Shown piece by piece: positions 1 to 64,000 of a stretch of DNA of 64,000 nucleotides (positions are counted from its first letter, which is position 1; every line of letters starts with the position of its first letter). Location: the NCBI GenBank assembly GCA_020718105.1, contig DYDA01000009.1:1-64000 (forward strand), written 5' to 3'. This DNA comes from Micavibrio sp. Its GTDB lineage: Bacteria > Pseudomonadota > Alphaproteobacteria > UBA9219. A program made the position numbers and the translations under genes. The notes below the pieces were generated by a model. The model saw only the letters and a program-made list of their open reading frames with translations. It did not search any database and had not been told where the DNA came from.

Positions 1-48
1 CCACTTTTTGCTCTCAAAATCCTAATTCCAGCCACACAATTTTGTCCA

Positions 49-564
49 TTATGCCAAGACTCCAAAGAAGTGAATATCGGCACTGTTTTTCCCTCGGCCA
101 AGATGAAGGTTGACGTGATTCCATACGTCTAAGTCGGCCTTCGCCTTATCCATATGAAGGGTTAGGGGCTGGTGGGCATATATTTTCGATACAAGGGACG
201 TGTTGGTCAGCGTTACATCTAACGCGGCGTCACAATTGGCGGTCAAATAGGCTCTTTTTCCAGAAAGAAAGGCCTTAACCTTCATGCCGTTTGGTACATA
301 AAGCACGATATGATCATCGGTGGATGTTTGATCGAAATCTTCTTGCGTAAAAAGGAGCGTGTTTTGCCCATGCGATATTTTTTGGCAAACATCAAATTTT
401 GAGCGTGTGAAGTGTTGAAGGATCAACGCATCGGAAGGGCCTGCGCCATAAGTAGCCGAAGAGCGAAGCTCAACGCCGCATTCGACGGCAAAGGCTAAGT
501 TAAAATGAGGCTCAAAGTATTTTGTTTCAGTTTTGAGCGGCGTAGCTTTATTTTTGATGGTCAT
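49..564 (-). CDS. hypothetical protein (171 aa)
   Basis: Intact ORF in intergenic context; no family recognised. Confidence 0.6.
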   Translation of the reverse strand: MTIKNKATPLKTETKYFEPHFNLAFAVECGVELRSSATYGAGPSDALILQHFTRSKFDVCQKISHGQNTLLFTQEDFDQTSTDDHIVLYVPNGMKVKAFLSGKRAYLTANCDAALDVTLTNTSLVSKIYAHQPLTLHMDKAKADLDVWNHVNLHLGRGKNSADIHFFGVLA

Positions 565-680
565 ATGCGTTTCCTTTCAAAAGAGCGTGGGATAACCTTA
601 TCCGCTTCCAAGAAGTCTGGCTAGATTAAAAATAACGATTTCAAAACAATTCGCATTTTCATTGATCGTTATGCTTAATT

Positions 681-1796
681 TTAGGACTTCACGACTTGTT
701 CCCACAGGGCGCGGACGGGGGCGGGGTCAACGTTGGCGGTGACAAAAGCCTTGCCGATACCGCGTGTCAGGATAAGGGTGAGCTGACCCGCTTTGGCCTT
801 TTTGTCTTGCGCCATGAAGGCCATCAATTGATCAACATCATAAGTTTTGGCGGCAGGCGCGGTGGGAAGCCCCGCCTGCATGAAATGTTCGCGCACAGCA
901 TGCGCCTCGGCAGCGGGGGAAAGCCCCATCGCAACAGAAAGATCAAAGGCCATAATCGTGCCGATGGCTACGGCCTCGCCATGGAGGAGGGCCTCGTTGT
1001 CATAGCCTGCCTCGGCCTCTAGCGCGTGACCAAAGGTGTGGCCAAGGTTGAGGAGGGCGCGGCTTCCTGCCTCTCGTTCATCTTGCGCGACAAGCGCGGC
1101 CTTATAGGCGCAGCTTTTCTGGATGGCCGTGATCCTTGCCGCGCCTTCCCCTGCCAGCAGGGCGTGGGCGTTTTCGCTGCACCACGCGAAAAAGGCGGCA
1201 TCTTGAATTAGACCGTATTTCACGACCTCGGCATAGCCTGCAAGCAATTGGCGGCGAGGCAGAGTTTCAAGCGCTTTGGTATCGGCCAGCACAAGGCGCG
1301 GTTGATAAAATGTCCCAATGGTGTTTTTGCCAAAGGCGCTGTTGATCCCCGTCTTGCCGCCGACCGAGCTATCCACTTGCGCCAGCAACGTCGTCGGTAT
1401 TTGAATGAAATCGATACCGCGCAGCGTGATGGACGCCGCAAAGCCTGTGAGATCACCGATCACGCCACCGCCCAGCGCGATAAGCGTGACGCCGCGATCC
1501 ACGGCGCGATCGAACAAACGCGCCATAAGCTCTTGCAGAAAATCAAAGCTTTTGATTTTCTCGCCCGCTGGTAAAACGATGGAAGGAAGGAGCGTATGCC
1601 CCGCTTCTTTCAGTGAAGATTCAAGCGGCGCAAGATAAAAACCCGCCACGTTTTCATCTGTGACGATAAGCAGTCTTTTGGGACCGCATTCTTGTGCGAT
1701 CAAAGCGCCCGCCTGCGCGATAAGGGCTTCCCCGATCAGAATGGTGTAGGCGCGATCCGGCGTTTTCAACGCGATGGGGACAAGAGCGTGGTTCAT
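681..1796 (-). CDS. aroB: 3-dehydroquinate synthase
   Basis: Motifs ALGGGVIGDLTGFAAS, PTTLLAQVDSSVGGKTGIN, LNLGHTFGHALE; adjacent to aroK. Confidence 0.96.
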   Translation of the reverse strand: MNHALVPIALKTPDRAYTILIGEALIAQAGALIAQECGPKRLLIVTDENVAGFYLAPLESSLKEAGHTLLPSIVLPAGEKIKSFDFLQELMARLFDRAVDRGVTLIALGGGVIGDLTGFAASITLRGIDFIQIPTTLLAQVDSSVGGKTGINSAFGKNTIGTFYQPRLVLADTKALETLPRRQLLAGYAEVVKYGLIQDAAFFAWCSENAHALLAGEGAARITAIQKSCAYKAALVAQDEREAGSRALLNLGHTFGHALEAEAGYDNEALLHGEAVAIGTIMAFDLSVAMGLSPAAEAHAVREHFMQAGLPTAPAAKTYDVDQLMAFMAQDKKAKAGQLTLILTRGIGKAFVTANVDPAPVRALWEQVVKS

Positions 1797-2332
1797 GATT
1801 TTAAAAGATGGCTTTCTAAAGCGTTGAGGGCGGCGGCCACGGTGACGTTGATGGGGTTTTCTTTCGTTATAACGGTCACGTCGGCCTCTGCAAAGATGGG
1901 TTCGCGTTGTGCCATCAAACGCTGTAAAATCTCTGCCGGATTGCCGCCTTGAAGGAGGGGGCGGTCATGGGTACGCGATGTTCTCTCAACCAGAATGGCC
2001 AAATCGGCTTTTAGCCATAAGGATAGGCCCTTTTGTTTGATCAAGGCTCGCGTCGTTTCATCCATAAACGCGCCGCCACCTGTTGAGAGAACGCAGCGCT
2101 CGCCCTCCAGCAAGCGTGCGATAACTTTGCGCTCGCCATCGCGGAAGGTTGGCTCGCCCAGTTGGGCAAAAATCTGTGGAACCGTCATGCCTGCCGCCGC
2201 TTCGATTTCCTTATCTGAATCGACAAAGGGCAGCCCCAGTGCTGCGGCGATTTTGCGGCCAATTGTGCTTTTGCCGGATCCGGGCATGCCGATCAAAACG
2301 AGGCTGCGGGGAAGGGTGGGAGAAAAGTTCAT
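1793..2332 (-). CDS. aroK: shikimate kinase
   Basis: Walker A GMPGSGKSTIGR, GGGAF motif; 4-nt overlap with aroB; start chosen at MNFSPTL. Confidence 0.94.
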   Translation of the reverse strand: MNFSPTLPRSLVLIGMPGSGKSTIGRKIAAALGLPFVDSDKEIEAAAGMTVPQIFAQLGEPTFRDGERKVIARLLEGERCVLSTGGGAFMDETTRALIKQKGLSLWLKADLAILVERTSRTHDRPLLQGGNPAEILQRLMAQREPIFAEADVTVITKENPINVTVAAALNALESHLLKS

Positions 2333-2412
2333 AAGGAAGCCTTGGATTTTGAATAAGCGCTTAAAAAAAGTCTCATGTAGACATCCCAAATAGTTCAAGG
2401 GTTGGCACTAAA

Positions 2413-2587
2413 ATCGCCCTCCCCTTGCGGGCTTGACGCCGAAGGGCGTCGAGGCCCCTTGGCTGGCACAAGATTTTTAATCCCGCAGGGAGAAAAATCT
2501 TGGGGAGGGGTCAGACCCTGATGAAAAACGACCCCTCCCCGAAAAACGCTCGAGCGTTTTTCGACCCTCCCGCAAGGGGAGGGTGAT
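2413..2587. repeat. nested inverted-repeat (MITE-like) intergenic element
   Basis: Near-perfect 19-bp terminal inverted repeats (atcgccctccccttgcggg / cccgcaaggggagggtgat) with several internal palindromes including CGAAAAACGCTCGAGCGTTTTTCG. Confidence 0.75.
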
Positions 2588-2694
2588 TGATGTGGCTTAT
2601 CTTACCAACGCTTGAAGTGGAAGGGGTATACATCCTGAGCCATAACGGGCATATTATCTGTATGCTTTGAAAAGGGCAAGATAAAGGGGGCTTT

Positions 2695-4668
2695 ATGAAT
2701 CATCGCGCGTTTTTAACCTTGACAGCTTCGTTGTTGGCCTTTCTTTATGGTGGGACAACAGGCTTTGTCCATGCGCAAGACGCTGTTGATGATCGCGAAG
2801 CCAGTTTCCTTCCGCCGCCCGTTTCTCTCTTGCCTACAGAAAAAGCCAAAACGGAAGGGGGCTCTAAAATTAAGGAGCCGGAAGAGGCTGCCCCAGAGGA
2901 AAAAGATTTAACCGTTCCCCCTCCTTTTAAAGAGCAAGTTAATGAGCAAAAGGAGCCAGCGCCCATCGTTTCGACAACGGCGGCGGTTCCCGCCGCGCCT
3001 CCTTCCGCGCCCCCGTCAATGTCAGAGCCGGTTGTTTTGGCCGAGCCTGTCGCGTCAGCGCCGTTGGCCGATGTTGATCCTGAAACAGTGGGTTTGTTGT
3101 CTTCGGATAATGGCGGTCTTGGAACGTCTTTGTGGAGCCATACGGCAAGGCCTGTTGTTGATCTTTTAATGCCGGTCGTGAGCTTACCAACAGACTCGGC
3201 GGCGCTTAACGATCTGGCGCGTCGTCTGTTCATGAGTACGGCGGCCGCGCCCTTGCCCGCAGCGAACGGCGAGAAACCTCAGCGCAATCTTATCGCGCAG
3301 CGAATTGAGGGGTTGATGGCTTTGGGCGCGGTGAGTGAGGCTTGGGCGCTGGCGTCTTTGGCTGAGGCGAAATGGGTGGATGCCGTGACGCTTCGACAAT
3401 TGACTGAGGCTGCTATTATCGGTCAACACAGCGAAGACGTGTGTAAGAAAATACCGGCCATGATGGAGGCTCATGGAAAAACAGAAGAAGCCAAAGACGA
3501 ATGGCAGAAGGCTCTTTTGATTTGCCAGCTTCGCGCCAAAGACGATAAGGCTGTTCAGTTGGGACTTGATTTGATGCGCGAACAGCAAGTCAAGGACGAT
3601 ATCTTCCTATCGCTTATGAATCGCAATGTGATAGGGGGAAGTAAGCAGCTGCCGCGCCAACTGACGCCGCTGCGTCCCATGGTGCTGGCCGCCTTGCGGC
3701 AGATAGAAGTTCCCTTGCCGCCTGAGCTTTACGCGCATCCCGATGCTGCGTTGATTCCTGAACTTCTTTTGACCAAAGCGGTTGATGATAAGGCTCGCCT
3801 TTCTTTGGCGGAGAGGGCGGCAGCGAAAGGCGTGATTGCCGCGCGCGCTTTGGCGGCGGTCTATCAAAGCGTTACCTTGACGCCTGAAGAAGTGGCCGCC
3901 ATGAACGGCAGTGTTGAAAAAGGGCCTCGCGCTCATGCTGTTCTTTATCAGGCGATGAAAAATGAACAATCTGCGACGAAGAAGATTGAGCTTGTTCAAA
4001 AATATCTAGAGGACATCGATCCTACGGTTTTATGCGGGGGGCAAGGCCCCTTGCTGGCCGAGATTGTCGGCACGATTCCTGTGACGGCAGAGGCTCAATC
4101 TTTTGCTTATGTGGCGGCGCGGCTTTTCGTGTTGGTGGGAAAGCCGGATCAGGCGATGGCTTGGCTGACTTTGGCACAGGATAACGCGGCAAAATCGCCT
4201 GTTGTGGCGCAAAGCCTCGCCTCCTCTTGGCCGCTCTTTGTCACTGCAGGGCTTGTGCCAGATGGCCAGTATGCCGCAGGGTTGCGCTCATGGCTTGATG
4301 CCCGCCTTATGGAAACAGAGGACGGCAATCGCCTTCATGCGCAGCGCGAAAAGGCGGGGCAAACCTTGCTGGTGCTTGCGGCGCTTGGCTATGCCGTGCC
4401 GGAAGAAGTATGGCAGCGCGTGATCAGCATATCGCCGCCGACCAAGCAAATGACGCCCTCGCCCCTTCTTCTTGATCGTTTAAGGCAGGCCGCTTCGGCC
4501 AATCGAAAGGGCGAGGCCGTTTTGCTTGGCCTTATCCTTATGGGCAGCAACGCGGGTGATGCGTCGTTGGGGGTGAAGGTGGAAATTATCCGCGCCTTGC
4601 GCCTTTTGGGGCTGACCGCTGAGGCGCAGGCTTTGGCGCGTGAAGTGATCGTGGCGTTGCCTGATTAA
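2695..4668 (+). CDS. secreted/periplasmic hypothetical protein with signal peptide and Pro/Ala/Glu-rich N-terminus
   Basis: N-terminal signal (MNHRAFLTLTASLLAFLYGGTTGFVHAQ), long intact ORF directly upstream of the xerD-like gene. Confidence 0.75.
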   Translation: MNHRAFLTLTASLLAFLYGGTTGFVHAQDAVDDREASFLPPPVSLLPTEKAKTEGGSKIKEPEEAAPEEKDLTVPPPFKEQVNEQKEPAPIVSTTAAVPAAPPSAPPSMSEPVVLAEPVASAPLADVDPETVGLLSSDNGGLGTSLWSHTARPVVDLLMPVVSLPTDSAALNDLARRLFMSTAAAPLPAANGEKPQRNLIAQRIEGLMALGAVSEAWALASLAEAKWVDAVTLRQLTEAAIIGQHSEDVCKKIPAMMEAHGKTEEAKDEWQKALLICQLRAKDDKAVQLGLDLMREQQVKDDIFLSLMNRNVIGGSKQLPRQLTPLRPMVLAALRQIEVPLPPELYAHPDAALIPELLLTKAVDDKARLSLAERAAAKGVIAARALAAVYQSVTLTPEEVAAMNGSVEKGPRAHAVLYQAMKNEQSATKKIELVQKYLEDIDPTVLCGGQGPLLAEIVGTIPVTAEAQSFAYVAARLFVLVGKPDQAMAWLTLAQDNAAKSPVVAQSLASSWPLFVTAGLVPDGQYAAGLRSWLDARLMETEDGNRLHAQREKAGQTLLVLAALGYAVPEEVWQRVISISPPTKQMTPSPLLLDRLRQAASANRKGEAVLLGLILMGSNAGDASLGVKVEIIRALRLLGLTAEAQALAREVIVALPD

Positions 4669-4670
4669 GG

Positions 4671-5615
4671 GTGGCGCGTATGTCTTCCCCTTGCCTTTTA
4701 ATAGAGCCTTTCTTGGACATGATGTTGGCCGAGCGTGGCGCGTCGACCAATACCCGCGCCGCGTATGCTAGCGATCTGGCTTTTGCGGCAACCTTTATGA
4801 CGGTCAAGCGCAAAGTCAATTTAGAGCAAGCGAATGAAGAGGATATTCGTGCCTATATCGTACAGGAGCTTCGTGCCGCAGCGCCGCGCACACAAGGCCG
4901 CCGATTATCCGCGCTTCGCCAGTTTTTCCGTTTTTTGGCTTCAGAGAAAATGCGCGATGATGATCCAACGCGTCATATTGATGCGCCTCGTTTAGGGCGC
5001 TCTTTGCCCAAGTATCTCAGCGAAAAAGAAGTGCTCTCGCTGATCAAAGTTGTCAGCAAGATGCAGGGGCGCGAGGGGGCGCGGCTTCGTGCGCTGTTAG
5101 AGCTTCTCTATGCGTCGGGGCTGCGCGTCAGCGAACTGGTGAGTTTGCCGCTGGGAGCCGTTCTATTTGATCGTGGCGTTGTGCAGGTGCGCGGTAAGGG
5201 GGGCAAAGAGCGCGTTGTTCCGTTGGGTGATCCTGCGGTTGAAGCGGTGAAAGCGTGGATCGATTATCGCGCCCGTTTTCAAAAAGAGCGCGGCATGAAA
5301 TCCGCGTTTCTTTTTCCCTCGGCGCAGTCCAAGACAGGCTACCTTACGCGCCAGCGCTTTTTTCAAAAGCTAAAACAGGTTGGCCTTGAGGCAGGGCTTG
5401 CGCCAGAGAGGCTTAGCCCTCACGTTTTACGTCATGCTTTTGCGACGCATTTAATCGAACATGGCGCGGATTTACGCAGTGTGCAGACGATGCTCGGCCA
5501 TGCCGATATCGCGACGACGCAAATATACACGCATGTTGCCAGCGAACGCCTTGCTCAAACAGTGGCTGAACATCATCCGTTGGCAGATCAAAAAACAGCG
5601 AAAAGACGGCCTTGA
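4671..5615 (+). CDS. xerD: tyrosine recombinase XerD-type
   Basis: Core-binding domain plus catalytic motifs YASGLRVSELVSL, HVLRHAFATHLIEHGADLRSVQTMLGHADIATTQIYTHV. Confidence 0.92.
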   Translation: MARMSSPCLLIEPFLDMMLAERGASTNTRAAYASDLAFAATFMTVKRKVNLEQANEEDIRAYIVQELRAAAPRTQGRRLSALRQFFRFLASEKMRDDDPTRHIDAPRLGRSLPKYLSEKEVLSLIKVVSKMQGREGARLRALLELLYASGLRVSELVSLPLGAVLFDRGVVQVRGKGGKERVVPLGDPAVEAVKAWIDYRARFQKERGMKSAFLFPSAQSKTGYLTRQRFFQKLKQVGLEAGLAPERLSPHVLRHAFATHLIEHGADLRSVQTMLGHADIATTQIYTHVASERLAQTVAEHHPLADQKTAKRRP

Positions 5616-5681
5616 AAGAAAGAAGAAAATGGATAAGAGTATTATCCTCTTTGTTTTTCACCTCTTATTAGGAGTTTTCCT

Positions 5682-6056
5682 ATGAAACATTCTGTGACGT
5701 TTTATCTTGCTCTGCTTGCGTTGTCTTTCACTGTGACAGTTGGCGCGCAGGCGCAAAATGCGGCACCTGTTGCTGGCAATGATGCGCTAAAACAGGAAAT
5801 GCAAACGCTAAAAAATTCGATGAAGGGTGATGCGGAAACACTTAAGGCCGCGCAAGGCGAAATTAAGGCGATTAAGGAAAAGGTCAAGCCCAGCGCTGAT
5901 CGCCTTAAGGCCAACCGTGAGAAGATGAAGTCGCTGCGGGAACAAGCCAAAGAATCTCGTCAAGCACACCGCGAACAACGCAAAACAAAGATTCAAGAAA
6001 AGCTACAAGAAAAAGCTGGCGCGGCCTCTGCTCCTGCCACCACACCAGCTCCGTAA
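5682..6056 (+). CDS. secreted coiled-coil/Lys-rich hypothetical protein
   Basis: Signal peptide, heptad-like Lys/Glu/Ala-rich sequence. Confidence 0.7.
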   Translation: MKHSVTFYLALLALSFTVTVGAQAQNAAPVAGNDALKQEMQTLKNSMKGDAETLKAAQGEIKAIKEKVKPSADRLKANREKMKSLREQAKESRQAHREQRKTKIQEKLQEKAGAASAPATTPAP

Positions 6057-6065
6057 CAGCGTTTT

Positions 6066-6950
6066 TTACGATGTGCGTTTCCCTAAATAGAACCATTCCT
6101 CTCCTAAGCTGACTTTGCTGTTGGGGAGCATGATAAAGGCGTCGTGATCTGCCGTTTCTTGCGTTCCATCGTGATAGATGGCGATCACTTCCCCTTTTTT
6201 AATAGGGTCAAGGTGTTTCCATTTTTTGACAAACCGTCCTTTTTGGTGTTTTGAAAAGACCTTATATCCTTTTACGGTAAGTGGCGTTGAGGTCATTTTC
6301 GTCTTCTTTTTTATTGGAGCCGTTAGCCCAAGAAAACTCATGGCAGATAAGATGGCTTTTTCCGCGATAAGGATGGCGTTGGGATCGTTGTGTTGCCCAC
6401 ATTCGATGACGACTCCTGTTTTTCCTTGACTGTGGGCATAGGATACCGTGTCACCCTCATTGATAACGGCGGCATTGGGGGCTGTATACATCTCAAGCCA
6501 GCCCGTCACAATAGTGTGGGAACCAAGGCATTGGGCAAACGCTTTTGTCTTCTTGTCCACTGTGTCTTGAAAGACAAAAGCGGGACCTTCTGCTTCATAA
6601 GAATGAATATCCAGAAGGTAATCGCAAGTATCGATCCAAGGGATTAAGTGGCTGGCTAGTTTCTCTTCATATAATTTTGGTATGGGTTGCTGCGCAATGA
6701 CGCGATTGAGGTTTTTTTCAATATACCGTTTTCCCTTTTTATAGGCCAGTGGATTGCAGATGGGCACAAATGTTACGCTGCCCTTGTCAAGGGGTATGAG
6801 CCCTTTTTTTAAACGGAAAATAATTTTTTGAATAGCGGCAGGCCCACAAATCTCATTGCCGTGAATCGCGCTGAAAACAAGAAGGTTAGGGCCGTTCTTA
6901 AGGGAAGAGAAAGTGTGAACTTCATGCATGTGGTAAAAAGATGGCTTCAT
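6066..6950 (-). CDS. succinylglutamate desuccinylase/aspartoacylase-family metallohydrolase
   Basis: SAIHGNEICGPAAIQKII zinc-site motif, LLDIHSYEAEGPAF, GVVIECGQH. Confidence 0.85.
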   Translation of the reverse strand: MKPSFYHMHEVHTFSSLKNGPNLLVFSAIHGNEICGPAAIQKIIFRLKKGLIPLDKGSVTFVPICNPLAYKKGKRYIEKNLNRVIAQQPIPKLYEEKLASHLIPWIDTCDYLLDIHSYEAEGPAFVFQDTVDKKTKAFAQCLGSHTIVTGWLEMYTAPNAAVINEGDTVSYAHSQGKTGVVIECGQHNDPNAILIAEKAILSAMSFLGLTAPIKKKTKMTSTPLTVKGYKVFSKHQKGRFVKKWKHLDPIKKGEVIAIYHDGTQETADHDAFIMLPNSKVSLGEEWFYLGKRTS

Positions 6951-6963
6951 GGTTTCCTCCCGT

Positions 6964-7740
6964 TTACTTAATATCTAAAGCGCAGAAATGTAAGACATAC
7001 CCGTTCTTATCATCTGTTCTGGATAAAGCGTGCCCCCGATGGCCTTTATTGAATAACTCTTTCGCCGTGGTAAACGCTTTGACGGGATCAAGCGAGAGTG
7101 TTGTGAGCGGCTTTAAACTTGACGGCGCAGCGTCAAGCGCTTTATGGACGAACAGAAGGAGGCATCCGTCATCGGGATCGATGGAGGCATGTGTTACATG
7201 GTAGCCCATCTTTAAAAAGCCCTTAAGGCTTGCGGGATTGGCGGCCGCAACTTCTCCCATCGCATGGGTTCTCCCTTGTGTTTTGCAGAGCTGTTCCCTT
7301 GTGGCAATCAGCTCACCATGAAGGCCTTTTTTTCTGTGATCGGGGTCAACGACGCTGTTTTGAATAACACTTAGTAACGTGGGACAGCACGGCAAGGTTT
7401 GGGGCTTGATGAGCATATCGGCCGTTGGCCAGCTCTTTGTAGGAAAAACAATGCCGCCATAGCTTACAAGTGTTCCGTCTTGAGCAGCATGACCTATCAT
7501 TGTTCCCCATTGTGTCATTCTTTGATGAAACTGTTCAGCTGTTTTGGGAACAATGAAATTCTTGTTGAGTGGGGAGAGGTGATCGATGACCTTTTTTTGA
7601 AGCGCCATGATTTGCGGAAGATCGCTTGGAGAGAGCTGTTTAAGAATATAAGTCTGCGTGCAGGGAGTAATAATAGACATGATCGTGTCTCCTTTTTCTT
7701 TTTGATTGTGCCGTTGAAGAAAGCCTATTTCGCAGCGCAA
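6964..7740 (-). CDS. GNAT-family N-acetyltransferase
   Basis: VVDPDHRKKGLHGELI acetyl-CoA loop pattern and C-terminal MGYHVTHA. Confidence 0.65.
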   Translation of the reverse strand: MRCEIGFLQRHNQKEKGDTIMSIITPCTQTYILKQLSPSDLPQIMALQKKVIDHLSPLNKNFIVPKTAEQFHQRMTQWGTMIGHAAQDGTLVSYGGIVFPTKSWPTADMLIKPQTLPCCPTLLSVIQNSVVDPDHRKKGLHGELIATREQLCKTQGRTHAMGEVAAANPASLKGFLKMGYHVTHASIDPDDGCLLLFVHKALDAAPSSLKPLTTLSLDPVKAFTTAKELFNKGHRGHALSRTDDKNGYVLHFCALDIK

Positions 7741-8020
7741 GGAATCGTCTTGCGCGAGGGGGGATCAACGTCGTCGGCATAAAACAAGAAAGAAAAGGGA
7801 TTTATAGAGCATAAAAACTTAGCCTCTTATTGGGGTAAAAGAGTGGTGGTTGGCGGTGTTTTGGGGAAAGGTCTGCGCAGCAGACAAGCGTGATGAGGCG
7901 GCGTTAGCCGCGTCGCAATGAAGAAAGAAAGGTTGAGTGTGCGAACATCATCATGATGAGCACTGTGCTAGATCAATGGTGAAAAAGCAAGATAAAAAAT
8001 TACTTGTAGGCATGGAAAAG

Positions 8021-8057
8021 AAAAAAGGCGGTCTCTTTTTCAGAGGCCGCCTTTTTT
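8021..8057. terminator. bidirectional Rho-independent terminator
   Basis: AAAAAAGGCGGTCTC-TTTTTC-AGAGGCCGCCTTTTTT, downstream of the bactofilin gene. Confidence 0.8.
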
Positions 8058-8081
8058 ATCGGTTGTTTGCGAAGGCGAAAA

Positions 8082-8756
8082 CTAACCGCCGACGGCTGTT
8101 TTGCGAGAGAAGAGGGCGGGATCTTCGTCCCCGTCTTGCGTGGCGGTGAACTTGGCTGCGCTTTTAAAGCTTGGCTTATTGGGCTGCGTGTTGGACGACG
8201 CTGCGCCGCCACCGACGACAGACATCTCTCCGATGATCTGGCCGCCTGCATTCACTTCTAATTCACCATACTTGATGATGCCAGTGATGCGTCCTGTGCC
8301 ACGAAGGGTTAGGCGTCCATGAACGGTCAAATCACCGTCATAGCGACCCGCAATATCGGCGTTCTCAATTTCAACGCTGCCGCGAAATTGGCCTGTCTCG
8401 GTGATCTCCAGCAATTTTCCATCGGAAAGCTTTGCCTCGACCTTGCCTTCGACGACCAGAACATCGCACGCGGTGATTTCACCGGCGAGGGATAGACCCT
8501 TACCTACCGTCAGTTTACGCTCGCCCGTATCGCCGCCACGATCAACGGGCGTTGCCGCACGGCGGCTGTGAGAGGGTTCGGGAGAGCGGCGCAAATGGGG
8601 GGCTGTCGCGGGGCTCATAGAGCGAGGCGCATCGGGCATGGCGCGTGGTGTAGCGGGGCTTTGCATGGACGTATCCTGCTGTTCTTGCATTGGTTCAGTC
8701 TCTTCGTTGATATCTTTGCGTCCAAACATTCTTGATTCCCCCTTCGAAACGATCAA
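8082..8756 (-). CDS. bactofilin / polymer-forming cytoskeletal protein
   Basis: VGKGLSLAGEITACDVLVVEGKVEAKL...GDLTVHGRLTLRGTGRITGIIKYGELEVNAGGQIIGEM beta-helix repeat. Confidence 0.92.
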   Translation of the reverse strand: MIVSKGESRMFGRKDINEETEPMQEQQDTSMQSPATPRAMPDAPRSMSPATAPHLRRSPEPSHSRRAATPVDRGGDTGERKLTVGKGLSLAGEITACDVLVVEGKVEAKLSDGKLLEITETGQFRGSVEIENADIAGRYDGDLTVHGRLTLRGTGRITGIIKYGELEVNAGGQIIGEMSVVGGGAASSNTQPNKPSFKSAAKFTATQDGDEDPALFSRKTAVGG

Positions 8757-9016
8757 GCTATAAGCTTATTTATAGAGCCGCTAGGGGCGTATGGCCTCCC
8801 TCGCTCTTATGTCTTGGCAGTAGCATGAAAAAGGTTGGGCAGGCAAGATATTTGGAGCCCTATTTTCAGTGTATTATGGGGATAACATGAATCCGTTTGG
8901 CAAATCAAAAGAGTAGCTTCTTGTTCTTGATTGAGCGGTTAAGGGCTAGCGGTAAGGCAAAAGGTAAGGTAGAAGATAGCGTTATCCTTAATTTTTCCTT
9001 CAAGAGGTCTTTATTC

Positions 9017-10042
9017 ATGGTTATCCGCACAGTCCCCCCCCATTCTGTTCCTGCTATTTATGACGTTTGCGCGGTGGGTAATGCCATCGTTGACGTTATC
9101 GCCGATTGTGATGACTCTTTTTTGGAGCAGCATGGCATTGTCAAAGGCTCGATGACTTTGATCGACGAGGTACGCGCTGATTTTCTTTATAAAACGATGG
9201 GCCCTGGCATTGAAATGTCGGGCGGTTCTATCGCTAATTCGGCGGCGGGCATTGCTGCGCTTGGGGGCATGCCAACGTATATTGGTAAGGTCAAAGATGA
9301 TCAGTTGGGGGGGATTTTCCGCCACGATATGCGTTCTTCCGGCGTTCATTATCCGACGGCGCCTTCGACAACGGGGCCTGCGACGGCGCGGTGTTTGATC
9401 CTTGTGACATCGGATGCGCAGCGCAGCATGAATACTTATTTGGGCGCTTGCGTTGATTTATCGGTTGAAGATATCGATGCGCAGCAAGTGGCCAATGCAA
9501 GTGTGACGCTGCTAGAGGGCTATTTGTTTGATAAGCCCAAGGCGCAGGAAGCCTTTCGCGTGGCGGCAAAAGTTTCGCATGACGCGGGACGGCAATTGGC
9601 GCTGTCTCTTTCCGATACGTTTTGCGTGGATCGTCATCGTGATGGCTTTCAAGAATTAGTGCGTGATGAAGTGGATTGCTTGCTCACGAATGAGTTTGAG
9701 CTTATGTCTCTCTATCAAGTGGCGACGTTTGAAGAGGCCATCGCTATAGCGCGCACCTTGTGCAGCATTGTGGTTTGCACGCGTAGTGAAAAGGGTGCCG
9801 TCATCACAGCCGGGGCCGAGACCTATAAAATCGATGCGGAAAATGTTCCCGTTCTTCTTGATTCAACAGGCGCGGGAGATTTATTTGCGGCGGGCTTTTT
9901 GTATGGCTTCACGCATGGGCATGATCTGCCGACCAGTGGTCGCATTGGTTCTATTGCCGCGGCTGAGGTTATCGGTCATTACGGTCCTCGTCCCCAGCAT
10001 GATTTAAAAGAACTGGTAAGAACAAAAGGCATCAAGATCTAA
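9017..10042 (+). CDS. PfkB-family sugar/adenosine kinase
   Basis: VGNAIVDVIA, GGSIANSAAGIAALGG, DSTGAGDLFAAGFLYG motifs; start chosen at ATG 9017. Confidence 0.92.
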   Translation: MVIRTVPPHSVPAIYDVCAVGNAIVDVIADCDDSFLEQHGIVKGSMTLIDEVRADFLYKTMGPGIEMSGGSIANSAAGIAALGGMPTYIGKVKDDQLGGIFRHDMRSSGVHYPTAPSTTGPATARCLILVTSDAQRSMNTYLGACVDLSVEDIDAQQVANASVTLLEGYLFDKPKAQEAFRVAAKVSHDAGRQLALSLSDTFCVDRHRDGFQELVRDEVDCLLTNEFELMSLYQVATFEEAIAIARTLCSIVVCTRSEKGAVITAGAETYKIDAENVPVLLDSTGAGDLFAAGFLYGFTHGHDLPTSGRIGSIAAAEVIGHYGPRPQHDLKELVRTKGIKI

Positions 10043-10072
10043 ATTTCTTGGAGCAGAAAAATCGTTAGCGGC

Positions 10073-13000
10073 ATGAAAAAGCTTGTTTTAAAACGCGTGA
10101 CGGCTGTTTCCCTTTTCTTTTTGTTGTCAAGCAGCTTTGTTCAAGCTGAACCCTTGATCACGAAAAAAGGAACGCCCCCTGTTTCCTTTAAGGTAACGGG
10201 ACATAGTCTTCATGTTGAAGCGCCGCAAGCTGAGGTGTGTTTATCGTTTTCGCAGCCCTTTGACGAAAAGGATCGCGCCAAGATTGTGGCGGGGCTTTCT
10301 GTCAAAAAAAATGGCAAGATTCAAAAAAGCGCGGTGGAAGACTTAAGCCTCACGCCACGGGATCTATGTGTTCAGGGATTGCAGCATCGTGCGACTTATC
10401 AGCTTGTTTTGCGTGGGTTGGCATCGAAGGCGGGCGAGCCGATGGCCTCGGCCTATACAGTGTCGTTTGCCGTTCCTGATCGTAAGGCCTCTTTGTCTTT
10501 TGTTGAGGACGGCGCCTTGTTCGCTCTGCCTCGTCATGTGAAAAAAGGCCAAACAGCGGTCGAAGAAAAGGGGCAGGCCAACAAGGTGGACGGCATGGCG
10601 CACGTTTTGCGTTCCGTCAACATTTTGGCCACGCATTTAACGCTCTATCGTTTTGATGATCGTGCCGTTTTTGCAGGCGCGTGGCAGCAGTTTAAGCAAG
10701 CCCATTTGTCGCCTTCGGAAAGTCAGACGTTTGCGCGTGAAAAAGGAAAAGTGGTTTTCGAAAGCGATCTGGTTTTTGGCGATCGCCCGAATGAAGAACA
10801 AACGCTTATAGCACCTCTACCGTTAGATGAAGCCTTGAGGGCAGGTCTTTATTATCTGGCGGCAACGCCTCGCGGGAAAGGTGGCATCGCGCCATCGCTC
10901 TTTGCGGGACAATGGTTTTTGGTGTCGGATTTGCGTGTTGCAACCATGATGGAAAACGAAGGCGTGAAGGCTGTCGTCTCTTCTAGCTCGGCGCAAGATT
11001 CGATAAAAGACGTGACCGTAGCCCTGTGGGCGCGGGATGGTAAGCTTGTGGCTGAGGCTAAGACGAAAGAAGACGGCTTGGCTTTCCTGCCCGTTAAAAA
11101 TAAAGATGCGGGTTTTTTACTTTCTGCCCAAAGCGAAGAGGGGGCTTTGGATATTGTTGAGATAATGCCTTCTCGCGCCTTGCGCGATGAAGATAAAGAA
11201 AAAAGCGCGGCGCTTTTTCTGGATCGTGAGCGGTACGTTTTTTCAAAAACCGCGCTTGCTTTCTTACGCCCTTTGACCCCCAACGCTCAAGGCGCGGGCA
11301 AGGAAGAAACCGTCCTTAAATTGCTTGATCCTGATCATCGCCTTGATCGTGAACAGATGATCGCGCCTTTTGGTCAAGAAAGCGTTCATGCGGCTTCTGT
11401 TTCCTTACCGTCGCATGGAAAAGCGGGTTTGTGGCTCTTGTCATGGCAGAAAAAAGACGGGCAAGTTCTTGCCCAAAAAGCGTTTCCTCTTTCTCTTTCG
11501 GATCAAGCGACGCGTGTTAGCATCATTGCCAGTCGCATGGGGGCTGAGGCTTCTTTACCCATAAGTGTAAGCGTTCAGGCGAATGATGAAAAAGGAAACC
11601 CCTTGCCTTATCGCGAGGGTTTCTTAAGCGTTTCGCCCGCGCGGCCCTCTCTTGAAGGGTGGGAGGCCTATCGTTTTGGCGCGATGACCTCTGCGCAAAA
11701 CGATAAAATAATCCGTAAAATCCCGTTCATAACGAACGGAGAGGGGATGTCGCTTTTATCTTTAGACACGGCGTCTCTTGATCCTGCTTTTGATGCGCTT
11801 TCGTTTAAGGTCGTTTTGGACGAGGGGGCGGAGTCGGCGTCTGTTGTCCTACCGCTTTGGCGCACATCACCCTTTATTGGTCTTCGCGCTTTGCCTGATG
11901 AGCGGCCTTTGTTTCAAAATGGGTTAGCGCAGTTTGGTGTGATCGCCGTTGACCCTTCCAAAAAACGCGTGGCGCAAAATGATTTGTATTACATCGTCTA
12001 TGAAGAGGGGCGAAACTTTGAATGGTTCCCTTCCGAAGGAAACTGGGATTATAAAATGCTTCCTCAACATCGCCGCGTTGGCGGCGGCGCGCTTGCCCTG
12101 ACGGCGTCCGGCGAAACCCGCGTCTCTTGGCCTGTGGCTACGGGGCGGTATTTTTTGGAAATCACGAATGCCCGTGGTGATGTTTTGGCGCGGCGCGGTT
12201 TTGAGGCAAGCTCACGCAGCGAACAAGTTGCTGATGCGTCCTTGGCGCAGAAAACAGGCGGAGAAACGAAGGCTGTTTTGCCTGCCGCGCAAACGCTTGG
12301 CGTTAAGGCCTTGGCGCTGCCTGTCATGATGGTTGGGGCGCCTTTTGTGATGAAAGCGCAAATCAGTGCCATGACAAAGGAAAAACCAACGATGGCCATG
12401 GCGATCCTTGCTTCGGATCAGCCTGATGAAATGATTGTGACAAAGCCCGCCGTTGTTGATGGCGAAGGCAAAGTCACGTTTCATGCGACGCCCAAAGTTG
12501 CCGGAGCCATGACGCTTACGGTAATCGTGTGGAATGACAAACAGTGGGGGAAGGTAGCGGTGGCAGCGGAAGTGGTGACGCCCTTGCAAATCTCTGGCGA
12601 TTTGCCTTCTGTTTTATGGCAAGGGGATCGTGCGCCTTTTTCTTTTGTCGTGGCTAATCACGCTGATGAAAAGGGACTCTATACCTATGAAATTAAAACG
12701 CCCCCTAACGTGACCTTGACGGGAGCGTCAAAGGGTAAAATTGATTTTCGAAAAATCAAAAAGCAGACGCTGCGCTTAACTCTTTTGGCACAGGGGAAAA
12801 CGGATGGCCTTGTTCATTTTAAACTGACGTCTCCCCATGGGAAAACACAGGAACAAACGTGGCCTTTGCGCGTTATCCAAGAAGGTGCCCCCCTTCTGTC
12901 CGTTGAGCCTTTTTCGGTGGAGCCGGACAAGCTTTTTTTAAGCGATCAAAAGGCGCGGGCGTTGATGTTATCGCCTTTGCCGTTTTCAGAATCGTTGATC

Positions 13001-14320
13001 GAGTCTTTGGCTGGCTTTGTTCACGATGAGCCTCAAACGACAACGGAAATAGCTTTGTGGTTAGAGACGGCGCGGCTTTGGAGCCAGCCGTTAGTCGGTT
13101 TGGGATTGTTGAGTGAGGCTTCTTTGGGCGGGTTGGTGTCCAAGCGTGAAGACGCGTTGTTGCGCAGGCAAAATGGGGATGGCGGTTTTGCCGCTACGCG
13201 TTGGGGAGAGCCCAGCGATTTGGCCAGTACGGCTGCCGCGCTTAAAGCGCTTCCTGAACGCAGCGAAAGAAACAAGAACCTTGCGGCTGGATGGTTGGAA
13301 GGCAAGGTTAAAAACACATGGTTTGATGAAGGGGATCGCGCGGCTCACGCGCTGGCGTTTGAATCTTTGGCGCAGGCGCGGCGCGTGGACATCTCGGCGC
13401 TTCGCTACTTTGCGGAAACAAGCCAAGACAAGGCGCTCAACGCTGTGAGCGCGGCGGCGTTGGCGCTGGCGCTCAGGCTTGGTGGCGATGAAGCTGAGGC
13501 GCAGCGTTGGACGGATCGCGCTCAAAAAGCTTTTGGCGAATCTTTGCAAAAGAAGGAAGCCATCTTGACCCCGGCGTTTCGTTTACTTGCGTTGGATGAA
13601 AAAAATAATTTTGATGTGTTAAAGGAAAAACTATCCCTTATGCCTGTTTTAAACGCGCAGGCTTCTTTTGAAGAACGCGCCTCCTTCCTGACGGGGGTGG
13701 CTCTTTCGGCGCTGCGCCTAGGTTCATGGCGAGCCTTGATAAAGGGACAGGATGAAAAGCATTATGGCTTCTCTGTCCTTCCGGTTTTGCCAGATGGAAA
13801 AAAGGATAGTGAAGTCAAAAACATTTCGGCGCGCCCTTTGTACGGACTTGTTCTATTACCTCAGGAAAAAAAGAACAAAATAAAAAGGGAATCCATGGGA
13901 TCGATTAAGCGAAGTGTTTATCGGATGGATGGCGAAAAGATAGAAGAAGGACTGCCTTTGCGTGTGGGCGAGGTTTATGGGCTCTTGCTGCAAGGAAGCG
14001 GTAAAAAGGAATTGGAAGTGCCTATCAGGTTGACGCTACCTATGGGCTCCTCGTTTGAGGTGTTTGCACCGTTATCGGGGGATCCCGCCCTTATCAAGGG
14101 GCTTGCCCCGTGGTTAGAGGGCGAGGCTGCGGCGCTTTCTTCGGTGATGAAAAGCTCAACAGGGGTCAGCTTTGTGCTGAATCCATCTCATCATTGGCAA
14201 ACGATGATCATGATTAAGCCCTTGCGCAGCGGATTTTATAATCTGCCATGGATTGTCACGCGAAGTGAGCAGGGTACGTTCTCTTACGTGCAAAATACTT
14301 TAGGTTTTCGTGTGGAGTGA
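10073..14320 (+). CDS. alpha-2-macroglobulin-family protein (1415 aa)
   Basis: Signal peptide, large MG-domain-like architecture and C-terminal alpha/alpha helical (TED-like) region DGGFAATRWGEPSDLASTAAALKAL. Confidence 0.85.
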   Translation: MKKLVLKRVTAVSLFFLLSSSFVQAEPLITKKGTPPVSFKVTGHSLHVEAPQAEVCLSFSQPFDEKDRAKIVAGLSVKKNGKIQKSAVEDLSLTPRDLCVQGLQHRATYQLVLRGLASKAGEPMASAYTVSFAVPDRKASLSFVEDGALFALPRHVKKGQTAVEEKGQANKVDGMAHVLRSVNILATHLTLYRFDDRAVFAGAWQQFKQAHLSPSESQTFAREKGKVVFESDLVFGDRPNEEQTLIAPLPLDEALRAGLYYLAATPRGKGGIAPSLFAGQWFLVSDLRVATMMENEGVKAVVSSSSAQDSIKDVTVALWARDGKLVAEAKTKEDGLAFLPVKNKDAGFLLSAQSEEGALDIVEIMPSRALRDEDKEKSAALFLDRERYVFSKTALAFLRPLTPNAQGAGKEETVLKLLDPDHRLDREQMIAPFGQESVHAASVSLPSHGKAGLWLLSWQKKDGQVLAQKAFPLSLSDQATRVSIIASRMGAEASLPISVSVQANDEKGNPLPYREGFLSVSPARPSLEGWEAYRFGAMTSAQNDKIIRKIPFITNGEGMSLLSLDTASLDPAFDALSFKVVLDEGAESASVVLPLWRTSPFIGLRALPDERPLFQNGLAQFGVIAVDPSKKRVAQNDLYYIVYEEGRNFEWFPSEGNWDYKMLPQHRRVGGGALALTASGETRVSWPVATGRYFLEITNARGDVLARRGFEASSRSEQVADASLAQKTGGETKAVLPAAQTLGVKALALPVMMVGAPFVMKAQISAMTKEKPTMAMAILASDQPDEMIVTKPAVVDGEGKVTFHATPKVAGAMTLTVIVWNDKQWGKVAVAAEVVTPLQISGDLPSVLWQGDRAPFSFVVANHADEKGLYTYEIKTPPNVTLTGASKGKIDFRKIKKQTLRLTLLAQGKTDGLVHFKLTSPHGKTQEQTWPLRVIQEGAPLLSVEPFSVEPDKLFLSDQKARALMLSPLPFSESLIESLAGFVHDEPQTTTEIALWLETARLWSQPLVGLGLLSEASLGGLVSKREDALLRRQNGDGGFAATRWGEPSDLASTAAALKALPERSERNKNLAAGWLEGKVKNTWFDEGDRAAHALAFESLAQARRVDISALRYFAETSQDKALNAVSAAALALALRLGGDEAEAQRWTDRAQKAFGESLQKKEAILTPAFRLLALDEKNNFDVLKEKLSLMPVLNAQASFEERASFLTGVALSALRLGSWRALIKGQDEKHYGFSVLPVLPDGKKDSEVKNISARPLYGLVLLPQEKKNKIKRESMGSIKRSVYRMDGEKIEEGLPLRVGEVYGLLLQGSGKKELEVPIRLTLPMGSSFEVFAPLSGDPALIKGLAPWLEGEAAALSSVMKSSTGVSFVLNPSHHWQTMIMIKPLRSGFYNLPWIVTRSEQGTFSYVQNTLGFRVE

Positions 14321-14335
14321 TACCAACGAGCCCTA

Positions 14336-15409
14336 TCACCAGAACAAAATTGTCAGGTTAATGCCGCCGAAGCGATCAAGGTGGCCAACCTGTCCGTCAA
14401 ATTCTTTTGTGCGCTCAACAAGCGCGACGTCGAGTCTGGCCGCATCAGACCAGAAGAGAGAAGCCCCTAGTGTAAAGTCCGCAACGAATGGTTTTTTGTT
14501 GACGCTTGGACTTGATTCAAAGGTATTGCCATCAAGAAAGATATTGCGTCCTACGGCGCGGCCTTGCGCTCCGGCGAAGAGATACCAGCCGAGCCGTCCA
14601 TTCAGTTGCTGTGCGTCAAACCAATCTGTTCCTGATGGTCCTGGACGAATACGGCTGGGTCCGTAATCGACGCCAAGGTTTTGCCCCAAACGGATAAGGA
14701 CGCTTCCTTCACCATAGGTCATGATATTGCCTGCGCTTGCGCCCAGTTCTGGAATAATATCGACAGCGAGATTGCTATAAAGAGGCTGTTGAAACCGCTA
14801 TTTACGTTCATACGTCAATATCACGCCCGGCTCGTTATGCAGTTGATTTTCCCATCCCATTGATGGCGTAACATTAACAAATTGGTGGAAATCATTTTGC
14901 GTTAAACCGCCCAACGCCCATCGCCCCACCACGCCCGCCTGCACTTCAAAATTTTCAAGGGTGTTATGGCTGGATCGCACGTTTTCTTGAAGCAAGCTCG
15001 CCCCTGTATAAAACCAAGCACCATAGGGACGGTCTTTGGTTGAAGGATTGATGCGCGACGTATTTTGTGGTGTATAAAGATTTTGCCCGAACATAAGGCT
15101 GTATTTTCGTTTATAAGATTCACTGGTAAAAATCGGAAGAACATTACCTAGCCCAATAAAAGATTGATCCCAAAAACCATTCGGTGTCACGGCCCCCGAT
15201 AAATAGGAAAGTCGTCCTCCTTGTGTATAGTGGCGGTCATCATCTGAAACATACCAGTCATTTTCGTTGATAAGCTTGATGCGTCCATAGTTGTTATCCT
15301 CAACCCGCGCGTTTGTTTCTTGATCTTCTGCTCCCAAAACATTGTTGGGGAAAGAAAGAAAACAAAAAGCAAGGGCAAGCGAGCCAAAGGATTTATAAAT
15401 AAACGACAT
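14336..15409 (-). pseudogene. LpxR/DUF2219-family lipid A deacylase-like outer membrane protein, interrupted by in-frame TAG
   Basis: ORFs 14798..15466 and 14336..14722 share a frame; joined translation ...GVILTYERK*RFQQPLYSNLAVDIIPELGASAGNIMTYGEG...; NDWYVSDDDRHYTQGGRLSYLSG typical of family. Confidence 0.75.
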
Positions 15410-15718
15410 GCAGTCTTCCTTATCCTTTAAACGGGTGATTAAAAAGATGGTCGGTGTTTTCCTCATCCATCAGGAAAACACCGTGGGCTGTATGTGACAG
15501 CTATGAGATAAAAATACGATGTGCGGTCGTGGGTTTCGAATAAGAAACACGTAAGGACTGAACAGCATAAATATAGTTTAAATGCGTCAATCTCTTTAAA
15601 AAAGGGGTTGAACCCAAGTTGTTTGCTATGTGTTGTCTTGTGTGATATTGTAAGCGCTATTAATTTAGTACTGAAAAAGTCCTCTTTTCCTTCCCAGCAT
15701 CTTCTTGAAAGGATCAGA

Positions 15719-16459
15719 ATGAAAAAAAACAAACAAAAGGTTTTGATCGTTACTGCTGATTCTCAACTTCAAAAGATGATGTTTATTCTTTTGAATTCAG
15801 AAGACTATAAAATTATTGAATGTTTAGCGGGCAAGCAGGCTTCGCGCCTATGCCTCTCCACAAAGCCTGATTTAATTCTTCTTTCCCTCACGCTGTCGGA
15901 TATGGAAGGGAAAGACGTTATTATCTCCATTCGCGAATGGTCACAGGTTCCCATTATTGTTCTAACCGAACGCACCGATGATGATGATGTTATTATGGCC
16001 TTGGATTGTGGCGCAAACGATTATGTTATCCGTCCCTTTAACGCCGATGTTCTTATGGCCAAAATTAATGTTGCCTTGCGAAGCAAGGTGGTTAATGAAG
16101 CGGGGGAGCCAGAAATCACAAACGGTCCCTTACGCATTGATCTCGTCAAGCATCAAGTTTTTCTTAACGATGAAAGACTTGGTTTTACGCCCAAGGAATA
16201 TAATCTGCTCCGCTATTTTATCGTCAATCGCGGAAGGATGCTCACCCATAAAGAGATTTTGAAAGAGGTCTGGGGGCCTGCGCATGGTGACGACACGCAG
16301 TATTTGCGCGTCTTTATCGGGCAGATACGAGCAAAGATTGAGAAGGATTCCATCCTTCCTCCCCTTATTACGACGGAACCGGGGGTGGGGTATCGAATGG
16401 AATTGGCAGAAAATATTGGAATAGTTGGCGTTCATACAGGGATAGAGCGCCGCGCATAA
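15719..16459 (+). CDS. OmpR/KdpE-type response regulator, orphan, degenerate receiver
   Basis: Receiver fold plus winged helix FTPKEYNLLRYFIVNRGRMLTHKEILKEVWG...YLRVFIGQIRAKIE; no kinase gene nearby. Confidence 0.88.
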   Translation: MKKNKQKVLIVTADSQLQKMMFILLNSEDYKIIECLAGKQASRLCLSTKPDLILLSLTLSDMEGKDVIISIREWSQVPIIVLTERTDDDDVIMALDCGANDYVIRPFNADVLMAKINVALRSKVVNEAGEPEITNGPLRIDLVKHQVFLNDERLGFTPKEYNLLRYFIVNRGRMLTHKEILKEVWGPAHGDDTQYLRVFIGQIRAKIEKDSILPPLITTEPGVGYRMELAENIGIVGVHTGIERRA

Positions 16460-16461
16460 AC

Positions 16462-16493
16462 AATGCGCCGCTCTTTTTCAAAAGCGGCGCATT
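16462..16493. terminator. strong hairpin between convergent genes, putative terminator
   Basis: AATGCGCCGCT-CTTTTTCAAA-AGCGGCGCATT, 11-bp perfect stem. Confidence 0.55.
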
Positions 16494-16523
16494 GAGAAGG
16501 CTAACAATAAGCAAGCTGAAAAA

Positions 16524-17414
16524 TTATTGCTTGCGTGCCCAAGCTTTTAGATCCGTCATCCATTTATCTAAACTTGCGCTGGATTGTTGCATAACTGTTG
16601 GATCTTTTTTTGTGATCACAGCGCGCATGTCTTTCACCTCTTTACGCATCTTCACAATGCCTGCTTGGTGGGCTTTATAGGCATCATCCTTTTGCATTTC
16701 ATCAAGCGCGTCATCGGCATGACCTAAAGCATAGCGTGCGCCATCATAGTTTTGACCTCTTAGAAAGTTTTGAGCGATGCTGATATTGTCATGAGCCTTA
16801 TCAACAGGAATAGAGACCTTATTATCAACACTTACGACAGCATCGGTCAACTCGCCCAGCTTTGTTTGCGCTTCGACAAGCTTTCCTTCCCTAACATAGG
16901 CTTCGGCTTCTGTAAGATAGGTTTCCGCTTTATCATTGCTTAAGTCTAGCGTCAGCATAACGATCTCAGCATCGCTAACGGCGAGGCTGTTTCTCGCCCA
17001 TATTGGCCCATCACTGACTTCCTTGATCTTCATGGGGCCGGCTTCAAGCGGGAAATAATTATACTTATGTATGGTATCGAAAGTATAATTGACGCGGCCA
17101 GCCGTTACGTTTTGAACGCGTCGTTGATCCGTTGTCGCGCTGGTGATAAGAACAACCATATTGCGTGCCTGGCCGATGTGCTGCTGGGCTAACTCCGCGT
17201 TTTTCATCGCTAAAGCCACGCGGGCATAATTGACATGAGCCACAAAGTTTTGCGCCGCGACGCGAGGATCAGAAATGGATTCGTTGCTGATGGGGGCATC
17301 GGATGTGGTCATGGTTTTGCCGATAATTGTGTTGGCAGCATTCACAGCAGGCGGTTGCGCGAGCATGAAGCCAGTGCCCAGCATCGTTGTGATAAGAAGC
17401 GTTCGTGTTTTCAT
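16524..17414 (-). CDS. YfdX-family periplasmic protein
   Basis: Signal peptide and YfdX-type sequence (ALAMKNAELAQQHIGQARNMVVLI, HDNISIAQNFLRGQNYDGARYALGHADDAL). Confidence 0.8.
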   Translation of the reverse strand: MKTRTLLITTMLGTGFMLAQPPAVNAANTIIGKTMTTSDAPISNESISDPRVAAQNFVAHVNYARVALAMKNAELAQQHIGQARNMVVLITSATTDQRRVQNVTAGRVNYTFDTIHKYNYFPLEAGPMKIKEVSDGPIWARNSLAVSDAEIVMLTLDLSNDKAETYLTEAEAYVREGKLVEAQTKLGELTDAVVSVDNKVSIPVDKAHDNISIAQNFLRGQNYDGARYALGHADDALDEMQKDDAYKAHQAGIVKMRKEVKDMRAVITKKDPTVMQQSSASLDKWMTDLKAWARKQ

Positions 17415-17516
17415 TTTGTATTCCTTTATTGCTGGTTGATGGGCTTGATCGGCATAAACCAAGAGGCGTCGTGTGTGCACTGGCTCACAACGTCCCTTGG
17501 TTTTGTGCATGTTAAG

Positions 17517-17753
17517 TTAGGCTGCTTTCGTTGGCGTTCTGGTGCCCGCGCAAGTTGGACAGTCCTTTTCAAACTCTTTGATGCGTTTTTCGGCAACTTC
17601 CTTGGCAACACCATACTTCTCTTTTAGAACGCCAAAGAATTCTTCTTGTTTGCCGTTATAGAGCATGATGTCGTTATCGGTTAACTTGCCCCAAGTTTTC
17701 TTGATCTCGCCTTTAATCTGATCAAATTTTCCTTCGACTTGTTCTTTATTCAT
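17517..17753 (-). CDS. CsbD-family stress protein
   Basis: MNKEQVEGKFDQIKGEIKKTWGKLTDND. Confidence 0.92.
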   Translation of the reverse strand: MNKEQVEGKFDQIKGEIKKTWGKLTDNDIMLYNGKQEEFFGVLKEKYGVAKEVAEKRIKEFEKDCPTCAGTRTPTKAA

Positions 17754-17774
17754 GAGGACTCTCCTTTGTTGGGG

Positions 17775-18278
17775 TTAAGTAACGCTGCTGATGCAGTCGT
17801 TCGGTGCGTCGCGGTTTATTTTTTCGCCATCAAGGGGCGGAGCGCGACAAATTTCTCCAAGCACTTGGCCACAGAGCTTGTAATTTGTATGAGAGGCCAG
17901 ATCGCCAAGTGTTACAATGCCAACCAGCCGTTTGTTTGAATCGAGAACCGCAAGTCTGCGCACTTTATTCTCGCCCATGTTTTTGGTGACCGCATCGGCG
18001 CTGTCTGTATCGCGGCAATAAAGAATCTCGGAACTCATAACTGTTTCGGCATTTGTTTCTGCTGGATCATGCGACTTTGCTATGCAGCGTAAGGCGAGAT
18101 CACGATCTGTGATAATCCCGACAATTCGATCCTCCTTAATAACAAGAACGCAGCCACAATCACGATTCTGCATCTTCTGCGCCACTTCGGGCAAAAGGGC
18201 GCTCGGAAGAACAATTTCAACATTTTTACTCATAATGTCTTTAATTGTTTTTGTGGTTTCCTCGGCTTTGGGTTCCAT
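17775..18278 (-). CDS. tandem CBS-domain protein
   Basis: VGIITDRDLALRCIA...VRRLAVLDSNKRLVGIVTLGDLA. Confidence 0.9.
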   Translation of the reverse strand: MEPKAEETTKTIKDIMSKNVEIVLPSALLPEVAQKMQNRDCGCVLVIKEDRIVGIITDRDLALRCIAKSHDPAETNAETVMSSEILYCRDTDSADAVTKNMGENKVRRLAVLDSNKRLVGIVTLGDLASHTNYKLCGQVLGEICRAPPLDGEKINRDAPNDCISSVT

Positions 18279-18763
18279 GACCTTTTTCTTTCGGCTTGTT
18301 TTGCAGGAGACCTGCGTGCATTTTTTTCTTGCTTTAGTTTGCCCAGCTTCGCATCAAGAAGCGATGTGAAATGTAGAACCGTCCCATAAGGATGCAGTAA
18401 GGCCTCACGCCATCAATAAGATTTGTGAAAATCCTTATGCAAAGAAAATAGGCTGCGCCATTTTCAATATCGATTCATTACAAGGTAAAGCTTAGTCTTT
18501 TGATTGTGGGAGCTATACAGCCCCTGAGAAATGGGCAAGATCGTGACGTTCAAAAAACAGCTCCATCATAAAGGGAGAATAAAAATGAACACTTATCTAA
18601 CAAGTCCGTCACCAAGCTATCCAACAGATTTCTTTATGATCGACGATGAGTTTGATTCCTTCGATATAAAAAATGGTGTTGAAGGTATTCTACGCGAAGT
18701 GATTATGCTTCGTTGCGATGCAGAGCATACAGAGACATGAAACCAAACCTAATGGAGGCTATA

Positions 18764-19006
18764 ATGAAAAAAGCAAACTATGCAACACTTTCAATTGCCC
18801 TTTTATTTCTCCTTTCTGCCTGTGGCAGTAAGACGAGTGATCGCGCTCTAAGTGGTGCTGGTATTGGCGCCGGTGTTGGCGCCGTCAGCGGTGCTCTTAT
18901 GGGAAGTCCTGCAACAGGTGCGATTGTTGGGGGCGCTGTTGGCGCAGCGGCTGGCGGTTTAACCAAGCAAAGCGACATTGATCTTGGCGAACCTGTATGG
19001 CGTTAA
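18764..19006 (+). CDS. glycine-zipper lipoprotein
   Basis: Lipobox LLSAC; GAGIGAGVGAVSGALMGSPATGAIVGGAVGAAAGG. Confidence 0.85.
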   Translation: MKKANYATLSIALLFLLSACGSKTSDRALSGAGIGAGVGAVSGALMGSPATGAIVGGAVGAAAGGLTKQSDIDLGEPVWR

Positions 19007-19035
19007 AGGCATCGGATCAACTGGAGGAGAATGCT

Positions 19036-19221
19036 ATGCTTAGATATATGGTTATCTTTTTTATTCTTGCTGTTCTTGCCTCCTTCTTCGGCTTTGGTGG
19101 ACTCGCTTCTGATTTCGCGGGTATAGCGAAGATTCTCGCCGTGTTATTCATCATCTTGTTCCTTGCAACGCTTGGATACCAAATCATAACAGGGCGCAGG
19201 GTAAATCTGCCGCCGTTGTAA
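19036..19221 (+). CDS. DUF1328 small membrane protein
   Basis: MLRYMVIFFILAVLASFFGFGGLASDFAGIAKILAVLFIILFLATL. Confidence 0.9.
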   Translation: MLRYMVIFFILAVLASFFGFGGLASDFAGIAKILAVLFIILFLATLGYQIITGRRVNLPPL

Positions 19222-19284
19222 AACAAAACTGGCCGCTTGCCAGAATGAGGTTGAGTTCAACAGGCAAATCGAAAGGAAATATTC

Positions 19285-20088
19285 ATGACACACACTTATA
19301 CAAAAAAACTTGCATGGTTGTTGACGGTCTCAACCCTCACCCTTGTGATGGCGGCTTGTTCTTCCGGTCAAGAAAATCGAAACTTCACCGCCTCATCTGG
19401 CACCCCCAACAGCTATATTGACGATGTGCTTGCTGACCAAGCGGATTTATCGATGTTTTATCAATCGCTGCTTGCGACGGGCGTAGCAAAAGAGCTTAAC
19501 AACAACACAGAATATACCATCTTTGCGCCAACCAATGCTGCTTTTGCTCAAATCAAACCCCGCGCCTATCCTTGCTTCTATGATGTGCAATGTCGTCCGC
19601 AAGTCGCCGCTATTTTGCGCAATCACATCGTGCCGAGAAACGAGAGCATTAATCGTTTTTCTAATTGGGGGGGCGGCATTGTAACGCTTGGCCAGCGCCG
19701 CATTGACGTTGAGGAAATCTATAAAGGGCAGTACACCGTTGAAGGGTATCGTGTGCTCTATCAAAACGAAAGCAACGATAGCACCCACATTAAAGGAAGC
19801 AAGATTAGCCTCTATCGTATTGATGGTGTCATCGCTAGCAATCAGGAAATGATGCCATTTCGCACAGCGCCCTTTGTTGCCATGCCTGCTGGTATGATGG
19901 AAAAGACAGTCACAACCTATCGCTCACCGATAACTTCTTCTTATGTACCACAAGCTATTATGCCGAACGCTTACTTGGTGCCGGGTGGGTACGCGACCAA
20001 TCCAGTGGTTTATAAGGATGAGTATGATGACTTGTCAGAAAGCACAACAGAGACGACGACGGTCACGCATACAACGACGGTCAAATAA
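19285..20088 (+). CDS. fasciclin-domain lipoprotein
   Basis: Lipobox VMAAC; NNNTEYTIFAPTNAAFAQIKP fasciclin H1-like motif. Confidence 0.85.
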   Translation: MTHTYTKKLAWLLTVSTLTLVMAACSSGQENRNFTASSGTPNSYIDDVLADQADLSMFYQSLLATGVAKELNNNTEYTIFAPTNAAFAQIKPRAYPCFYDVQCRPQVAAILRNHIVPRNESINRFSNWGGGIVTLGQRRIDVEEIYKGQYTVEGYRVLYQNESNDSTHIKGSKISLYRIDGVIASNQEMMPFRTAPFVAMPAGMMEKTVTTYRSPITSSYVPQAIMPNAYLVPGGYATNPVVYKDEYDDLSESTTETTTVTHTTTVK

Positions 20089-20141
20089 GAAAGCTGTGTA
20101 GAAGCGCTGCTTTTGTCAAACATGCTTTAGTGGAGAAAAAA

Positions 20142-20390
20142 ATGATTCAAAGAAGCATCAAAACCATATTGGTTTTTCTTATCGTCATCGCAATCGCTCT
20201 TGTTGGGTATAGGGCCTTGACTATGCCAGATAAGCGAACAACAAACGAAAAAATAGGCGACGCCGTTGATGCTATCGGTGATGGCGTCGATAAGGCTGGC
20301 CGACAATTAGAAAATCGCACGCCAGGTGAAAAAATAGGGGACGCCGTTAAGGATGTTGGCGATGACATTAAAGAAAGAAGCAACCCATAA
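20142..20390 (+). CDS. small single-TM protein with EKIGDAV repeats
   Basis: N-terminal TM helix; two copies of EKIGDAVxxxGDxxxxxxR. Confidence 0.65.
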   Translation: MIQRSIKTILVFLIVIAIALVGYRALTMPDKRTTNEKIGDAVDAIGDGVDKAGRQLENRTPGEKIGDAVKDVGDDIKERSNP

Positions 20391-20412
20391 AACAAAAGAG
20401 AGGGACGGCACC

Positions 20413-20502
20413 ATGAAAGCATTGTTCATACCCTCCATCGTTATTCCATTTGCCGTATCCTTTATTGTTGTGGCTATCGGGTGGATGCGAGGAACGATGT
20501 GA
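20413..20502 (+). CDS. 29-aa single-TM small protein (below ORF-track size limit)
   Basis: ATG at 20413 after GAGAGGGA; MKALFIPSIVIPFAVSFIVVAIGWMRGTM*. Confidence 0.5.
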   Translation: MKALFIPSIVIPFAVSFIVVAIGWMRGTM

Positions 20503-20561
20503 GTTTTCATGTTTTTTGATTGAGCATCACAACATATAACTTTGAAAAGGAAACCACAGCG

Positions 20562-20813
20562 ATGAATGTTCCCTTTGCTTCTGTCCGTTATCGAGCCTTT
20601 TCCATGGAGTTTACAGCTCATCTGGATGATCAATACGTTGAAATGAACATCCTGACAGACAAGGGTCACCCCATCACCGTCGTTTGCGATAAAAGCTCCA
20701 TTCTATCGATCCAAAGTCATATCAAGAAAATGGTTCAGGCTTGCCCTGAGATATCAACGTGGAGCGCGTATGAAGATTTAGGTGGGTTTCAGGATAACGC
20801 TGCCGGTTCTTAA
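20562..20813 (+). CDS. hypothetical protein (83 aa)
   Basis: MNVPFASVRYRAFSMEFTAHLDDQYVEMNIL..., in same-strand stress cluster. Confidence 0.55.
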   Translation: MNVPFASVRYRAFSMEFTAHLDDQYVEMNILTDKGHPITVVCDKSSILSIQSHIKKMVQACPEISTWSAYEDLGGFQDNAAGS

Positions 20814-20834
20814 GCTTTAAAACCCAACACAAGG

Positions 20835-21158
20835 ATGATCGCCATGAAAAACCTACGCTCTTTCTCCTCCTTTTTAGTCATCGGTATTCTAGGGCTTTCA
20901 CTTGGCGCATGCGCGATGTTTTCTGGTCGCGAAACAACGGGTCAATATGTTGATGACACAACGATTACAACGAAAGTTAAAGCGCAAATCTTTGATGACC
21001 CAGCCCTTAAGGTTCTTCAGGTGAATGTTGAAACGATGAAAGGCGTCGTGCAGCTTAGCGGCTTCGTGGATTCCAAGCAAAGCGCGGGCAAGGCCATCTC
21101 TATAGCGCGTCAAGTCAAAGGGGTTGTCTCGGTCAAGGATGATCTCGTGGTGAGATAA
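20835..21158 (+). CDS. BON-domain lipoprotein
   Basis: Lipobox LGAC; DDTTITTKVKAQIFDDPALKVLQVNVETMKGVVQLSGFVDS. Confidence 0.9.
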   Translation: MIAMKNLRSFSSFLVIGILGLSLGACAMFSGRETTGQYVDDTTITTKVKAQIFDDPALKVLQVNVETMKGVVQLSGFVDSKQSAGKAISIARQVKGVVSVKDDLVVR

Positions 21159-21250
21159 GATACTTTGCCGTTAGCCATGTCACCACGTTTAGACGCTTTG
21201 CAAAGAAAGGATTTATGTATATTCTGGCCTCCTGTTAGGAGGGTACCCCT

Positions 21251-21958
21251 GTGCTTGAGCCAGATAATCAATTTGATCGCCTCATCTATGATGAATGGTT
21301 TGGGTTGTTTCCTTACCATATCCGCATGCAACTTAACAGCAAGGCTGAGGTGCGCACCTACAAAGCTGGGGATCCTCTTTTTCAAAAAGGGGAGGACGGT
21401 GCATGGCTTGCCGTGGTTAACACGGGGCGTGTGCGTATTAGTCTCAACTCATTTGATGGACGGGAAATGCTGATTAGTATGGTGGAGCGTAATGAATTAT
21501 GCGGGGAGCGTTCTGTTTTTGATGGCAGACCGCGTTCAGGGGATGCCTTTGCAGAGGAAGATACAACGTGCCTTATCTTTAAACGCGAAGACTTGTTGCC
21601 AGCCATGTATTCTTGCCCTGAAACGATGATGTACGTTATCAGGATTCTCAGCAATCGCGTCGTGCGTTATTTGAACACGATGGAGTTATACGCGATGCAG
21701 AGTATGCCCACGCGTTTAGCCAATTTTCTCGTCTTTCTTGGGCAAAAATATGGTCGTGAAGAAAAGGGCAGGTTGTCCTTGTCTATTAATCTTAGCCAAA
21801 CAGATTTAAGCCAACAAATCGCCAGCTCTCGCGAGAGCATCAATCGCCAAATGAAGATATTTGCCGAGCAAGGATTGATTGCTTTAGAAGGTGGAGAAAT
21901 TGTAATCACCGATATAGAGAGACTTAAAAAGATGTGCTGCGTGGTGGTTAGTGACTGA
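21251..21958 (+). CDS. Crp/Fnr-family transcriptional regulator
   Basis: cNMP-binding-like domain plus HTH LSQTDLSQQIASSRESINRQMKIFAEQGLI. Confidence 0.9.
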   Translation: MLEPDNQFDRLIYDEWFGLFPYHIRMQLNSKAEVRTYKAGDPLFQKGEDGAWLAVVNTGRVRISLNSFDGREMLISMVERNELCGERSVFDGRPRSGDAFAEEDTTCLIFKREDLLPAMYSCPETMMYVIRILSNRVVRYLNTMELYAMQSMPTRLANFLVFLGQKYGREEKGRLSLSINLSQTDLSQQIASSRESINRQMKIFAEQGLIALEGGEIVITDIERLKKMCCVVVSD

Positions 21959-21973
21959 CGGGCTGCCTCCTAA

Positions 21974-22009
21974 GTGATATAAATCACAGGTTCTTCCTTA
22001 ACCTGTGAT
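21974..22009. promoter_or_regulatory. Crp/Fnr-like palindrome fused to a 10-bp hairpin, upstream of NAD operon
   Basis: GTGAT-ATAA-ATCAC (21974-21987) overlapping ATCACAGGTT-CTTCCTT-AACCTGTGAT (21983-22009). Confidence 0.6.
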
Positions 22010-22068
22010 CCATGTCATAGAAATCAGCAAAAAAGTGCTGCGTTTCAATTTTAAGGGAGCCTTCCTTA

Positions 22069-22773
22069 TTGAAGCAACAAGACTTGTTGTGTTGCAATCA
22101 ATGTATGATAAAGGCAAACAAACTCATCGCTCTTTTTGGTGGTTCTTTTAACCCCGCTACGCGCCGTCATCGCGCCATTGGGCAGCGTTTGCTTGAGCAA
22201 TTGCCGATTGAGCAGGTGTGGTATCTGGTTTCTCCTCAAAATCCATTTAAATCAACGCAAGGCATGGCCCGTTTTGAGGATCGCGTAGCTATGTTGCGTC
22301 TGAATGTGGAAGATGAGCCTCGATTTGTCGTGCAAACAATTGAGGCTCGTTATGCGCAAGAGTGCGGGCAGGTTGCGATCAATTCCTCAATATCGTTGCG
22401 TTGCCTTGTGCGAGATTTTCCAGATCATCGTTTCTTATGGGTTGTGGGCGCCGATAATTTTGTTCAGATGCACACGTGGTCTGGTTATCGGGATATTATA
22501 GCAAAACATCCTGTCATCGTTGTTCCTCGCGAAGGTTATGATGGAAAGATTGAGGACTGCCCCTCGGCAAAAGAAATGGTAGCGTTGCATCATATCGATA
22601 AAACGCAAATGTCTTTGGGGTGGTTTTTGTTGAAAATGGAGCCCAGCGGCATTAATGCGACGGCTTGTCGCAAAGAGCTGCGCGCTGAAAAAGAACCACT
22701 TTCTATGCGGCCTGCCGTCGTGCGTTATGCTCTTTCCAGGGCTCTTTATAGAAAAACAAGGACACCAATCTGA
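22069..22773 (+). CDS. nadD: nicotinate-nucleotide adenylyltransferase
   Basis: ALFGGSFNPATRRH nucleotidyltransferase motif, WVVGADNFVQMHTW; TTG start at 22069 (AAGGGAG upstream) or ATG 22105. Confidence 0.85.
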   Translation: MKQQDLLCCNQCMIKANKLIALFGGSFNPATRRHRAIGQRLLEQLPIEQVWYLVSPQNPFKSTQGMARFEDRVAMLRLNVEDEPRFVVQTIEARYAQECGQVAINSSISLRCLVRDFPDHRFLWVVGADNFVQMHTWSGYRDIIAKHPVIVVPREGYDGKIEDCPSAKEMVALHHIDKTQMSLGWFLLKMEPSGINATACRKELRAEKEPLSMRPAVVRYALSRALYRKTRTPI

Positions 22774-22813
22774 GATTCAACAAACAACAATCAAGAGAAA
22801 GGGATACAAGAGC

Positions 22814-24541
22814 ATGAAACAAACCTTAATTCCCGCTTATGAAAACGATATCGTTCGCAAAGGATATCAATCCTACATCAAAAACATCGGCCCTCTTGCG
22901 TGTGACCGCTATGCCTTGACCATGACCTATGCCGCATGGAAGCTTGGCTTTGTTGAGGAAAGAAAGACAACATCCAACGTCTTTTGCCGAAGCCTTTTGA
23001 ATAACGGCGAAACCTATAAAGACGGGGAATCGGATGATGTGAAGCAGGTCAAGATCCCGTATCTGATTAATGCGGGGCTTGGCTTGGTTGCCGAATGGTA
23101 TAGTGGGTGGACGTGGAAGCGTGATGATCTTCACCATTTAGCGCAGCAGAGTGTTGATGATGGGCGTGGCAACGCTATCCGCCTTTTCCCTAATGAATTT
23201 TTATATTGGTTGTCCAAGCAGAAATTGACGCTGGATATAAACGCAATTCCTGAAGGGCAATTGCTTTTTCCACAAGAGCCGTCTATGCGTCTTACAGGGC
23301 CTTGGTGGCAGCAAATGCTGGTGGAGGCTTCGACGCTAGAGCTGATTTCTTCCAGCACCAATCTGGCGACCGTGGCAACGCAGGTGCGTCTTGCTGCACA
23401 ACGCGAAGCACGTAACGAAGGAACCTCGTTGGTTGAGGTCTCGGCCAAGGAGTCGGCGACGCTGGCCGAAATGGCTCTTCGACGCTCGCCCAGTATCGGC
23501 GCCCTTCAGTCGGCACGCGCGGCGGCTATTGCTGGCTGGAACAGCACGTCAAACGATTATGCCTCGAAGTGTTACGGTATTCCGGCGATGGGCACGTTTG
23601 CCCATGCGTGGGTGATGCTGCACGATACTGAAGAAGAGGCTTTTGAAAACTGGGCAAAGGTTTTTCCAGGCGCAACCATCTTTCTAGCAGACACCTATAA
23701 TACTGTTGAGGGTGTCAAAACAGCCATTCGCGTTTGCAAAAAACATGGGTTGAAACTGAAGGGCATTCGTTTGGATTCTGGCAATTTGGCTTATTTGTCG
23801 CGTGAGGCGCATGTGCTTTTGAAAGAAGCTGGTTTTGGGGAGGCCAAGATCCTTGCGACTGACAGTATTTCGGTTAAGGCGGCGGCGAGTCTCTTCGGGC
23901 AGGTTGCTACAGAAGTCACTCAACGCGACAGCTATGTTGACGTTTTTGGTATAGGCTCAACGGTTGCTGTTAATCGCGATAATCCACTGCACGATTTTGT
24001 GTTGAAATTAGCAGCGCGTCATGACATTCCCGATGGTAAAGAGGAAATGATCCGCGCTTTGATCAAGCTATCGGAAAACGAAAAGAAAACAACTCTTCCG
24101 GGCATGATAGACGTGATCCGTTATGTTGATAAGGATGGCAAGTGGGCGGGGGATACGATTATTCCAGCTGATCTTGCTCTTGGCACAGGCAGACTGGCGC
24201 GCACCGTGTATTCCGAGTCGATGCAAACAGGTCGTGTTGTTGCCTTTCCTGCTGGCGCTCGTTTTGAGCGTTTGCTAAAGCCGTGGATGAAGGCGGGCAA
24301 GATGGTGGATGAGAGCTATAAAAGACAGGATGCCGCTGCCATTTTGTGTCAGAGTCGTGCTACGTGCGCCAAGGCGCTTTCGATGTTTGATCGTGATCAT
24401 CTGTTGATCCCGCCTTATATGCCGCATTCCTATGGCGTCGGTTTGGCCGAAGAGCTTTCCAACGCAAGAAGGCAACTTGTCATGCACATCGCGGCCGATA
24501 GAAATCTGGAAAGGCAAAAACGGCGTTTTGATTTACAATAA
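22814..24541 (+). CDS. pncB: nicotinate phosphoribosyltransferase family
   Basis: KGIRLDSGNLAYLSREAHVLLKEAGF, ATDSISVKAAASLF; NAD operon context. Confidence 0.85.
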   Translation: MKQTLIPAYENDIVRKGYQSYIKNIGPLACDRYALTMTYAAWKLGFVEERKTTSNVFCRSLLNNGETYKDGESDDVKQVKIPYLINAGLGLVAEWYSGWTWKRDDLHHLAQQSVDDGRGNAIRLFPNEFLYWLSKQKLTLDINAIPEGQLLFPQEPSMRLTGPWWQQMLVEASTLELISSSTNLATVATQVRLAAQREARNEGTSLVEVSAKESATLAEMALRRSPSIGALQSARAAAIAGWNSTSNDYASKCYGIPAMGTFAHAWVMLHDTEEEAFENWAKVFPGATIFLADTYNTVEGVKTAIRVCKKHGLKLKGIRLDSGNLAYLSREAHVLLKEAGFGEAKILATDSISVKAAASLFGQVATEVTQRDSYVDVFGIGSTVAVNRDNPLHDFVLKLAARHDIPDGKEEMIRALIKLSENEKKTTLPGMIDVIRYVDKDGKWAGDTIIPADLALGTGRLARTVYSESMQTGRVVAFPAGARFERLLKPWMKAGKMVDESYKRQDAAAILCQSRATCAKALSMFDRDHLLIPPYMPHSYGVGLAEELSNARRQLVMHIAADRNLERQKRRFDLQ

Positions 24542-24569
24542 GAAAACAAAAGAAAAGGAGGGTTCTCTC

Positions 24570-25601
24570 ATGACCACAGCCAACATCATCTTTCTGATCG
24601 ATATCCAAAACGGGTTTGCGAAGAACAATTTGAATCATGAACAAGGTGGTAGTCTTTATGTGCCGGAGGGAGAAAAGGCAGGCGCTCCTGCCGCTCGTGT
24701 CATAACCTTGGCGCGTGATGCCATCATCGTGTTAAGCGCTGATTTCCACCCCAATAACATCATCAGCGATATGACCAATCATTCTGGCGTGATGGCGCTC
24801 AGGCAACAGCAGGCCTTAACCCTTGGCGTCGAAGAAGCCACCTTGCCGTTCACAAATGTTTATCTGAGAGAAGGGGCAAATGGCCAATACAAAGCCGTTG
24901 GCGTTATTGTGGACGATAAGGTTTTGGCTGTAGAAACCGATCAAGAGGGTTATGTGGTTAAGGTGCGTGACGATGAAGAACCTCTCTTGTCAACGGACAT
25001 GGCGCAGACATTGTGGACGAAGCACTGTGTGCGGGGCACGCAAAGTGCTTTGTATGTTTCGGAAATTATGAACGCGTTACCGAAAGCGCTTGCCGATCGC
25101 ATCTATCGGCATGATCTTGCGCCTACACTCGTTCATGTTGATGAGAAGAGTCAAAACACTTTTTATGTTATTCGTAAAGGGATGCGTCGTGATGTTGATA
25201 GCAACGCGATTGCGGTTGAGAACAATCACAAGTCGTTTACCTCGGCGCTGGATGATTTTAAGGCCATTGCCAAGACGCTTCACCAGCGTGGCGTGACGCA
25301 GGTGAACATTAGTCTTGGCGGGTTGGCGGGGAACATCTGTGCTGAACTATCTCACAATGATGTGTGCCATTATCTCGTTCCTCTTCTTCAAGAGAAAGGC
25401 ATCAAAACGAACGTCGCCTTTATGACGGACATTAGCCCGAACATTCCTATCACGATTCCTGATGGTTCGTTTCCGGATGCTGCTCATTCGCTCATGCGCA
25501 TGGCGACCTATGGCACCGAGAAAACGACAACGAAGGACGTCATTCGCTCGATGGTGTGCGGCGCTCAAAGGCGATACAAAAGAAATGAATTGCAGTTGTG
25601 A
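24570..25601 (+). CDS. isochorismatase-like/nicotinamidase-type protein, long form (343 aa)
   Basis: FLIDIQNGFA, VLSADFHP, TLWTKHCVRGTQSA, ISLGGLAGNICAE motifs match nicotinamidase layout. Confidence 0.7.
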   Translation: MTTANIIFLIDIQNGFAKNNLNHEQGGSLYVPEGEKAGAPAARVITLARDAIIVLSADFHPNNIISDMTNHSGVMALRQQQALTLGVEEATLPFTNVYLREGANGQYKAVGVIVDDKVLAVETDQEGYVVKVRDDEEPLLSTDMAQTLWTKHCVRGTQSALYVSEIMNALPKALADRIYRHDLAPTLVHVDEKSQNTFYVIRKGMRRDVDSNAIAVENNHKSFTSALDDFKAIAKTLHQRGVTQVNISLGGLAGNICAELSHNDVCHYLVPLLQEKGIKTNVAFMTDISPNIPITIPDGSFPDAAHSLMRMATYGTEKTTTKDVIRSMVCGAQRRYKRNELQL

Positions 25602-25606
25602 AAGGG

Positions 25607-25632
25607 AAGGGGGGGCACTCCCCCCCCTTTTA
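25607..25632. terminator. G7/C8 hairpin with T-tract inside NAD operon (possible attenuator)
   Basis: AAGGGGGGGCACTCCCCCCCCTTTT. Confidence 0.5.
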
Positions 25633-25644
25633 AAGGGCTGAGGA

Positions 25645-28281
25645 ATGCCAGAGAAAAGGGTGCAACGGATTAAAATTGCTTCAGTTAGTCTTAATCAGAC
25701 GGTCTATGATTGGGCCAGAAACGTGCGTCATATCCTAAGCGCCATTGATCGGGCTGCCGCAGATCAAGCGGATATTTTATCAACGGAAGAGCTTTCCCTT
25801 GTGGGCTATCCCGCCGATGATTATCATCAGTGGAACAAAAATAATGATCTGACGTGGGATGCGTTAGCCTATCTTGCCGCTTATGCGGCAGAAAAAGCCC
25901 CTAACCTTGTCGTGACGGTTGGGGCTCCGTGGCATTACGCCGATAAAAGAAAGCTAACCTGTGATCCCGAATACAATATCGATAATCGCCCTTTTAACGT
26001 GCATGCCGTTTTAACGGGGGGGCGCGTTGTGGCCATGGCGGCCAAATCTATTTTAGCCGATGGCGCCGCAGAATACGAGCCTCGGCAATTTACGAATTGG
26101 CCTGCATTCAAGGGAACGGTTCAGATAACACTGCCTGATGATTCTATCATACCTTTTGGCAAGCCTGTCATAGCGTTGGGAACAGGGCAAAATTTCCTCA
26201 CGCTTGCTTATGAAATATGCGCAGAAGGTTGGCTTGGGCTGCGTAATGATTTAAGCATCAATCAGCGTGAACAGAACGAAGCGAGGACTCTTGTACGGCT
26301 TGCCTTAACGCATGACATTTCTGTTGTGCTTAATCCCAGCGCTAGCAAGCCAGAGCCAGCGATTAATAAAGAAAAGATTAGGGGGGAAGGGGTGTGTGTT
26401 TCCGGTTCTCGCTATTGTGGGGCTTATGTTTACACCAATTATCTGGGTTCGGCGTCAGGGACTTATGCGGCGGAAGGTAGCCAACTTTTTGTGCAAGGCG
26501 AAAAAATCATTCACCATGGTTATCGTTACTCGTTTCAGGATGTTTCATACAGCAGCGCGGTCGTGACTCTTCCCGTGGCGATGCGGGGGCAGCCCGATGC
26601 TGTTATCGCGCATGATTTTGCCGATTGTCCTATGCCCATGCGGGCAGGGCAGGAAGCTCCCTTCGATGCCGCTTATGCCGATGGCAAGATTGATGGTGAG
26701 CAGCTTGTCTATGAAGAATATATGCGCTCTATCGCGCTTTGGCTGCGTGACTATTTAGCGAAACAAAACCATGGGGCTCAAGGGTATGTTGTGTCATTGT
26801 CGGGTGGTAAAGATTCTGGTTACGGAGCGTTAGCTGTCTCGATGATGGTCGATTTGGATGTTCAGGAAAATGGGGTTGATGGTTTTTTTAAGCGGTTTGC
26901 GCATCTTGCGTATAAAGACGAAGTGCTGAAAATCTATGCCGAAAAGGGAGAGGCTGAGGCCGTTCGTTCTATAAAAAAGAACCTGCTCACTTGCGTTTAT
27001 ATCAAGGTGGACAACAGTTCACAGGAAACCTTGTATGCTGCGCGTTTTTTGGCTGAGGGCGGGAGGCTGTCGGACGGACGCTTGGCGCAAGGGCTTGGCG
27101 GCAAGTTTTTCGTTGTGTCTGCGCAGGCTGCGTTGAATGAAACAACCATGGCTTTTTCTGGCCTCAATCTGGATCATGTTGTTCGTGAAAATCTTGAAGA
27201 GATTTTGGGCGATCGGAAATATGTCGGATTGACGGATCTGGAACGTTTTGATCTTGCGCGTGCCAAAGGGCTTCGGCAAATCAAGGCTTATGTTGAAGCT
27301 GTGCCATGCACCGTTCCCGCGTTGCCGGATTATATCCATCGCGCTTGTGTTAATCCGTTGACGACGTGGGCTCGGGCGGCCGATGATATTACGCTTCAAA
27401 ATGTTCAAGCGCGTGTGCGCCTTCCCATTCCGTGGGCGATAGCCAATCAAGAACGTAAGATGGCGCTTGCAACCTCTAATGAATCCGAAGCTGTGCATAG
27501 CTATACAACGGCGGGAGGCGACATGCATATGGGGGGCTCGAATCCCATCGGGGGTGTGCCCAAACATGTGATTGTGGAGTCCTTAAAGTATTTTGAGCAG
27601 CGCGGAATGGTTGGCTTCGCCCCTGTTTCTGCCTTGCATTGGATTAATGAGCAGCAGCCTACTGCCGAATTGCGCCGAAGGGTGGCGGGAGCGCCACAAC
27701 AAACGGATGAAGCCGACTTGGGGTTTACTTATGAACAATCGCACTTCATTGAAGAAAAGTTGATTGTCGAACGGCAAACGCCTGCCGTTGTTTTAAGTCA
27801 AATGCGGGGGCATCCTTTGTTCGGCGATGATCTTGCCGCTTCTCGCGGTATTGTGCTGGGTTTTGTGCGTCGTTGGGAGTCCGGTCAGTTTAAGCGGATT
27901 ATGGCGCCTTTAGCACCGCATGTGGGCAGCAATGTGGATCCGCATCAAGCTGTGCGCACAACAGTTCTGGGCGACCATTTTCGTACGGGTGTGGCGCATA
28001 TGACGCTTGATCTTATGGCTGATAAAACCAATCATCAGACCGCGTTTCGTGATAAATATGGTATGTCTCTGGCGCAGGCCAAAGTCGCCGCTATGATTAA
28101 TCCTGACTTTAAGAAAGCGCTGTGCACGCTGTCTTTGGATGAATTGATGCAACCAGCCTTATGGAAGGTCTTTGAGAAAAGGAACCAATCGGTTTTGTGC
28201 CATGTCGCACCGAACCGCCCTTTGAAAAACAAGAGCGCTTTGAAGGCTATCGTTTTTAAACCTAATGAAGGAGGCGCATGA
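25645..28281 (+). CDS. nadE: glutamine-dependent NAD+ synthetase, long form (878 aa)
   Basis: N-terminal nitrilase-like domain and C-terminal ATP-pyrophosphatase motif VVSLSGGKDSGYGAL; VRLPIPWAIANQERKMALATSNESE. Confidence 0.87.
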   Translation: MPEKRVQRIKIASVSLNQTVYDWARNVRHILSAIDRAAADQADILSTEELSLVGYPADDYHQWNKNNDLTWDALAYLAAYAAEKAPNLVVTVGAPWHYADKRKLTCDPEYNIDNRPFNVHAVLTGGRVVAMAAKSILADGAAEYEPRQFTNWPAFKGTVQITLPDDSIIPFGKPVIALGTGQNFLTLAYEICAEGWLGLRNDLSINQREQNEARTLVRLALTHDISVVLNPSASKPEPAINKEKIRGEGVCVSGSRYCGAYVYTNYLGSASGTYAAEGSQLFVQGEKIIHHGYRYSFQDVSYSSAVVTLPVAMRGQPDAVIAHDFADCPMPMRAGQEAPFDAAYADGKIDGEQLVYEEYMRSIALWLRDYLAKQNHGAQGYVVSLSGGKDSGYGALAVSMMVDLDVQENGVDGFFKRFAHLAYKDEVLKIYAEKGEAEAVRSIKKNLLTCVYIKVDNSSQETLYAARFLAEGGRLSDGRLAQGLGGKFFVVSAQAALNETTMAFSGLNLDHVVRENLEEILGDRKYVGLTDLERFDLARAKGLRQIKAYVEAVPCTVPALPDYIHRACVNPLTTWARAADDITLQNVQARVRLPIPWAIANQERKMALATSNESEAVHSYTTAGGDMHMGGSNPIGGVPKHVIVESLKYFEQRGMVGFAPVSALHWINEQQPTAELRRRVAGAPQQTDEADLGFTYEQSHFIEEKLIVERQTPAVVLSQMRGHPLFGDDLAASRGIVLGFVRRWESGQFKRIMAPLAPHVGSNVDPHQAVRTTVLGDHFRTGVAHMTLDLMADKTNHQTAFRDKYGMSLAQAKVAAMINPDFKKALCTLSLDELMQPALWKVFEKRNQSVLCHVAPNRPLKNKSALKAIVFKPNEGGA

Positions 28282-29060
28282 TGAAACCCTATTTTCAAGC
28301 ATCAGACTCCCTCAGCGCTCAAATCGCTTTTAAAGAGTTTACGCGTCGTTATGGCCAAGCCATGTCTCCTTTGGAGGCGGATATTGTTGTGTCCTTGGGG
28401 GGGGATGGACAGACGCTCATCTCACTTCAAGACGCCATTCGTTTTAAGAAGCCTGTCTTTGGCATCAACTTTGGCCATATGGGGCATTTGCAAAACCTTC
28501 ACAAAGAATATGATGGATTGATAGAGCGTATCAACGCGGCGGTAACCCTTGTTCTGTGTCCTTTGCGTATCGAGGTTTCGTTTATGAATGGTTCCATACG
28601 GAATGATTTTGCCGTGAATGAAGCCTTTATTTGCAATCATAGCCGCACGGCCACGACCCATTTGCGTGTTCTTTTGGATGAAAAAGAGTTTTTTTCTAAA
28701 CTGTCTGGCGATGGGTTGATTGTTTCCACAACGGTGGGAAGCACAGGCTACAATAAGTCTGCGCATGGCCCCGTGTTGCCCCTTGATGACGATTTGTTTG
28801 TCCTTACGCCCAACAATCCACAGAGTCCGGAAAATAGTCGCCCCTGCGTTCTCAGGCCGCGTCCTGTTGAAGTGCAGGTTCTTGATCCTGTCTTTCGGCA
28901 GGCGGATGTTTATGTTGATAACCACAAGGTGGGAGAAGCGGCAAAAACCATCAAGCTTGTTTTAGATAATGCAAATGCCTATGAGTTGCTGTTTGATCCG
29001 GGGCAAACGTTGCATGAGAAAATCATGCGGACACAGCTTCTTGCATCAAAATTGGGTTGA
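28278..29060 (+). CDS. nadK: NAD kinase
   Basis: VSLGGDGQTLI, FGINFGHMGHL, DGLIVSTTVGSTGYNKSAHGPVL; 4-nt overlap with nadE. Confidence 0.9.
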   Translation: MMKPYFQASDSLSAQIAFKEFTRRYGQAMSPLEADIVVSLGGDGQTLISLQDAIRFKKPVFGINFGHMGHLQNLHKEYDGLIERINAAVTLVLCPLRIEVSFMNGSIRNDFAVNEAFICNHSRTATTHLRVLLDEKEFFSKLSGDGLIVSTTVGSTGYNKSAHGPVLPLDDDLFVLTPNNPQSPENSRPCVLRPRPVEVQVLDPVFRQADVYVDNHKVGEAAKTIKLVLDNANAYELLFDPGQTLHEKIMRTQLLASKLG

Positions 29061-29090
29061 AGGCAGAAGAAGAGGGTTCATATTGAAAAT

Positions 29091-29183
29091 TGGCGGAGAC
29101 AGAGGGATTCGAACCCTCGATACAGGTATACCCCGTATAACGGTTTAGCAAACCGTCGCCTTCAGCCTCTCGGCCATGTCTCC
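29091..29183 (-). tRNA. tRNA-Ser (anticodon GCT)
   Basis: GGAGACA...TGTCTCC acceptor stem, long variable arm, GTTCGAATC T-loop, GGTTTGCTAAA anticodon loop, encoded CCA. Confidence 0.95.
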
Positions 29184-29220
29184 GCATCTCGTGTCCTTCA
29201 GGGGCTAAGGCTGAAGGTCT

Positions 29221-29267
29221 TATTGTTTTGCTCGCCTACGCGAGCGGTATTGTTTTGCTCGCCTACG
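29221..29267. repeat. 20-bp direct duplication TATTGTTTTGCTCGCCTACG
   Basis: Exact copies at 29221-29240 and 29248-29267, each followed by a hairpin-forming GCGAGC/GGCGAG. Confidence 0.7.
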
Positions 29268-29386
29268 GCGAGCTTTTCCCGCTCTGTAGCGAGAAGGGTT
29301 GTGTATACCGCGCTTTTTTGTGTTTTAAAACAAAAAAAGGTGCTCTAAAAAGGTTCTTTTTCGTGCGTTCTGAGGCTGTTTTGACC

Positions 29387-31951
29387 TTAAAGCGTACTTG
29401 TTTTCTTGCCCATGGCATTAATCAGCGAAGTGATGAGCGCCGCCCAATAGGGCAGGGTTTGAACCAGCAACATTCCCGACCAAAGAACGGCGTTTTGATT
29501 GGACGTCTCGAACTTATAAAGAATCGAGAAGGCCGCGATTAAGAGGGCGAGCAAAAGGCCGATTTCTTCTTGTGCCATTAGAAAGGCTTGCGTAGCGGCT
29601 GGCTTATCATCGCATTTGGGGGTGCGGATAAAGGGCTTGCCTGATGTGAACAAGCCTTGCCAGACCGCGCGTCCCACGGCGTGGGTGAGGGCCATGCCCG
29701 CCAGTGCCGCGCCAAGGCGATCCCGCCAGCCGCACTTGACGCGCACATGATAAAGCCACAAGCCTGCGACGACTTTGAAGACAAAGACGCTAAGCGTTGG
29801 AATCAGAAAAACGGCGGGGGGAAACTCCACCCATTTCAGGAGGAGAAGAATCGACCAGAAAACGGCCGCCGCGACAAAGACCATATGCGCGGCATCGGCA
29901 AACCATGGAAGCCAGCCCGATACAAAATGATAGCGTTGCCCCGATGTCAGCCTTGCGCCGTCCAGCCCTTTTTCTTCGCTGAGCGCGCGCCAGTGGCGCT
30001 TGAGAATTTGCACCGCGCCATAGGCCCAGCGGAAGCGTTGCGTTTTATAGCCGCCGAAACTGTCAGGGATCAGGCCGCGTCCAAGCGAGTGTTCAAGATA
30101 CACGGCCTCATAGCCTTTTTCGAAGAGGCGTAAGCCAAGTTCGGCATCCTCACAAATGCACCACTCCGCCCAGCCTTTAACGCTGCTGAGCAGATCGCGG
30201 CGGATCAGTGTCATCGTGCCGTGTTGGATGATCGCATTGCGTTCATTGCGTTGAACCATGCCGATGTGGAAAAAGCCTGCGTACTCCCAATAGCAAAGCC
30301 GTTTAAAGAGGCTTTCGCTGGCGTCGCGGTAATCTTGTGGCGCTTGCACAATGGCGACTTCGGGTTTGTCAAAGTAGGGGATGGTTGCCCGAAGCCAGTC
30401 GGCAGAGACGATGTAATCGCTATCGATGACGCCGACGATGGCGGCATCCTTGGCCGTTTGGGTAAGGGCGAAGTTGAGCGCCCCCGCCTTAAAGCCCGGC
30501 CATTGGGGAAGATGGAAAAAGCGAAAACGAGGCCCCAGTTTGGCACAGTGGTCTTGCAAAGGTTTCCAAACTTCTTCGTCTTTGGTGTTGTTGTCTATGA
30601 CAAGAACTTCAAAATTAGGATAGGCCAGATCAGCCAGAGCATTCAGCGTTTCAATGACCATTTGCGGCGGCTCGTTATAACACGGCACATGGATGGATAC
30701 TTTGGGCGCGTTCTTGGCGGGCTCTTGGTCAATCGGTGGGAAGGCGCGTTTGCGGTTGGCCCACATGACCTCGGTCAGCTCTAGCCCGTCCACCAGCAAA
30801 AGCGCCAGCAAGACAATTTGAAAACCGATCAAGACAATCCACGCGATGGTGTTGGCGTTGATGATTTTCTCAGCCATTGCGACCATGATCGCCCAAATTA
30901 AAAGAGAGGCGACGGCTTGGATAAGGGCGGCATAAAACACTTGGCCTGCAAATTTTAAATCTTGCCGTTTGCGCACAAACCATTGGATGGGGAACAGAGC
31001 CAAAAGCGAAGCGACAAGGCAGCCCCAAAACCAGTGAATGGATTCGCGAACAATGCCGCTCATCGTAAATTTGACGTTGCGATCAGCGTCCCAAAGTCCC
31101 CAATGCGCGCCGACGGTTCCTTCGATCCCGCGCTTCCACGGCGCATCGATGGATTCAACGATGGAATAATCAAGCCGCGCTTCACTCGCATAGATTAAAA
31201 ATTCACGGATGAATTTTGCTTGGTTGATTTGTGAGGGTTCTGCGCCTTTGATCCATTGCCCTTCGCTGGGCCAACCGACTTCGCCCAGAAGGATGTGCTT
31301 ATCAGGAAAAGCGGCTTGCAGTTGATCCATGCGATACTTGACATAGGGCAGGGCACCCAAAATATCGACGCCTTCCCAATAAGGAAGGATGTGAACCGTG
31401 ATGAAGTCCACAGCGCGGGCCAGTTCCGGATGATCCAGCCAAACATGCCAAGGTTCAGCCGTTGTAACGGGAATATCAATCTCGCGTTTGACGCGCTCGA
31501 TATAGGCCACGAGCGCCTCAACAGTTGTGTCGGCGCGCAAGATCGTTTCATTGCCGACGATGGCGCGTTTGATGTTGCTGTGTTCTTTGGCCAGCCGGAT
31601 CAGGCGTTCGATTTCCGCCACGTTATCTTTATCGTTAGGCGATATCCACGCGCCCGCAAAAACACTCAGTTTATTTTTTTTTGCCAGAGGGATGATGCGG
31701 TCAAGGCCATCACTAAGGCCATAAAGGCGAATGGCTTCGGCTTGACCTGCAATAAGGCTCATGTCTGTGATGATTTGCTCATCGCTGAGGCGGCTGGAGT
31801 CGTTGCCTGCTTGCCAAGCGCTATAGGACAGGCTGTTGATTTTGCCGCCCCACGGTTTTTGCCATGCCCCCTGGTTGACAAGTGCCCAAACAGACAGATT
31901 GCCTGTCAGGACAATAAGAAGAACAAGAAGCGTGTGTTGAATTGTTCTCAT
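29387..31951 (-). CDS. GH17 (beta-1,3-glucanase-like) + GT2 glycosyltransferase fusion, membrane protein
   Basis: N-terminal GH17-like VGNETILR, LGEVGWPSEG; C-terminal GT2 VSIHVPCYNEPPQMVIETLNAL, GVIDSDY, QRFRWAYGAVQILK plus TM helices. Confidence 0.85.
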   Translation of the reverse strand: MRTIQHTLLVLLIVLTGNLSVWALVNQGAWQKPWGGKINSLSYSAWQAGNDSSRLSDEQIITDMSLIAGQAEAIRLYGLSDGLDRIIPLAKKNKLSVFAGAWISPNDKDNVAEIERLIRLAKEHSNIKRAIVGNETILRADTTVEALVAYIERVKREIDIPVTTAEPWHVWLDHPELARAVDFITVHILPYWEGVDILGALPYVKYRMDQLQAAFPDKHILLGEVGWPSEGQWIKGAEPSQINQAKFIREFLIYASEARLDYSIVESIDAPWKRGIEGTVGAHWGLWDADRNVKFTMSGIVRESIHWFWGCLVASLLALFPIQWFVRKRQDLKFAGQVFYAALIQAVASLLIWAIMVAMAEKIINANTIAWIVLIGFQIVLLALLLVDGLELTEVMWANRKRAFPPIDQEPAKNAPKVSIHVPCYNEPPQMVIETLNALADLAYPNFEVLVIDNNTKDEEVWKPLQDHCAKLGPRFRFFHLPQWPGFKAGALNFALTQTAKDAAIVGVIDSDYIVSADWLRATIPYFDKPEVAIVQAPQDYRDASESLFKRLCYWEYAGFFHIGMVQRNERNAIIQHGTMTLIRRDLLSSVKGWAEWCICEDAELGLRLFEKGYEAVYLEHSLGRGLIPDSFGGYKTQRFRWAYGAVQILKRHWRALSEEKGLDGARLTSGQRYHFVSGWLPWFADAAHMVFVAAAVFWSILLLLKWVEFPPAVFLIPTLSVFVFKVVAGLWLYHVRVKCGWRDRLGAALAGMALTHAVGRAVWQGLFTSGKPFIRTPKCDDKPAATQAFLMAQEEIGLLLALLIAAFSILYKFETSNQNAVLWSGMLLVQTLPYWAALITSLINAMGKKTSTL

Positions 31952-31957
31952 GGCGTT

Positions 31958-32581
31958 TTAGATTTTCTTGCTTTGCCTCATTTTTTCGGTCTTTTCGTCT
32001 AAGGAACGCAAAAGGGTCGGCATGCCTTCGCGCTTGATGATTGACGTAAAATCGGCGCGGCGCGTAGCGAGTTCACTGATTGAGGCATCAAGATAAACAT
32101 CAACGATGCGCAAAGCGCCCGCTTCATCAGGCCGAAGAAGATAGTTGAGAATGACGGGAGTGCTGCCCTTGGGCGTTAATGTCGTTTCAACCATGATGCC
32201 GCCACCCGCTGCTGGTTTCTCGCCGCCGACTTTGAAGACTTCGCCATCGTATTTTGTAAAGCGGCTGGCGTAAGTTGCGATGGAAAAAGCGGAAAAAGAG
32301 CCTACCAGTTTTTCTTGTTCCTCGTGGCTGGCTTTCACCCAAGCGGCGCCGACAGCATAACGCGCCATAAGAGGCAGGTTGAACGTGGCCGAGACGGCAG
32401 GCTCCAGCTTTTTATAACGTCCCTCAAAACCAAGCTCTGGGCCCTCTTGCATGGTTGTTTGAAGAGCATCGTAGAATTTCTGAACGATGGCGGCGGCAGG
32501 CGTTTCGGCTTGCGCGGGCGCGGCCAAAAAGAGAGTCGTAAGAAAAAAGGGAAGGGCAAGAAAGGTCGCAACGCGTTTCAT
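31958..32581 (-). CDS. MlaC/Ttg2D (HpnM-like) periplasmic ABC-transport auxiliary protein
   Basis: Signal peptide; AVSATFNLPLMARYAVGAAWVKASHEEQEKLVGSFSAFSIATYASRF. Confidence 0.8.
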   Translation of the reverse strand: MKRVATFLALPFFLTTLFLAAPAQAETPAAAIVQKFYDALQTTMQEGPELGFEGRYKKLEPAVSATFNLPLMARYAVGAAWVKASHEEQEKLVGSFSAFSIATYASRFTKYDGEVFKVGGEKPAAGGGIMVETTLTPKGSTPVILNYLLRPDEAGALRIVDVYLDASISELATRRADFTSIIKREGMPTLLRSLDEKTEKMRQSKKI

Positions 32582-32688
32582 CAAAAACCACCGAAAAAGA
32601 TCAAGGGAATAGGAACAAGCAAGGGGCGCTTTTTTCAACGCCCCACACCATAGCGGAATATGCCCCCCGTTCAAGGCGAAAGTATGGC

Positions 32689-32982
32689 TTATGAAGCGTC
32701 CCTGATTTGAACCGCTGCTTTTAAAAGGTCGTTGACGCGCGTTTGCCAGCCTTTGCCGCTGGCTTTCAGGGCGGTCAGAACTTCCGTATCAAGGCTTAGG
32801 CTCACGACGGTTTTGCTGCGTCCGGCGGGTCTCCCACGCCCCCGCTTATAAGCCGCGACGATTTCCGGCGCGACTTCGCTGGCGGGACGCATCTTTCTCA
32901 TAAGGGAAAGGGGGAGCGGCGGCAGTGCAGCAGAATCCCAATCGGCTTTCGAAATCTTAGATGGTTTACGTGTTGTCGTCAT
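32689..32982 (-). CDS. brnA: BrnA-type antitoxin
   Basis: KRGRGRPAGRSKTVVSLSLDTEVLTALKASGKGWQTRVNDLLKAAV; overlaps toxin ORF. Confidence 0.88.
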   Translation of the reverse strand: MTTTRKPSKISKADWDSAALPPLPLSLMRKMRPASEVAPEIVAAYKRGRGRPAGRSKTVVSLSLDTEVLTALKASGKGWQTRVNDLLKAAVQIRDAS

Positions 32983-33232
32983 AAAAACGCCTTTCCCGAT
33001 TATTGGCCTTACGGAGTCCAATAATCCGTATTTTATTTTTGCGTAGCGTATAAACCATGACATGCAAACGACCCCAAATTGTGCCATAGGCAACAAAACG
33101 AGCTTCGCCATAGTCCTTGCGCGTGTCTTCTACGGCTTGAGCTGTTTCCCAATCGAACACCTCCGCATGGTCGAAATCGACGCCATGCCGGATCAAGTTC
33201 ATTCTGGCTTTATTCTCATCCCACTCATACAT
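32966..33232 (-). CDS. brnT: BrnT-type RNase toxin
   Basis: YEWDENKARMNLIRHGVDFDHAEVFDWETA...RKNKIRIIGLRKANNRERRFYDD. Confidence 0.92.
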   Translation of the reverse strand: MYEWDENKARMNLIRHGVDFDHAEVFDWETAQAVEDTRKDYGEARFVAYGTIWGRLHVMVYTLRKNKIRIIGLRKANNRERRFYDDNT

Positions 33233-33249
33233 CGTGAACACGTGTTTCT

Positions 33250-33271
33250 AATAAATATAGCTATATTTATT
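33250..33271. promoter_or_regulatory. perfect 22-bp palindrome upstream of brnT, putative BrnA operator
   Basis: AATAAATATAGCTATATTTATT. Confidence 0.65.
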
Positions 33272-33278
33272 CAGTTTG

Positions 33279-35291
33279 TCAAGCGCTGGCGATCACCGTT
33301 TTGGCGGCCTCAACCCCAAGAGCCTCAAGGGCGGTTGCGACGATATGCTTGGCGGTTAAGCCTGCTTCCTCGTACTGCTTGACTTGCGTGTCTTGCAATT
33401 GGAAGCGATCGGGCAGAGTCATGCAGCGGATTTTCATCCCGTGATCCATCGCTCCCAGATTGGCCAGATGATGCACAACATGGCTGCCGAACCCGCCGAT
33501 AGAGCCTTCCTCAATCGTGATCAGAACCTCATGGTTTTTGGCGAGGCGTTGGATCATTTCCAGATCAAGCGGCTTGGCAAAGCGCAGATCGGCGATGGTG
33601 GTGGAAAGGCCACGCGAATCTAATTCCTCCGCCGCTTTACGGCATTCGCCAAGGCGCGTGCCAAGGTTGAGCAGCGCAATCTTGCTTCCTTCCTTGACGA
33701 TGCGGCCACGTCCGATGGTCAGGACTTCGCCACGGTCGGGCAGCTCCATGCCAGAGCTATCGGCGCGAGGATACCGCACTGCCGTAGGGCGATCGTTGAT
33801 GGCGGCGGCGGTTGCGACCATGTGGGTCATTTCAACCTCGTCCGAGGGCGCCATAACGATGATATCGGGAAGGCAGCCCATCAAAGCCAAATCGAACGAT
33901 CCGGCATGTGTCGCGCCATCCGCGCCCACCAAACCGGCGCGATCCATCATCAAACGAACAGGCAGCTTTTGCAAAACGACATCGTGCATGACTTGGTCAT
34001 AGGCGCGTTGCATGAATGAAGAGTAGATGGCGCAGAAAGGTTTAAGCCCTTCGCAAGCCAAGCCTGCGGCAAAGGTGACCGCGTGCTGCTCGGCAATACC
34101 AACATCGAACAGGCGGCCTTCAAAACGGCGACCAAAGATATCAAGGCCCGTTCCGGCGGGCATGGCGGCGGTAATGGCGACGATCTTGTCGTCATGTTCG
34201 GCCTCTTTGACCAGAGCATCGGCAAACACACGCGTGAAGGATGGGGGCGCGTTCTTGGCGCTTTCTTGTGCGCCTGTGACGATGTTGAATTTGGCGACGC
34301 CATGCATTTTGTCGGGCGCGCAGACGGCGGGCGCATAGCCATGCCCTTTTTCTGTCACGATATGGATCAAAACGGGGCCGCCCTCTTGATTATCGCGCAC
34401 GTTTTCCAAAACAGGAATCAAATGGTCAAAGTTATGACCATCGATGGGGCCAACATAATAGAATCCCATTTCCTCAAACAGCGTGCCGCCTGTCACAAGC
34501 CCACGGGCGTAATGCTCAGCCTTACGCGCCGCTTCCTTTAAAGGGCGGGGGAAAATGTTGGCAAACTCTTTGCCGATATGGCGGAGCTTGCGGTATTCCT
34601 TAGACGATGCGATGCGTGAAAGGTATGAGCTAATCGCCCCTGTTGGCGGCGCAATCGACATATCATTGTCATTGAGAATGACGATAAGGCGCGAATCCAT
34701 CGCGCCCGCGTTGTTCAACGCCTCATAGGCCATGCCTGCGCTGATCGAGCCATCGCCGATCACGGCAATCACTTGGTTTTTCTTTTGTGCGAAATCACGC
34801 CCTACCGCAAAGCCTACCGCTGCCGAAATGGATGTAGAGCTGTGCCCCGCGCCGAACGGATCGTATTCGCTTTCCTCGCGCTTTGTAAAACCTGATAGCC
34901 CGCCGCCTTGACGCAGCGTGCGGATGCGATCCCTGCGACCCGTAAGAATCTTGTGAGGATAAACCTGATGCCCAACATCCCAAATCAACGTGTCGTCAGG
35001 CGTGTTAAAGACGTAATGCAGCGCAACGGTTAGTTCAACCACACCAAGGCCAGAGCCGAAATGCCCACCTGTGGACGAGACGGTATCGATCACTTCGGCG
35101 CGAAGCTCATCCGCCAGTTGCGGCAACTGTTCGGGCGTCAGCTTTCGCAGGTCATAAGGCACTTTGACCGTATCAAGAAGCGGCGTGGCAGGGCGACCAT
35201 TGAATGAGGGCACATCGCCTGCCTCAACAACGCATCCTTCGTCGGGACATAGGGCGTGCAAGGGTTTCTTATTTTTTTGGGTGAGCGACAC
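33279..35291 (-). CDS. dxs: 1-deoxy-D-xylulose-5-phosphate synthase
   Basis: [59 protein letters not shown]. Confidence 0.97.
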
Positions 35292-35336
35292 AACGGTTCT
35301 CCTGAATTATTACTATCGAATAAGGGATTGATGAAT

Positions 35337-35570
35337 TCAAGATTCGCGTTTCCACGTGATCTGAAATTCTATTTCTTCTTGGTCGGCGGCGCGTTCATGC
35401 TCTATGTTGAAAAGGGCATGAGTGGGAACATGAAGCCGTTCACCAGCAATTTGGATATCAAACCGCTCTCCTTTCTCAAGGCAATCAGCAAGCCTGCGAA
35501 GTTTTTCGACAAACTGATTTGTCGGATAGGTTTTCTCGATATCGCGCTTTTTCGTTTTTACAACACTCAT
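35337..35570 (-). CDS. amphi-Trp domain-like small protein
   Basis: FDIQIAGERLHVPTHALFNIEHERAADQEEIEFQITWKR. Confidence 0.65.
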   Translation of the reverse strand: MSVVKTKKRDIEKTYPTNQFVEKLRRLADCLEKGERFDIQIAGERLHVPTHALFNIEHERAADQEEIEFQITWKRES

Positions 35571-36095
35571 TTTTGTCCCCTTTTGCCCCCCCTTGTTTTT
35601 GATACGGATAGGTTGACAACTCCAATGTTGAACGGCGCAGACAACAGCGCAACAAAGGGGCTGTGAACGGCATGGAATCTCTTTCATATCACTTTCAGGG
35701 CGTAAGGCAGTAGGACTAGACCCATCCCCCCCTCTATTGCAAGAAGAGCGTTACTTTCGCGCAACAGAGTCGTTAGGTTATGTTGCTTTGCAACATTGGA
35801 GGGAGGGGCGTCGTGCCTCTTTTATTCAAAACACATGAAATTTAGCTTCCGCAAAAAGATGATTCAGAAAAGCGTTTGTTTTCAATGGGATACATGGGGT
35901 CTTCGATTTTGACAAAATCGTTATATTTCATGGACATAAATGGTTAATCCGGTACAAACAGACTCAAAAGCGTCTCTCAGTAGCCTTCTGCTCGACGTAC
36001 GGCCTCAAAAAAGGGGAGATTCGTTGATTCTATTGTATTTTTTTGTGGGTCAAACGAGGGGGCGGGAGATGCCCCCCAAGCCGCTTAAGGAAGGG

Positions 36096-36662
36096 TTAAA
36101 TATAAGGACTGTTTTGGAGACGTTGCTGCGCCTTTTTATCGATAGGTTCAGGCTGGGGGTCTTCTCTATGGCCAAAGTTAAAGTTATAGACGTTGGTTTT
36201 TGCTGACGCGGGCTCCAGCCGTTGCACGGAAGCTTTAATCTCGCTGATCTCTTTGGCGACGGCTTTAAACGCGCCCTCTACCGTTGGCCGCTGGGTAGCA
36301 GGAAGAAAATAAAAAAGCGCGCTAATAACAAGGCTGGAGATAGCGCCAGAGATCAGGCCGGAAGTCAGGGTGGGGACGAAAGCAGTTCTGTTGTGAATTT
36401 CTGATATTTTTCCTTGTTCGCTTTTTAGAAATGTTTCCTCTGCAGCTTTTAAAATTTTGTCCGTCTGTTCTTCGCTGTTTAAAATCCTATGTGCCGTTGG
36501 AATAGGCAGGGAGTCATCATCCAGATACTGGGAGAACGTAGCAAATGCCATCAAAGATGATATTCTTCCAGATTTTGCATAAGCTTGAAGAAAAACGTCC
36601 TGGGCTTTTAGCCGTATGGCATTTTTCGATGACGGAAGGGATTGCTTCTTATTTCTACTCAT
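36096..36662 (-). CDS. hypothetical protein with one TM helix
   Basis: TSGLISGAISSLVISALFYFLPA TM segment. Confidence 0.55.
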   Translation of the reverse strand: MSRNKKQSLPSSKNAIRLKAQDVFLQAYAKSGRISSLMAFATFSQYLDDDSLPIPTAHRILNSEEQTDKILKAAEETFLKSEQGKISEIHNRTAFVPTLTSGLISGAISSLVISALFYFLPATQRPTVEGAFKAVAKEISEIKASVQRLEPASAKTNVYNFNFGHREDPQPEPIDKKAQQRLQNSPYI

Positions 36663-36739
36663 AATTTTTCTCCCATTTTTCAGGCAAGAAATTATCAAAA
36701 TGTATTAATAAAGGCGTGTCGAATTTCTACCGGAAACCA

Positions 36740-37036
36740 TCAATCGTTATCGCAGGTCTTTTGCGAATGATGGTGATTGTGCCCATTGGGGCGGTTGGCG
36801 TATTCGGAAGCGATATCGAGAATTGCATTTCCAATGGCTATTCCCACCTTGGCGGGAACTGGCTGAGATGAAATGATCCACCAATCTTTTTGGAGCTTCG
36901 TTAAGCCAGAGGGGGGGGCAATGGGATGTTCTGCCAAAGATGTTCCTGCGGCAGCGCCGATTTGTTTTGCAGAAAGACTATGTTTTGACATATCCGTCAC
37001 CATTCCTTGAGGAGAGTATGGCGCAGTATAAAACAT
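36740..37036 (-). CDS. hypothetical small protein
   Basis: Isolated ORF with plausible start; no family recognised. Confidence 0.4.
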   Translation of the reverse strand: MFYTAPYSPQGMVTDMSKHSLSAKQIGAAAGTSLAEHPIAPPSGLTKLQKDWWIISSQPVPAKVGIAIGNAILDIASEYANRPNGHNHHHSQKTCDND

Positions 37037-37311
37037 TATCGTTTCCTTTCAAAAAGAATTAGAGCGTTATCATGAGAAGCAGTGTAAAAGGTATTGTGCG
37101 GGATGTCAGGAAAAATATACAATACTTTCATGGTGTTAGCTTAATAAAACCTTAATTGGTTTCTGAAAAATTAAGTTTAGGGCTACATTCTTGTTTTGCT
37201 TTCGGCCTTCGCAGGCGTGGGTGGCGGCGCGGTGGCCTTTTCTTTCTTTTCTCTCTGGTTTTTGTTATGTCCTTTCCCATGCTTTAGGCTTGTTGAAAGA
37301 AAGAAGGTTTT

Positions 37312-38646
37312 TTGATGCCCCGTAAACTTTTTGGAACCGATGGTATCCGTGGCCGCGCCAATCAAGAGCCAATGACGGCCACGACGGCGCTGTCCGTCGC
37401 GATGGCCGCTGCGCGGCTGTTTCGTCGCGGGGCGCATCGTCATCGCGTCGTGATTGGTAAGGACACGCGCCTGTCTGGCTATTTGTTAGAGCCTGCGCTG
37501 ACGGCGGGGTTTATCGCGCAGGGCATGGATGTTATTTTGCTGGGTCCCTTGCCGACGCCTGCCGTCGCGATGTTGACGAAAAGTCTACGCGCTGATTTGG
37601 GCGTGATGATCTCGGCCTCGCATAACCCTTATGCTGACAACGGCATCAAGTTGTTTGCACCGGATGGACAAAAGTTGTCGGACGAGTTGGAAGAGCAAAT
37701 TGAGGCTCTGATGGATGATCCCGAAAAGGACTTGGCGGCTTCGGACGTCTTGGGCAAGGCCTCGCGGCTTGAGGATGCGCAAGGCCGTTATGTCGAGTTT
37801 GTCAAGGCGACGTTTCCGGTGGGGCAGCGTCTTGATGGCCTTAAAATTGTGATCGATTGTGCCAATGGCGCGGCGTACAAAGTTGCGCCGACGGTTTTGT
37901 GGGAGTTGGGCGCCGAGGTGATCCCCGTTGCCATCACGCCCAACGGGCGCAACATCAATGATCATTGCGGCGCGACGCATACCGATTTAATGCGCGAGAC
38001 TGTTTTGCTTCATGGCGCGGATGTCGGGATTTCTTTGGATGGTGATGCCGACCGTTTGATCATGGCCGATGAAAAAGGACAAGTCATCGATGGTGATCAG
38101 TTGATGGCGCTCATTGCCAAGGCGTGGGCAGCGCAAGGCCGCCTTAAGGGGGGCAAGTTGGCGACGACGGTTATGTCCAATCTGGGGCTAGAGCGGTTTT
38201 TAAAAACGATAGGCCTTGGCATGATCCGTGCGAACGTAGGCGATCGTTATGTTGTTGAGGCGATGCGCGAGCAAGGCTGTAACTTAGGCGGTGAGCAATC
38301 AGGCCATATGGTTCTTTCCGATTATTCAACAACGGGCGATGGGCTTTTGACGGCGCTGCAAGTGTTGGCCGTGATAGGCGAGGCGGGAAAGCCCGCCAGT
38401 CAAGTGTGCCGCTTGTTTGAGCCTGTGCCTCAGCTTTTGAAAAGCGTGAAGGTCTCCCGCGATGTGATGAACGATCCGGCCTTTTTGGACGCGATTAAGG
38501 TGGCTGAAGGAAAGCTTAACGGCGGCGGGCGTTTGCTTGTGCGCAAATCCGGTACGGAAAATCTGGTGCGCGTGATGGCCGAAGGTGATGACCCTGCTTT
38601 GGTTGAATCCATTGTGAACGATCTGATAGCCATGATCGCGCCGTAA
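37312..38646 (+). CDS. glmM: phosphoglucosamine mutase
   Basis: [60 protein letters not shown]. Confidence 0.97.
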
Positions 38647-38657
38647 GGGATGTAAGG

Positions 38658-38843
38658 CCAACCGCCCTATGAACCCACCCCTATCGTCATTGCGAGCGAG
38701 CGCATGCGAGCGCGGCAATCCATCTCCCACACTTTCCACAAAAGCCCCTATTCGCCACTTCAGGTGATGGATCGCCACGCTCCGCCTTCGGCTCCGCTCG
38801 CGATGACGGATTCTATTTGAGAGTCGTTTCATTGGGCGGTTGG
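38658..38843. repeat. nested inverted-repeat intergenic element
   Basis: Outer CCAACCGCCCTATGA / TCATTGGGCGGTTGG; inner GTCATTGCGAGCG...GCAATCCATC / GATGGATCGCCACGC...CGATGAC. Confidence 0.75.
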
Positions 38844-38878
38844 TATAAGGCCAACTCTTGCCCTGTTTTGGGTATCTA

Positions 38879-40855
38879 TCAGCCCGTTTTTTGTGATTTG
38901 CCGACAGGCGAGGCCGTCAGAAATTCTTCCTCGGCATAAAGCAGCGCCTCTAGCTCTTCTTCGGTTAGGTTTTCATAATCGGGGATCGAGAAATTGATCA
39001 AGTCCTGATGATCAACGGTGCTTGGCAACGGGGCAGAGGGTGGTTTGATTTTTGAAAGTTTCTCAATAAGCGGCGCGGCAAAATTGATGCGCGAGGGAGG
39101 CGCGTTGGCTGTGGGTTTTGTGATGGCGCGCTCGGCCAGCGGGGGACGCGCCGGTTCAGCGGGTTTGGTTTCTTCCGTTTTTCCTTCATGCTTTGACGCA
39201 TCATGGGGTTTAGATATTCTGGCCTTTTGTGTAGGCGCCTTATTTTTTGTTTGGGTTAGGGGCGGCGTTTCTTGAGAGTCGTTTTCTTTTTTAAGAGCCT
39301 CTTTTGAAGCGCGCGTTCCATCCAACACTTCCGTTTTTGTTTCCGATAAACAAGCCGCAATTTCAGGCGAAATTTTCTTTTCTTCCGTGGCGAAGATAGG
39401 GGAGGGCGCAGGCGTTCCCGATGGGCCATCCGGTGGCGGCGAAGCAGAGGCTTTTTGCGTTAGGGAAAGAGTCGCCTCCTTGTCAGAGGGAGATTCAATT
39501 TGCGGCAAGGGAGCGGAAGCCATGGATTTAAGCGTGGTGGGCAAAGAACCCTTTTGCTCAATTTGCGATAGGCGCGGCGTGACTTCTTCAATATGGCGCA
39601 CAAGGGATTCCATGGCTTGACGCTTTGACGCGCCTTCGCCTTGGCCATCATGGGCGTTATAGTACGAAGCATAGTCGCTGGACTGCCCATAAATAGAGGC
39701 AATCTGGCGTGATAAATCCGCGCCTAAAAGGCCAAGGCGTCCCACATAGGCCTGAAAGACCAAGGTGCGGATCCGTGGCCAGCTTGTTGTTTTTTCGTTG
39801 TTGTCTTGGGCAATTTTGGCAAGCCGCGCCTGACAAATTGATCGCGCCGCCATCAGTTCGCCGCGCAACGCGGCGGCGATAGCCTTGATGTCGTCGCGTT
39901 TTTGGCGAAGGCGATAGAGGGTCACCGCGCCCGTCACGCACAGCGTCGTGAAAAGGAAAAGAATCCCCGTCATAAGAAGCTGATATCGCTCTAAAAAGCT
40001 TTGCTCCTGCGTGAAGGGCGCAGGAAGAAGATCGGCTGGGGAAAGCCCAAGGTCTTTATCCGAGAGCTTAAACGCATCAACCGAGGCGGAGTCCGTCAGG
40101 GAAACGCTTATCGGTTGCGCATCGTTTTGGCCTTCTGTTTTATCTTCAGTCACGGCAGGCGCGGCGGCAACGGCTCCCTTGTTTTTAAAGGCGGCGGCTT
40201 GCGCGGCGGTTAGCGCCTCTAGCTCAAGCTTGGCCTTGGCCTCTTCTCCTTTAAGGCGCGCGATTTCGGCTTTGGTCGCGGCGGCCTTGGCGGCGGCTTC
40301 GCTTAAGCTTTTATCCGAAGCGGCGGGTGGCGTCCCCGTTGACCACAGGCCAAGGCGCTGGCTTTGCGCCGCTTGTTCAGCGGCCAGATAGGCTTCGGCA
40401 TAGTCCGACGATTGCAGCGTTCCGCGTGCGCTGACGGCCAAGCCGCGCCGCAAAAGCTCAAGGCCGAAATCAGTGTTGGATGCGTTACGACAAAGCGCCA
40501 GCAAACGGCCATCGCGGTCGCGGTCTTTAATCTGGCAAGTCACGGGGCCTTGGGCAAGAGCATCCACAACAGCGCGGGCTTGCGGCCCGTTGGTGGCGCT
40601 CATCTGCGGCGGCACAACGCCGTACAGGCGAACTTCATAACCGTTAAGGCGCAAGCGCTCGGCGTCCAATACTTCGGCTTGCCCGTCCAGCCTGCGCGAA
40701 GGCGGCATGGCGGTTTTATTGACAAGAACCTCGCTGTTGACGGGTGTGCGTGGCGCTTTTTTGGGTGGGGGCATAACTTGGGCTTGCGTTGCCTCGCAGG
40801 TGAAAAGCAAAGCCGCCCCGACTAAAAAAACAGTGATGCGCGTCATGATCCTCAA
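38879..40855 (-). CDS. SNase-like domain protein with TM helix and long low-complexity C-terminal region
   Basis: EVRLYGVVPPQ...KDRDRDGRLLALC...LLRRGLAVSARG TNase-like; TM YQLLMTGILFLFTTLCVTGAVTLY. Confidence 0.7.
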   Translation of the reverse strand: MRIMTRITVFLVGAALLFTCEATQAQVMPPPKKAPRTPVNSEVLVNKTAMPPSRRLDGQAEVLDAERLRLNGYEVRLYGVVPPQMSATNGPQARAVVDALAQGPVTCQIKDRDRDGRLLALCRNASNTDFGLELLRRGLAVSARGTLQSSDYAEAYLAAEQAAQSQRLGLWSTGTPPAASDKSLSEAAAKAAATKAEIARLKGEEAKAKLELEALTAAQAAAFKNKGAVAAAPAVTEDKTEGQNDAQPISVSLTDSASVDAFKLSDKDLGLSPADLLPAPFTQEQSFLERYQLLMTGILFLFTTLCVTGAVTLYRLRQKRDDIKAIAAALRGELMAARSICQARLAKIAQDNNEKTTSWPRIRTLVFQAYVGRLGLLGADLSRQIASIYGQSSDYASYYNAHDGQGEGASKRQAMESLVRHIEEVTPRLSQIEQKGSLPTTLKSMASAPLPQIESPSDKEATLSLTQKASASPPPDGPSGTPAPSPIFATEEKKISPEIAACLSETKTEVLDGTRASKEALKKENDSQETPPLTQTKNKAPTQKARISKPHDASKHEGKTEETKPAEPARPPLAERAITKPTANAPPSRINFAAPLIEKLSKIKPPSAPLPSTVDHQDLINFSIPDYENLTEEELEALLYAEEEFLTASPVGKSQKTG

Positions 40856-41015
40856 ACCTCGTTGTCGCTTTGATCTTTGGGGCGATTCTTTTTAGATTAT
40901 ACCCATCAATCCATCCTAACCCTTTTTTGTCCAAGATGGAAATAGAACCTATTGTGCAAAAGAAACAGAGGCTCTATTAATAAGAACGTAAGTAACCAGA
41001 CATTACCCGTCTTGT

Positions 41016-41154
41016 GTCATTCCCGCGAAAGCGGGAATCCAGCGCCGAGCGTCCGCGAGGCGTATGAGTCAAAAACAGCGTGTTTCTCGTATCTTTTTGA
41101 TTTATGTGCGCCGTGGACACGGCGCAGCTGGATTCCCGCTTTCGCGGGAATGAC
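41016..41154. repeat. inverted-repeat element with 28-bp perfect termini
   Basis: GTCATTCCCGCGAAAGCGGGAATCCAGC ... GCTGGATTCCCGCTTTCGCGGGAATGAC. Confidence 0.85.
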
Positions 41155-41237
41155 GCAGTTTTTTTGAGAAGTTATGCCCTATTATTTATGGACTGATTAA
41201 TATCTCTTTGTTTTCAGTAAGAGCCTGCGCGAAAGGA

Positions 41238-42296
41238 ATGACGATGACAACAAAAATGCCAGTGACGGTTCTGACGGGGTTTCTTGGCTCTGGGAAAACG
41301 ACCCTTCTTAATCACATTCTAACAGCCTCGCATGGTAAGCGTTACGCCGTCGTGGTCAACGAGTTTGGCGAGATTGGGATCGATAATGACCTTATTGTTG
41401 CCTCGGATGAAGAGATTTTTGAAATGAGCAACGGGTGCGTTTGCTGCACCCTTCGCGGCGATTTGATCCGCGTGATCGGTGGGTTGATGCGTCGCGCTCA
41501 TGCCTTTGATGGTATTTTGATCGAAACGACAGGGCTTGCCGATCCCGCCCCCGTGGCGCAGACGTTTTTGACCGATCCAGATTTAGCCTCGCGCACTGTG
41601 CTGGATAGCATCATCGCGCTTGTTGATGCCGCGCATGTCGTGGAGCAGCTTAAGACCGATCCAGAGGTTGAGACGCAAATCGCGTTTGCCGATAGCCTTA
41701 TTCTGAACAAAACGGATATTGTGAGCGAGGCCGACATCGCCAGCATCACAGCGCTTCTTAAAACGCTGAATCCCTTTGCGACGGTTCATGTTGCCTCACG
41801 CGGCGTTCTGCCTCTTGATAAAATCATGGGGCAGGGCGGGTTTGATTTGGGGGCGGTGGCCGAGAAACTGGCCGCGTGTGACGAACAAGAAGCGCAGGAA
41901 GAGCCCCCTCCTCACGCTCATCATGACGAGGGTGATTGCGCGTGCGGGTGTTGCATGGCAGCGGCAGCGCCTGTACCTGCTTTTCATCATGATACGACAA
42001 TCAGCAGCGTTTCTTTGGTCAGCGATAAACCGATGGGGGCGGACAAGATTCAAAACTGGCTTGTGGCCTTGGCGCAAAAACAAGGAGCTGATCTCTTGCG
42101 CTATAAAGGCATTTTCCATTTCGCGGGCGAAGAAAACAAAATCGTGATCCAAGGTGTTCGCATGACGCTAGAGGGTGGCGCGCTTGCGCCGTGGCCTAAG
42201 ACGGGGCGCCGCGTTAGCCGTCTTGTTTTGATTGGGCGGCAGCTTAAGGAAAAAGAACTTCGCGCCGCCTTCCTTGCCTGCATAAGCGAAGAATAG
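41238..42296 (+). CDS. CobW/P47K-family GTP-binding metallochaperone
   Basis: [39 protein letters not shown], His/Cys-rich insert [14 protein letters not shown]. Confidence 0.95.
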
Positions 42297-42301
42297 ACGC
42301 C

Positions 42302-42760
42302 TCACCCAACGCCGGTTGAGCCAAAGCCGCCTGAACCTCGATTGGTCGGGGGAAGGCTGGCGGCGGCCTCCCATGTGATGCGGGTGTAGGGGGCGATGAC
42401 CATTTGCGCGATGCGCATGCCGCGTGTGACGGTAAAGGGCTCACTGCCCAAGTTGGCCAAGATCACCTGCACTTCGCCTCTGTAATCGGCATCAATGGTT
42501 CCCGGACTGTTGAGAACGCTTAGCCCGTTTTTAAGGGCGAGGCCAGAGCGTGGCCTTATCTGCGCCTCAAACCCTTCTGGCAGAGCGATGGCAAGACCCG
42601 TGGGGATAAGCTTGCGCTCCCCCGCTTGTAATGTGATGGGGGCTTCCTCGCCAATGGCGGCGCACAGATCCATGCCAGCGGCATGCTCGGTGGCATAGGC
42701 GGGAAGGTCAAGCCCCTGCGCATGGGGCAAGGTGGTGATGGCAACGATGACGTTTGGCAT
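42302..42760 (-). CDS. dut: dUTP diphosphatase
   Basis: [46 protein letters not shown]. Confidence 0.96.
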
Positions 42761-43258
42761 AAAGATTTCCTAAGAGAGTTAAAAGACGGGGAAAGCGTAG
42801 CATGATCGCGGCATGCGAAAAAAGGGGGGCGGCCCGTAATCTTGCTCCAGCCCGTCTTCAGAGGATTTGCGGGTGTAAATGGCGCACCGGATGCGGGGCA
42901 TTCATCATTTTCTCTCCTTTTTGCTTTTTAAATTGGCGGTGGAGTCGTGGCACAAGTAAAAACTTGCTGGCCAATTCTTTCCGGCCACCGACAGGTTGAA
43001 TCATCTTTATGCCCCTGCATCCAATTATGTACTGCATACGGCATCGAATACAAGGGGTGCGCGAAAGGGCTCCCCCATTAATGATTGGCACCGCAGGATG
43101 GTTAACGATGGTGCCCAGCATCTGCTTGCAGCAAGTCAAGCATAAAATCGTGTCATTTATCATGTTTTGCTTGGTTTTTGCTGCTGCATTCTTTTGATTT
43201 CAGGCCGCGTTAACGATATAATGAGTTTGTTGCTTTAAGGACTTTTTAGAGAAGGATT

Positions 43259-43549
43259 TTGACCATGTGCGAGGATGCTGCATCAAACGTACTCTCCTTT
43301 AAAGCGAAGGGCGTTTCCAACAAGGGCTGCGAGCTTTCCAGAACGATTGACTTCAAAGAGACGCATACACTCTCTGCACTTATCCGTCACGTCGCCCACG
43401 AGATAAAAACCGAGGAAGCGGAAATCTTTGAGATAACCCAAAGAGTCTTCGGCGTTTGTGATTTGAGTCATCTTCCGGCCAAAGACCTTGAAACCGTCTT
43501 GAATTTTCTTATCGGCATTGCGGGATCAAGCACAGCGGCTAAAAATTGA
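43259..43549 (+). CDS. small protein, paralogue family A (with 46115 and 46469)
   Basis: LSALIRHVAHEIKTEEAEIFEITQRVFGVCDLSHLPAKDLETVLNFL aligns with the other two. Confidence 0.6.
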   Translation: MTMCEDAASNVLSFKAKGVSNKGCELSRTIDFKETHTLSALIRHVAHEIKTEEAEIFEITQRVFGVCDLSHLPAKDLETVLNFLIGIAGSSTAAKN

Positions 43550-43553
43550 CTCG

Positions 43554-43994
43554 TTATAGGGTTATCCGGAAGCCTTCGTAACGAAACACACGATGATTGC
43601 GAAGGCGTTCTATGCCTAGGAGCTTTTTCGCTTTAGCATCAAGCTTGAACACCAGCATGGAATAGATGTAGCTGTCTGGGCCTTCACCGGTGATGTTTTC
43701 CATTTCTTCAAGACCGCTGCGTTCCAACCAGAGCTGTGCCTTCTTGGGAGGTGCTTTAAGTTTTGTTTCTTTCCAGAGGAAAAGGCCATCTTTGCCCCAA
43801 TCAACAATAAGATACTTGCGCGGGGATTTCTGAGGAGATGTTTTCACAGTCCAACAGGGCCATCGCTTCTTCTTCCGGCCATCTGTGACAGGCTCTAATG
43901 TGCAATATTCAAGCGAAACCACCTCTCCCTTCGGAAAGCCCTTTGGCTCGATGAGATTTCCAACCTTTAAAGAAGCTTTGAAAGACGATTTCAT
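43554..43994 (-). CDS. hypothetical protein
   Basis: 4-nt overlap with upstream GNAT-like gene, operonic. Confidence 0.6.
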   Translation of the reverse strand: MKSSFKASLKVGNLIEPKGFPKGEVVSLEYCTLEPVTDGRKKKRWPCWTVKTSPQKSPRKYLIVDWGKDGLFLWKETKLKAPPKKAQLWLERSGLEEMENITGEGPDSYIYSMLVFKLDAKAKKLLGIERLRNHRVFRYEGFRITL

Positions 43995-45034
43995 ACCGCA
44001 ATCCTATGGTCTTGGGCAGGCGCTTGACGGATTTTCCAACTATCTTTGGCAACTGTAGAGCGGGCTGCCAATGAATAAATGTTGATGCTGGAAACGGGGT
44101 CGAATTTCATTTTGAAATAATCCAGCTCGGCGGATTCAGATCCACCAAGATTCATCAATGAGACGCCCTCTTGAAAAAGTTTATCGGCGGTCATTTTGAT
44201 TGCGTAGTCAGAGAGGCCAACGCACAATTCGTTGCTGCACAAGTTGACGTACATATTCGCTGTTTCGTCGCCCGTAACCTCCCACAAGGTCACCGCCTGC
44301 ACACGGCGGTTCATTCGAAAAATCAAGCCCTTCAAGTTTGCGCCCTTGCAACCCACAAGGCCTAGGAGACGTAAATACGGGTCGGTAAGATCAAGAAGAT
44401 CTTCTCCTTCGGAGGATTTAAAACTTGCCCACTCTTCGGCCAGTTTACGAAGACAAGGAACGTGCTTTGGCTCCAAATCTTCCGTATGAACAACAAGATT
44501 CTCTATGTGACGAACACGGTTGCGAATTCTACGAAATTTTCCGCCCTCAGCGTTTGCAAGGTGAGCCGTCGACAAAATTCTAATCGGATATTTCCAATCA
44601 AGAACACTTTCCTCAACAACGGCACAGGCTTTTTGATAAAAGGAACCGTCTTGCGTTTGAAGGGATTTAATGTCGTCTTCCTTAAACCTAGCTAAAAGAA
44701 ATCCGCGAGGGGGTGTCGGGAGATTTTGAACCAAGGAGACTATCGCGGCGAAGTCCTTCTCACCTCGCGGTGGGAAAACCAGAATCTGGCCATCGAGATT
44801 GGGGTGCCAGCAAAACGGAACAAAAGTTTGACCATATTGATACAACCAAAGCCCGCGCCGTCCTGTAAAGGCGTAGTACACAACGGAGGACAGGTAACTG
44901 TCCGTGTCATTTTCCTTCGCCAACAGATCGGACAGTTTCCCTAAATCATAATCAAAAATATGCTGTACGCCATGCTCTTGGTCTAGCAGAGCTTCATAAT
45001 TAATCTCTTCCATATTTGCGAAAAAAATGCTCAT
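43991..45034 (-). CDS. DUF2156/GNAT-fold (aminoacyl- or acyltransferase-like) protein
   Basis: C-terminal pattern LKGLIFRMNRRVQAVTLWEVTGDETANMYVNLCSNELCVGLSDYAIKMTADKLFQEGVSLMNLGGSESAELDYFKMKFDPV resembles DUF2156 domains. Confidence 0.55.
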   Translation of the reverse strand: MSIFFANMEEINYEALLDQEHGVQHIFDYDLGKLSDLLAKENDTDSYLSSVVYYAFTGRRGLWLYQYGQTFVPFCWHPNLDGQILVFPPRGEKDFAAIVSLVQNLPTPPRGFLLARFKEDDIKSLQTQDGSFYQKACAVVEESVLDWKYPIRILSTAHLANAEGGKFRRIRNRVRHIENLVVHTEDLEPKHVPCLRKLAEEWASFKSSEGEDLLDLTDPYLRLLGLVGCKGANLKGLIFRMNRRVQAVTLWEVTGDETANMYVNLCSNELCVGLSDYAIKMTADKLFQEGVSLMNLGGSESAELDYFKMKFDPVSSINIYSLAARSTVAKDSWKIRQAPAQDHRIAV

Positions 45035-45675
45035 TCGTCTTTCCTTAAAATCTTTCCACCTGAAAGCCATGCAATTTCGAATAATTTTCGTGCACTTTCG
45101 ACAAAGCGCGCATCATCAATAATGATAACCTGCGGCGACGGTTTCCAAGAAACCAAAGCCAACTTCGACCCATACATGCAAAACGGATATGGAGAGAAGA
45201 GTTCGTCCGGTATGGCTCTATAAGTGTCGTAAGGCGGCACCAAATTGGGATCGTCCGCTCTCACCAGCATTCTGCAAGAAATATTGGCTTCATTCCTTTT
45301 TTGAATTTGCTCGCGCATAAACTCTTCATTGAGGCTTTGCTTGGCCAGCCCTTCCTCAAGGTGGGCAACCAACAATTCGCCGCCAGTACCTCTAAGGGTC
45401 TCGTATACGTCGACCATCAAGTTTTTGAAGCAATCTTCGCCAGTATAGGTAATAACGACACGATTTTTCAGCCTAACGCCTGAATCTGGAAGGAACTCAA
45501 GGCCAGCTCCCTCAAATACCTTCTGCAGCTTTTCCATTGTATCGCGGCGGCCAAGAACCTTACCCCGCTCGATTTTGTTAATCGCATTGAGAGCAACTCC
45601 TGACATTTCGGCAAGATCGGACGTCTTCCAATCAAGCATGGCTCGGGCTGCTCTAAGCTGAATTGCATCAATCAT
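45031..45675 (-). CDS. XRE-family HTH regulator with C-terminal effector-like domain
   Basis: QLRAARAMLDWKTSDLAEMSGVALNAINKIERG HTH; C-terminal domain shared with 46852..47616. Confidence 0.8.
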   Translation of the reverse strand: MIDAIQLRAARAMLDWKTSDLAEMSGVALNAINKIERGKVLGRRDTMEKLQKVFEGAGLEFLPDSGVRLKNRVVITYTGEDCFKNLMVDVYETLRGTGGELLVAHLEEGLAKQSLNEEFMREQIQKRNEANISCRMLVRADDPNLVPPYDTYRAIPDELFSPYPFCMYGSKLALVSWKPSPQVIIIDDARFVESARKLFEIAWLSGGKILRKDE

Positions 45676-45695
45676 TTTCTCTCCTTTACGGGGAA

Positions 45696-45733
45696 CTACC
45701 AAAAATAGGTAAGAATCTGCCTAAATTGGGTAG
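45696..45733. promoter_or_regulatory. tandem operator-like repeats upstream of XRE gene
   Basis: On - strand: TACCCAATTTAGGCAG and TACCTATTTTTGGTAG, 12/16 identical, starts 21 bp apart. Confidence 0.55.
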
Positions 45734-45904
45734 CCATTCGCATTTATAAGGCGTTTCTTTCGTTTTGTCAATCATTTCATAGCACGAAAGCATTTAAAAT
45801 ATCATTGACAACCACCTCTGTCAATGGTACTACTGGTGAACGGTTGGTATTCTAGGTGGCAATGGTTGGTTATATTAACACATTAACACGGAAAGGTATT
45901 TAAA

Positions 45905-46102
45905 ATGCTCGATTTTGACACGATTACGAAGAAACACAGTGAAAGCCTAGTTCAGCAAATCGTCGAAACTTGGGAGCGTTATAACAATGTCCGCCATGAG
46001 CGTCCAATGATGCTCGAAGACCGCTGGGCGCACTTCATTGGTGCCACCAACGACTATCAAGTCAGTGCTTGCTCCACCGCCGCCCCTACGGCCACCAATT
46101 AA
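45905..46102 (+). CDS. hypothetical small protein (65 aa)
   Basis: First ORF of divergent + strand operon. Confidence 0.5.
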   Translation: MLDFDTITKKHSESLVQQIVETWERYNNVRHERPMMLEDRWAHFIGATNDYQVSACSTAAPTATN

Positions 46103-46114
46103 GGAGCAACCCAA

Positions 46115-46447
46115 ATGACCAAGCCCCAAACCATGAAAACCGCCGAAGAGGCCTTCAACGAGACTACAGAAGGCAAAGACCTTTCCACCGGCAGCCTTCA
46201 CCTTATGACTTCCGATCTAGTAGCCCTTCGCAAGGCTCACGAGAAGCCCCTGAATGAAGTCGAGATTCGGGCCGTCTCTGGCATGATCGCTTACGTTGCC
46301 TATGAACAGAATGTGAGAGCGGACACCGTCTGTGAAGTGACGGCTTCTCATTTTGGGGTTGAAACTGTAACGGCATTGCCCTCACGTCTATATCAAGCCG
46401 CCATCGAGTATCTTGTCGATTTGAAAATGAACAAGGTTATAAACTGA
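46115..46447 (+). CDS. small protein, paralogue family B
   Basis: VSGMIAYVAYEQNVRADTVCEVTASHFGVETVTALPSRLYQAAIEYLVDLKMNKVIN. Confidence 0.65.
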   Translation: MTKPQTMKTAEEAFNETTEGKDLSTGSLHLMTSDLVALRKAHEKPLNEVEIRAVSGMIAYVAYEQNVRADTVCEVTASHFGVETVTALPSRLYQAAIEYLVDLKMNKVIN

Positions 46448-46468
46448 ATTTGAAGAATAGGACTTGCC

Positions 46469-46831
46469 ATGAGCAGCGCACCGAAACAGACCTTGCTAAA
46501 ACCCTCCACGGACAACGAGGAAACCCTCGAAGCCGAGAAGTCGCCTGCCACGAACGATCTTTCTCTGTCTGAATTGCAGCTGTTGCACGAAGGGCTTGCT
46601 GCCCTACGCGAGGCAGATGGGGAAGAAGAAGGCACGGAGCAGGAAGAACACAAGTCCGTTCGCGCACTGATCGCCTATGCCGCCTGTGATCTCGGGATCA
46701 ACGAAGAGGTCGTTCGAGCGCAGGTCGAACGTCATTTTGAATTCTCTGACATTAGCGAGTTGCGCGACGGTCATTACGACGAGCTGGTACAGTTTTTAAA
46801 AGACTTGAATATCAAACAATTCATTAACTGA
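46469..46831 (+). CDS. small protein, paralogue family C
   Basis: VRALIAYAACDLGINEEVVRAQVERHFEFSDISELRDGHYDELVQFLKDLNIKQFIN. Confidence 0.65.
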   Translation: MSSAPKQTLLKPSTDNEETLEAEKSPATNDLSLSELQLLHEGLAALREADGEEEGTEQEEHKSVRALIAYAACDLGINEEVVRAQVERHFEFSDISELRDGHYDELVQFLKDLNIKQFIN

Positions 46832-46851
46832 TTTATTAAGGCGCGAGAGCC

Positions 46852-47616
46852 ATGACAGACTTATATCTTATAACAGGTGCGCAAAGCAGAATGGCGCGAT
46901 CATTGTTGAAATGGTCTCGTGAAAAGCTGGCTGATGAAGCAAATGTCTCTCGCGGCACCATTCGTATTTTTGAAGACGATCAGCCTATTCGTGAATCCAA
47001 CATCCTTGATATACACAGCGTCCTTGATGCTCATGGCGTCGAATGCCATCCGGATGGCAGTGTGAGGCCGCGTTCAGACGGCATCAAGGATTTCCGTGGG
47101 CTTGGTGGCTGTGACCGTTTTTTTGCTAACATTGAAAAGATACTGAAAGACAAAGCCTCTGGCTTGGTGTGCAGGATCGGCAGCCAAGACATGTTGTCAA
47201 ACGTTACGGGACGGAATGGCCTAACAAATTTTGACCGGCTGCAGAACCTAAGCAAGGTCGCACCGGTGAGATGCCTGCTGACGGATCAGAACATATATCT
47301 GCCGGGGCCTCCTTCTTTTGAGGTCAGGGTATATCCGGAGCCCCCCATCAACTTGATTTTATCCGACTTTGCTTATGGCGATGAAGTCACGTTCGCCATC
47401 GAGCAGGATATCCGCTTCCATTTCCGCCAACCAGTTTATATGGTAATCGAGTCGGCCAAGTTTGTAGAAAAGACGTTAGGATATTTCGACAAACGCTGGC
47501 AGGCAGCCAAGCCCTATAAAACATCGACCACCAAAAGGTCGGCTTCAAGCTTTGGTCATCGGATAGTTCTGCCAGAAGACATTGAGACGCCAGAACAGCT
47601 TGTCTCCTGTTATTAG
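46852..47616 (+). CDS. XRE-family HTH regulator with C-terminal effector-like domain
   Basis: QSRMARSLLKWSREKLADEANVSRGTIRIFE; C-terminal PVYMVIESAKFVEKTLGYFDKRW parallels PQVIIIDDARFVESARKLFEIAW of 45031. Confidence 0.75.
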   Translation: MTDLYLITGAQSRMARSLLKWSREKLADEANVSRGTIRIFEDDQPIRESNILDIHSVLDAHGVECHPDGSVRPRSDGIKDFRGLGGCDRFFANIEKILKDKASGLVCRIGSQDMLSNVTGRNGLTNFDRLQNLSKVAPVRCLLTDQNIYLPGPPSFEVRVYPEPPINLILSDFAYGDEVTFAIEQDIRFHFRQPVYMVIESAKFVEKTLGYFDKRWQAAKPYKTSTTKRSASSFGHRIVLPEDIETPEQLVSCY

Positions 47617-47651
47617 GCACTTCCCATCGTCGGAGTTCTGTCCGACGTTTA

Positions 47652-48116
47652 TCAATCCATGTCTTTGATCACGACCATCGTGGGAAATAGCTCTCGATGC
47701 TCCACAAAATGAAAAATGGCATCGGGAGACAATACAGTTTCCCGAAGCGAAACCCATGTATCATAGGCTTGCTGGAAGTGCTTTTTTCTCAAGCCATGTC
47801 CTGCAACGATTTTCATTGTCGTGACGTTGCCCGTTTTGGCGGCACGCTCTTTCATCTCACCAAGATTGACGTCACTGGCAGGAGACGCAAAATGCTCAAG
47901 CATATGGTCGAGAATAGCCGAGCATACATAAATCACGCTTACCTGCTCCGCGAACCTATCGGGGGAGAGAAAGCGCCAGGTGGATTCCTCCACTTCATCC
48001 GGAAGCATAGGAAAATCCTCATCCCGCCCCGCATAGGCAATGAGAATACCGCAGAGGTCTTTCCTGATCGTATCGGGGAGAGACTTCACAAAAGATAAGA
48101 TGACCTGATTCAACAT
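47652..48116 (-). CDS. hypothetical protein
   Basis: ORF opposite to flanking operons; start uncertain. Confidence 0.45.
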   Translation of the reverse strand: MLNQVILSFVKSLPDTIRKDLCGILIAYAGRDEDFPMLPDEVEESTWRFLSPDRFAEQVSVIYVCSAILDHMLEHFASPASDVNLGEMKERAAKTGNVTTMKIVAGHGLRKKHFQQAYDTWVSLRETVLSPDAIFHFVEHRELFPTMVVIKDMD

Positions 48117-48247
48117 CGTCGCATTCTGGCGCGATTCAAAGAGGCAGACAACACAAAAACACTTGTCACGCCAAAACTTTTCCCACACGACCTCTGCCAA
48201 AACGGCCTCAATCAGAATTGCAATAAAGGTCAGAATTCTAGCCGAAA

Positions 48248-48335
48248 AGGCCAAAATGCAAATTCGGCCAAATTGACGGCCTAAAAACGAGCAAATAGGC
48301 CAAATTCTCCTGTGGAATCACGCGCGGCCAATATC
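48248..48335. promoter_or_regulatory. array of five (A/C)GGCC(A/T)A motifs upstream of the island operon
   Basis: Motif starts at 48248, 48265, 48277, 48297, 48325. Confidence 0.45.
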
Positions 48336-48377
48336 GATACTCACCTCATTGATTGAACCCGTATCGATGAGCATTAC

Positions 48378-48674
48378 ATGACAAACGACAACACAGCAAT
48401 CGCATTACCACTCATCGGAACGCCGAAGTCAAACGCGCATCCGTTATCACGGGAAGCTGTTGCGGTTGAGATCATCCAAGACAATTTTGCATCGGATGCC
48501 GAGCGCGGTGAGTTTACGCAAGCCGTCAAGATGCATGGGGTTACTTTCCTATATCTCGCCAATTTTCCACTTCCACAGCCTTCTTCGCGTGACTTGAACA
48601 CGATTCAGAGACTGGCGCGTTTGTTGTCACGTTTCTGGCCGCAGGCATTGGTTATTGGAGGCTGCCATGAATAA
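48378..48674 (+). CDS. hypothetical protein (98 aa)
   Basis: First gene of tightly packed operon. Confidence 0.5.
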   Translation: MTNDNTAIALPLIGTPKSNAHPLSREAVAVEIIQDNFASDAERGEFTQAVKMHGVTFLYLANFPLPQPSSRDLNTIQRLARLLSRFWPQALVIGGCHE

Positions 48675-49101
48675 CAACGAGCAAATGCGCCTCTGCCTCA
48701 TGCTGGCATTTCAGAGCCTGATTTCACAAGGCGAAACTGCCAAGTCAAAAGATGCCGATCAAAAGATCATCGTGCTTGCAAAGCTCATGAATGAGTTTTG
48801 CGATCTGCACCTCAAGCAAACATTCCCTGAAAAGACCATCGAGCTTGCCGAAGACAAATGGGCAACAAAGATCGACGCCACGCTCAACATGCATATTGAA
48901 GAGCTGCAAAAGCGTGAACAGACACAGTTGCCCGAAGATCGAGAAACCCTCATCCAATTTTATGACCGCCTTCAGCAGCGCAAGGTGCGTCGGAAACAAT
49001 GGGTGTTCTATGCGGAAGCCTCAACGGGACAATTAGCCGATCTGGTCTTGAAATATCTCGACGAGGAAATCGAAGACAGAAAAACGGGAGGGTATCAATG
49101 A
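48667..49101 (+). CDS. hypothetical protein (144 aa from this start)
   Basis: Overlaps neighbours on both sides (operonic). Confidence 0.55.
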   Translation: MNNNEQMRLCLMLAFQSLISQGETAKSKDADQKIIVLAKLMNEFCDLHLKQTFPEKTIELAEDKWATKIDATLNMHIEELQKREQTQLPEDRETLIQFYDRLQQRKVRRKQWVFYAEASTGQLADLVLKYLDEEIEDRKTGGYQ

Positions 49102-49454
49102 CCAACAATGAAAATACGCAGATACACCTCAAAGATTGCGCCATCGGCCCATCGCAGCTACGCGCAGCGCGCGGCATGCTTGGCTGGTCTCGTGGCGAGC
49201 TTGCCAAGGAAGCAAGACTATCGGCGGAAACAATCAAGAATATCGAACACAGCGTTTATTCGCCAAAGGAAGAAACAATCAAAACCTTGGTTGAGGTCTT
49301 CGCGCGTCGAGGCATCCAGTTTGTTCAAAATGAAGCTGTCGTTTCCATTCCTGCCAGTTGCGGGCAAGAGGAAAGCACTCTGGTTTTTTCTCATATTGGG
49401 ATATTCCGTATGGAGCTCTCTGTCTCCGAAATCAGGGAGATAGGCCATGACTAA
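49098..49454 (+). CDS. XRE-family HTH regulator
   Basis: QLRAARGMLGWSRGELAKEARLSAETIKNIEH; ATGA overlap with previous gene. Confidence 0.85.
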   Translation: MTNNENTQIHLKDCAIGPSQLRAARGMLGWSRGELAKEARLSAETIKNIEHSVYSPKEETIKTLVEVFARRGIQFVQNEAVVSIPASCGQEESTLVFSHIGIFRMELSVSEIREIGHD

Positions 49455-49719
49455 AGCTACCCACCCCCACCGTATCGTCGATCAAATTACGACTGCGACA
49501 GACAAGAAATACGAGCCTGTCGCGCGCATGGCCGATGCCATCATCGATACGAGATTGGAAAGCGGAGATTGCTTGCCGCAAGACCTCCACGCCAAGGGCT
49601 TCACACATCAGGACATAACTGCACTTTGGCACTTCGCCAACGCGCTGGCCATCATCGAGCTTAAGTGCCGTACGAACGGCATCGGTTCCTCTTATAAACG
49701 GGAGGTGCGCTATGCCTAA
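49447..49719 (+). CDS. hypothetical protein (90 aa)
   Basis: Overlaps flanking genes; operonic. Confidence 0.5.
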   Translation: MTKATHPHRIVDQITTATDKKYEPVARMADAIIDTRLESGDCLPQDLHAKGFTHQDITALWHFANALAIIELKCRTNGIGSSYKREVRYA

Positions 49720-50248
49720 AGTCAAATTGCAGTTGGCAGCCAAACCGCTGGCTGAAATGTTGCAGATTCAAGCGCAGAACGAAAGCGAACCTAAGCATGT
49801 CAAAATCGTCGTTTTTGATGATCAAAACCGCGTGCTGACGGTCAAAAGCAAGACCCGCTTCGTCCTGCCCGGTGGGCGTGTGGAATGGGATGACGACGAT
49901 GACGAGGCTGCGGCGCGGCGCGAGGTTTTTGAAACGGCGAACATCACCCTCGGTCTGGTGACCCTCGTAACCCTCGTGAGAATCAAAGATCACAACAAAC
50001 AGATTACAAAAACGATGGTGTTCGTCGGGCGCATGTCTGGCAAGGAGCAAGCTGCGCCTAATCAAAAACAGAAGCATCAATTTGTAAGCAAGGAGGCGTT
50101 TTTAGTGGCGACAGGCTCTCGAAACGATCTTGTGCGCACATTAGTCGATGCTGCTTTCAAGGCTCTGGTCTCCGAGGAGATCAGGGAAGACCACGATCAG
50201 ACGATCCTGAGCGGACGTGAAAAATACAACAGCCAATCCCTCTTATAA
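49712..50248 (+). CDS. Nudix-fold hydrolase
   Basis: Degenerate Nudix box GGRVEWDDDDDEAAARREVFETANI. Confidence 0.75.
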   Translation: MPKVKLQLAAKPLAEMLQIQAQNESEPKHVKIVVFDDQNRVLTVKSKTRFVLPGGRVEWDDDDDEAAARREVFETANITLGLVTLVTLVRIKDHNKQITKTMVFVGRMSGKEQAAPNQKQKHQFVSKEAFLVATGSRNDLVRTLVDAAFKALVSEEIREDHDQTILSGREKYNSQSLL

Positions 50249-50260
50249 ATGGAGAATTTA

Positions 50261-51478
50261 ATGAGCAAGAACAATCAAGATACAATGCAATCAAACGCCT
50301 CAAAAGTCGTTTATCTCAACTATGCAGCAACATCGTTTCCCAAAAACCCAGATGTTGTGAATGTCTACAACGAAGCGCTTGCGCTGCTTCCAGGCGGAAA
50401 TCGTCAAGGCATCGGCAAAGGAGGCCTCGTCGACGAAGCGCGAGAAATGCTTGCAACAGGCCTTAATGTCGGTAAAGAAAACATCTACTTTTCTAGCGGA
50501 TCGACGCAAGCTCTCAACGAAATCATTTTGGGTTCTGTAAATTCGGGCGACCATTGCCTTTTCGATAATCGCTCACACAACTCGGTTGTGCGCCCTATGC
50601 ACGAGCTGCCTTCTTCCATCGATGCGGAAATGTGCCCGCTTTATCGAGAGGATGAAACCCTTGATCTTGACGCTCTGACATCGCGCCTTAACACGACTAC
50701 AAAACTTGTCTGCTTGGTTCACGCCAGCAACGTGACGGGCACGGTCTATGACATAAAAACGGTTATTTCCGCCGTCAGAGAGAAAGCTCCCCAATCAGTT
50801 GTCTTAGTCGATGCCGCTCAATCAGCTGGCGCCATTGATCTGAAGGACGCGCTCAAAGCGGATTATGTGGTATTTCAAGGGCACAAACACCTTCATGCCC
50901 CACATGGCGCGGCAGTCGTGGTGGCCAAGCGGCACGTTCGCCCCGTCATTTTTGGAGGCGGCCAAACTTTAACGGGTCAGGAAGGCGACCCGCATCTGCT
51001 CGAAGTCGGGACGCAGAACCACGCTGCCATTTACGCCACCGCCGTTGCTTTCGGCATCGCGTCGGACAATCTTCTTAAGCACCAGACACACGAACGCGCC
51101 CTCTACACAAAGCTACGGTCGGCGCTTGACGGGGTTTATGGGCTAGAACCGCTGCCAGTCAACCCCAAGTTCGACCACGTCTCTATTATGGCCTTCCGCA
51201 CTAAGATGGGCACGCCGGAAGGAGATTGGGTTCCGTTCTTGCAGTCGAAAAATATCATCGCTCGCGGTGGGCTGCATTGTTCCCCGTGCCTGCATGAACA
51301 GCTTGGTTTGACGCAGTACGGAACGCTGCGCCTTAGCCTCGGCTGGTACACAACAGACAAGGACGTCGAAGCAGCGGCGCACGCCATTCATGAGTTTTCG
51401 GATCATCTGAAGACGCATGGTCCGGCACATCCTGTACAGACAAGTTGTTCGGTGTCGTTTCCCTCTAACCGAAAATAA
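50261..51478 (+). CDS. class V aminotransferase / cysteine desulfurase-family protein
   Basis: YLNYAATSFPKNPDVV, HASNVTGTVYDI, VDAAQSAGAIDL, GHKHLHAPHG (PLP Lys), ARGGLHCSP catalytic-Cys-like motif. Confidence 0.85.
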   Translation: MSKNNQDTMQSNASKVVYLNYAATSFPKNPDVVNVYNEALALLPGGNRQGIGKGGLVDEAREMLATGLNVGKENIYFSSGSTQALNEIILGSVNSGDHCLFDNRSHNSVVRPMHELPSSIDAEMCPLYREDETLDLDALTSRLNTTTKLVCLVHASNVTGTVYDIKTVISAVREKAPQSVVLVDAAQSAGAIDLKDALKADYVVFQGHKHLHAPHGAAVVVAKRHVRPVIFGGGQTLTGQEGDPHLLEVGTQNHAAIYATAVAFGIASDNLLKHQTHERALYTKLRSALDGVYGLEPLPVNPKFDHVSIMAFRTKMGTPEGDWVPFLQSKNIIARGGLHCSPCLHEQLGLTQYGTLRLSLGWYTTDKDVEAAAHAIHEFSDHLKTHGPAHPVQTSCSVSFPSNRK

Positions 51479-51515
51479 TTCAGTTTTAGGGCATATATTT
51501 TTTGAGGATTATTCT

Positions 51516-52631
51516 ATGAACGAACAATTTAAACCGGCTATCGCCACAATTATGAACCTTCTTGGGCAGTCAAATATTGAACTGCCCAATGAAGGGGGCG
51601 CTTTGGAGACGTTCCTAGACCGTGCGCTAGAATATCTTGCGGCAAGCCATGCCATTGGCTCTGTTGCCGAGCAGAAAGCCTATATTCTAAGCCGCCTCGT
51701 TCCGGCAGAAAAGGCATCAAAGGGAAAGTTCAGCTTTGTTCTTGAACACAACATCGATCCTCAAAAAGGATCGACCGTTCCCACAATCCAAGTCAGCGGA
51801 ACCAGCGGAAACTATCACGCACTTATCATCAAGAGGCAGGACACCCTGCTTAAGGGCTATAAGTGCCAGCAACAACTTAAAATAGCTGGAAACCTCTGCC
51901 AAGTCGGATTTGCAACAAGCCGCATACGGGCGGATGTTGATTTGGCCAGAGAGTTCCCCACACTGGACAGCCTGAAGAAAGGCTGCCGTATGGAAGGGCG
52001 TCCCATCATCTACTTCCTTGGTGCGGCACGGCGCTTTCCCGATGGAGGGGAGCAAGCCTCCGCTATCAAAGGACAAGTCAAGGCCGTCAACGCCATTTTT
52101 GATACGTTGGAGAGTGCCTTTGGTAACAACGTTATCATTGGAACGGGCGGTTGGGCTGGGACAAAAGAAGGATCGTTGGGCATTCCCCGCATTGGTTACC
52201 TGCATGCTGTTTCGACTAACCAATTGATTTTGACGACAATGCCGCGTGTTGGGGCTTATGACCGGCATGAAAACCCAACACTCGAAGTGTTCTGCGGACA
52301 GGAATGGGGCGATGACTCTGCCGTGCTGGCCGCAACCTGCGATGCTGCCTTTGTCTTCAGGCCACATGGGACGTGGACACAAATCGAGGTCGAGAATTTG
52401 CTCGCACAGGACAAGCCCTTCGTCGTGATCGATGACCCTAAAAACAGTCAATTGAGGTCAGACGAAAATAAGAAGCGGATCAGCACCCAAGGGGGGGACT
52501 ATTTTGTCTATCGCCACCCTAAGACGGCGGCCAATGATTTATTGCGGAAGCTCAGCGAAGCGGGTTTTATATACTCACGGCGACCGTCTCGCCGCCCCGC
52601 CGCTTTGCTTGCCGAACCCGCGCACAAATGA
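51516..52631 (+). CDS. Rossmann-like protein, possibly SLOG/LOG-type nucleotide-binding
   Basis: VIIGTGGWAGTKEGSLGIPRIGYLHAVSTN ... DAAFVFRPHGTWTQIEVENLLAQDKPFVVID resembles LOG GGGxxGxMG...PGGxGTxxE layout. Confidence 0.45.
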   Translation: MNEQFKPAIATIMNLLGQSNIELPNEGGALETFLDRALEYLAASHAIGSVAEQKAYILSRLVPAEKASKGKFSFVLEHNIDPQKGSTVPTIQVSGTSGNYHALIIKRQDTLLKGYKCQQQLKIAGNLCQVGFATSRIRADVDLAREFPTLDSLKKGCRMEGRPIIYFLGAARRFPDGGEQASAIKGQVKAVNAIFDTLESAFGNNVIIGTGGWAGTKEGSLGIPRIGYLHAVSTNQLILTTMPRVGAYDRHENPTLEVFCGQEWGDDSAVLAATCDAAFVFRPHGTWTQIEVENLLAQDKPFVVIDDPKNSQLRSDENKKRISTQGGDYFVYRHPKTAANDLLRKLSEAGFIYSRRPSRRPAALLAEPAHK

Positions 52632-52657
52632 AGAGAATCGAGAACACAATGCATACT

Positions 52658-53356
52658 GCTACCAACATATTTTTCGATCTGGACGGAACATTGACTGATC
52701 CCAAGGAAGGGATCGTCAACAGCATCGTTTTTGCTTTGGAACAAGTCGGACATGCCATCCCAACGCAGAAAGACCTCAACAATCTGATCGGGCCTCCTTT
52801 ACGGGATTACTTTGAGCGGGAGCTGGACGAGGAAAAAGCCAAGACCGCGATGAAGAATTTTGTACAGCATTACGATTTTGAAGGAAAGTGCCTGACGGAA
52901 AACGCGCTTTATCCAGAAATACCGAGTGTGCTCAACTTGCTTCGTCAACACGGCAAGAGGTTGTTCGTAGTTACGGCGAAGCCAAAGACCATTGCTGAAA
53001 AAATCGTCCGCCACTTTGGATTGGATTCGTACTTTCTTTGTGTATATGGAGCCGAACAGGACGAAACGCGGAGTGATAAAGTGAAGCTAATCTCCTACGT
53101 TCTCGGTCGTGAGCAGATAGCCCCCCAATCCGCCGTTATGATCGGCGACCGCAAACATGACATTTTGGGAGCACTAGCAAACGGTGTGGCCAGCATTGGC
53201 GCACTATGGGGCTATGGCGAGCCAGGCGAGTTGAAAGCGGCGGGGGCGCAACGGCTGGCCAAGACGCCGCAAGATATCGTGAGATTTCTGTTGGAACCCG
53301 CTGTCCGATCTGTGGGACACGGATGCAGAATTTCCAAACCTTCTACAATGTGTTGA
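52658..53356 (+). CDS. HAD-superfamily phosphatase (Gph-like)
   Basis: FFDLDGTLTDPKEGIVNS, LFVVTAKPKTIAEKIVRHFGL, SAVMIGDRKHDILGALANGV. Confidence 0.9.
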   Translation, partial: ATNIFFDLDGTLTDPKEGIVNSIVFALEQVGHAIPTQKDLNNLIGPPLRDYFERELDEEKAKTAMKNFVQHYDFEGKCLTENALYPEIPSVLNLLRQHGKRLFVVTAKPKTIAEKIVRHFGLDSYFLCVYGAEQDETRSDKVKLISYVLGREQIAPQSAVMIGDRKHDILGALANGVASIGALWGYGEPGELKAAGAQRLAKTPQDIVRFLLEPAVRSVGHGCRISKPSTMC

Positions 53357-53366
53357 GGCAGCAATA

Positions 53367-54680
53367 ATGACTGAAACATTTAGTTTTGATCTTGAGAAAG
53401 TTAGAACGAGAAACGCTCTCATTCACGCCAACTCCATCTTTTCAGGTCGGGGCGTGCGTCCAGATGCGCATCAGTCCGTTACGAACATTAGACCGTTCGT
53501 CCGCGCCGTTGCCGCAGGCTCGCATCCGCAAATTTCTGTCGGCGAGAAAAAAAGTATCGTTCTTATTGGCCTCGACTCGATCAAACACAGTTTCGCGGAG
53601 AAAGTTTTCAAGCCAGATCACTTGGTTTGCATGACAAGCGTTTTTCCTTCGACGTCGATTCGTGTGTGGCCAACGGCCCTGACGGGATATAGCCCCGAGA
53701 CGTTTGGTTCCGTTGGCCCCGTTTTCTATGCCAAGGAAATCGACGCGCTGTACAATGCGCTGGATGACTCCTATCGGGTTCAAGAGTCGTTTGTTGTCGA
53801 TCCCAAAGTAACCGACCAGCACCCCATAGGTAGCAAGGACAATCTTTTCAGTGACCTAAATGTTCTTGGTTTCCAAACCGTCTGCATCAACGGGTTCTAT
53901 GCTCATAAAAAGAGTCGCTGGTCTCAGGCCATGCAAGAGAATGCCGGACGCTATGTGACGTCAAAGTACGATTGGCGCAATATCACGATGCAACCCGACC
54001 TAATTGTCGCTTCCATTCGGGAAGACGTTTCTGAAGCCTTGACATCAATGAACAAAGGGCAAAATGCGCTTGTCTGGACGCTATCAGATATCGATTGTTA
54101 CGTGCATGAACATGGATATTCAGACAATTTAAAAACAGCGCTAGACGAATTAGACGGGTTTTTCCGCGAATTGGCTAATAATGGCCACCTTGTAATCGCC
54201 TTTGCGGATCATGGGCAGGTTCCTCAAGTCGTCAGTACCTTTACCGAAGGCTGGGACAATATCCACAGCGATGAGAATTGCCGTAGGCCATCCGGCGGAG
54301 CTGGAAGAGTCCGGTGGAGTTATCCGCGTCCGGGGCACGAACAAGCCCTTAAAGAGCAAATCGAAGGTCTTTTGGGCGATACCGCCGCCGTCATATGGCG
54401 CGCCGATCTTGAGAAGCTCGGCATCCTTTCATTAGGAGAAAATCTTAAGAGCCAGATTGGAGAGATTGTGGTTCTCGGTCTGACCGAGGACTTTCCGTTG
54501 GCCCTGCACGGTGACGGCTTCATATATGAACACGGATCCGTAAGCAGAGACGAGATGCTCGTCCCCCTGATGATTTACAAGGCTGCCGCGAAAGAGGCGT
54601 CCGCCCATACACTTACTGTGCCATCGAGAGAAGACGCTTTGGCTCACCCCGCAACCTTCAACCCGAAACTGGGAGGATAA
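53367..54680 (+). CDS. alkaline-phosphatase superfamily, nucleotide pyrophosphatase/phosphodiesterase-like
   Basis: [52 protein letters not shown] metal-site series. Confidence 0.75.
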
Positions 54681-54682
54681 AA

Positions 54683-56140
54683 ATGTCCGACAAATCTAAA
54701 AGTGAGAAAAACATGAAAAATCAGATGAAATTCTTCAATACATTGACGCGCGAGGCGCAGCCTCTTGCCCCGATTAATGCGAACGAGATAGGGTTGTACA
54801 CATGCGGCCCAACTGTTTACAGCTACGCCCATATCGGCAACCTGCGCACATATATTTTCGAGGATATCTTGCGCCGCGTTCTTGAAAAATCTGGCTATAG
54901 CGTCAAGCATGTGATGAACATCACCGATGTTGGCCATCTGCAATCCGATGCTGATGAAGGCGAAGACAAGATGGAAGTGGCGGCCCGGCGCGAAAAGAAG
55001 TCACCTTGGGAAATCGCTAAGTTTTTCGAATCCACCTTTTTCAGCGATTGCGCGGATTTGAATGTCCAGCGCCCACATGTCGTTTGCCGCGCTACAGAGC
55101 ATATTCCGGAAATGATCGAATTCGTGAAAGCTCTTGAGGAAAAAGGCATCGCTTATGCCGTCGACGGCAACGTCTATTACGATACGTCCAAGTTTTCTAG
55201 CTACGCTGATTTTGCACGGCTTGATTTCTCTCAAATGCAAGAATTTGGGCGCGTCGAGCAGGATTCGCGCAAACGCAATCCCCAAGACTTTGTGCTCTGG
55301 TTCTCTCAATCGAAATATCCGAACCAGATCATGAAATGGGATTCTCCTTGGGGCGTCGGTTTTCCGGGATGGCATATCGAATGCTCGGCGATGGCCTCAA
55401 AATATCTTGGCGAGCAATTCGACATTCATTGCGGCGGCATCGACCACATTCCCGTTCACCACACGAACGAAATCGCGCAAAGCGAAGGCCGTTTCGGACA
55501 CCGGTGGGTCAATCATTGGATGCATGGCGAGTTTCTCGTCTTGGACAAAGGAAAAATGTCGAAGTCCAAAGGAGGTACGCTGACGGTCGCTACCTTGAAA
55601 GAACTTGGCTATGACCCGATGCACTTCCGCTATCTCTGCTTGAATGCACATTACCGAAGCCAGCTTAAGTTCAGCTACGACTCCTTGGATGGTGCGCGCA
55701 ACGCCTATGAAACGCTCCAGCACAAGCAGGCGGATTGGGCGGCAGAACCAGAATCGCCCCTGTCGGCTCAAGACAAAAAGTTGGTCGCCGATTACGAAGG
55801 GCAATTTTGGAGCGCGATGACCGATGACCTCAATGCGCCCCTAGCGTTGTCCGCGCTTTGGACGGGACTTCGTGACGACCGGATGTCAACGACGGCGAAA
55901 CAAGCTCTTTTTGGGACGGTGAATGAGGTTCTCGGCATCACAAAGCCGGAAGAAGAAATGAAGTTGGCTCCTGAATTGGAACAGCTCATCAAAGATCGAG
56001 AAGCGGCACGTGGCCAGAAGGATTGGAAGCGAGCCGATGAGCTTAGAGGCAAGCTGGAAGATCAAGGCATTCTTATAAAGGATAGACCCAATGGAACGGA
56101 TTGGTTCGTAAAAAAAAACAAAACTAGCCTGACACCCTAG
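54683..56140 (+). CDS. cysS: cysteinyl-tRNA synthetase
   Basis: [57 protein letters not shown]; full-length C-terminal region present. Confidence 0.94.
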
Positions 56141-56193
56141 TTCTACAAGACAAAAAAGACTGATTTTACAACAACTTATTTTGGGAGGCTAAA

Positions 56194-57237
56194 ATGAGCA
56201 CAGGGGAAATTTATGCCCTGACGGCAAAAGAGGCAACGGCACCGGCCATCGATCCTTGGAACAATGTAGTTCAAGAAGATTTAGCGCCGTTCATTCAATT
56301 CCACGGATTGCAGACCACTGATGAAATTCAGGGGCTCCTCGACAACGAGAAGCTGAGGCCGCTTGCTAAATCTGCGGTCTCCGGCATTGGCATTACAGAC
56401 GATGTCATTGGTTTCCTTCAAAACAAGCCGTCTTCCGTGGTTGCTATTTCTGGTTTCGATACGGCAGGAGATCTGCACTTTGGCAATCTTCTTGTCCTCA
56501 AGCAGCTCATGATCCTTGGACAGAAAGGATGCCAAGTCAGGATTCCGCTTGCCGATCTTGAGGCCATTGCCGCGCGCGGTGAAGACAGCAAAACCTCTGA
56601 GGATCGCGCGAATTCGACCATGATTCCCAATCTTGTTCAGTTGGGATTTAAATCCGAAAGTGTTTACATCCGATCCACAGTTCCACGAATTCTGGACATG
56701 ATGGCGGTCGTTTCTCGTGGCACAGCTCCTGATAAGATGGAAAAACTCTATGGCCGCGCACTTTCTGGGCCGGAGATTTTTTCACTGACTTTTATGGCAG
56801 CTGACCTGCTTCGGCCTCAAACAGAAGGCATCAAACACACGATTGCCGTTTATGGCATCGATGAAGCACCCCACATCCGGGCGATTAATCAGATTGCTAT
56901 TGATGTAGGCCTGAAGCCCATTGCCGGTCTTTTTAGTCCCCTTGTGCCGAGCAAGCAAAACTCGTCAATCAAGATGAGCAAAAGCCTTCAGAAACGTGGT
57001 GCAAACCTGTCACTGACGGCGGCTGTCGAGGACGCACGCGATACGGTCATTCAGTACGAAGTACAAGACCCTTGCATGGTGAAAGCCTTGCGGAAGCATT
57101 TTTTGATTGGGTCTGTTCTGAGGGATGATGCCGTCGAGTGCGACCTCGAATGCGCCGCCTGCAAAAGAGAGTCCGGAGCTGCAATTTTCGGCTTTATGGC
57201 GAACAAAAACCTTATTCAGAAACTCGCAAATTTATAA
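56194..57237 (+). CDS. divergent tryptophanyl-tRNA synthetase-like class I aaRS
   Basis: ISGFDTAGDLHFGNLLVLKQ (HIGH-like), SIKMSKSLQ (KMSKS), TIAVYGIDEAPHIRAINQIA. Confidence 0.75.
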   Translation: MSTGEIYALTAKEATAPAIDPWNNVVQEDLAPFIQFHGLQTTDEIQGLLDNEKLRPLAKSAVSGIGITDDVIGFLQNKPSSVVAISGFDTAGDLHFGNLLVLKQLMILGQKGCQVRIPLADLEAIAARGEDSKTSEDRANSTMIPNLVQLGFKSESVYIRSTVPRILDMMAVVSRGTAPDKMEKLYGRALSGPEIFSLTFMAADLLRPQTEGIKHTIAVYGIDEAPHIRAINQIAIDVGLKPIAGLFSPLVPSKQNSSIKMSKSLQKRGANLSLTAAVEDARDTVIQYEVQDPCMVKALRKHFLIGSVLRDDAVECDLECAACKRESGAAIFGFMANKNLIQKLANL

Positions 57238-57255
57238 ACCAAAGGAGATTTTCAA

Positions 57256-58263
57256 ATGGATAAGACAGAAAAAGCACTTAAAGTGATTGCGCCTTATATC
57301 GTCAAGACGCCTTTGCTCAAATCTAAGGATTTAAGCAAAAAACTCGGCTGCGAACTCTACTTCAAATATGAGCACCTGCAGGTGGCGGGATCCGTGAAGG
57401 CTAGAGGTTCTTTCCTGAAAGTTTTTTCCGCCGAACGGACAAATCCAAAGGGTTATGTGACAGCATCAAGCGGCAACCACGGTCTGAGCATTGCAATGGC
57501 TTCTCAGCAGGCTGGCGTAAAGCTGAAACTGTTCATGCCCGAAACAACACCTGAATCGAAAATTCAGAAAGTCAAAGCCTTGGGCGTCGACTTGGGCATA
57601 ACCGGAACCTCATGGGACGATGCGAACGACGCCGCCTTCGCCTACGGAAAAGAGACCGGAGCCGAATTTATCCATGCCTTTGCCGATCCGACCATCATCT
57701 TGGGACACTCGACGGCTGCGCTGGAGTGTCTTCAGGATATGCCCTCGGTTGATATCGCTATTTGTTCCATCGGCGGTGGCGGCATTGCACACGGATTTTT
57801 GGGCTATCTAAAAAGAAAGCTCCCCAATCTGCGTTGCTATGGCGTCGAAACCTATGGCGCAGAGTCCATGCTGACGAGTTTTCAGCACAATCGCGTTATG
57901 ACGATTCCTGAAATCACATCGAAGGCATCCGCCATCGGCGTGCGCGCGCCCGTGGACGAGACGTTCAGTTTTGCGAAAAAGAACTTGAATGGCCTTGTCG
58001 CTGTCAGCGATTACGCTGCTGCGGTCGCCCAGACGACGATCCTGAATTACGACAAACAGCTCGTCGAGCTTGCGGCATCCTGCTGCGTGGCCGCCCTGCA
58101 AGCCGAGAAGATACCCAACATTCAAGGAAAGAAGGTGCTGGTGCTCTTGTGCGGCGGCAACACCACCATGTCTGAGCTTGGCCTTGAAGCTACAGCCCAG
58201 CCGAAGCCGCCAACATTTCTGGCAAACGACAAAAGAGCTGTTGTGTCCTGCTGTCAATTATAA
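57256..58263 (+). CDS. PLP-dependent threonine dehydratase/serine racemase-fold enzyme
   Basis: FKYEHLQVAGSVKARGS, TASSGNHGLSIAMASQQAG, SIGGGGIAHG, LLCGGNTT. Confidence 0.88.
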   Translation: MDKTEKALKVIAPYIVKTPLLKSKDLSKKLGCELYFKYEHLQVAGSVKARGSFLKVFSAERTNPKGYVTASSGNHGLSIAMASQQAGVKLKLFMPETTPESKIQKVKALGVDLGITGTSWDDANDAAFAYGKETGAEFIHAFADPTIILGHSTAALECLQDMPSVDIAICSIGGGGIAHGFLGYLKRKLPNLRCYGVETYGAESMLTSFQHNRVMTIPEITSKASAIGVRAPVDETFSFAKKNLNGLVAVSDYAAAVAQTTILNYDKQLVELAASCCVAALQAEKIPNIQGKKVLVLLCGGNTTMSELGLEATAQPKPPTFLANDKRAVVSCCQL

Positions 58264-58275
58264 TTGGGGAACAAA

Positions 58276-59121
58276 ATGAAAGATAAACAAAAAATTATTT
58301 TTACGATCATGGGATGCGGTTCGGCTTATGGCGTGCCGACGGCAGGAAACGGATGGGGTATCTGCGATCCCAATCATCCGGCGAACAGGAGACTGGCCTC
58401 GTCCGTTGTTCTGCGTTCGGAAACCGACACGATCATCATCGATCTTGGGCCTGACTTCCGCCAGCAGACATGCACGCACAATGTACGAGAGATATCCGGC
58501 GTTTTGTTTACGCATTCCCACGCTGACCACATCACCGGGATATTTGAGCTGCCAATGTTTACGCAATGGCAAAGGGGTGACATCCATTGTTTTGCGACAC
58601 CTGAAACCTTGGTGGGCATCCAAAAAAGATTTCATTACCTGTTTGATCCGAACATCACGGTCTATCACTACGGCGGCGGAAGAATTCTTTGGCATGAAAT
58701 CGAATATGGCCAAGAAATGGTCGTTGGCGACATGCCAATCCTTCCTTTTCAACAAGATCATGGCTTTATGTCCAGCACAGGGTTTCGCGTCGGCGACATA
58801 GCCTATTCGACGGACGTGAAAAAGATCGACGAAGCCAACAAAGCCTTTCTCAAAGATCTGAAAATATGGGTGCTCGATTGCAACGGCATAGAGGTCAGCC
58901 CTGTCCACAATCACCTCGATCAGGCTCTCGCGTGGATTGAGGAGATAAAGCCTGAACGCGCCATCCTGACGCATCTCAGCGAGACCGTAGACTACGTTAC
59001 AACAAGCAAGAAACTGCCGCCAAATGTCGAACTGGCAGTCGACGGCATGTCCTTTGAAACCTTTGTCCAAAGACCGACATGCCGTCGTCCTTTGCGTCAA
59101 TATTCACCCAGCAACATATAG
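58276..59121 (+). CDS. MBL-fold metal-dependent hydrolase (PhnP-like)
   Basis: MGCGSAYGVPTAGNGWGICDPNHPANRR, LFTHSHADHITGIFEL. Confidence 0.88.
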   Translation: MKDKQKIIFTIMGCGSAYGVPTAGNGWGICDPNHPANRRLASSVVLRSETDTIIIDLGPDFRQQTCTHNVREISGVLFTHSHADHITGIFELPMFTQWQRGDIHCFATPETLVGIQKRFHYLFDPNITVYHYGGGRILWHEIEYGQEMVVGDMPILPFQQDHGFMSSTGFRVGDIAYSTDVKKIDEANKAFLKDLKIWVLDCNGIEVSPVHNHLDQALAWIEEIKPERAILTHLSETVDYVTTSKKLPPNVELAVDGMSFETFVQRPTCRRPLRQYSPSNI

Positions 59122-59131
59122 GAGAAGAGAT

Positions 59132-60163
59132 ATGAACGACGAAAACGGAAACTTCATTTACAAAGCTCGCCCTTCGCTTCAGGCGGGCACAAAAATTGGC
59201 ATCGTGTCACCCGGAAGCTGGGACGATTCGCCCAATTATGGGTTTCTCGATGCGCTTAGGGCGTTTTGGGAAAAGAAGGGTTTTGATGTCTGCATCCATC
59301 CGCAGAATTACTACAAGGACGGCGTGCTTGCTGGTTCCGACGCGGCCAGAGCCAAAGCGTTTATGGACATGGTCAAGAATCCCGAAATTGGCGCAATCAT
59401 GTTTGCGCGCGGATGTACGGGTTCCATCCATATTCTCGACATGCTCGATTATGATGCCATTAAGGCCAATCCAAAACCTATCATTGGTTCTTCCGATACA
59501 ACGACGCTGCTTCACGCGATAACAAAGAAAAGCGGCGTTGTGACATTCTATGGACCTATGGGCTGTCACTTCGCCGATCCGGCGAATGACCAGCGCACCT
59601 GCGATGACCTAATCACGGCGATCAATGCCGGAAATGAAGAGTACGAAATGACGTATCCTGAAGTCAGTTGTTTGCGTGAGGGAAAAGCCGAAGGATGGCT
59701 TGTTGGCGGGCACATGAACCGCATGCAGCTTCTCATGGGGACGCCGTATGACTGCCTTCCTCAAAGATCGCTGGTCGATGGCGTCGTTCTGTTTATTGAG
59801 ACTGTGGACACAACCCGGCTTGAAATCGACAACATTTTAAGCCAGTTCCGTTTGGCCGGAAAGTTGCAGACCGTGCGGGGGCTTATTGTCGGGGAAATGC
59901 TGGGCGTACAAGATGGGGAGACCAGCTTGGCGCGAAAGGGAGAACGAACTTATGGCCGTGATGTTCAAGGCATTATCGCCAAGGCCATGAAAGAAATATC
60001 GCCCCGCGTTCCGGTCGTTTGGAACTTTCCCTGTGGGCACGGTTCGTATCTCTCGACGATGCCCATCGGGAGCCACGTTAGCCTCGCTACGAGCAAGCAA
60101 GATGGAACACGGCTCTCTTTCCGGCCTGTGCCGAAAAGTGCGCCGATTATGTGTTATCTGTAA
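59132..60163 (+). CDS. S66-family peptidase (LD-carboxypeptidase / MccF-like)
   Basis: IGIVSPGSWDDS, MFARGCTGSIHILDMLDYDAIKANPKPIIGSSDTTTLLHAI, GWLVGGHMNRMQLLMGTPYD, NFPCGHG. Confidence 0.88.
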   Translation: MNDENGNFIYKARPSLQAGTKIGIVSPGSWDDSPNYGFLDALRAFWEKKGFDVCIHPQNYYKDGVLAGSDAARAKAFMDMVKNPEIGAIMFARGCTGSIHILDMLDYDAIKANPKPIIGSSDTTTLLHAITKKSGVVTFYGPMGCHFADPANDQRTCDDLITAINAGNEEYEMTYPEVSCLREGKAEGWLVGGHMNRMQLLMGTPYDCLPQRSLVDGVVLFIETVDTTRLEIDNILSQFRLAGKLQTVRGLIVGEMLGVQDGETSLARKGERTYGRDVQGIIAKAMKEISPRVPVVWNFPCGHGSYLSTMPIGSHVSLATSKQDGTRLSFRPVPKSAPIMCYL

Positions 60164-61106
60164 ATAGCTCGGTGGAAAGGTAACGCTCGGCACTGTCTGG
60201 CAAAAGCGTGACGATGGTCTTTCCGGCCATTTCGGGGCGCTTGGCAAGCTGGATCGCTGCCGCCACCGCTGCTCCGGATGATATACCAGCAAGGATGCCT
60301 TCCTTGCGCGCCAGATCCCGCGCGTGAGACAAGGCATCCTCGTTGGTGATATTCAAAATTTCATTAATTCCGCTGACGTTCAAAATGTCAGGGACAAAAT
60401 TGGCCCCGATACCTTGGATCTTGTGAACGCCGGGTTTTCCACCTGTCAGGACGGGGCTGTTGGCAGGTTGAGCTGCGACTATCCTGATATCGGGTTTGTG
60501 CTTGCGCAAGCCTTCAGACACGCCTTGCACAGTTCCTCCCGTTCCGACACCGGCCACAAAGACATCGACTTGCCCGTTTGTGTCCGCCCAAATTTCTTCT
60601 GCTGTGGTGCGCGTGTGAATGGCGGGATTGGCTGGATTGGAAAATTGACGCGGCATAATCGCATTCAGGCGCGTTTTGACGACCTCTTCAGCCTTGCGGA
60701 GCGCGCCCGCCATGCCTTCTTCTGCGGGCGTCAGGATAATTTCAGCGCCCAAGAAGGACAGAAGCTTGCGTCGCTCAATAGACATATTGTCCGGCATGGT
60801 CAAGACAAGACCATAACCCTTCACGGCGGCGATAAACGCAAGACCGATGCCTGTATTTCCAGATGTCGCTTCAACAAGAACGCCACCGGAAACCAGCGTG
60901 CCGTCCCGTTCGGCAGCTTCGATCATGCCCAATGCGGTCCTGTCTTTAACCGATGAAAGCGGGTTGAAGTATTCCAGTTTCGCCAGAACGGTGGCAACGC
61001 TTCCAGCCTCTTGAGGCATCCTGTTTAAGCGGACAAGCGGTGTTCCGCCAATGGTCTCAATGATATTTTGATAAGTGATACCGCGTGCGGGTGATAGATT
61101 CGACAT
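60147..61106 (-). CDS. cysK: cysteine synthase A
   Basis: IGGTPLVRLNR, LEYFNPLSSVKDRTALGMIE, EATSGNTGIGLAFIAA, GVGTGGTVQGVSEGL. Confidence 0.96.
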   Translation of the reverse strand: MSNLSPARGITYQNIIETIGGTPLVRLNRMPQEAGSVATVLAKLEYFNPLSSVKDRTALGMIEAAERDGTLVSGGVLVEATSGNTGIGLAFIAAVKGYGLVLTMPDNMSIERRKLLSFLGAEIILTPAEEGMAGALRKAEEVVKTRLNAIMPRQFSNPANPAIHTRTTAEEIWADTNGQVDVFVAGVGTGGTVQGVSEGLRKHKPDIRIVAAQPANSPVLTGGKPGVHKIQGIGANFVPDILNVSGINEILNITNEDALSHARDLARKEGILAGISSGAAVAAAIQLAKRPEMAGKTIVTLLPDSAERYLSTELFTDNT

Positions 61107-61122
61107 GGATTTTCTCCTCGTT

Positions 61123-61983
61123 TCAATGATTTTCGGGAATAACGGCTTGATCCATTTCGTCTGCCGGTCGTGCACTTCTTGGCGCACCGACGATTTTTGC
61201 GGGGATGCCAGCAACCGTAGTGTGGGGAGGTACGTCCCGAAGCACTACGCTTCCTGCAGCTATGCATGCTCCGGCACCTATTTCGACATTGCCAAGGATC
61301 GACGCGCCCGCACCGATCATAACGCCCGAGCGCACTTTGGGGTGACGGTCGCCTTGCTCCTTGCCCGTTCCACCGAGCGTGACATTGTGAAGGATGGAAA
61401 CGTGATCTTCAACAATTGCCGTTTCTCCGATGACGAGGCCCGTCGCATGGTCAAGCATAATGCCGCTGCCAATCTTTGCGGCGGGGTGAATGTCTACGTC
61501 GTACAAAAGAGAACTGCGGTTCTGAAGGAGCAACGCATCGTCTGTTTCTCCATTCAGCCAAAGCACATGAGCCAGACGATGAATCTGAAGGGCATGGAAG
61601 CCCTTAAAATACAGAAACGGCGTCAAAGCGTCCGTGACGGCGGGATCTCGTGCGACAACGGCCTCCAAGTCGCGGGAGGCCGCCAAAACAAGATCGGGGT
61701 GTCTTTCATAAAGACCAGACAGCCTTTTTTCCAAGACGCTCGGCGCAAGCAGCGCGTCCGTTTGTTGGTGCGAAAGTGTTCGGCTTAGGCTTTGGGGTAG
61801 ACTCTCACTGTCCAAAATGATCGTCTGGATCAGGGTTGCCGATAAAGAGCCGTGTCGAAGCCTGTTTTCGGCAGCTAGGCGAAGTTTGAGCCAAAGCCCC
61901 TCTAAAGGCGAGGAACCTGCCTTTAGCAAAAAAGAGGCGGATTGTTTTGATGAGCTGAGCGCTCGTAAAGCGAAAATGTTCAT
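61123..61983 (-). CDS. cysE: serine O-acetyltransferase
   Basis: DIHPAAKIGSGIMLDHATGLVIGETA, HNVTLGGTGKEQGDRHPKV hexapeptide repeats; upstream of cysK. Confidence 0.95.
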   Translation of the reverse strand: MNIFALRALSSSKQSASFLLKAGSSPLEGLWLKLRLAAENRLRHGSLSATLIQTIILDSESLPQSLSRTLSHQQTDALLAPSVLEKRLSGLYERHPDLVLAASRDLEAVVARDPAVTDALTPFLYFKGFHALQIHRLAHVLWLNGETDDALLLQNRSSLLYDVDIHPAAKIGSGIMLDHATGLVIGETAIVEDHVSILHNVTLGGTGKEQGDRHPKVRSGVMIGAGASILGNVEIGAGACIAAGSVVLRDVPPHTTVAGIPAKIVGAPRSARPADEMDQAVIPENH

Positions 61984-62100
61984 TTGAGGTCTCTGTGGTT
62001 CGCCTGAAAATCAGGCTTGTTGTTCCTTGTGGCGCAAGCGCCTCTAACCTCGCGGCAACCGCGAGAAAAATTAGTTACAAGGACAACAACAGAGAAACAT
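61984..62100 (-). promoter_or_regulatory. candidate cysteine-attenuator leader of cysE-cysK
   Basis: Leader ORF MFLCCCPCN; Cys-codon segment TGTTGTTGTCCTTGT complementary (one bulge) to downstream ACAAGGAACAACA; hairpins CTCGCGGTTGCCGCGAG, GGCGCTTGCGCC, GCCTGATTTTCAGGC. Confidence 0.65.
62071..62100 (-). CDS. Cys-rich leader peptide MFLCCCPCN
   Basis: ATG TTT CTC TGT TGT TGT CCT TGT AAC TAA on - strand; GGAG 10 nt upstream. Confidence 0.6.
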   Translation of the reverse strand: MFLCCCPCN

Positions 62101-62198
62101 GAACCTACGGCTCCATATAGTTAACGAGGTCATTTTACTTATTTTCAGCAATGAAGTCAACCAAATGCGTTCTACACTGGTTGCAAGGCAAGAAGATT

Positions 62199-62432
62199 TC
62201 ATCGGCACGGAAGCAACAGCTTGCGAAAAACACTATAATCTATAAGCACTTCAGTAAACGCAGCATCTTTCGGAGCATTTTCGACCTCAGCAGCCAGCTT
62301 GTCCTGAAACTCGCGGCTATATTCCTTGATCGGTGGGCAAACGCAGGCGGGGTTAGAACTTGCCGTTTCGCAGGCGCTTAACGAGATCAGCACGAGTGCG
62401 AGGAGCATCCATCGTTGCACGGAGTTGAGCAT
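62199..62432 (-). CDS. Rz1-like outer-membrane spanin lipoprotein
   Basis: Lipobox LISLSAC, Cys/Pro-rich CETASSNPACVCPPIKEYS; overlaps the upstream i-spanin-like ORF in another frame. Confidence 0.65.
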   Translation of the reverse strand: MLNSVQRWMLLALVLISLSACETASSNPACVCPPIKEYSREFQDKLAAEVENAPKDAAFTEVLIDYSVFRKLLLPCR

Positions 62433-62592
62433 CTTTGATCTCCACGATTTTCTTGAGTTGGTCATAGCGTTCTGCGGTGCGGCCTGATTGCTTCGCGCCG
62501 AGAAGCACAGCGGCCACAGATGCGGCAATCGCGCCCCAGCCGATGATTTTTATGAGGTTGCTGGAAAACCAGCCCGTTATAATCGTCCACAT
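62353..62592 (-). CDS. phage i-spanin (Rz)-like small TM protein
   Basis: N-terminal TM then GRTAERYDQLKKIVEIKDAQLRATMDAPRTRADLVKRLRNGKF. Confidence 0.6.
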   Translation of the reverse strand: MWTIITGWFSSNLIKIIGWGAIAASVAAVLLGAKQSGRTAERYDQLKKIVEIKDAQLRATMDAPRTRADLVKRLRNGKF

Positions 62593-63257
62593 CAGCGCAG
62601 CCCTTTCCGATTGTCGTCGATACGCGCCCAGATCATCACCCCGATGCCGATCAGCGTGATTGCCAAAAGCAGCCATTTGGCAATGTCGAGATAAGGCACG
62701 AGTGTTTGAAGCGCGTCACGGGCTGGATCAAGGCCGTCTTGTACCGCCTGCAGCGCCCCAAGGCCAACGGTTGCCGCCGTAGCGGCCTTACCTCCCCTTA
62801 CGGTGCGCGTGTGTTGCAGATTTTTGGCCGGAGGCTCCACACCTGCCAGCACCAAGGCTTTGTCGATTTGTGCGCCCGTGTAAGGCTGCTGGCCGTTCTC
62901 GTGCTGGATAATGGCTTCGACAAGGGGCTTCAGGTCGGCGTGGGCGTGCATGTCAAGCGTTTGGTCTGGTGCAAAACCCGTCTCGTCCGAAACAGCCTTG
63001 GTGTACGCCGCCGTGTCGTTTTCATTCGGGGGAGCCCAGCGCTCGATGATCTGCCGTATTGTTCGCAACCCGTGTTTGACCTGATAGACGATTAAGACGC
63101 GCGCCATCGCTCGGATGCCATAAATCTGGCTCTTAAACATGAAAAAATCAGGATCCGTCTGCTGTTCAGCCAACCCTTGCCATGCGGTATCCGTCCGGCG
63201 AAGATTGCCCGGATTGTTATTACGGACACCTCGTGATAGTTTTTCTTGAGTCGACAT
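62592..63257 (-). CDS. phage P5-like structural/lytic protein
   Basis: SRGVRNNNPGNLRRTDTAWQG, YGIRAMARVLIVYQVKHGLRTIRQIIERWAPPNENDTAAYTKAVS; C-terminal TM. Confidence 0.75.
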   Translation of the reverse strand: MSTQEKLSRGVRNNNPGNLRRTDTAWQGLAEQQTDPDFFMFKSQIYGIRAMARVLIVYQVKHGLRTIRQIIERWAPPNENDTAAYTKAVSDETGFAPDQTLDMHAHADLKPLVEAIIQHENGQQPYTGAQIDKALVLAGVEPPAKNLQHTRTVRGGKAATAATVGLGALQAVQDGLDPARDALQTLVPYLDIAKWLLLAITLIGIGVMIWARIDDNRKGLR

Positions 63258-63284
63258 AAGTAAACCTCCTTTCAAGGATTTAAG

Positions 63285-64000
63285 ATGCTGGAACTGGGAC
63301 ATGTTGAGCGCTTGGAATTGCGCTCCGTTTGGGCAAGCGAACCCCATGACTTCACGCCTTGGCTGGCCAAGACTGAAAATCTCGAACGTCTTGGAAACAC
63401 CATCGGTATGGATCTAGTGACGGATCAGATCGAGAAAGGGGTCGGCCCTTTCAGCGCAGATATTTTGTGTAAAAACACGCTCGACGACTCATGGGTGGTG
63501 ATCGAAAATCAAATCGAAAAAACCGATCACACTCACCTTGGACAAGTGCTGACCTATGCGGCGGGTCTTGACGCTTCTACAGTCATTTGGATTGCTGCCC
63601 GTTTTACGGATGAACACCGCGCCGCCATCGATTGGCTGAACAAAAACACGACCGACAACATCCAGTTCTTTGGGGTTGAAATTGAAATCCTGAAAATTGG
63701 ATCGTCTTTGCCCGCGCCTCAATTCATGGTCGTTGCCAACCCGAATGACTGGAGCCGCAATGTCTCTGCCACCGCCCGCCGTTCTCAATCGGGCGAAATG
63801 AACGACACTCAAAAGCTTCAGCTGGGGTTCTGGTCGGGTTTGTCCGAATATCTTGCCGAGAACACAGCTTTCCAACTGCGCTCTCCGCGTCCGCAAGGAT
63901 GGGCGGATTTCAGCCTTGGGAAAACAAATACGCTGTTGCGTCTTTCGATCAGCACACAGGCTCGAAAACTTGCGGCTGGCGTTTATCTTTACGACAACAT
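63285..64000 (+). CDS. DUF4268-type protein, nuclease-like N-terminus, truncated by window end
   Basis: LGNTIGMDLVTDQIEKGVGPFSADILCKNTLDDSWVVIENQIEKTDHTHLGQVLTYAAGLDA. Confidence 0.8.
   Translation, partial: MLELGHVERLELRSVWASEPHDFTPWLAKTENLERLGNTIGMDLVTDQIEKGVGPFSADILCKNTLDDSWVVIENQIEKTDHTHLGQVLTYAAGLDASTVIWIAARFTDEHRAAIDWLNKNTTDNIQFFGVEIEILKIGSSLPAPQFMVVANPNDWSRNVSATARRSQSGEMNDTQKLQLGFWSGLSEYLAENTAFQLRSPRPQGWADFSLGKTNTLLRLSISTQARKLAAGVYLYDN

Follow-up and report, generated by a model that had tools for sequence, protein, structure and literature searches.

In the 64,000-nucleotide stretch of DNA analysed here (the window), positions 50249 to 61983 fill a cargo slot that is hypervariable within a family of temperate phages; the host is an alphaproteobacterium, and the slot lies between a regulator/Nudix module and a lysis cassette. 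We regard this architecture, in which an integrated phage carries an interchangeable cargo operon and related phages have different operons in that position, as highly probable. The best reading of the operon that now fills the slot is a producer-plus-immunity set for a cysteine- or aminoacyl-type inhibitor; this reading is tentative, held at somewhat less than even confidence, and its mechanism is one that we infer.

The slot is defined by its borders. In a comparison of at least seven loci, DNA homology to sibling prophages ends within the Nudix gene (49,959–50,241) and picks up again at Rz1 of the lysis cassette (62,235–62,305), and the approximately 12 kb between these borders are unrelated DNA in every sibling prophage. 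From these borders it follows that the cargo slot of the prophage contains 50249–61983, that the Nudix gene is part of the phage core, and that cysE-cysK is a separate 2-kb block. On the left, 48378–50248 (o98, o148, HTH, o90, and Nudix) is a module conserved among the sibling prophages: the gene order o98-o148-HTH118-o90 is shared with six sibling loci, o148 is 83–87% identical in the nearest of these, HTH118 is 96.6% identical to the copy in a second prophage of the same genome (C17), and the Nudix protein is 56–63% identical across seven sibling loci, where it adjoins the regulator module. In C17, integrase-like genes (judged by eye) lie beyond this module. A search for o148 in phage and viral collections gave no match. 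On the right, endolysin relatives that are 66–87% identical occur in related genomes, with a match in 11 of 59. The tail genes, which extend from the lysis cassette to the contig end, are 64–94% identical in a sibling prophage and in IMG/VR contigs, and two IMG/VR contigs of 41–42 kb carry tail, lysis, and holin genes that are 45–70% identical. A preliminary description had drawn a single gene island from 48378 to 61983; the operon within it is real, but its ends were misjudged, 48378–50248 being a phage module and cysK-cysE a separate block. The prophage-cargo context and the phage ownership of the Nudix gene had been overlooked.

Table 1. Features of the prophage region, with coordinates in the window.
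Feature	Coordinates	Strand	Match or basis
Prophage regulator module, outer part	43133..48254	.	DNA homology to sibling prophages G000:C17 and G012:C38
Outer regulator genes p146, DUF2156/GNAT-like, HTH+sensor	within 43133..48254	-	
Outer regulator module: small paralogues	46115–46831		
Outer regulator module: HTH254	46852–47616		
Outer regulator module: o200			
Regulator module, inner part (o98, o148, HTH118, o90)	48378..49719	+	
Nudix hydrolase, phage core, left slot border	49712..50248	+	PF00293
Class V PLP enzyme, cysteine-desulfurase/C-S-lyase-like	50249..51478	+	PF00266, 5e-49
LOG/SLOG-like protein	51516..52631	+	GTxxE-type motif
HAD phosphatase	52628..53356	+	PF13419, 5e-31
Alkaline-phosphatase-fold phosphodiesterase, NPP/PhnA-like (type I phosphodiesterase fold)	53367..54680	+	PF01663
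Full-length spare CysRS	54683..56140	+	TIGR00435, 471 bits (cut-off 340 bits)
TrpRS-like protein, shortened C-terminus, altered amino-acid pocket	56194..57237	+	PF00579
Threonine-dehydratase-fold PLP enzyme (PALP)	57256..58263	+	PF00291
PhnP-like metallo-beta-lactamase-fold phosphodiesterase	58264..59121	+	PF12706
S66 peptidase, MccF-like	59132..60163 (start most likely)	+	PF02016+PF17676
cysK-cysE block, horizontally shared	60106..62125	-	
cysK	60147–61214	-	
cysE	61123–61983	-	
Lysis cassette (Rz1, Rz, endolysin), right slot border	62199..63347	-	phrog_873, 6.7e-64

Ten genes on the + strand, from Nudix to S66 (49712–60163, with the operon core at 50249–60163), converge on cysK-cysE; all are intact, with intergenic gaps of -4 to 53 bp, and profile matches confirm the tight island of named families that had been described. 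Scans for sigma-70 promoters and terminators stayed at chance level. The class V enzyme has an HCSP motif and scores 206 bits against TIGR01977, the PALP enzyme scores 232 bits against TIGR01127, and the PhnP-like protein was scored against NF038231 and PhnP, all of these being under the cut-offs. The gene earlier called "SLOG/LOG-like" is present, but its product has no match in Pfam, NCBIfam, PADLOC, or the PDB, and the name is therefore motif-based only; the protein is absent among 385 genomes of the class.

The spare CysRS conserves HIGH, KMSKS, and the zinc ligands in alignment and has the CysS_C anticodon domain. It is 46–47% identical to plasmid copies; those of Burkholderia and Sphingomonas were rejected as relatives of the operon, having no neighbourhood in common with it past the synthetase. 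The TrpRS-like protein is of the archaeal type (3a04, 8e-16) and keeps HIGH and KMSKS, while its pocket has changed from LTQ-ADIL to LTFMAADLL and from IDQDP to IDEAP, altering the conserved tryptophan-pocket glutamines. After KMSKS, much of the archaeal TrpRS helix pair and tail is missing, and the NCBIfam trpS score is 56 bits versus a cut-off of 177; the enzyme probably charges tRNA poorly now. AlphaFold2 models of the LOG-like and TrpRS-like proteins from single sequences had a pLDDT of about 34 and were unusable. The S66 peptidase is MccF-like, which supports the earlier comparison with microcin C: its closest solved structure is MccF (3sr3, 2e-26), and its Ser-Glu-His triad is intact (IGSSDTT, LFIET, and CGHG align with MccF). 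Its approximately 19 final codons fall inside the cysEK block.

Since the host has its own cysS (at C32, the product being 33% identical to the operon CysRS) and an ordinary trpS (at C42), a housekeeping role for the operon copies was rejected, and the earlier interpretation, which needs them to be extra copies, is supported on this point. The cargo synthetases as a group are 26–48% identical to the chromosomal types; by comparison, chromosomal ThrRS is 82% identical between two species and chromosomal MetRS 73% between two genera. The further proposal that cysE-cysK supplies the operon with cysteine locally was weakened. The block has 91% nucleotide identity over 2021 bp to a locus in another genus (G010:C11), where the operon is absent, pointing to separate transfer; moreover, no cysteine synthase other than this cysK was found in the genome, so a role as local supply does not follow.

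The same slot in sibling prophages holds other operons. In C17, it contains a PLP decarboxylase, a radical SAM protein, YcaO, TyrRS, and an AspA-like hydrolase; slots in a genome of a sibling species, G004, contain TyrRS with AMP ligases and an AspA-like hydrolase, ThrRS with ThrC and an APH-like kinase, and MetRS with an amidohydrolase and MR_MLE; and the cargo in another, G001, includes argG and argH. Most of the operons in the slots of this genus include a foreign, full-length aminoacyl-tRNA synthetase (aaRS). An aaRS is present in five of the seven slots bounded on both sides, the aaRS-bearing slots being drawn from two species of one genus, one of them a MAG with 6% contamination. TyrRS (80% identity) and the AspA-like hydrolase (71%) remain together between slots where the partner enzymes differ, which is how an immunity pair would behave; in the C17 operon with YcaO, these two would predict a product of the tyrosine type. 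The recurrence of foreign synthetases suggests that the slot operons may produce aaRS-attacking compounds, or give protection from them.

On the producer-plus-immunity reading, the operon would make a small compound, either cysteine-derived or aminoacyl in nature, and shield its maker from it. The class V and PALP enzymes would alter cysteine or an amino acid related to it; the TrpRS-derived enzyme would activate an amino acid as the adenylate or hand it on; and the LOG-like, HAD, phosphodiesterase, and PhnP-like proteins would assemble or trim a nucleotide or phosphoester moiety. Protein synthesis would be maintained by the spare CysRS, and the MccF-like peptidase would break down stray product, MccF itself being known to cleave aminoacyl- and peptidyl-nucleotides (PMC9239234). 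In favour of this are the slot borders, the same-slot aaRS operons, the TyrRS/AspA-like pairing, the low identity of the cargo synthetases, the likeness of the S66 peptidase to MccF, and a Vibrio NRPS cluster (see below); producers of albomycin, mupirocin, indolmycin, and agrocin 84 also have a second, resistant aaRS (PMC9437257, PMC5059758). The phosphodiesterase has clear relatives in just two places, a Pantoea plasmid and a single alphaproteobacterial MAG, and these count here too: in both, they sit in biosynthesis-like clusters that also contain FAD/NAD(P)-binding proteins, LLM oxidoreductases, amidases, and ATP-pyrophosphatase-like and nucleotide-enzyme genes.

Several observations count against it. 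The operon has no recognisable NRPS, ThiF/MccB, carrier protein, precursor peptide, or exporter, which for NRPS, ThiF/MccB, and exporter agrees with the preliminary description; the PLP, HAD, and MBL enzymes belong to generic families; the aaRS slots are limited to that one genus and partly to a contaminated MAG; and aaRS duplication is frequent (25,913 cases in 26,837 genomes, PMC4787780). Nor did the searches turn up a relative of the whole operon. The full gene set was not found when the TrpRS-like protein was sought in 59 relatives and the LOG-like protein and phosphodiesterase in the 385 genomes, nor in viral contigs, plasmids, phages, or a phosphodiesterase profile search of genome contigs; in its narrow form, this is one of the refuting results that the preliminary description had named. 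Its aminoacyl- or peptidyl-nucleotide interpretation is supported in part, by the extra cysS and trpS, the MccF-like peptidase, the recurring spare aaRSs, and the phosphodiesterase relatives, and not by gene-set conservation.

Another explanation is metabolic or "essential-gene" cargo, in which amino-acid biosynthesis genes accumulate in the slot together with matching aaRSs; they would supply the host or substitute for genes that it has lost, and the prophage would thereby become difficult to lose. Some slots do pair an aaRS with ordinary biosynthesis (ThrRS adjoining threonine synthase; cysEK here), in G004 no MetRS was found other than the one in the cargo, and the sole cysK and the argG and argH cargo fit as well. 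However, host copies of CysRS, TrpRS, TyrRS, and ThrRS exist, absent host copies may be assembly gaps, cysEK was transferred separately, and the altered TrpRS-like protein, phosphodiesterase, LOG-like protein, S66, YcaO, and radical SAM protein are left unexplained. We consider this explanation unlikely, with a modest chance of being right. A resistance-only island, which makes no such compound itself but uses CysRS, S66, and several phosphoesterases to destroy or withstand Trojan-horse aminoacyl-nucleotides taken up from outside, would account for the intact CysRS and the MccF-like peptidase, and stand-alone immunity genes are known outside producer clusters (PMC9239234); it is nevertheless improbable, as it gives the PLP enzymes, the LOG-like protein, and the altered TrpRS paralogue no clear role, and the papers searched yielded no known natural inhibitor of CysRS. 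Least probable is anti-phage defence or signalling by nucleotide enzymes (LOG-like, Nudix, phosphodiesterase) and aaRSs: other slots hold type III restriction-like, helicase/methylase (DISARM-like), and Z1-type genes (translations read by eye), but PADLOC 2023 gave only generic hits of the class V enzyme to SspA/DndA and a weak Nudix hit to PDC-S07, matching no system's core genes, the operon has no effector (nuclease, membrane, or TIR protein), and the Nudix gene is phage core.

A wider form of the producer-plus-immunity reading, which we rate as doubtful, is that the phage family exchanges whole operons of this kind in a dedicated slot beside the lysis genes, each operon serving a different antimetabolite directed at aaRSs (Cys/Trp-, Tyr-, Thr-, and Met-type); lysogens would then produce a small-molecule weapon, with the resistant synthetase brought by the phage. 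If true, prophages of poorly known bacteria would be a source of undescribed aaRS-directed compounds, each with its resistant target, and inspecting the slots would be a direct route both to these compounds and to natural resistant variants of CysRS, TyrRS, ThrRS, and MetRS. Even under the metabolic explanation, one prophage slot that repeatedly captures foreign aaRSs is unusual and testable. No publication combining a prophage, an aaRS, a biosynthetic cluster, and self-resistance was found among the papers searched.

Judged by its genes, the operon is not a member of the microcin C or agrocin systems. It resembles microcin C in its MccF-like peptidase, mobile genes, and nucleotide-type enzymes, but no operon protein has a ThiF domain of the MccB adenylyltransferase type, no MccC-type exporter or other transporter lies among the genes of 48378–61983, and CysRS and a TrpRS-like enzyme are present; as to a microcin C-type short precursor peptide, no gap in the operon exceeds 53 bp, and a heptapeptide gene may lie elsewhere. 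Agrocin 84 (pAgK84, with the self-immunity LeuRS AgnB2) similarly has a spare full-length aaRS near nucleotide-related enzymes on a mobile element; here, however, the synthetase is a CysRS and the element a prophage rather than a plasmid, and no close homologue of the TrpRS-like, phosphodiesterase, or LOG-like protein was found on PLSDB plasmids. The ascamycin (acm) cluster likewise combines an aaRS-type gene, a diverged aaRS-like enzyme, and a hydrolase (AcmD, AcmF, and AcmE), and SbzA of SB-203208 is an aaRS-like enzyme serving natural-product assembly (PMC4257720, PMC12945691); the operon lacks the sulfate-activation, sulfotransferase, and radical SAM genes of these clusters, and its synthetases are of other classes and types. 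The cluster on Vibrio coralliilyticus pOCN014 (L046) brings together a CysRS (46% identical), a serine acetyltransferase, and a class V PLP enzyme, but it is NRPS-based and its PLP enzyme is just 26% identical. Finally, like the prophage "moron" regions beside lysis genes, the slot holds variable genes, defence genes included, between conserved phage modules; unlike them, it contains long aaRS-containing metabolic operons, and does so in most slots of one genus.

Gene calls and domain searches recovered, all intact, the genes named in the preliminary description. The intergenic gaps from the Nudix gene to the S66 peptidase gene are, in order, 0, 16, -4, 10, 2, 53, 18, 0, and 10 bp, so the block behaves as a single operon, the end of which abuts cysK on the opposite strand. 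The SLOG/LOG label has a GTxxE-type motif as its sole basis; the LOG-like protein was unrecognised by any library searched.

Of 59 related genomes, 11 have relatives of the endolysin encoded beyond cysE (see the table), and the genome of the window itself has a second copy on contig C17. Sibling loci have in common the lysis/tail side and, opposite, the regulator module o98-o148-HTH118-o90-Nudix; DNA homology to them stops at 49,959-50,241 and resumes at 62,235-62,305, with none between. Two IMG/VR contigs of 41-42 kb have the same tail and lysis genes but different cargo, including, as read by eye, a Z1-like ATPase in one, and an integrase-like pair was read by eye outside the regulator module in C17. 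These observations indicate that the island (50249-61983) is a prophage cargo slot; the Nudix gene itself belongs to the phage core. The DNA of the 2-kb cysEK block matches, at 91% identity, a block in a different genus of the same family where the remaining genes are absent, and hence cysEK travels separately.

Features of the window and of related loci
Locus	Position	Content
Operon core	50249-60163	Class V PLP enzyme to S66 genes
Right of cysE		Rz1, Rz, endolysin, holin-like, DUF2793-type, tail genes
Small overlapping operon, also in G012:C38	43554-45702 (- strand)	HTH+sensor, DUF2156/GNAT-like (MprF C-terminal-type), p146
C17 slot, same genome	L073 5569-12648	PLP decarboxylase-like, radical SAM, YcaO, TyrRS, AspA/AstE-like hydrolase
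G004:C2 slot	55-66 kb	TyrRS, HAD, two AMP-ligase-like, aminotransferase-fold enzyme, AspA/AstE-like hydrolase, SucCD-like genes
G004:C2 slot	10-21 kb	APH-type kinase, MetRS, amidohydrolase, MR_MLE enzyme
Adjoining this MetRS cargo	L095 2162-8587	Eight paralogous HTH+sensor regulators in a row, about 26-34% identical to the window's
G004:C123 slot		Helicase-type defence genes, then ThrRS, threonine synthase, APH-type kinase, DUF711
G004:C99 (lysis border only)	L098 1367-15878 (TyrRS set)	DISARM-like set, then two distinct TyrRSs, MFS transporter, radical SAM, ThDP enzyme, iminopeptidase, HADs
G012:C38, outside slot	L105 8404-9903	Second MetRS (26% identity to usual MetRS), adjoining nucleotidyltransferase-like gene
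Pantoea plasmid	L009 12454-26128	Nucleotidyltransferase, PEP-utiliser-like, FAD/NAD(P)-binding, phosphodiesterase, aminotransferase, M28 peptidase, amidase, SurE nucleotidase
Vibrio coralliilyticus pOCN014	L046 12992-27329	Spare CysRS adjoining NRPS cluster (PaaK-like ligase, TauD oxygenase, class V PLP enzyme, serine acetyltransferase)
Burkholderia stagnalis plas2	L047 13025-15206	Spare CysRS, then ASCH-domain gene, MoaD/ThiS sulfur carrier

Aminoacyl-tRNA synthetases (aaRSs) occupy five of the seven slots bounded on both sides, and none was found in the G012:C38 and G010:C30 slots. With ~25 aaRS genes per 1.9 Mb, a random 10-kb stretch would contain one ~12% of the time; the binomial probability, near 4e-4, is post hoc, uses loci from related genomes, and is a guide only. 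The aaRS-bearing slots come from two species of one genus only, and the genomes compared are draft MAGs (G004 with 6% contamination). Several more lysis-bordered slots have restriction-like, helicase, or metal-efflux genes in place of an aaRS. Judged by identity to the chromosomal type (CysRS 33%, TyrRS 26%, ThrRS 45-46%, MetRS 48%), the cargo synthetases are of foreign types; chromosomal ThrRSs of the two species compared are 82% identical, and chromosomal MetRSs of two genera 73%. TyrRS (80%) and an AspA-like hydrolase (71%) are paired in two slots with different remaining enzymes. No precursor peptide was seen in the C17 cargo operon, the product of which possibly derives from tyrosine. The G004:C99 set resembles a biosynthetic cluster that includes an exporter and spare targets. 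Since DUF2156 enzymes elsewhere use aminoacyl-tRNA, the window's DUF2156/GNAT-like gene could possibly be connected to the spare synthetases.

The main rival explanation is that the slot holds metabolic cargo. The preliminary description allowed that cysS, trpS, cysE, and cysK might be housekeeping copies, but the first three have second copies elsewhere: a CysRS at C32 (33% identical) and a TrpRS of ordinary bacterial type at C42, which make the operon CysRS and TrpRS-like gene extra copies, and a cysE at C11 (55% identical). No further cysK and no other threonine-dehydratase-like gene were found in this 1.91-Mb MAG (96% complete), and the window cysK may be the cell's sole copy. This single cysK favours metabolic cargo, as do threonine synthase together with ThrRS, arginine genes in G001, and the single MetRS of G004, where no second was found in the draft MAG, so the cargo copy may be the working one.

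The operon CysRS conserves HIGH, KMSKS, and the zinc ligands. The TrpRS-like protein belongs to the archaeal type and retains KMSKS, much of its C-terminal tRNA-binding region is missing, and in its pocket LTQ has become LTFMA and IDQDP has become IDEAP. In human TrpRS, the glutamines replaced here help hold tryptophan, so amino-acid specificity is probably altered. The nearest proteins to S66 are MccF proteins, with which its Ser, Glu, and His align. The phosphodiesterase, which the genome-wide profile scan covered (absences in pattern-based scans apply to close relatives only), has just two clear relatives in all collections searched: one is encoded on a plasmid of Pantoea and the other in an alphaproteobacterial MAG. 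Each lies within a biosynthesis-like cluster (FAD/NAD(P)-binding, LLM, amidase, nucleotide-type enzymes). The Pantoea cluster, partly common to MAG JANSWW01 (L010), looks undescribed.

The proposed parallel with microcin C and agrocin 84 holds in part. Membership of either system fails: neither a ThiF enzyme nor an exporter was found among the operon genes, and the spare synthetase differs from agrocin's. Each role has its candidate among the operon's enzymes, namely, a resistant spare aaRS, a diverged assembly aaRS, and MccF-like cleavage; the chemistry itself is inferred. The same combination of CysRS, serine acetyltransferase, and class V PLP enzyme occurs in the Vibrio NRPS cluster of pOCN014, for which a CysRS-directed product is a candidate. 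A second, resistant aaRS is carried by the producers of albomycin, mupirocin, and indolmycin (PMC9437257) and of agrocin 84 (PMC5059758), the diverged aaRSs AcmF and SbzA serve as assembly enzymes (PMC12945691), and MccF cuts aminoacyl-nucleotides (PMC9239234); these are the nearest working analogues.
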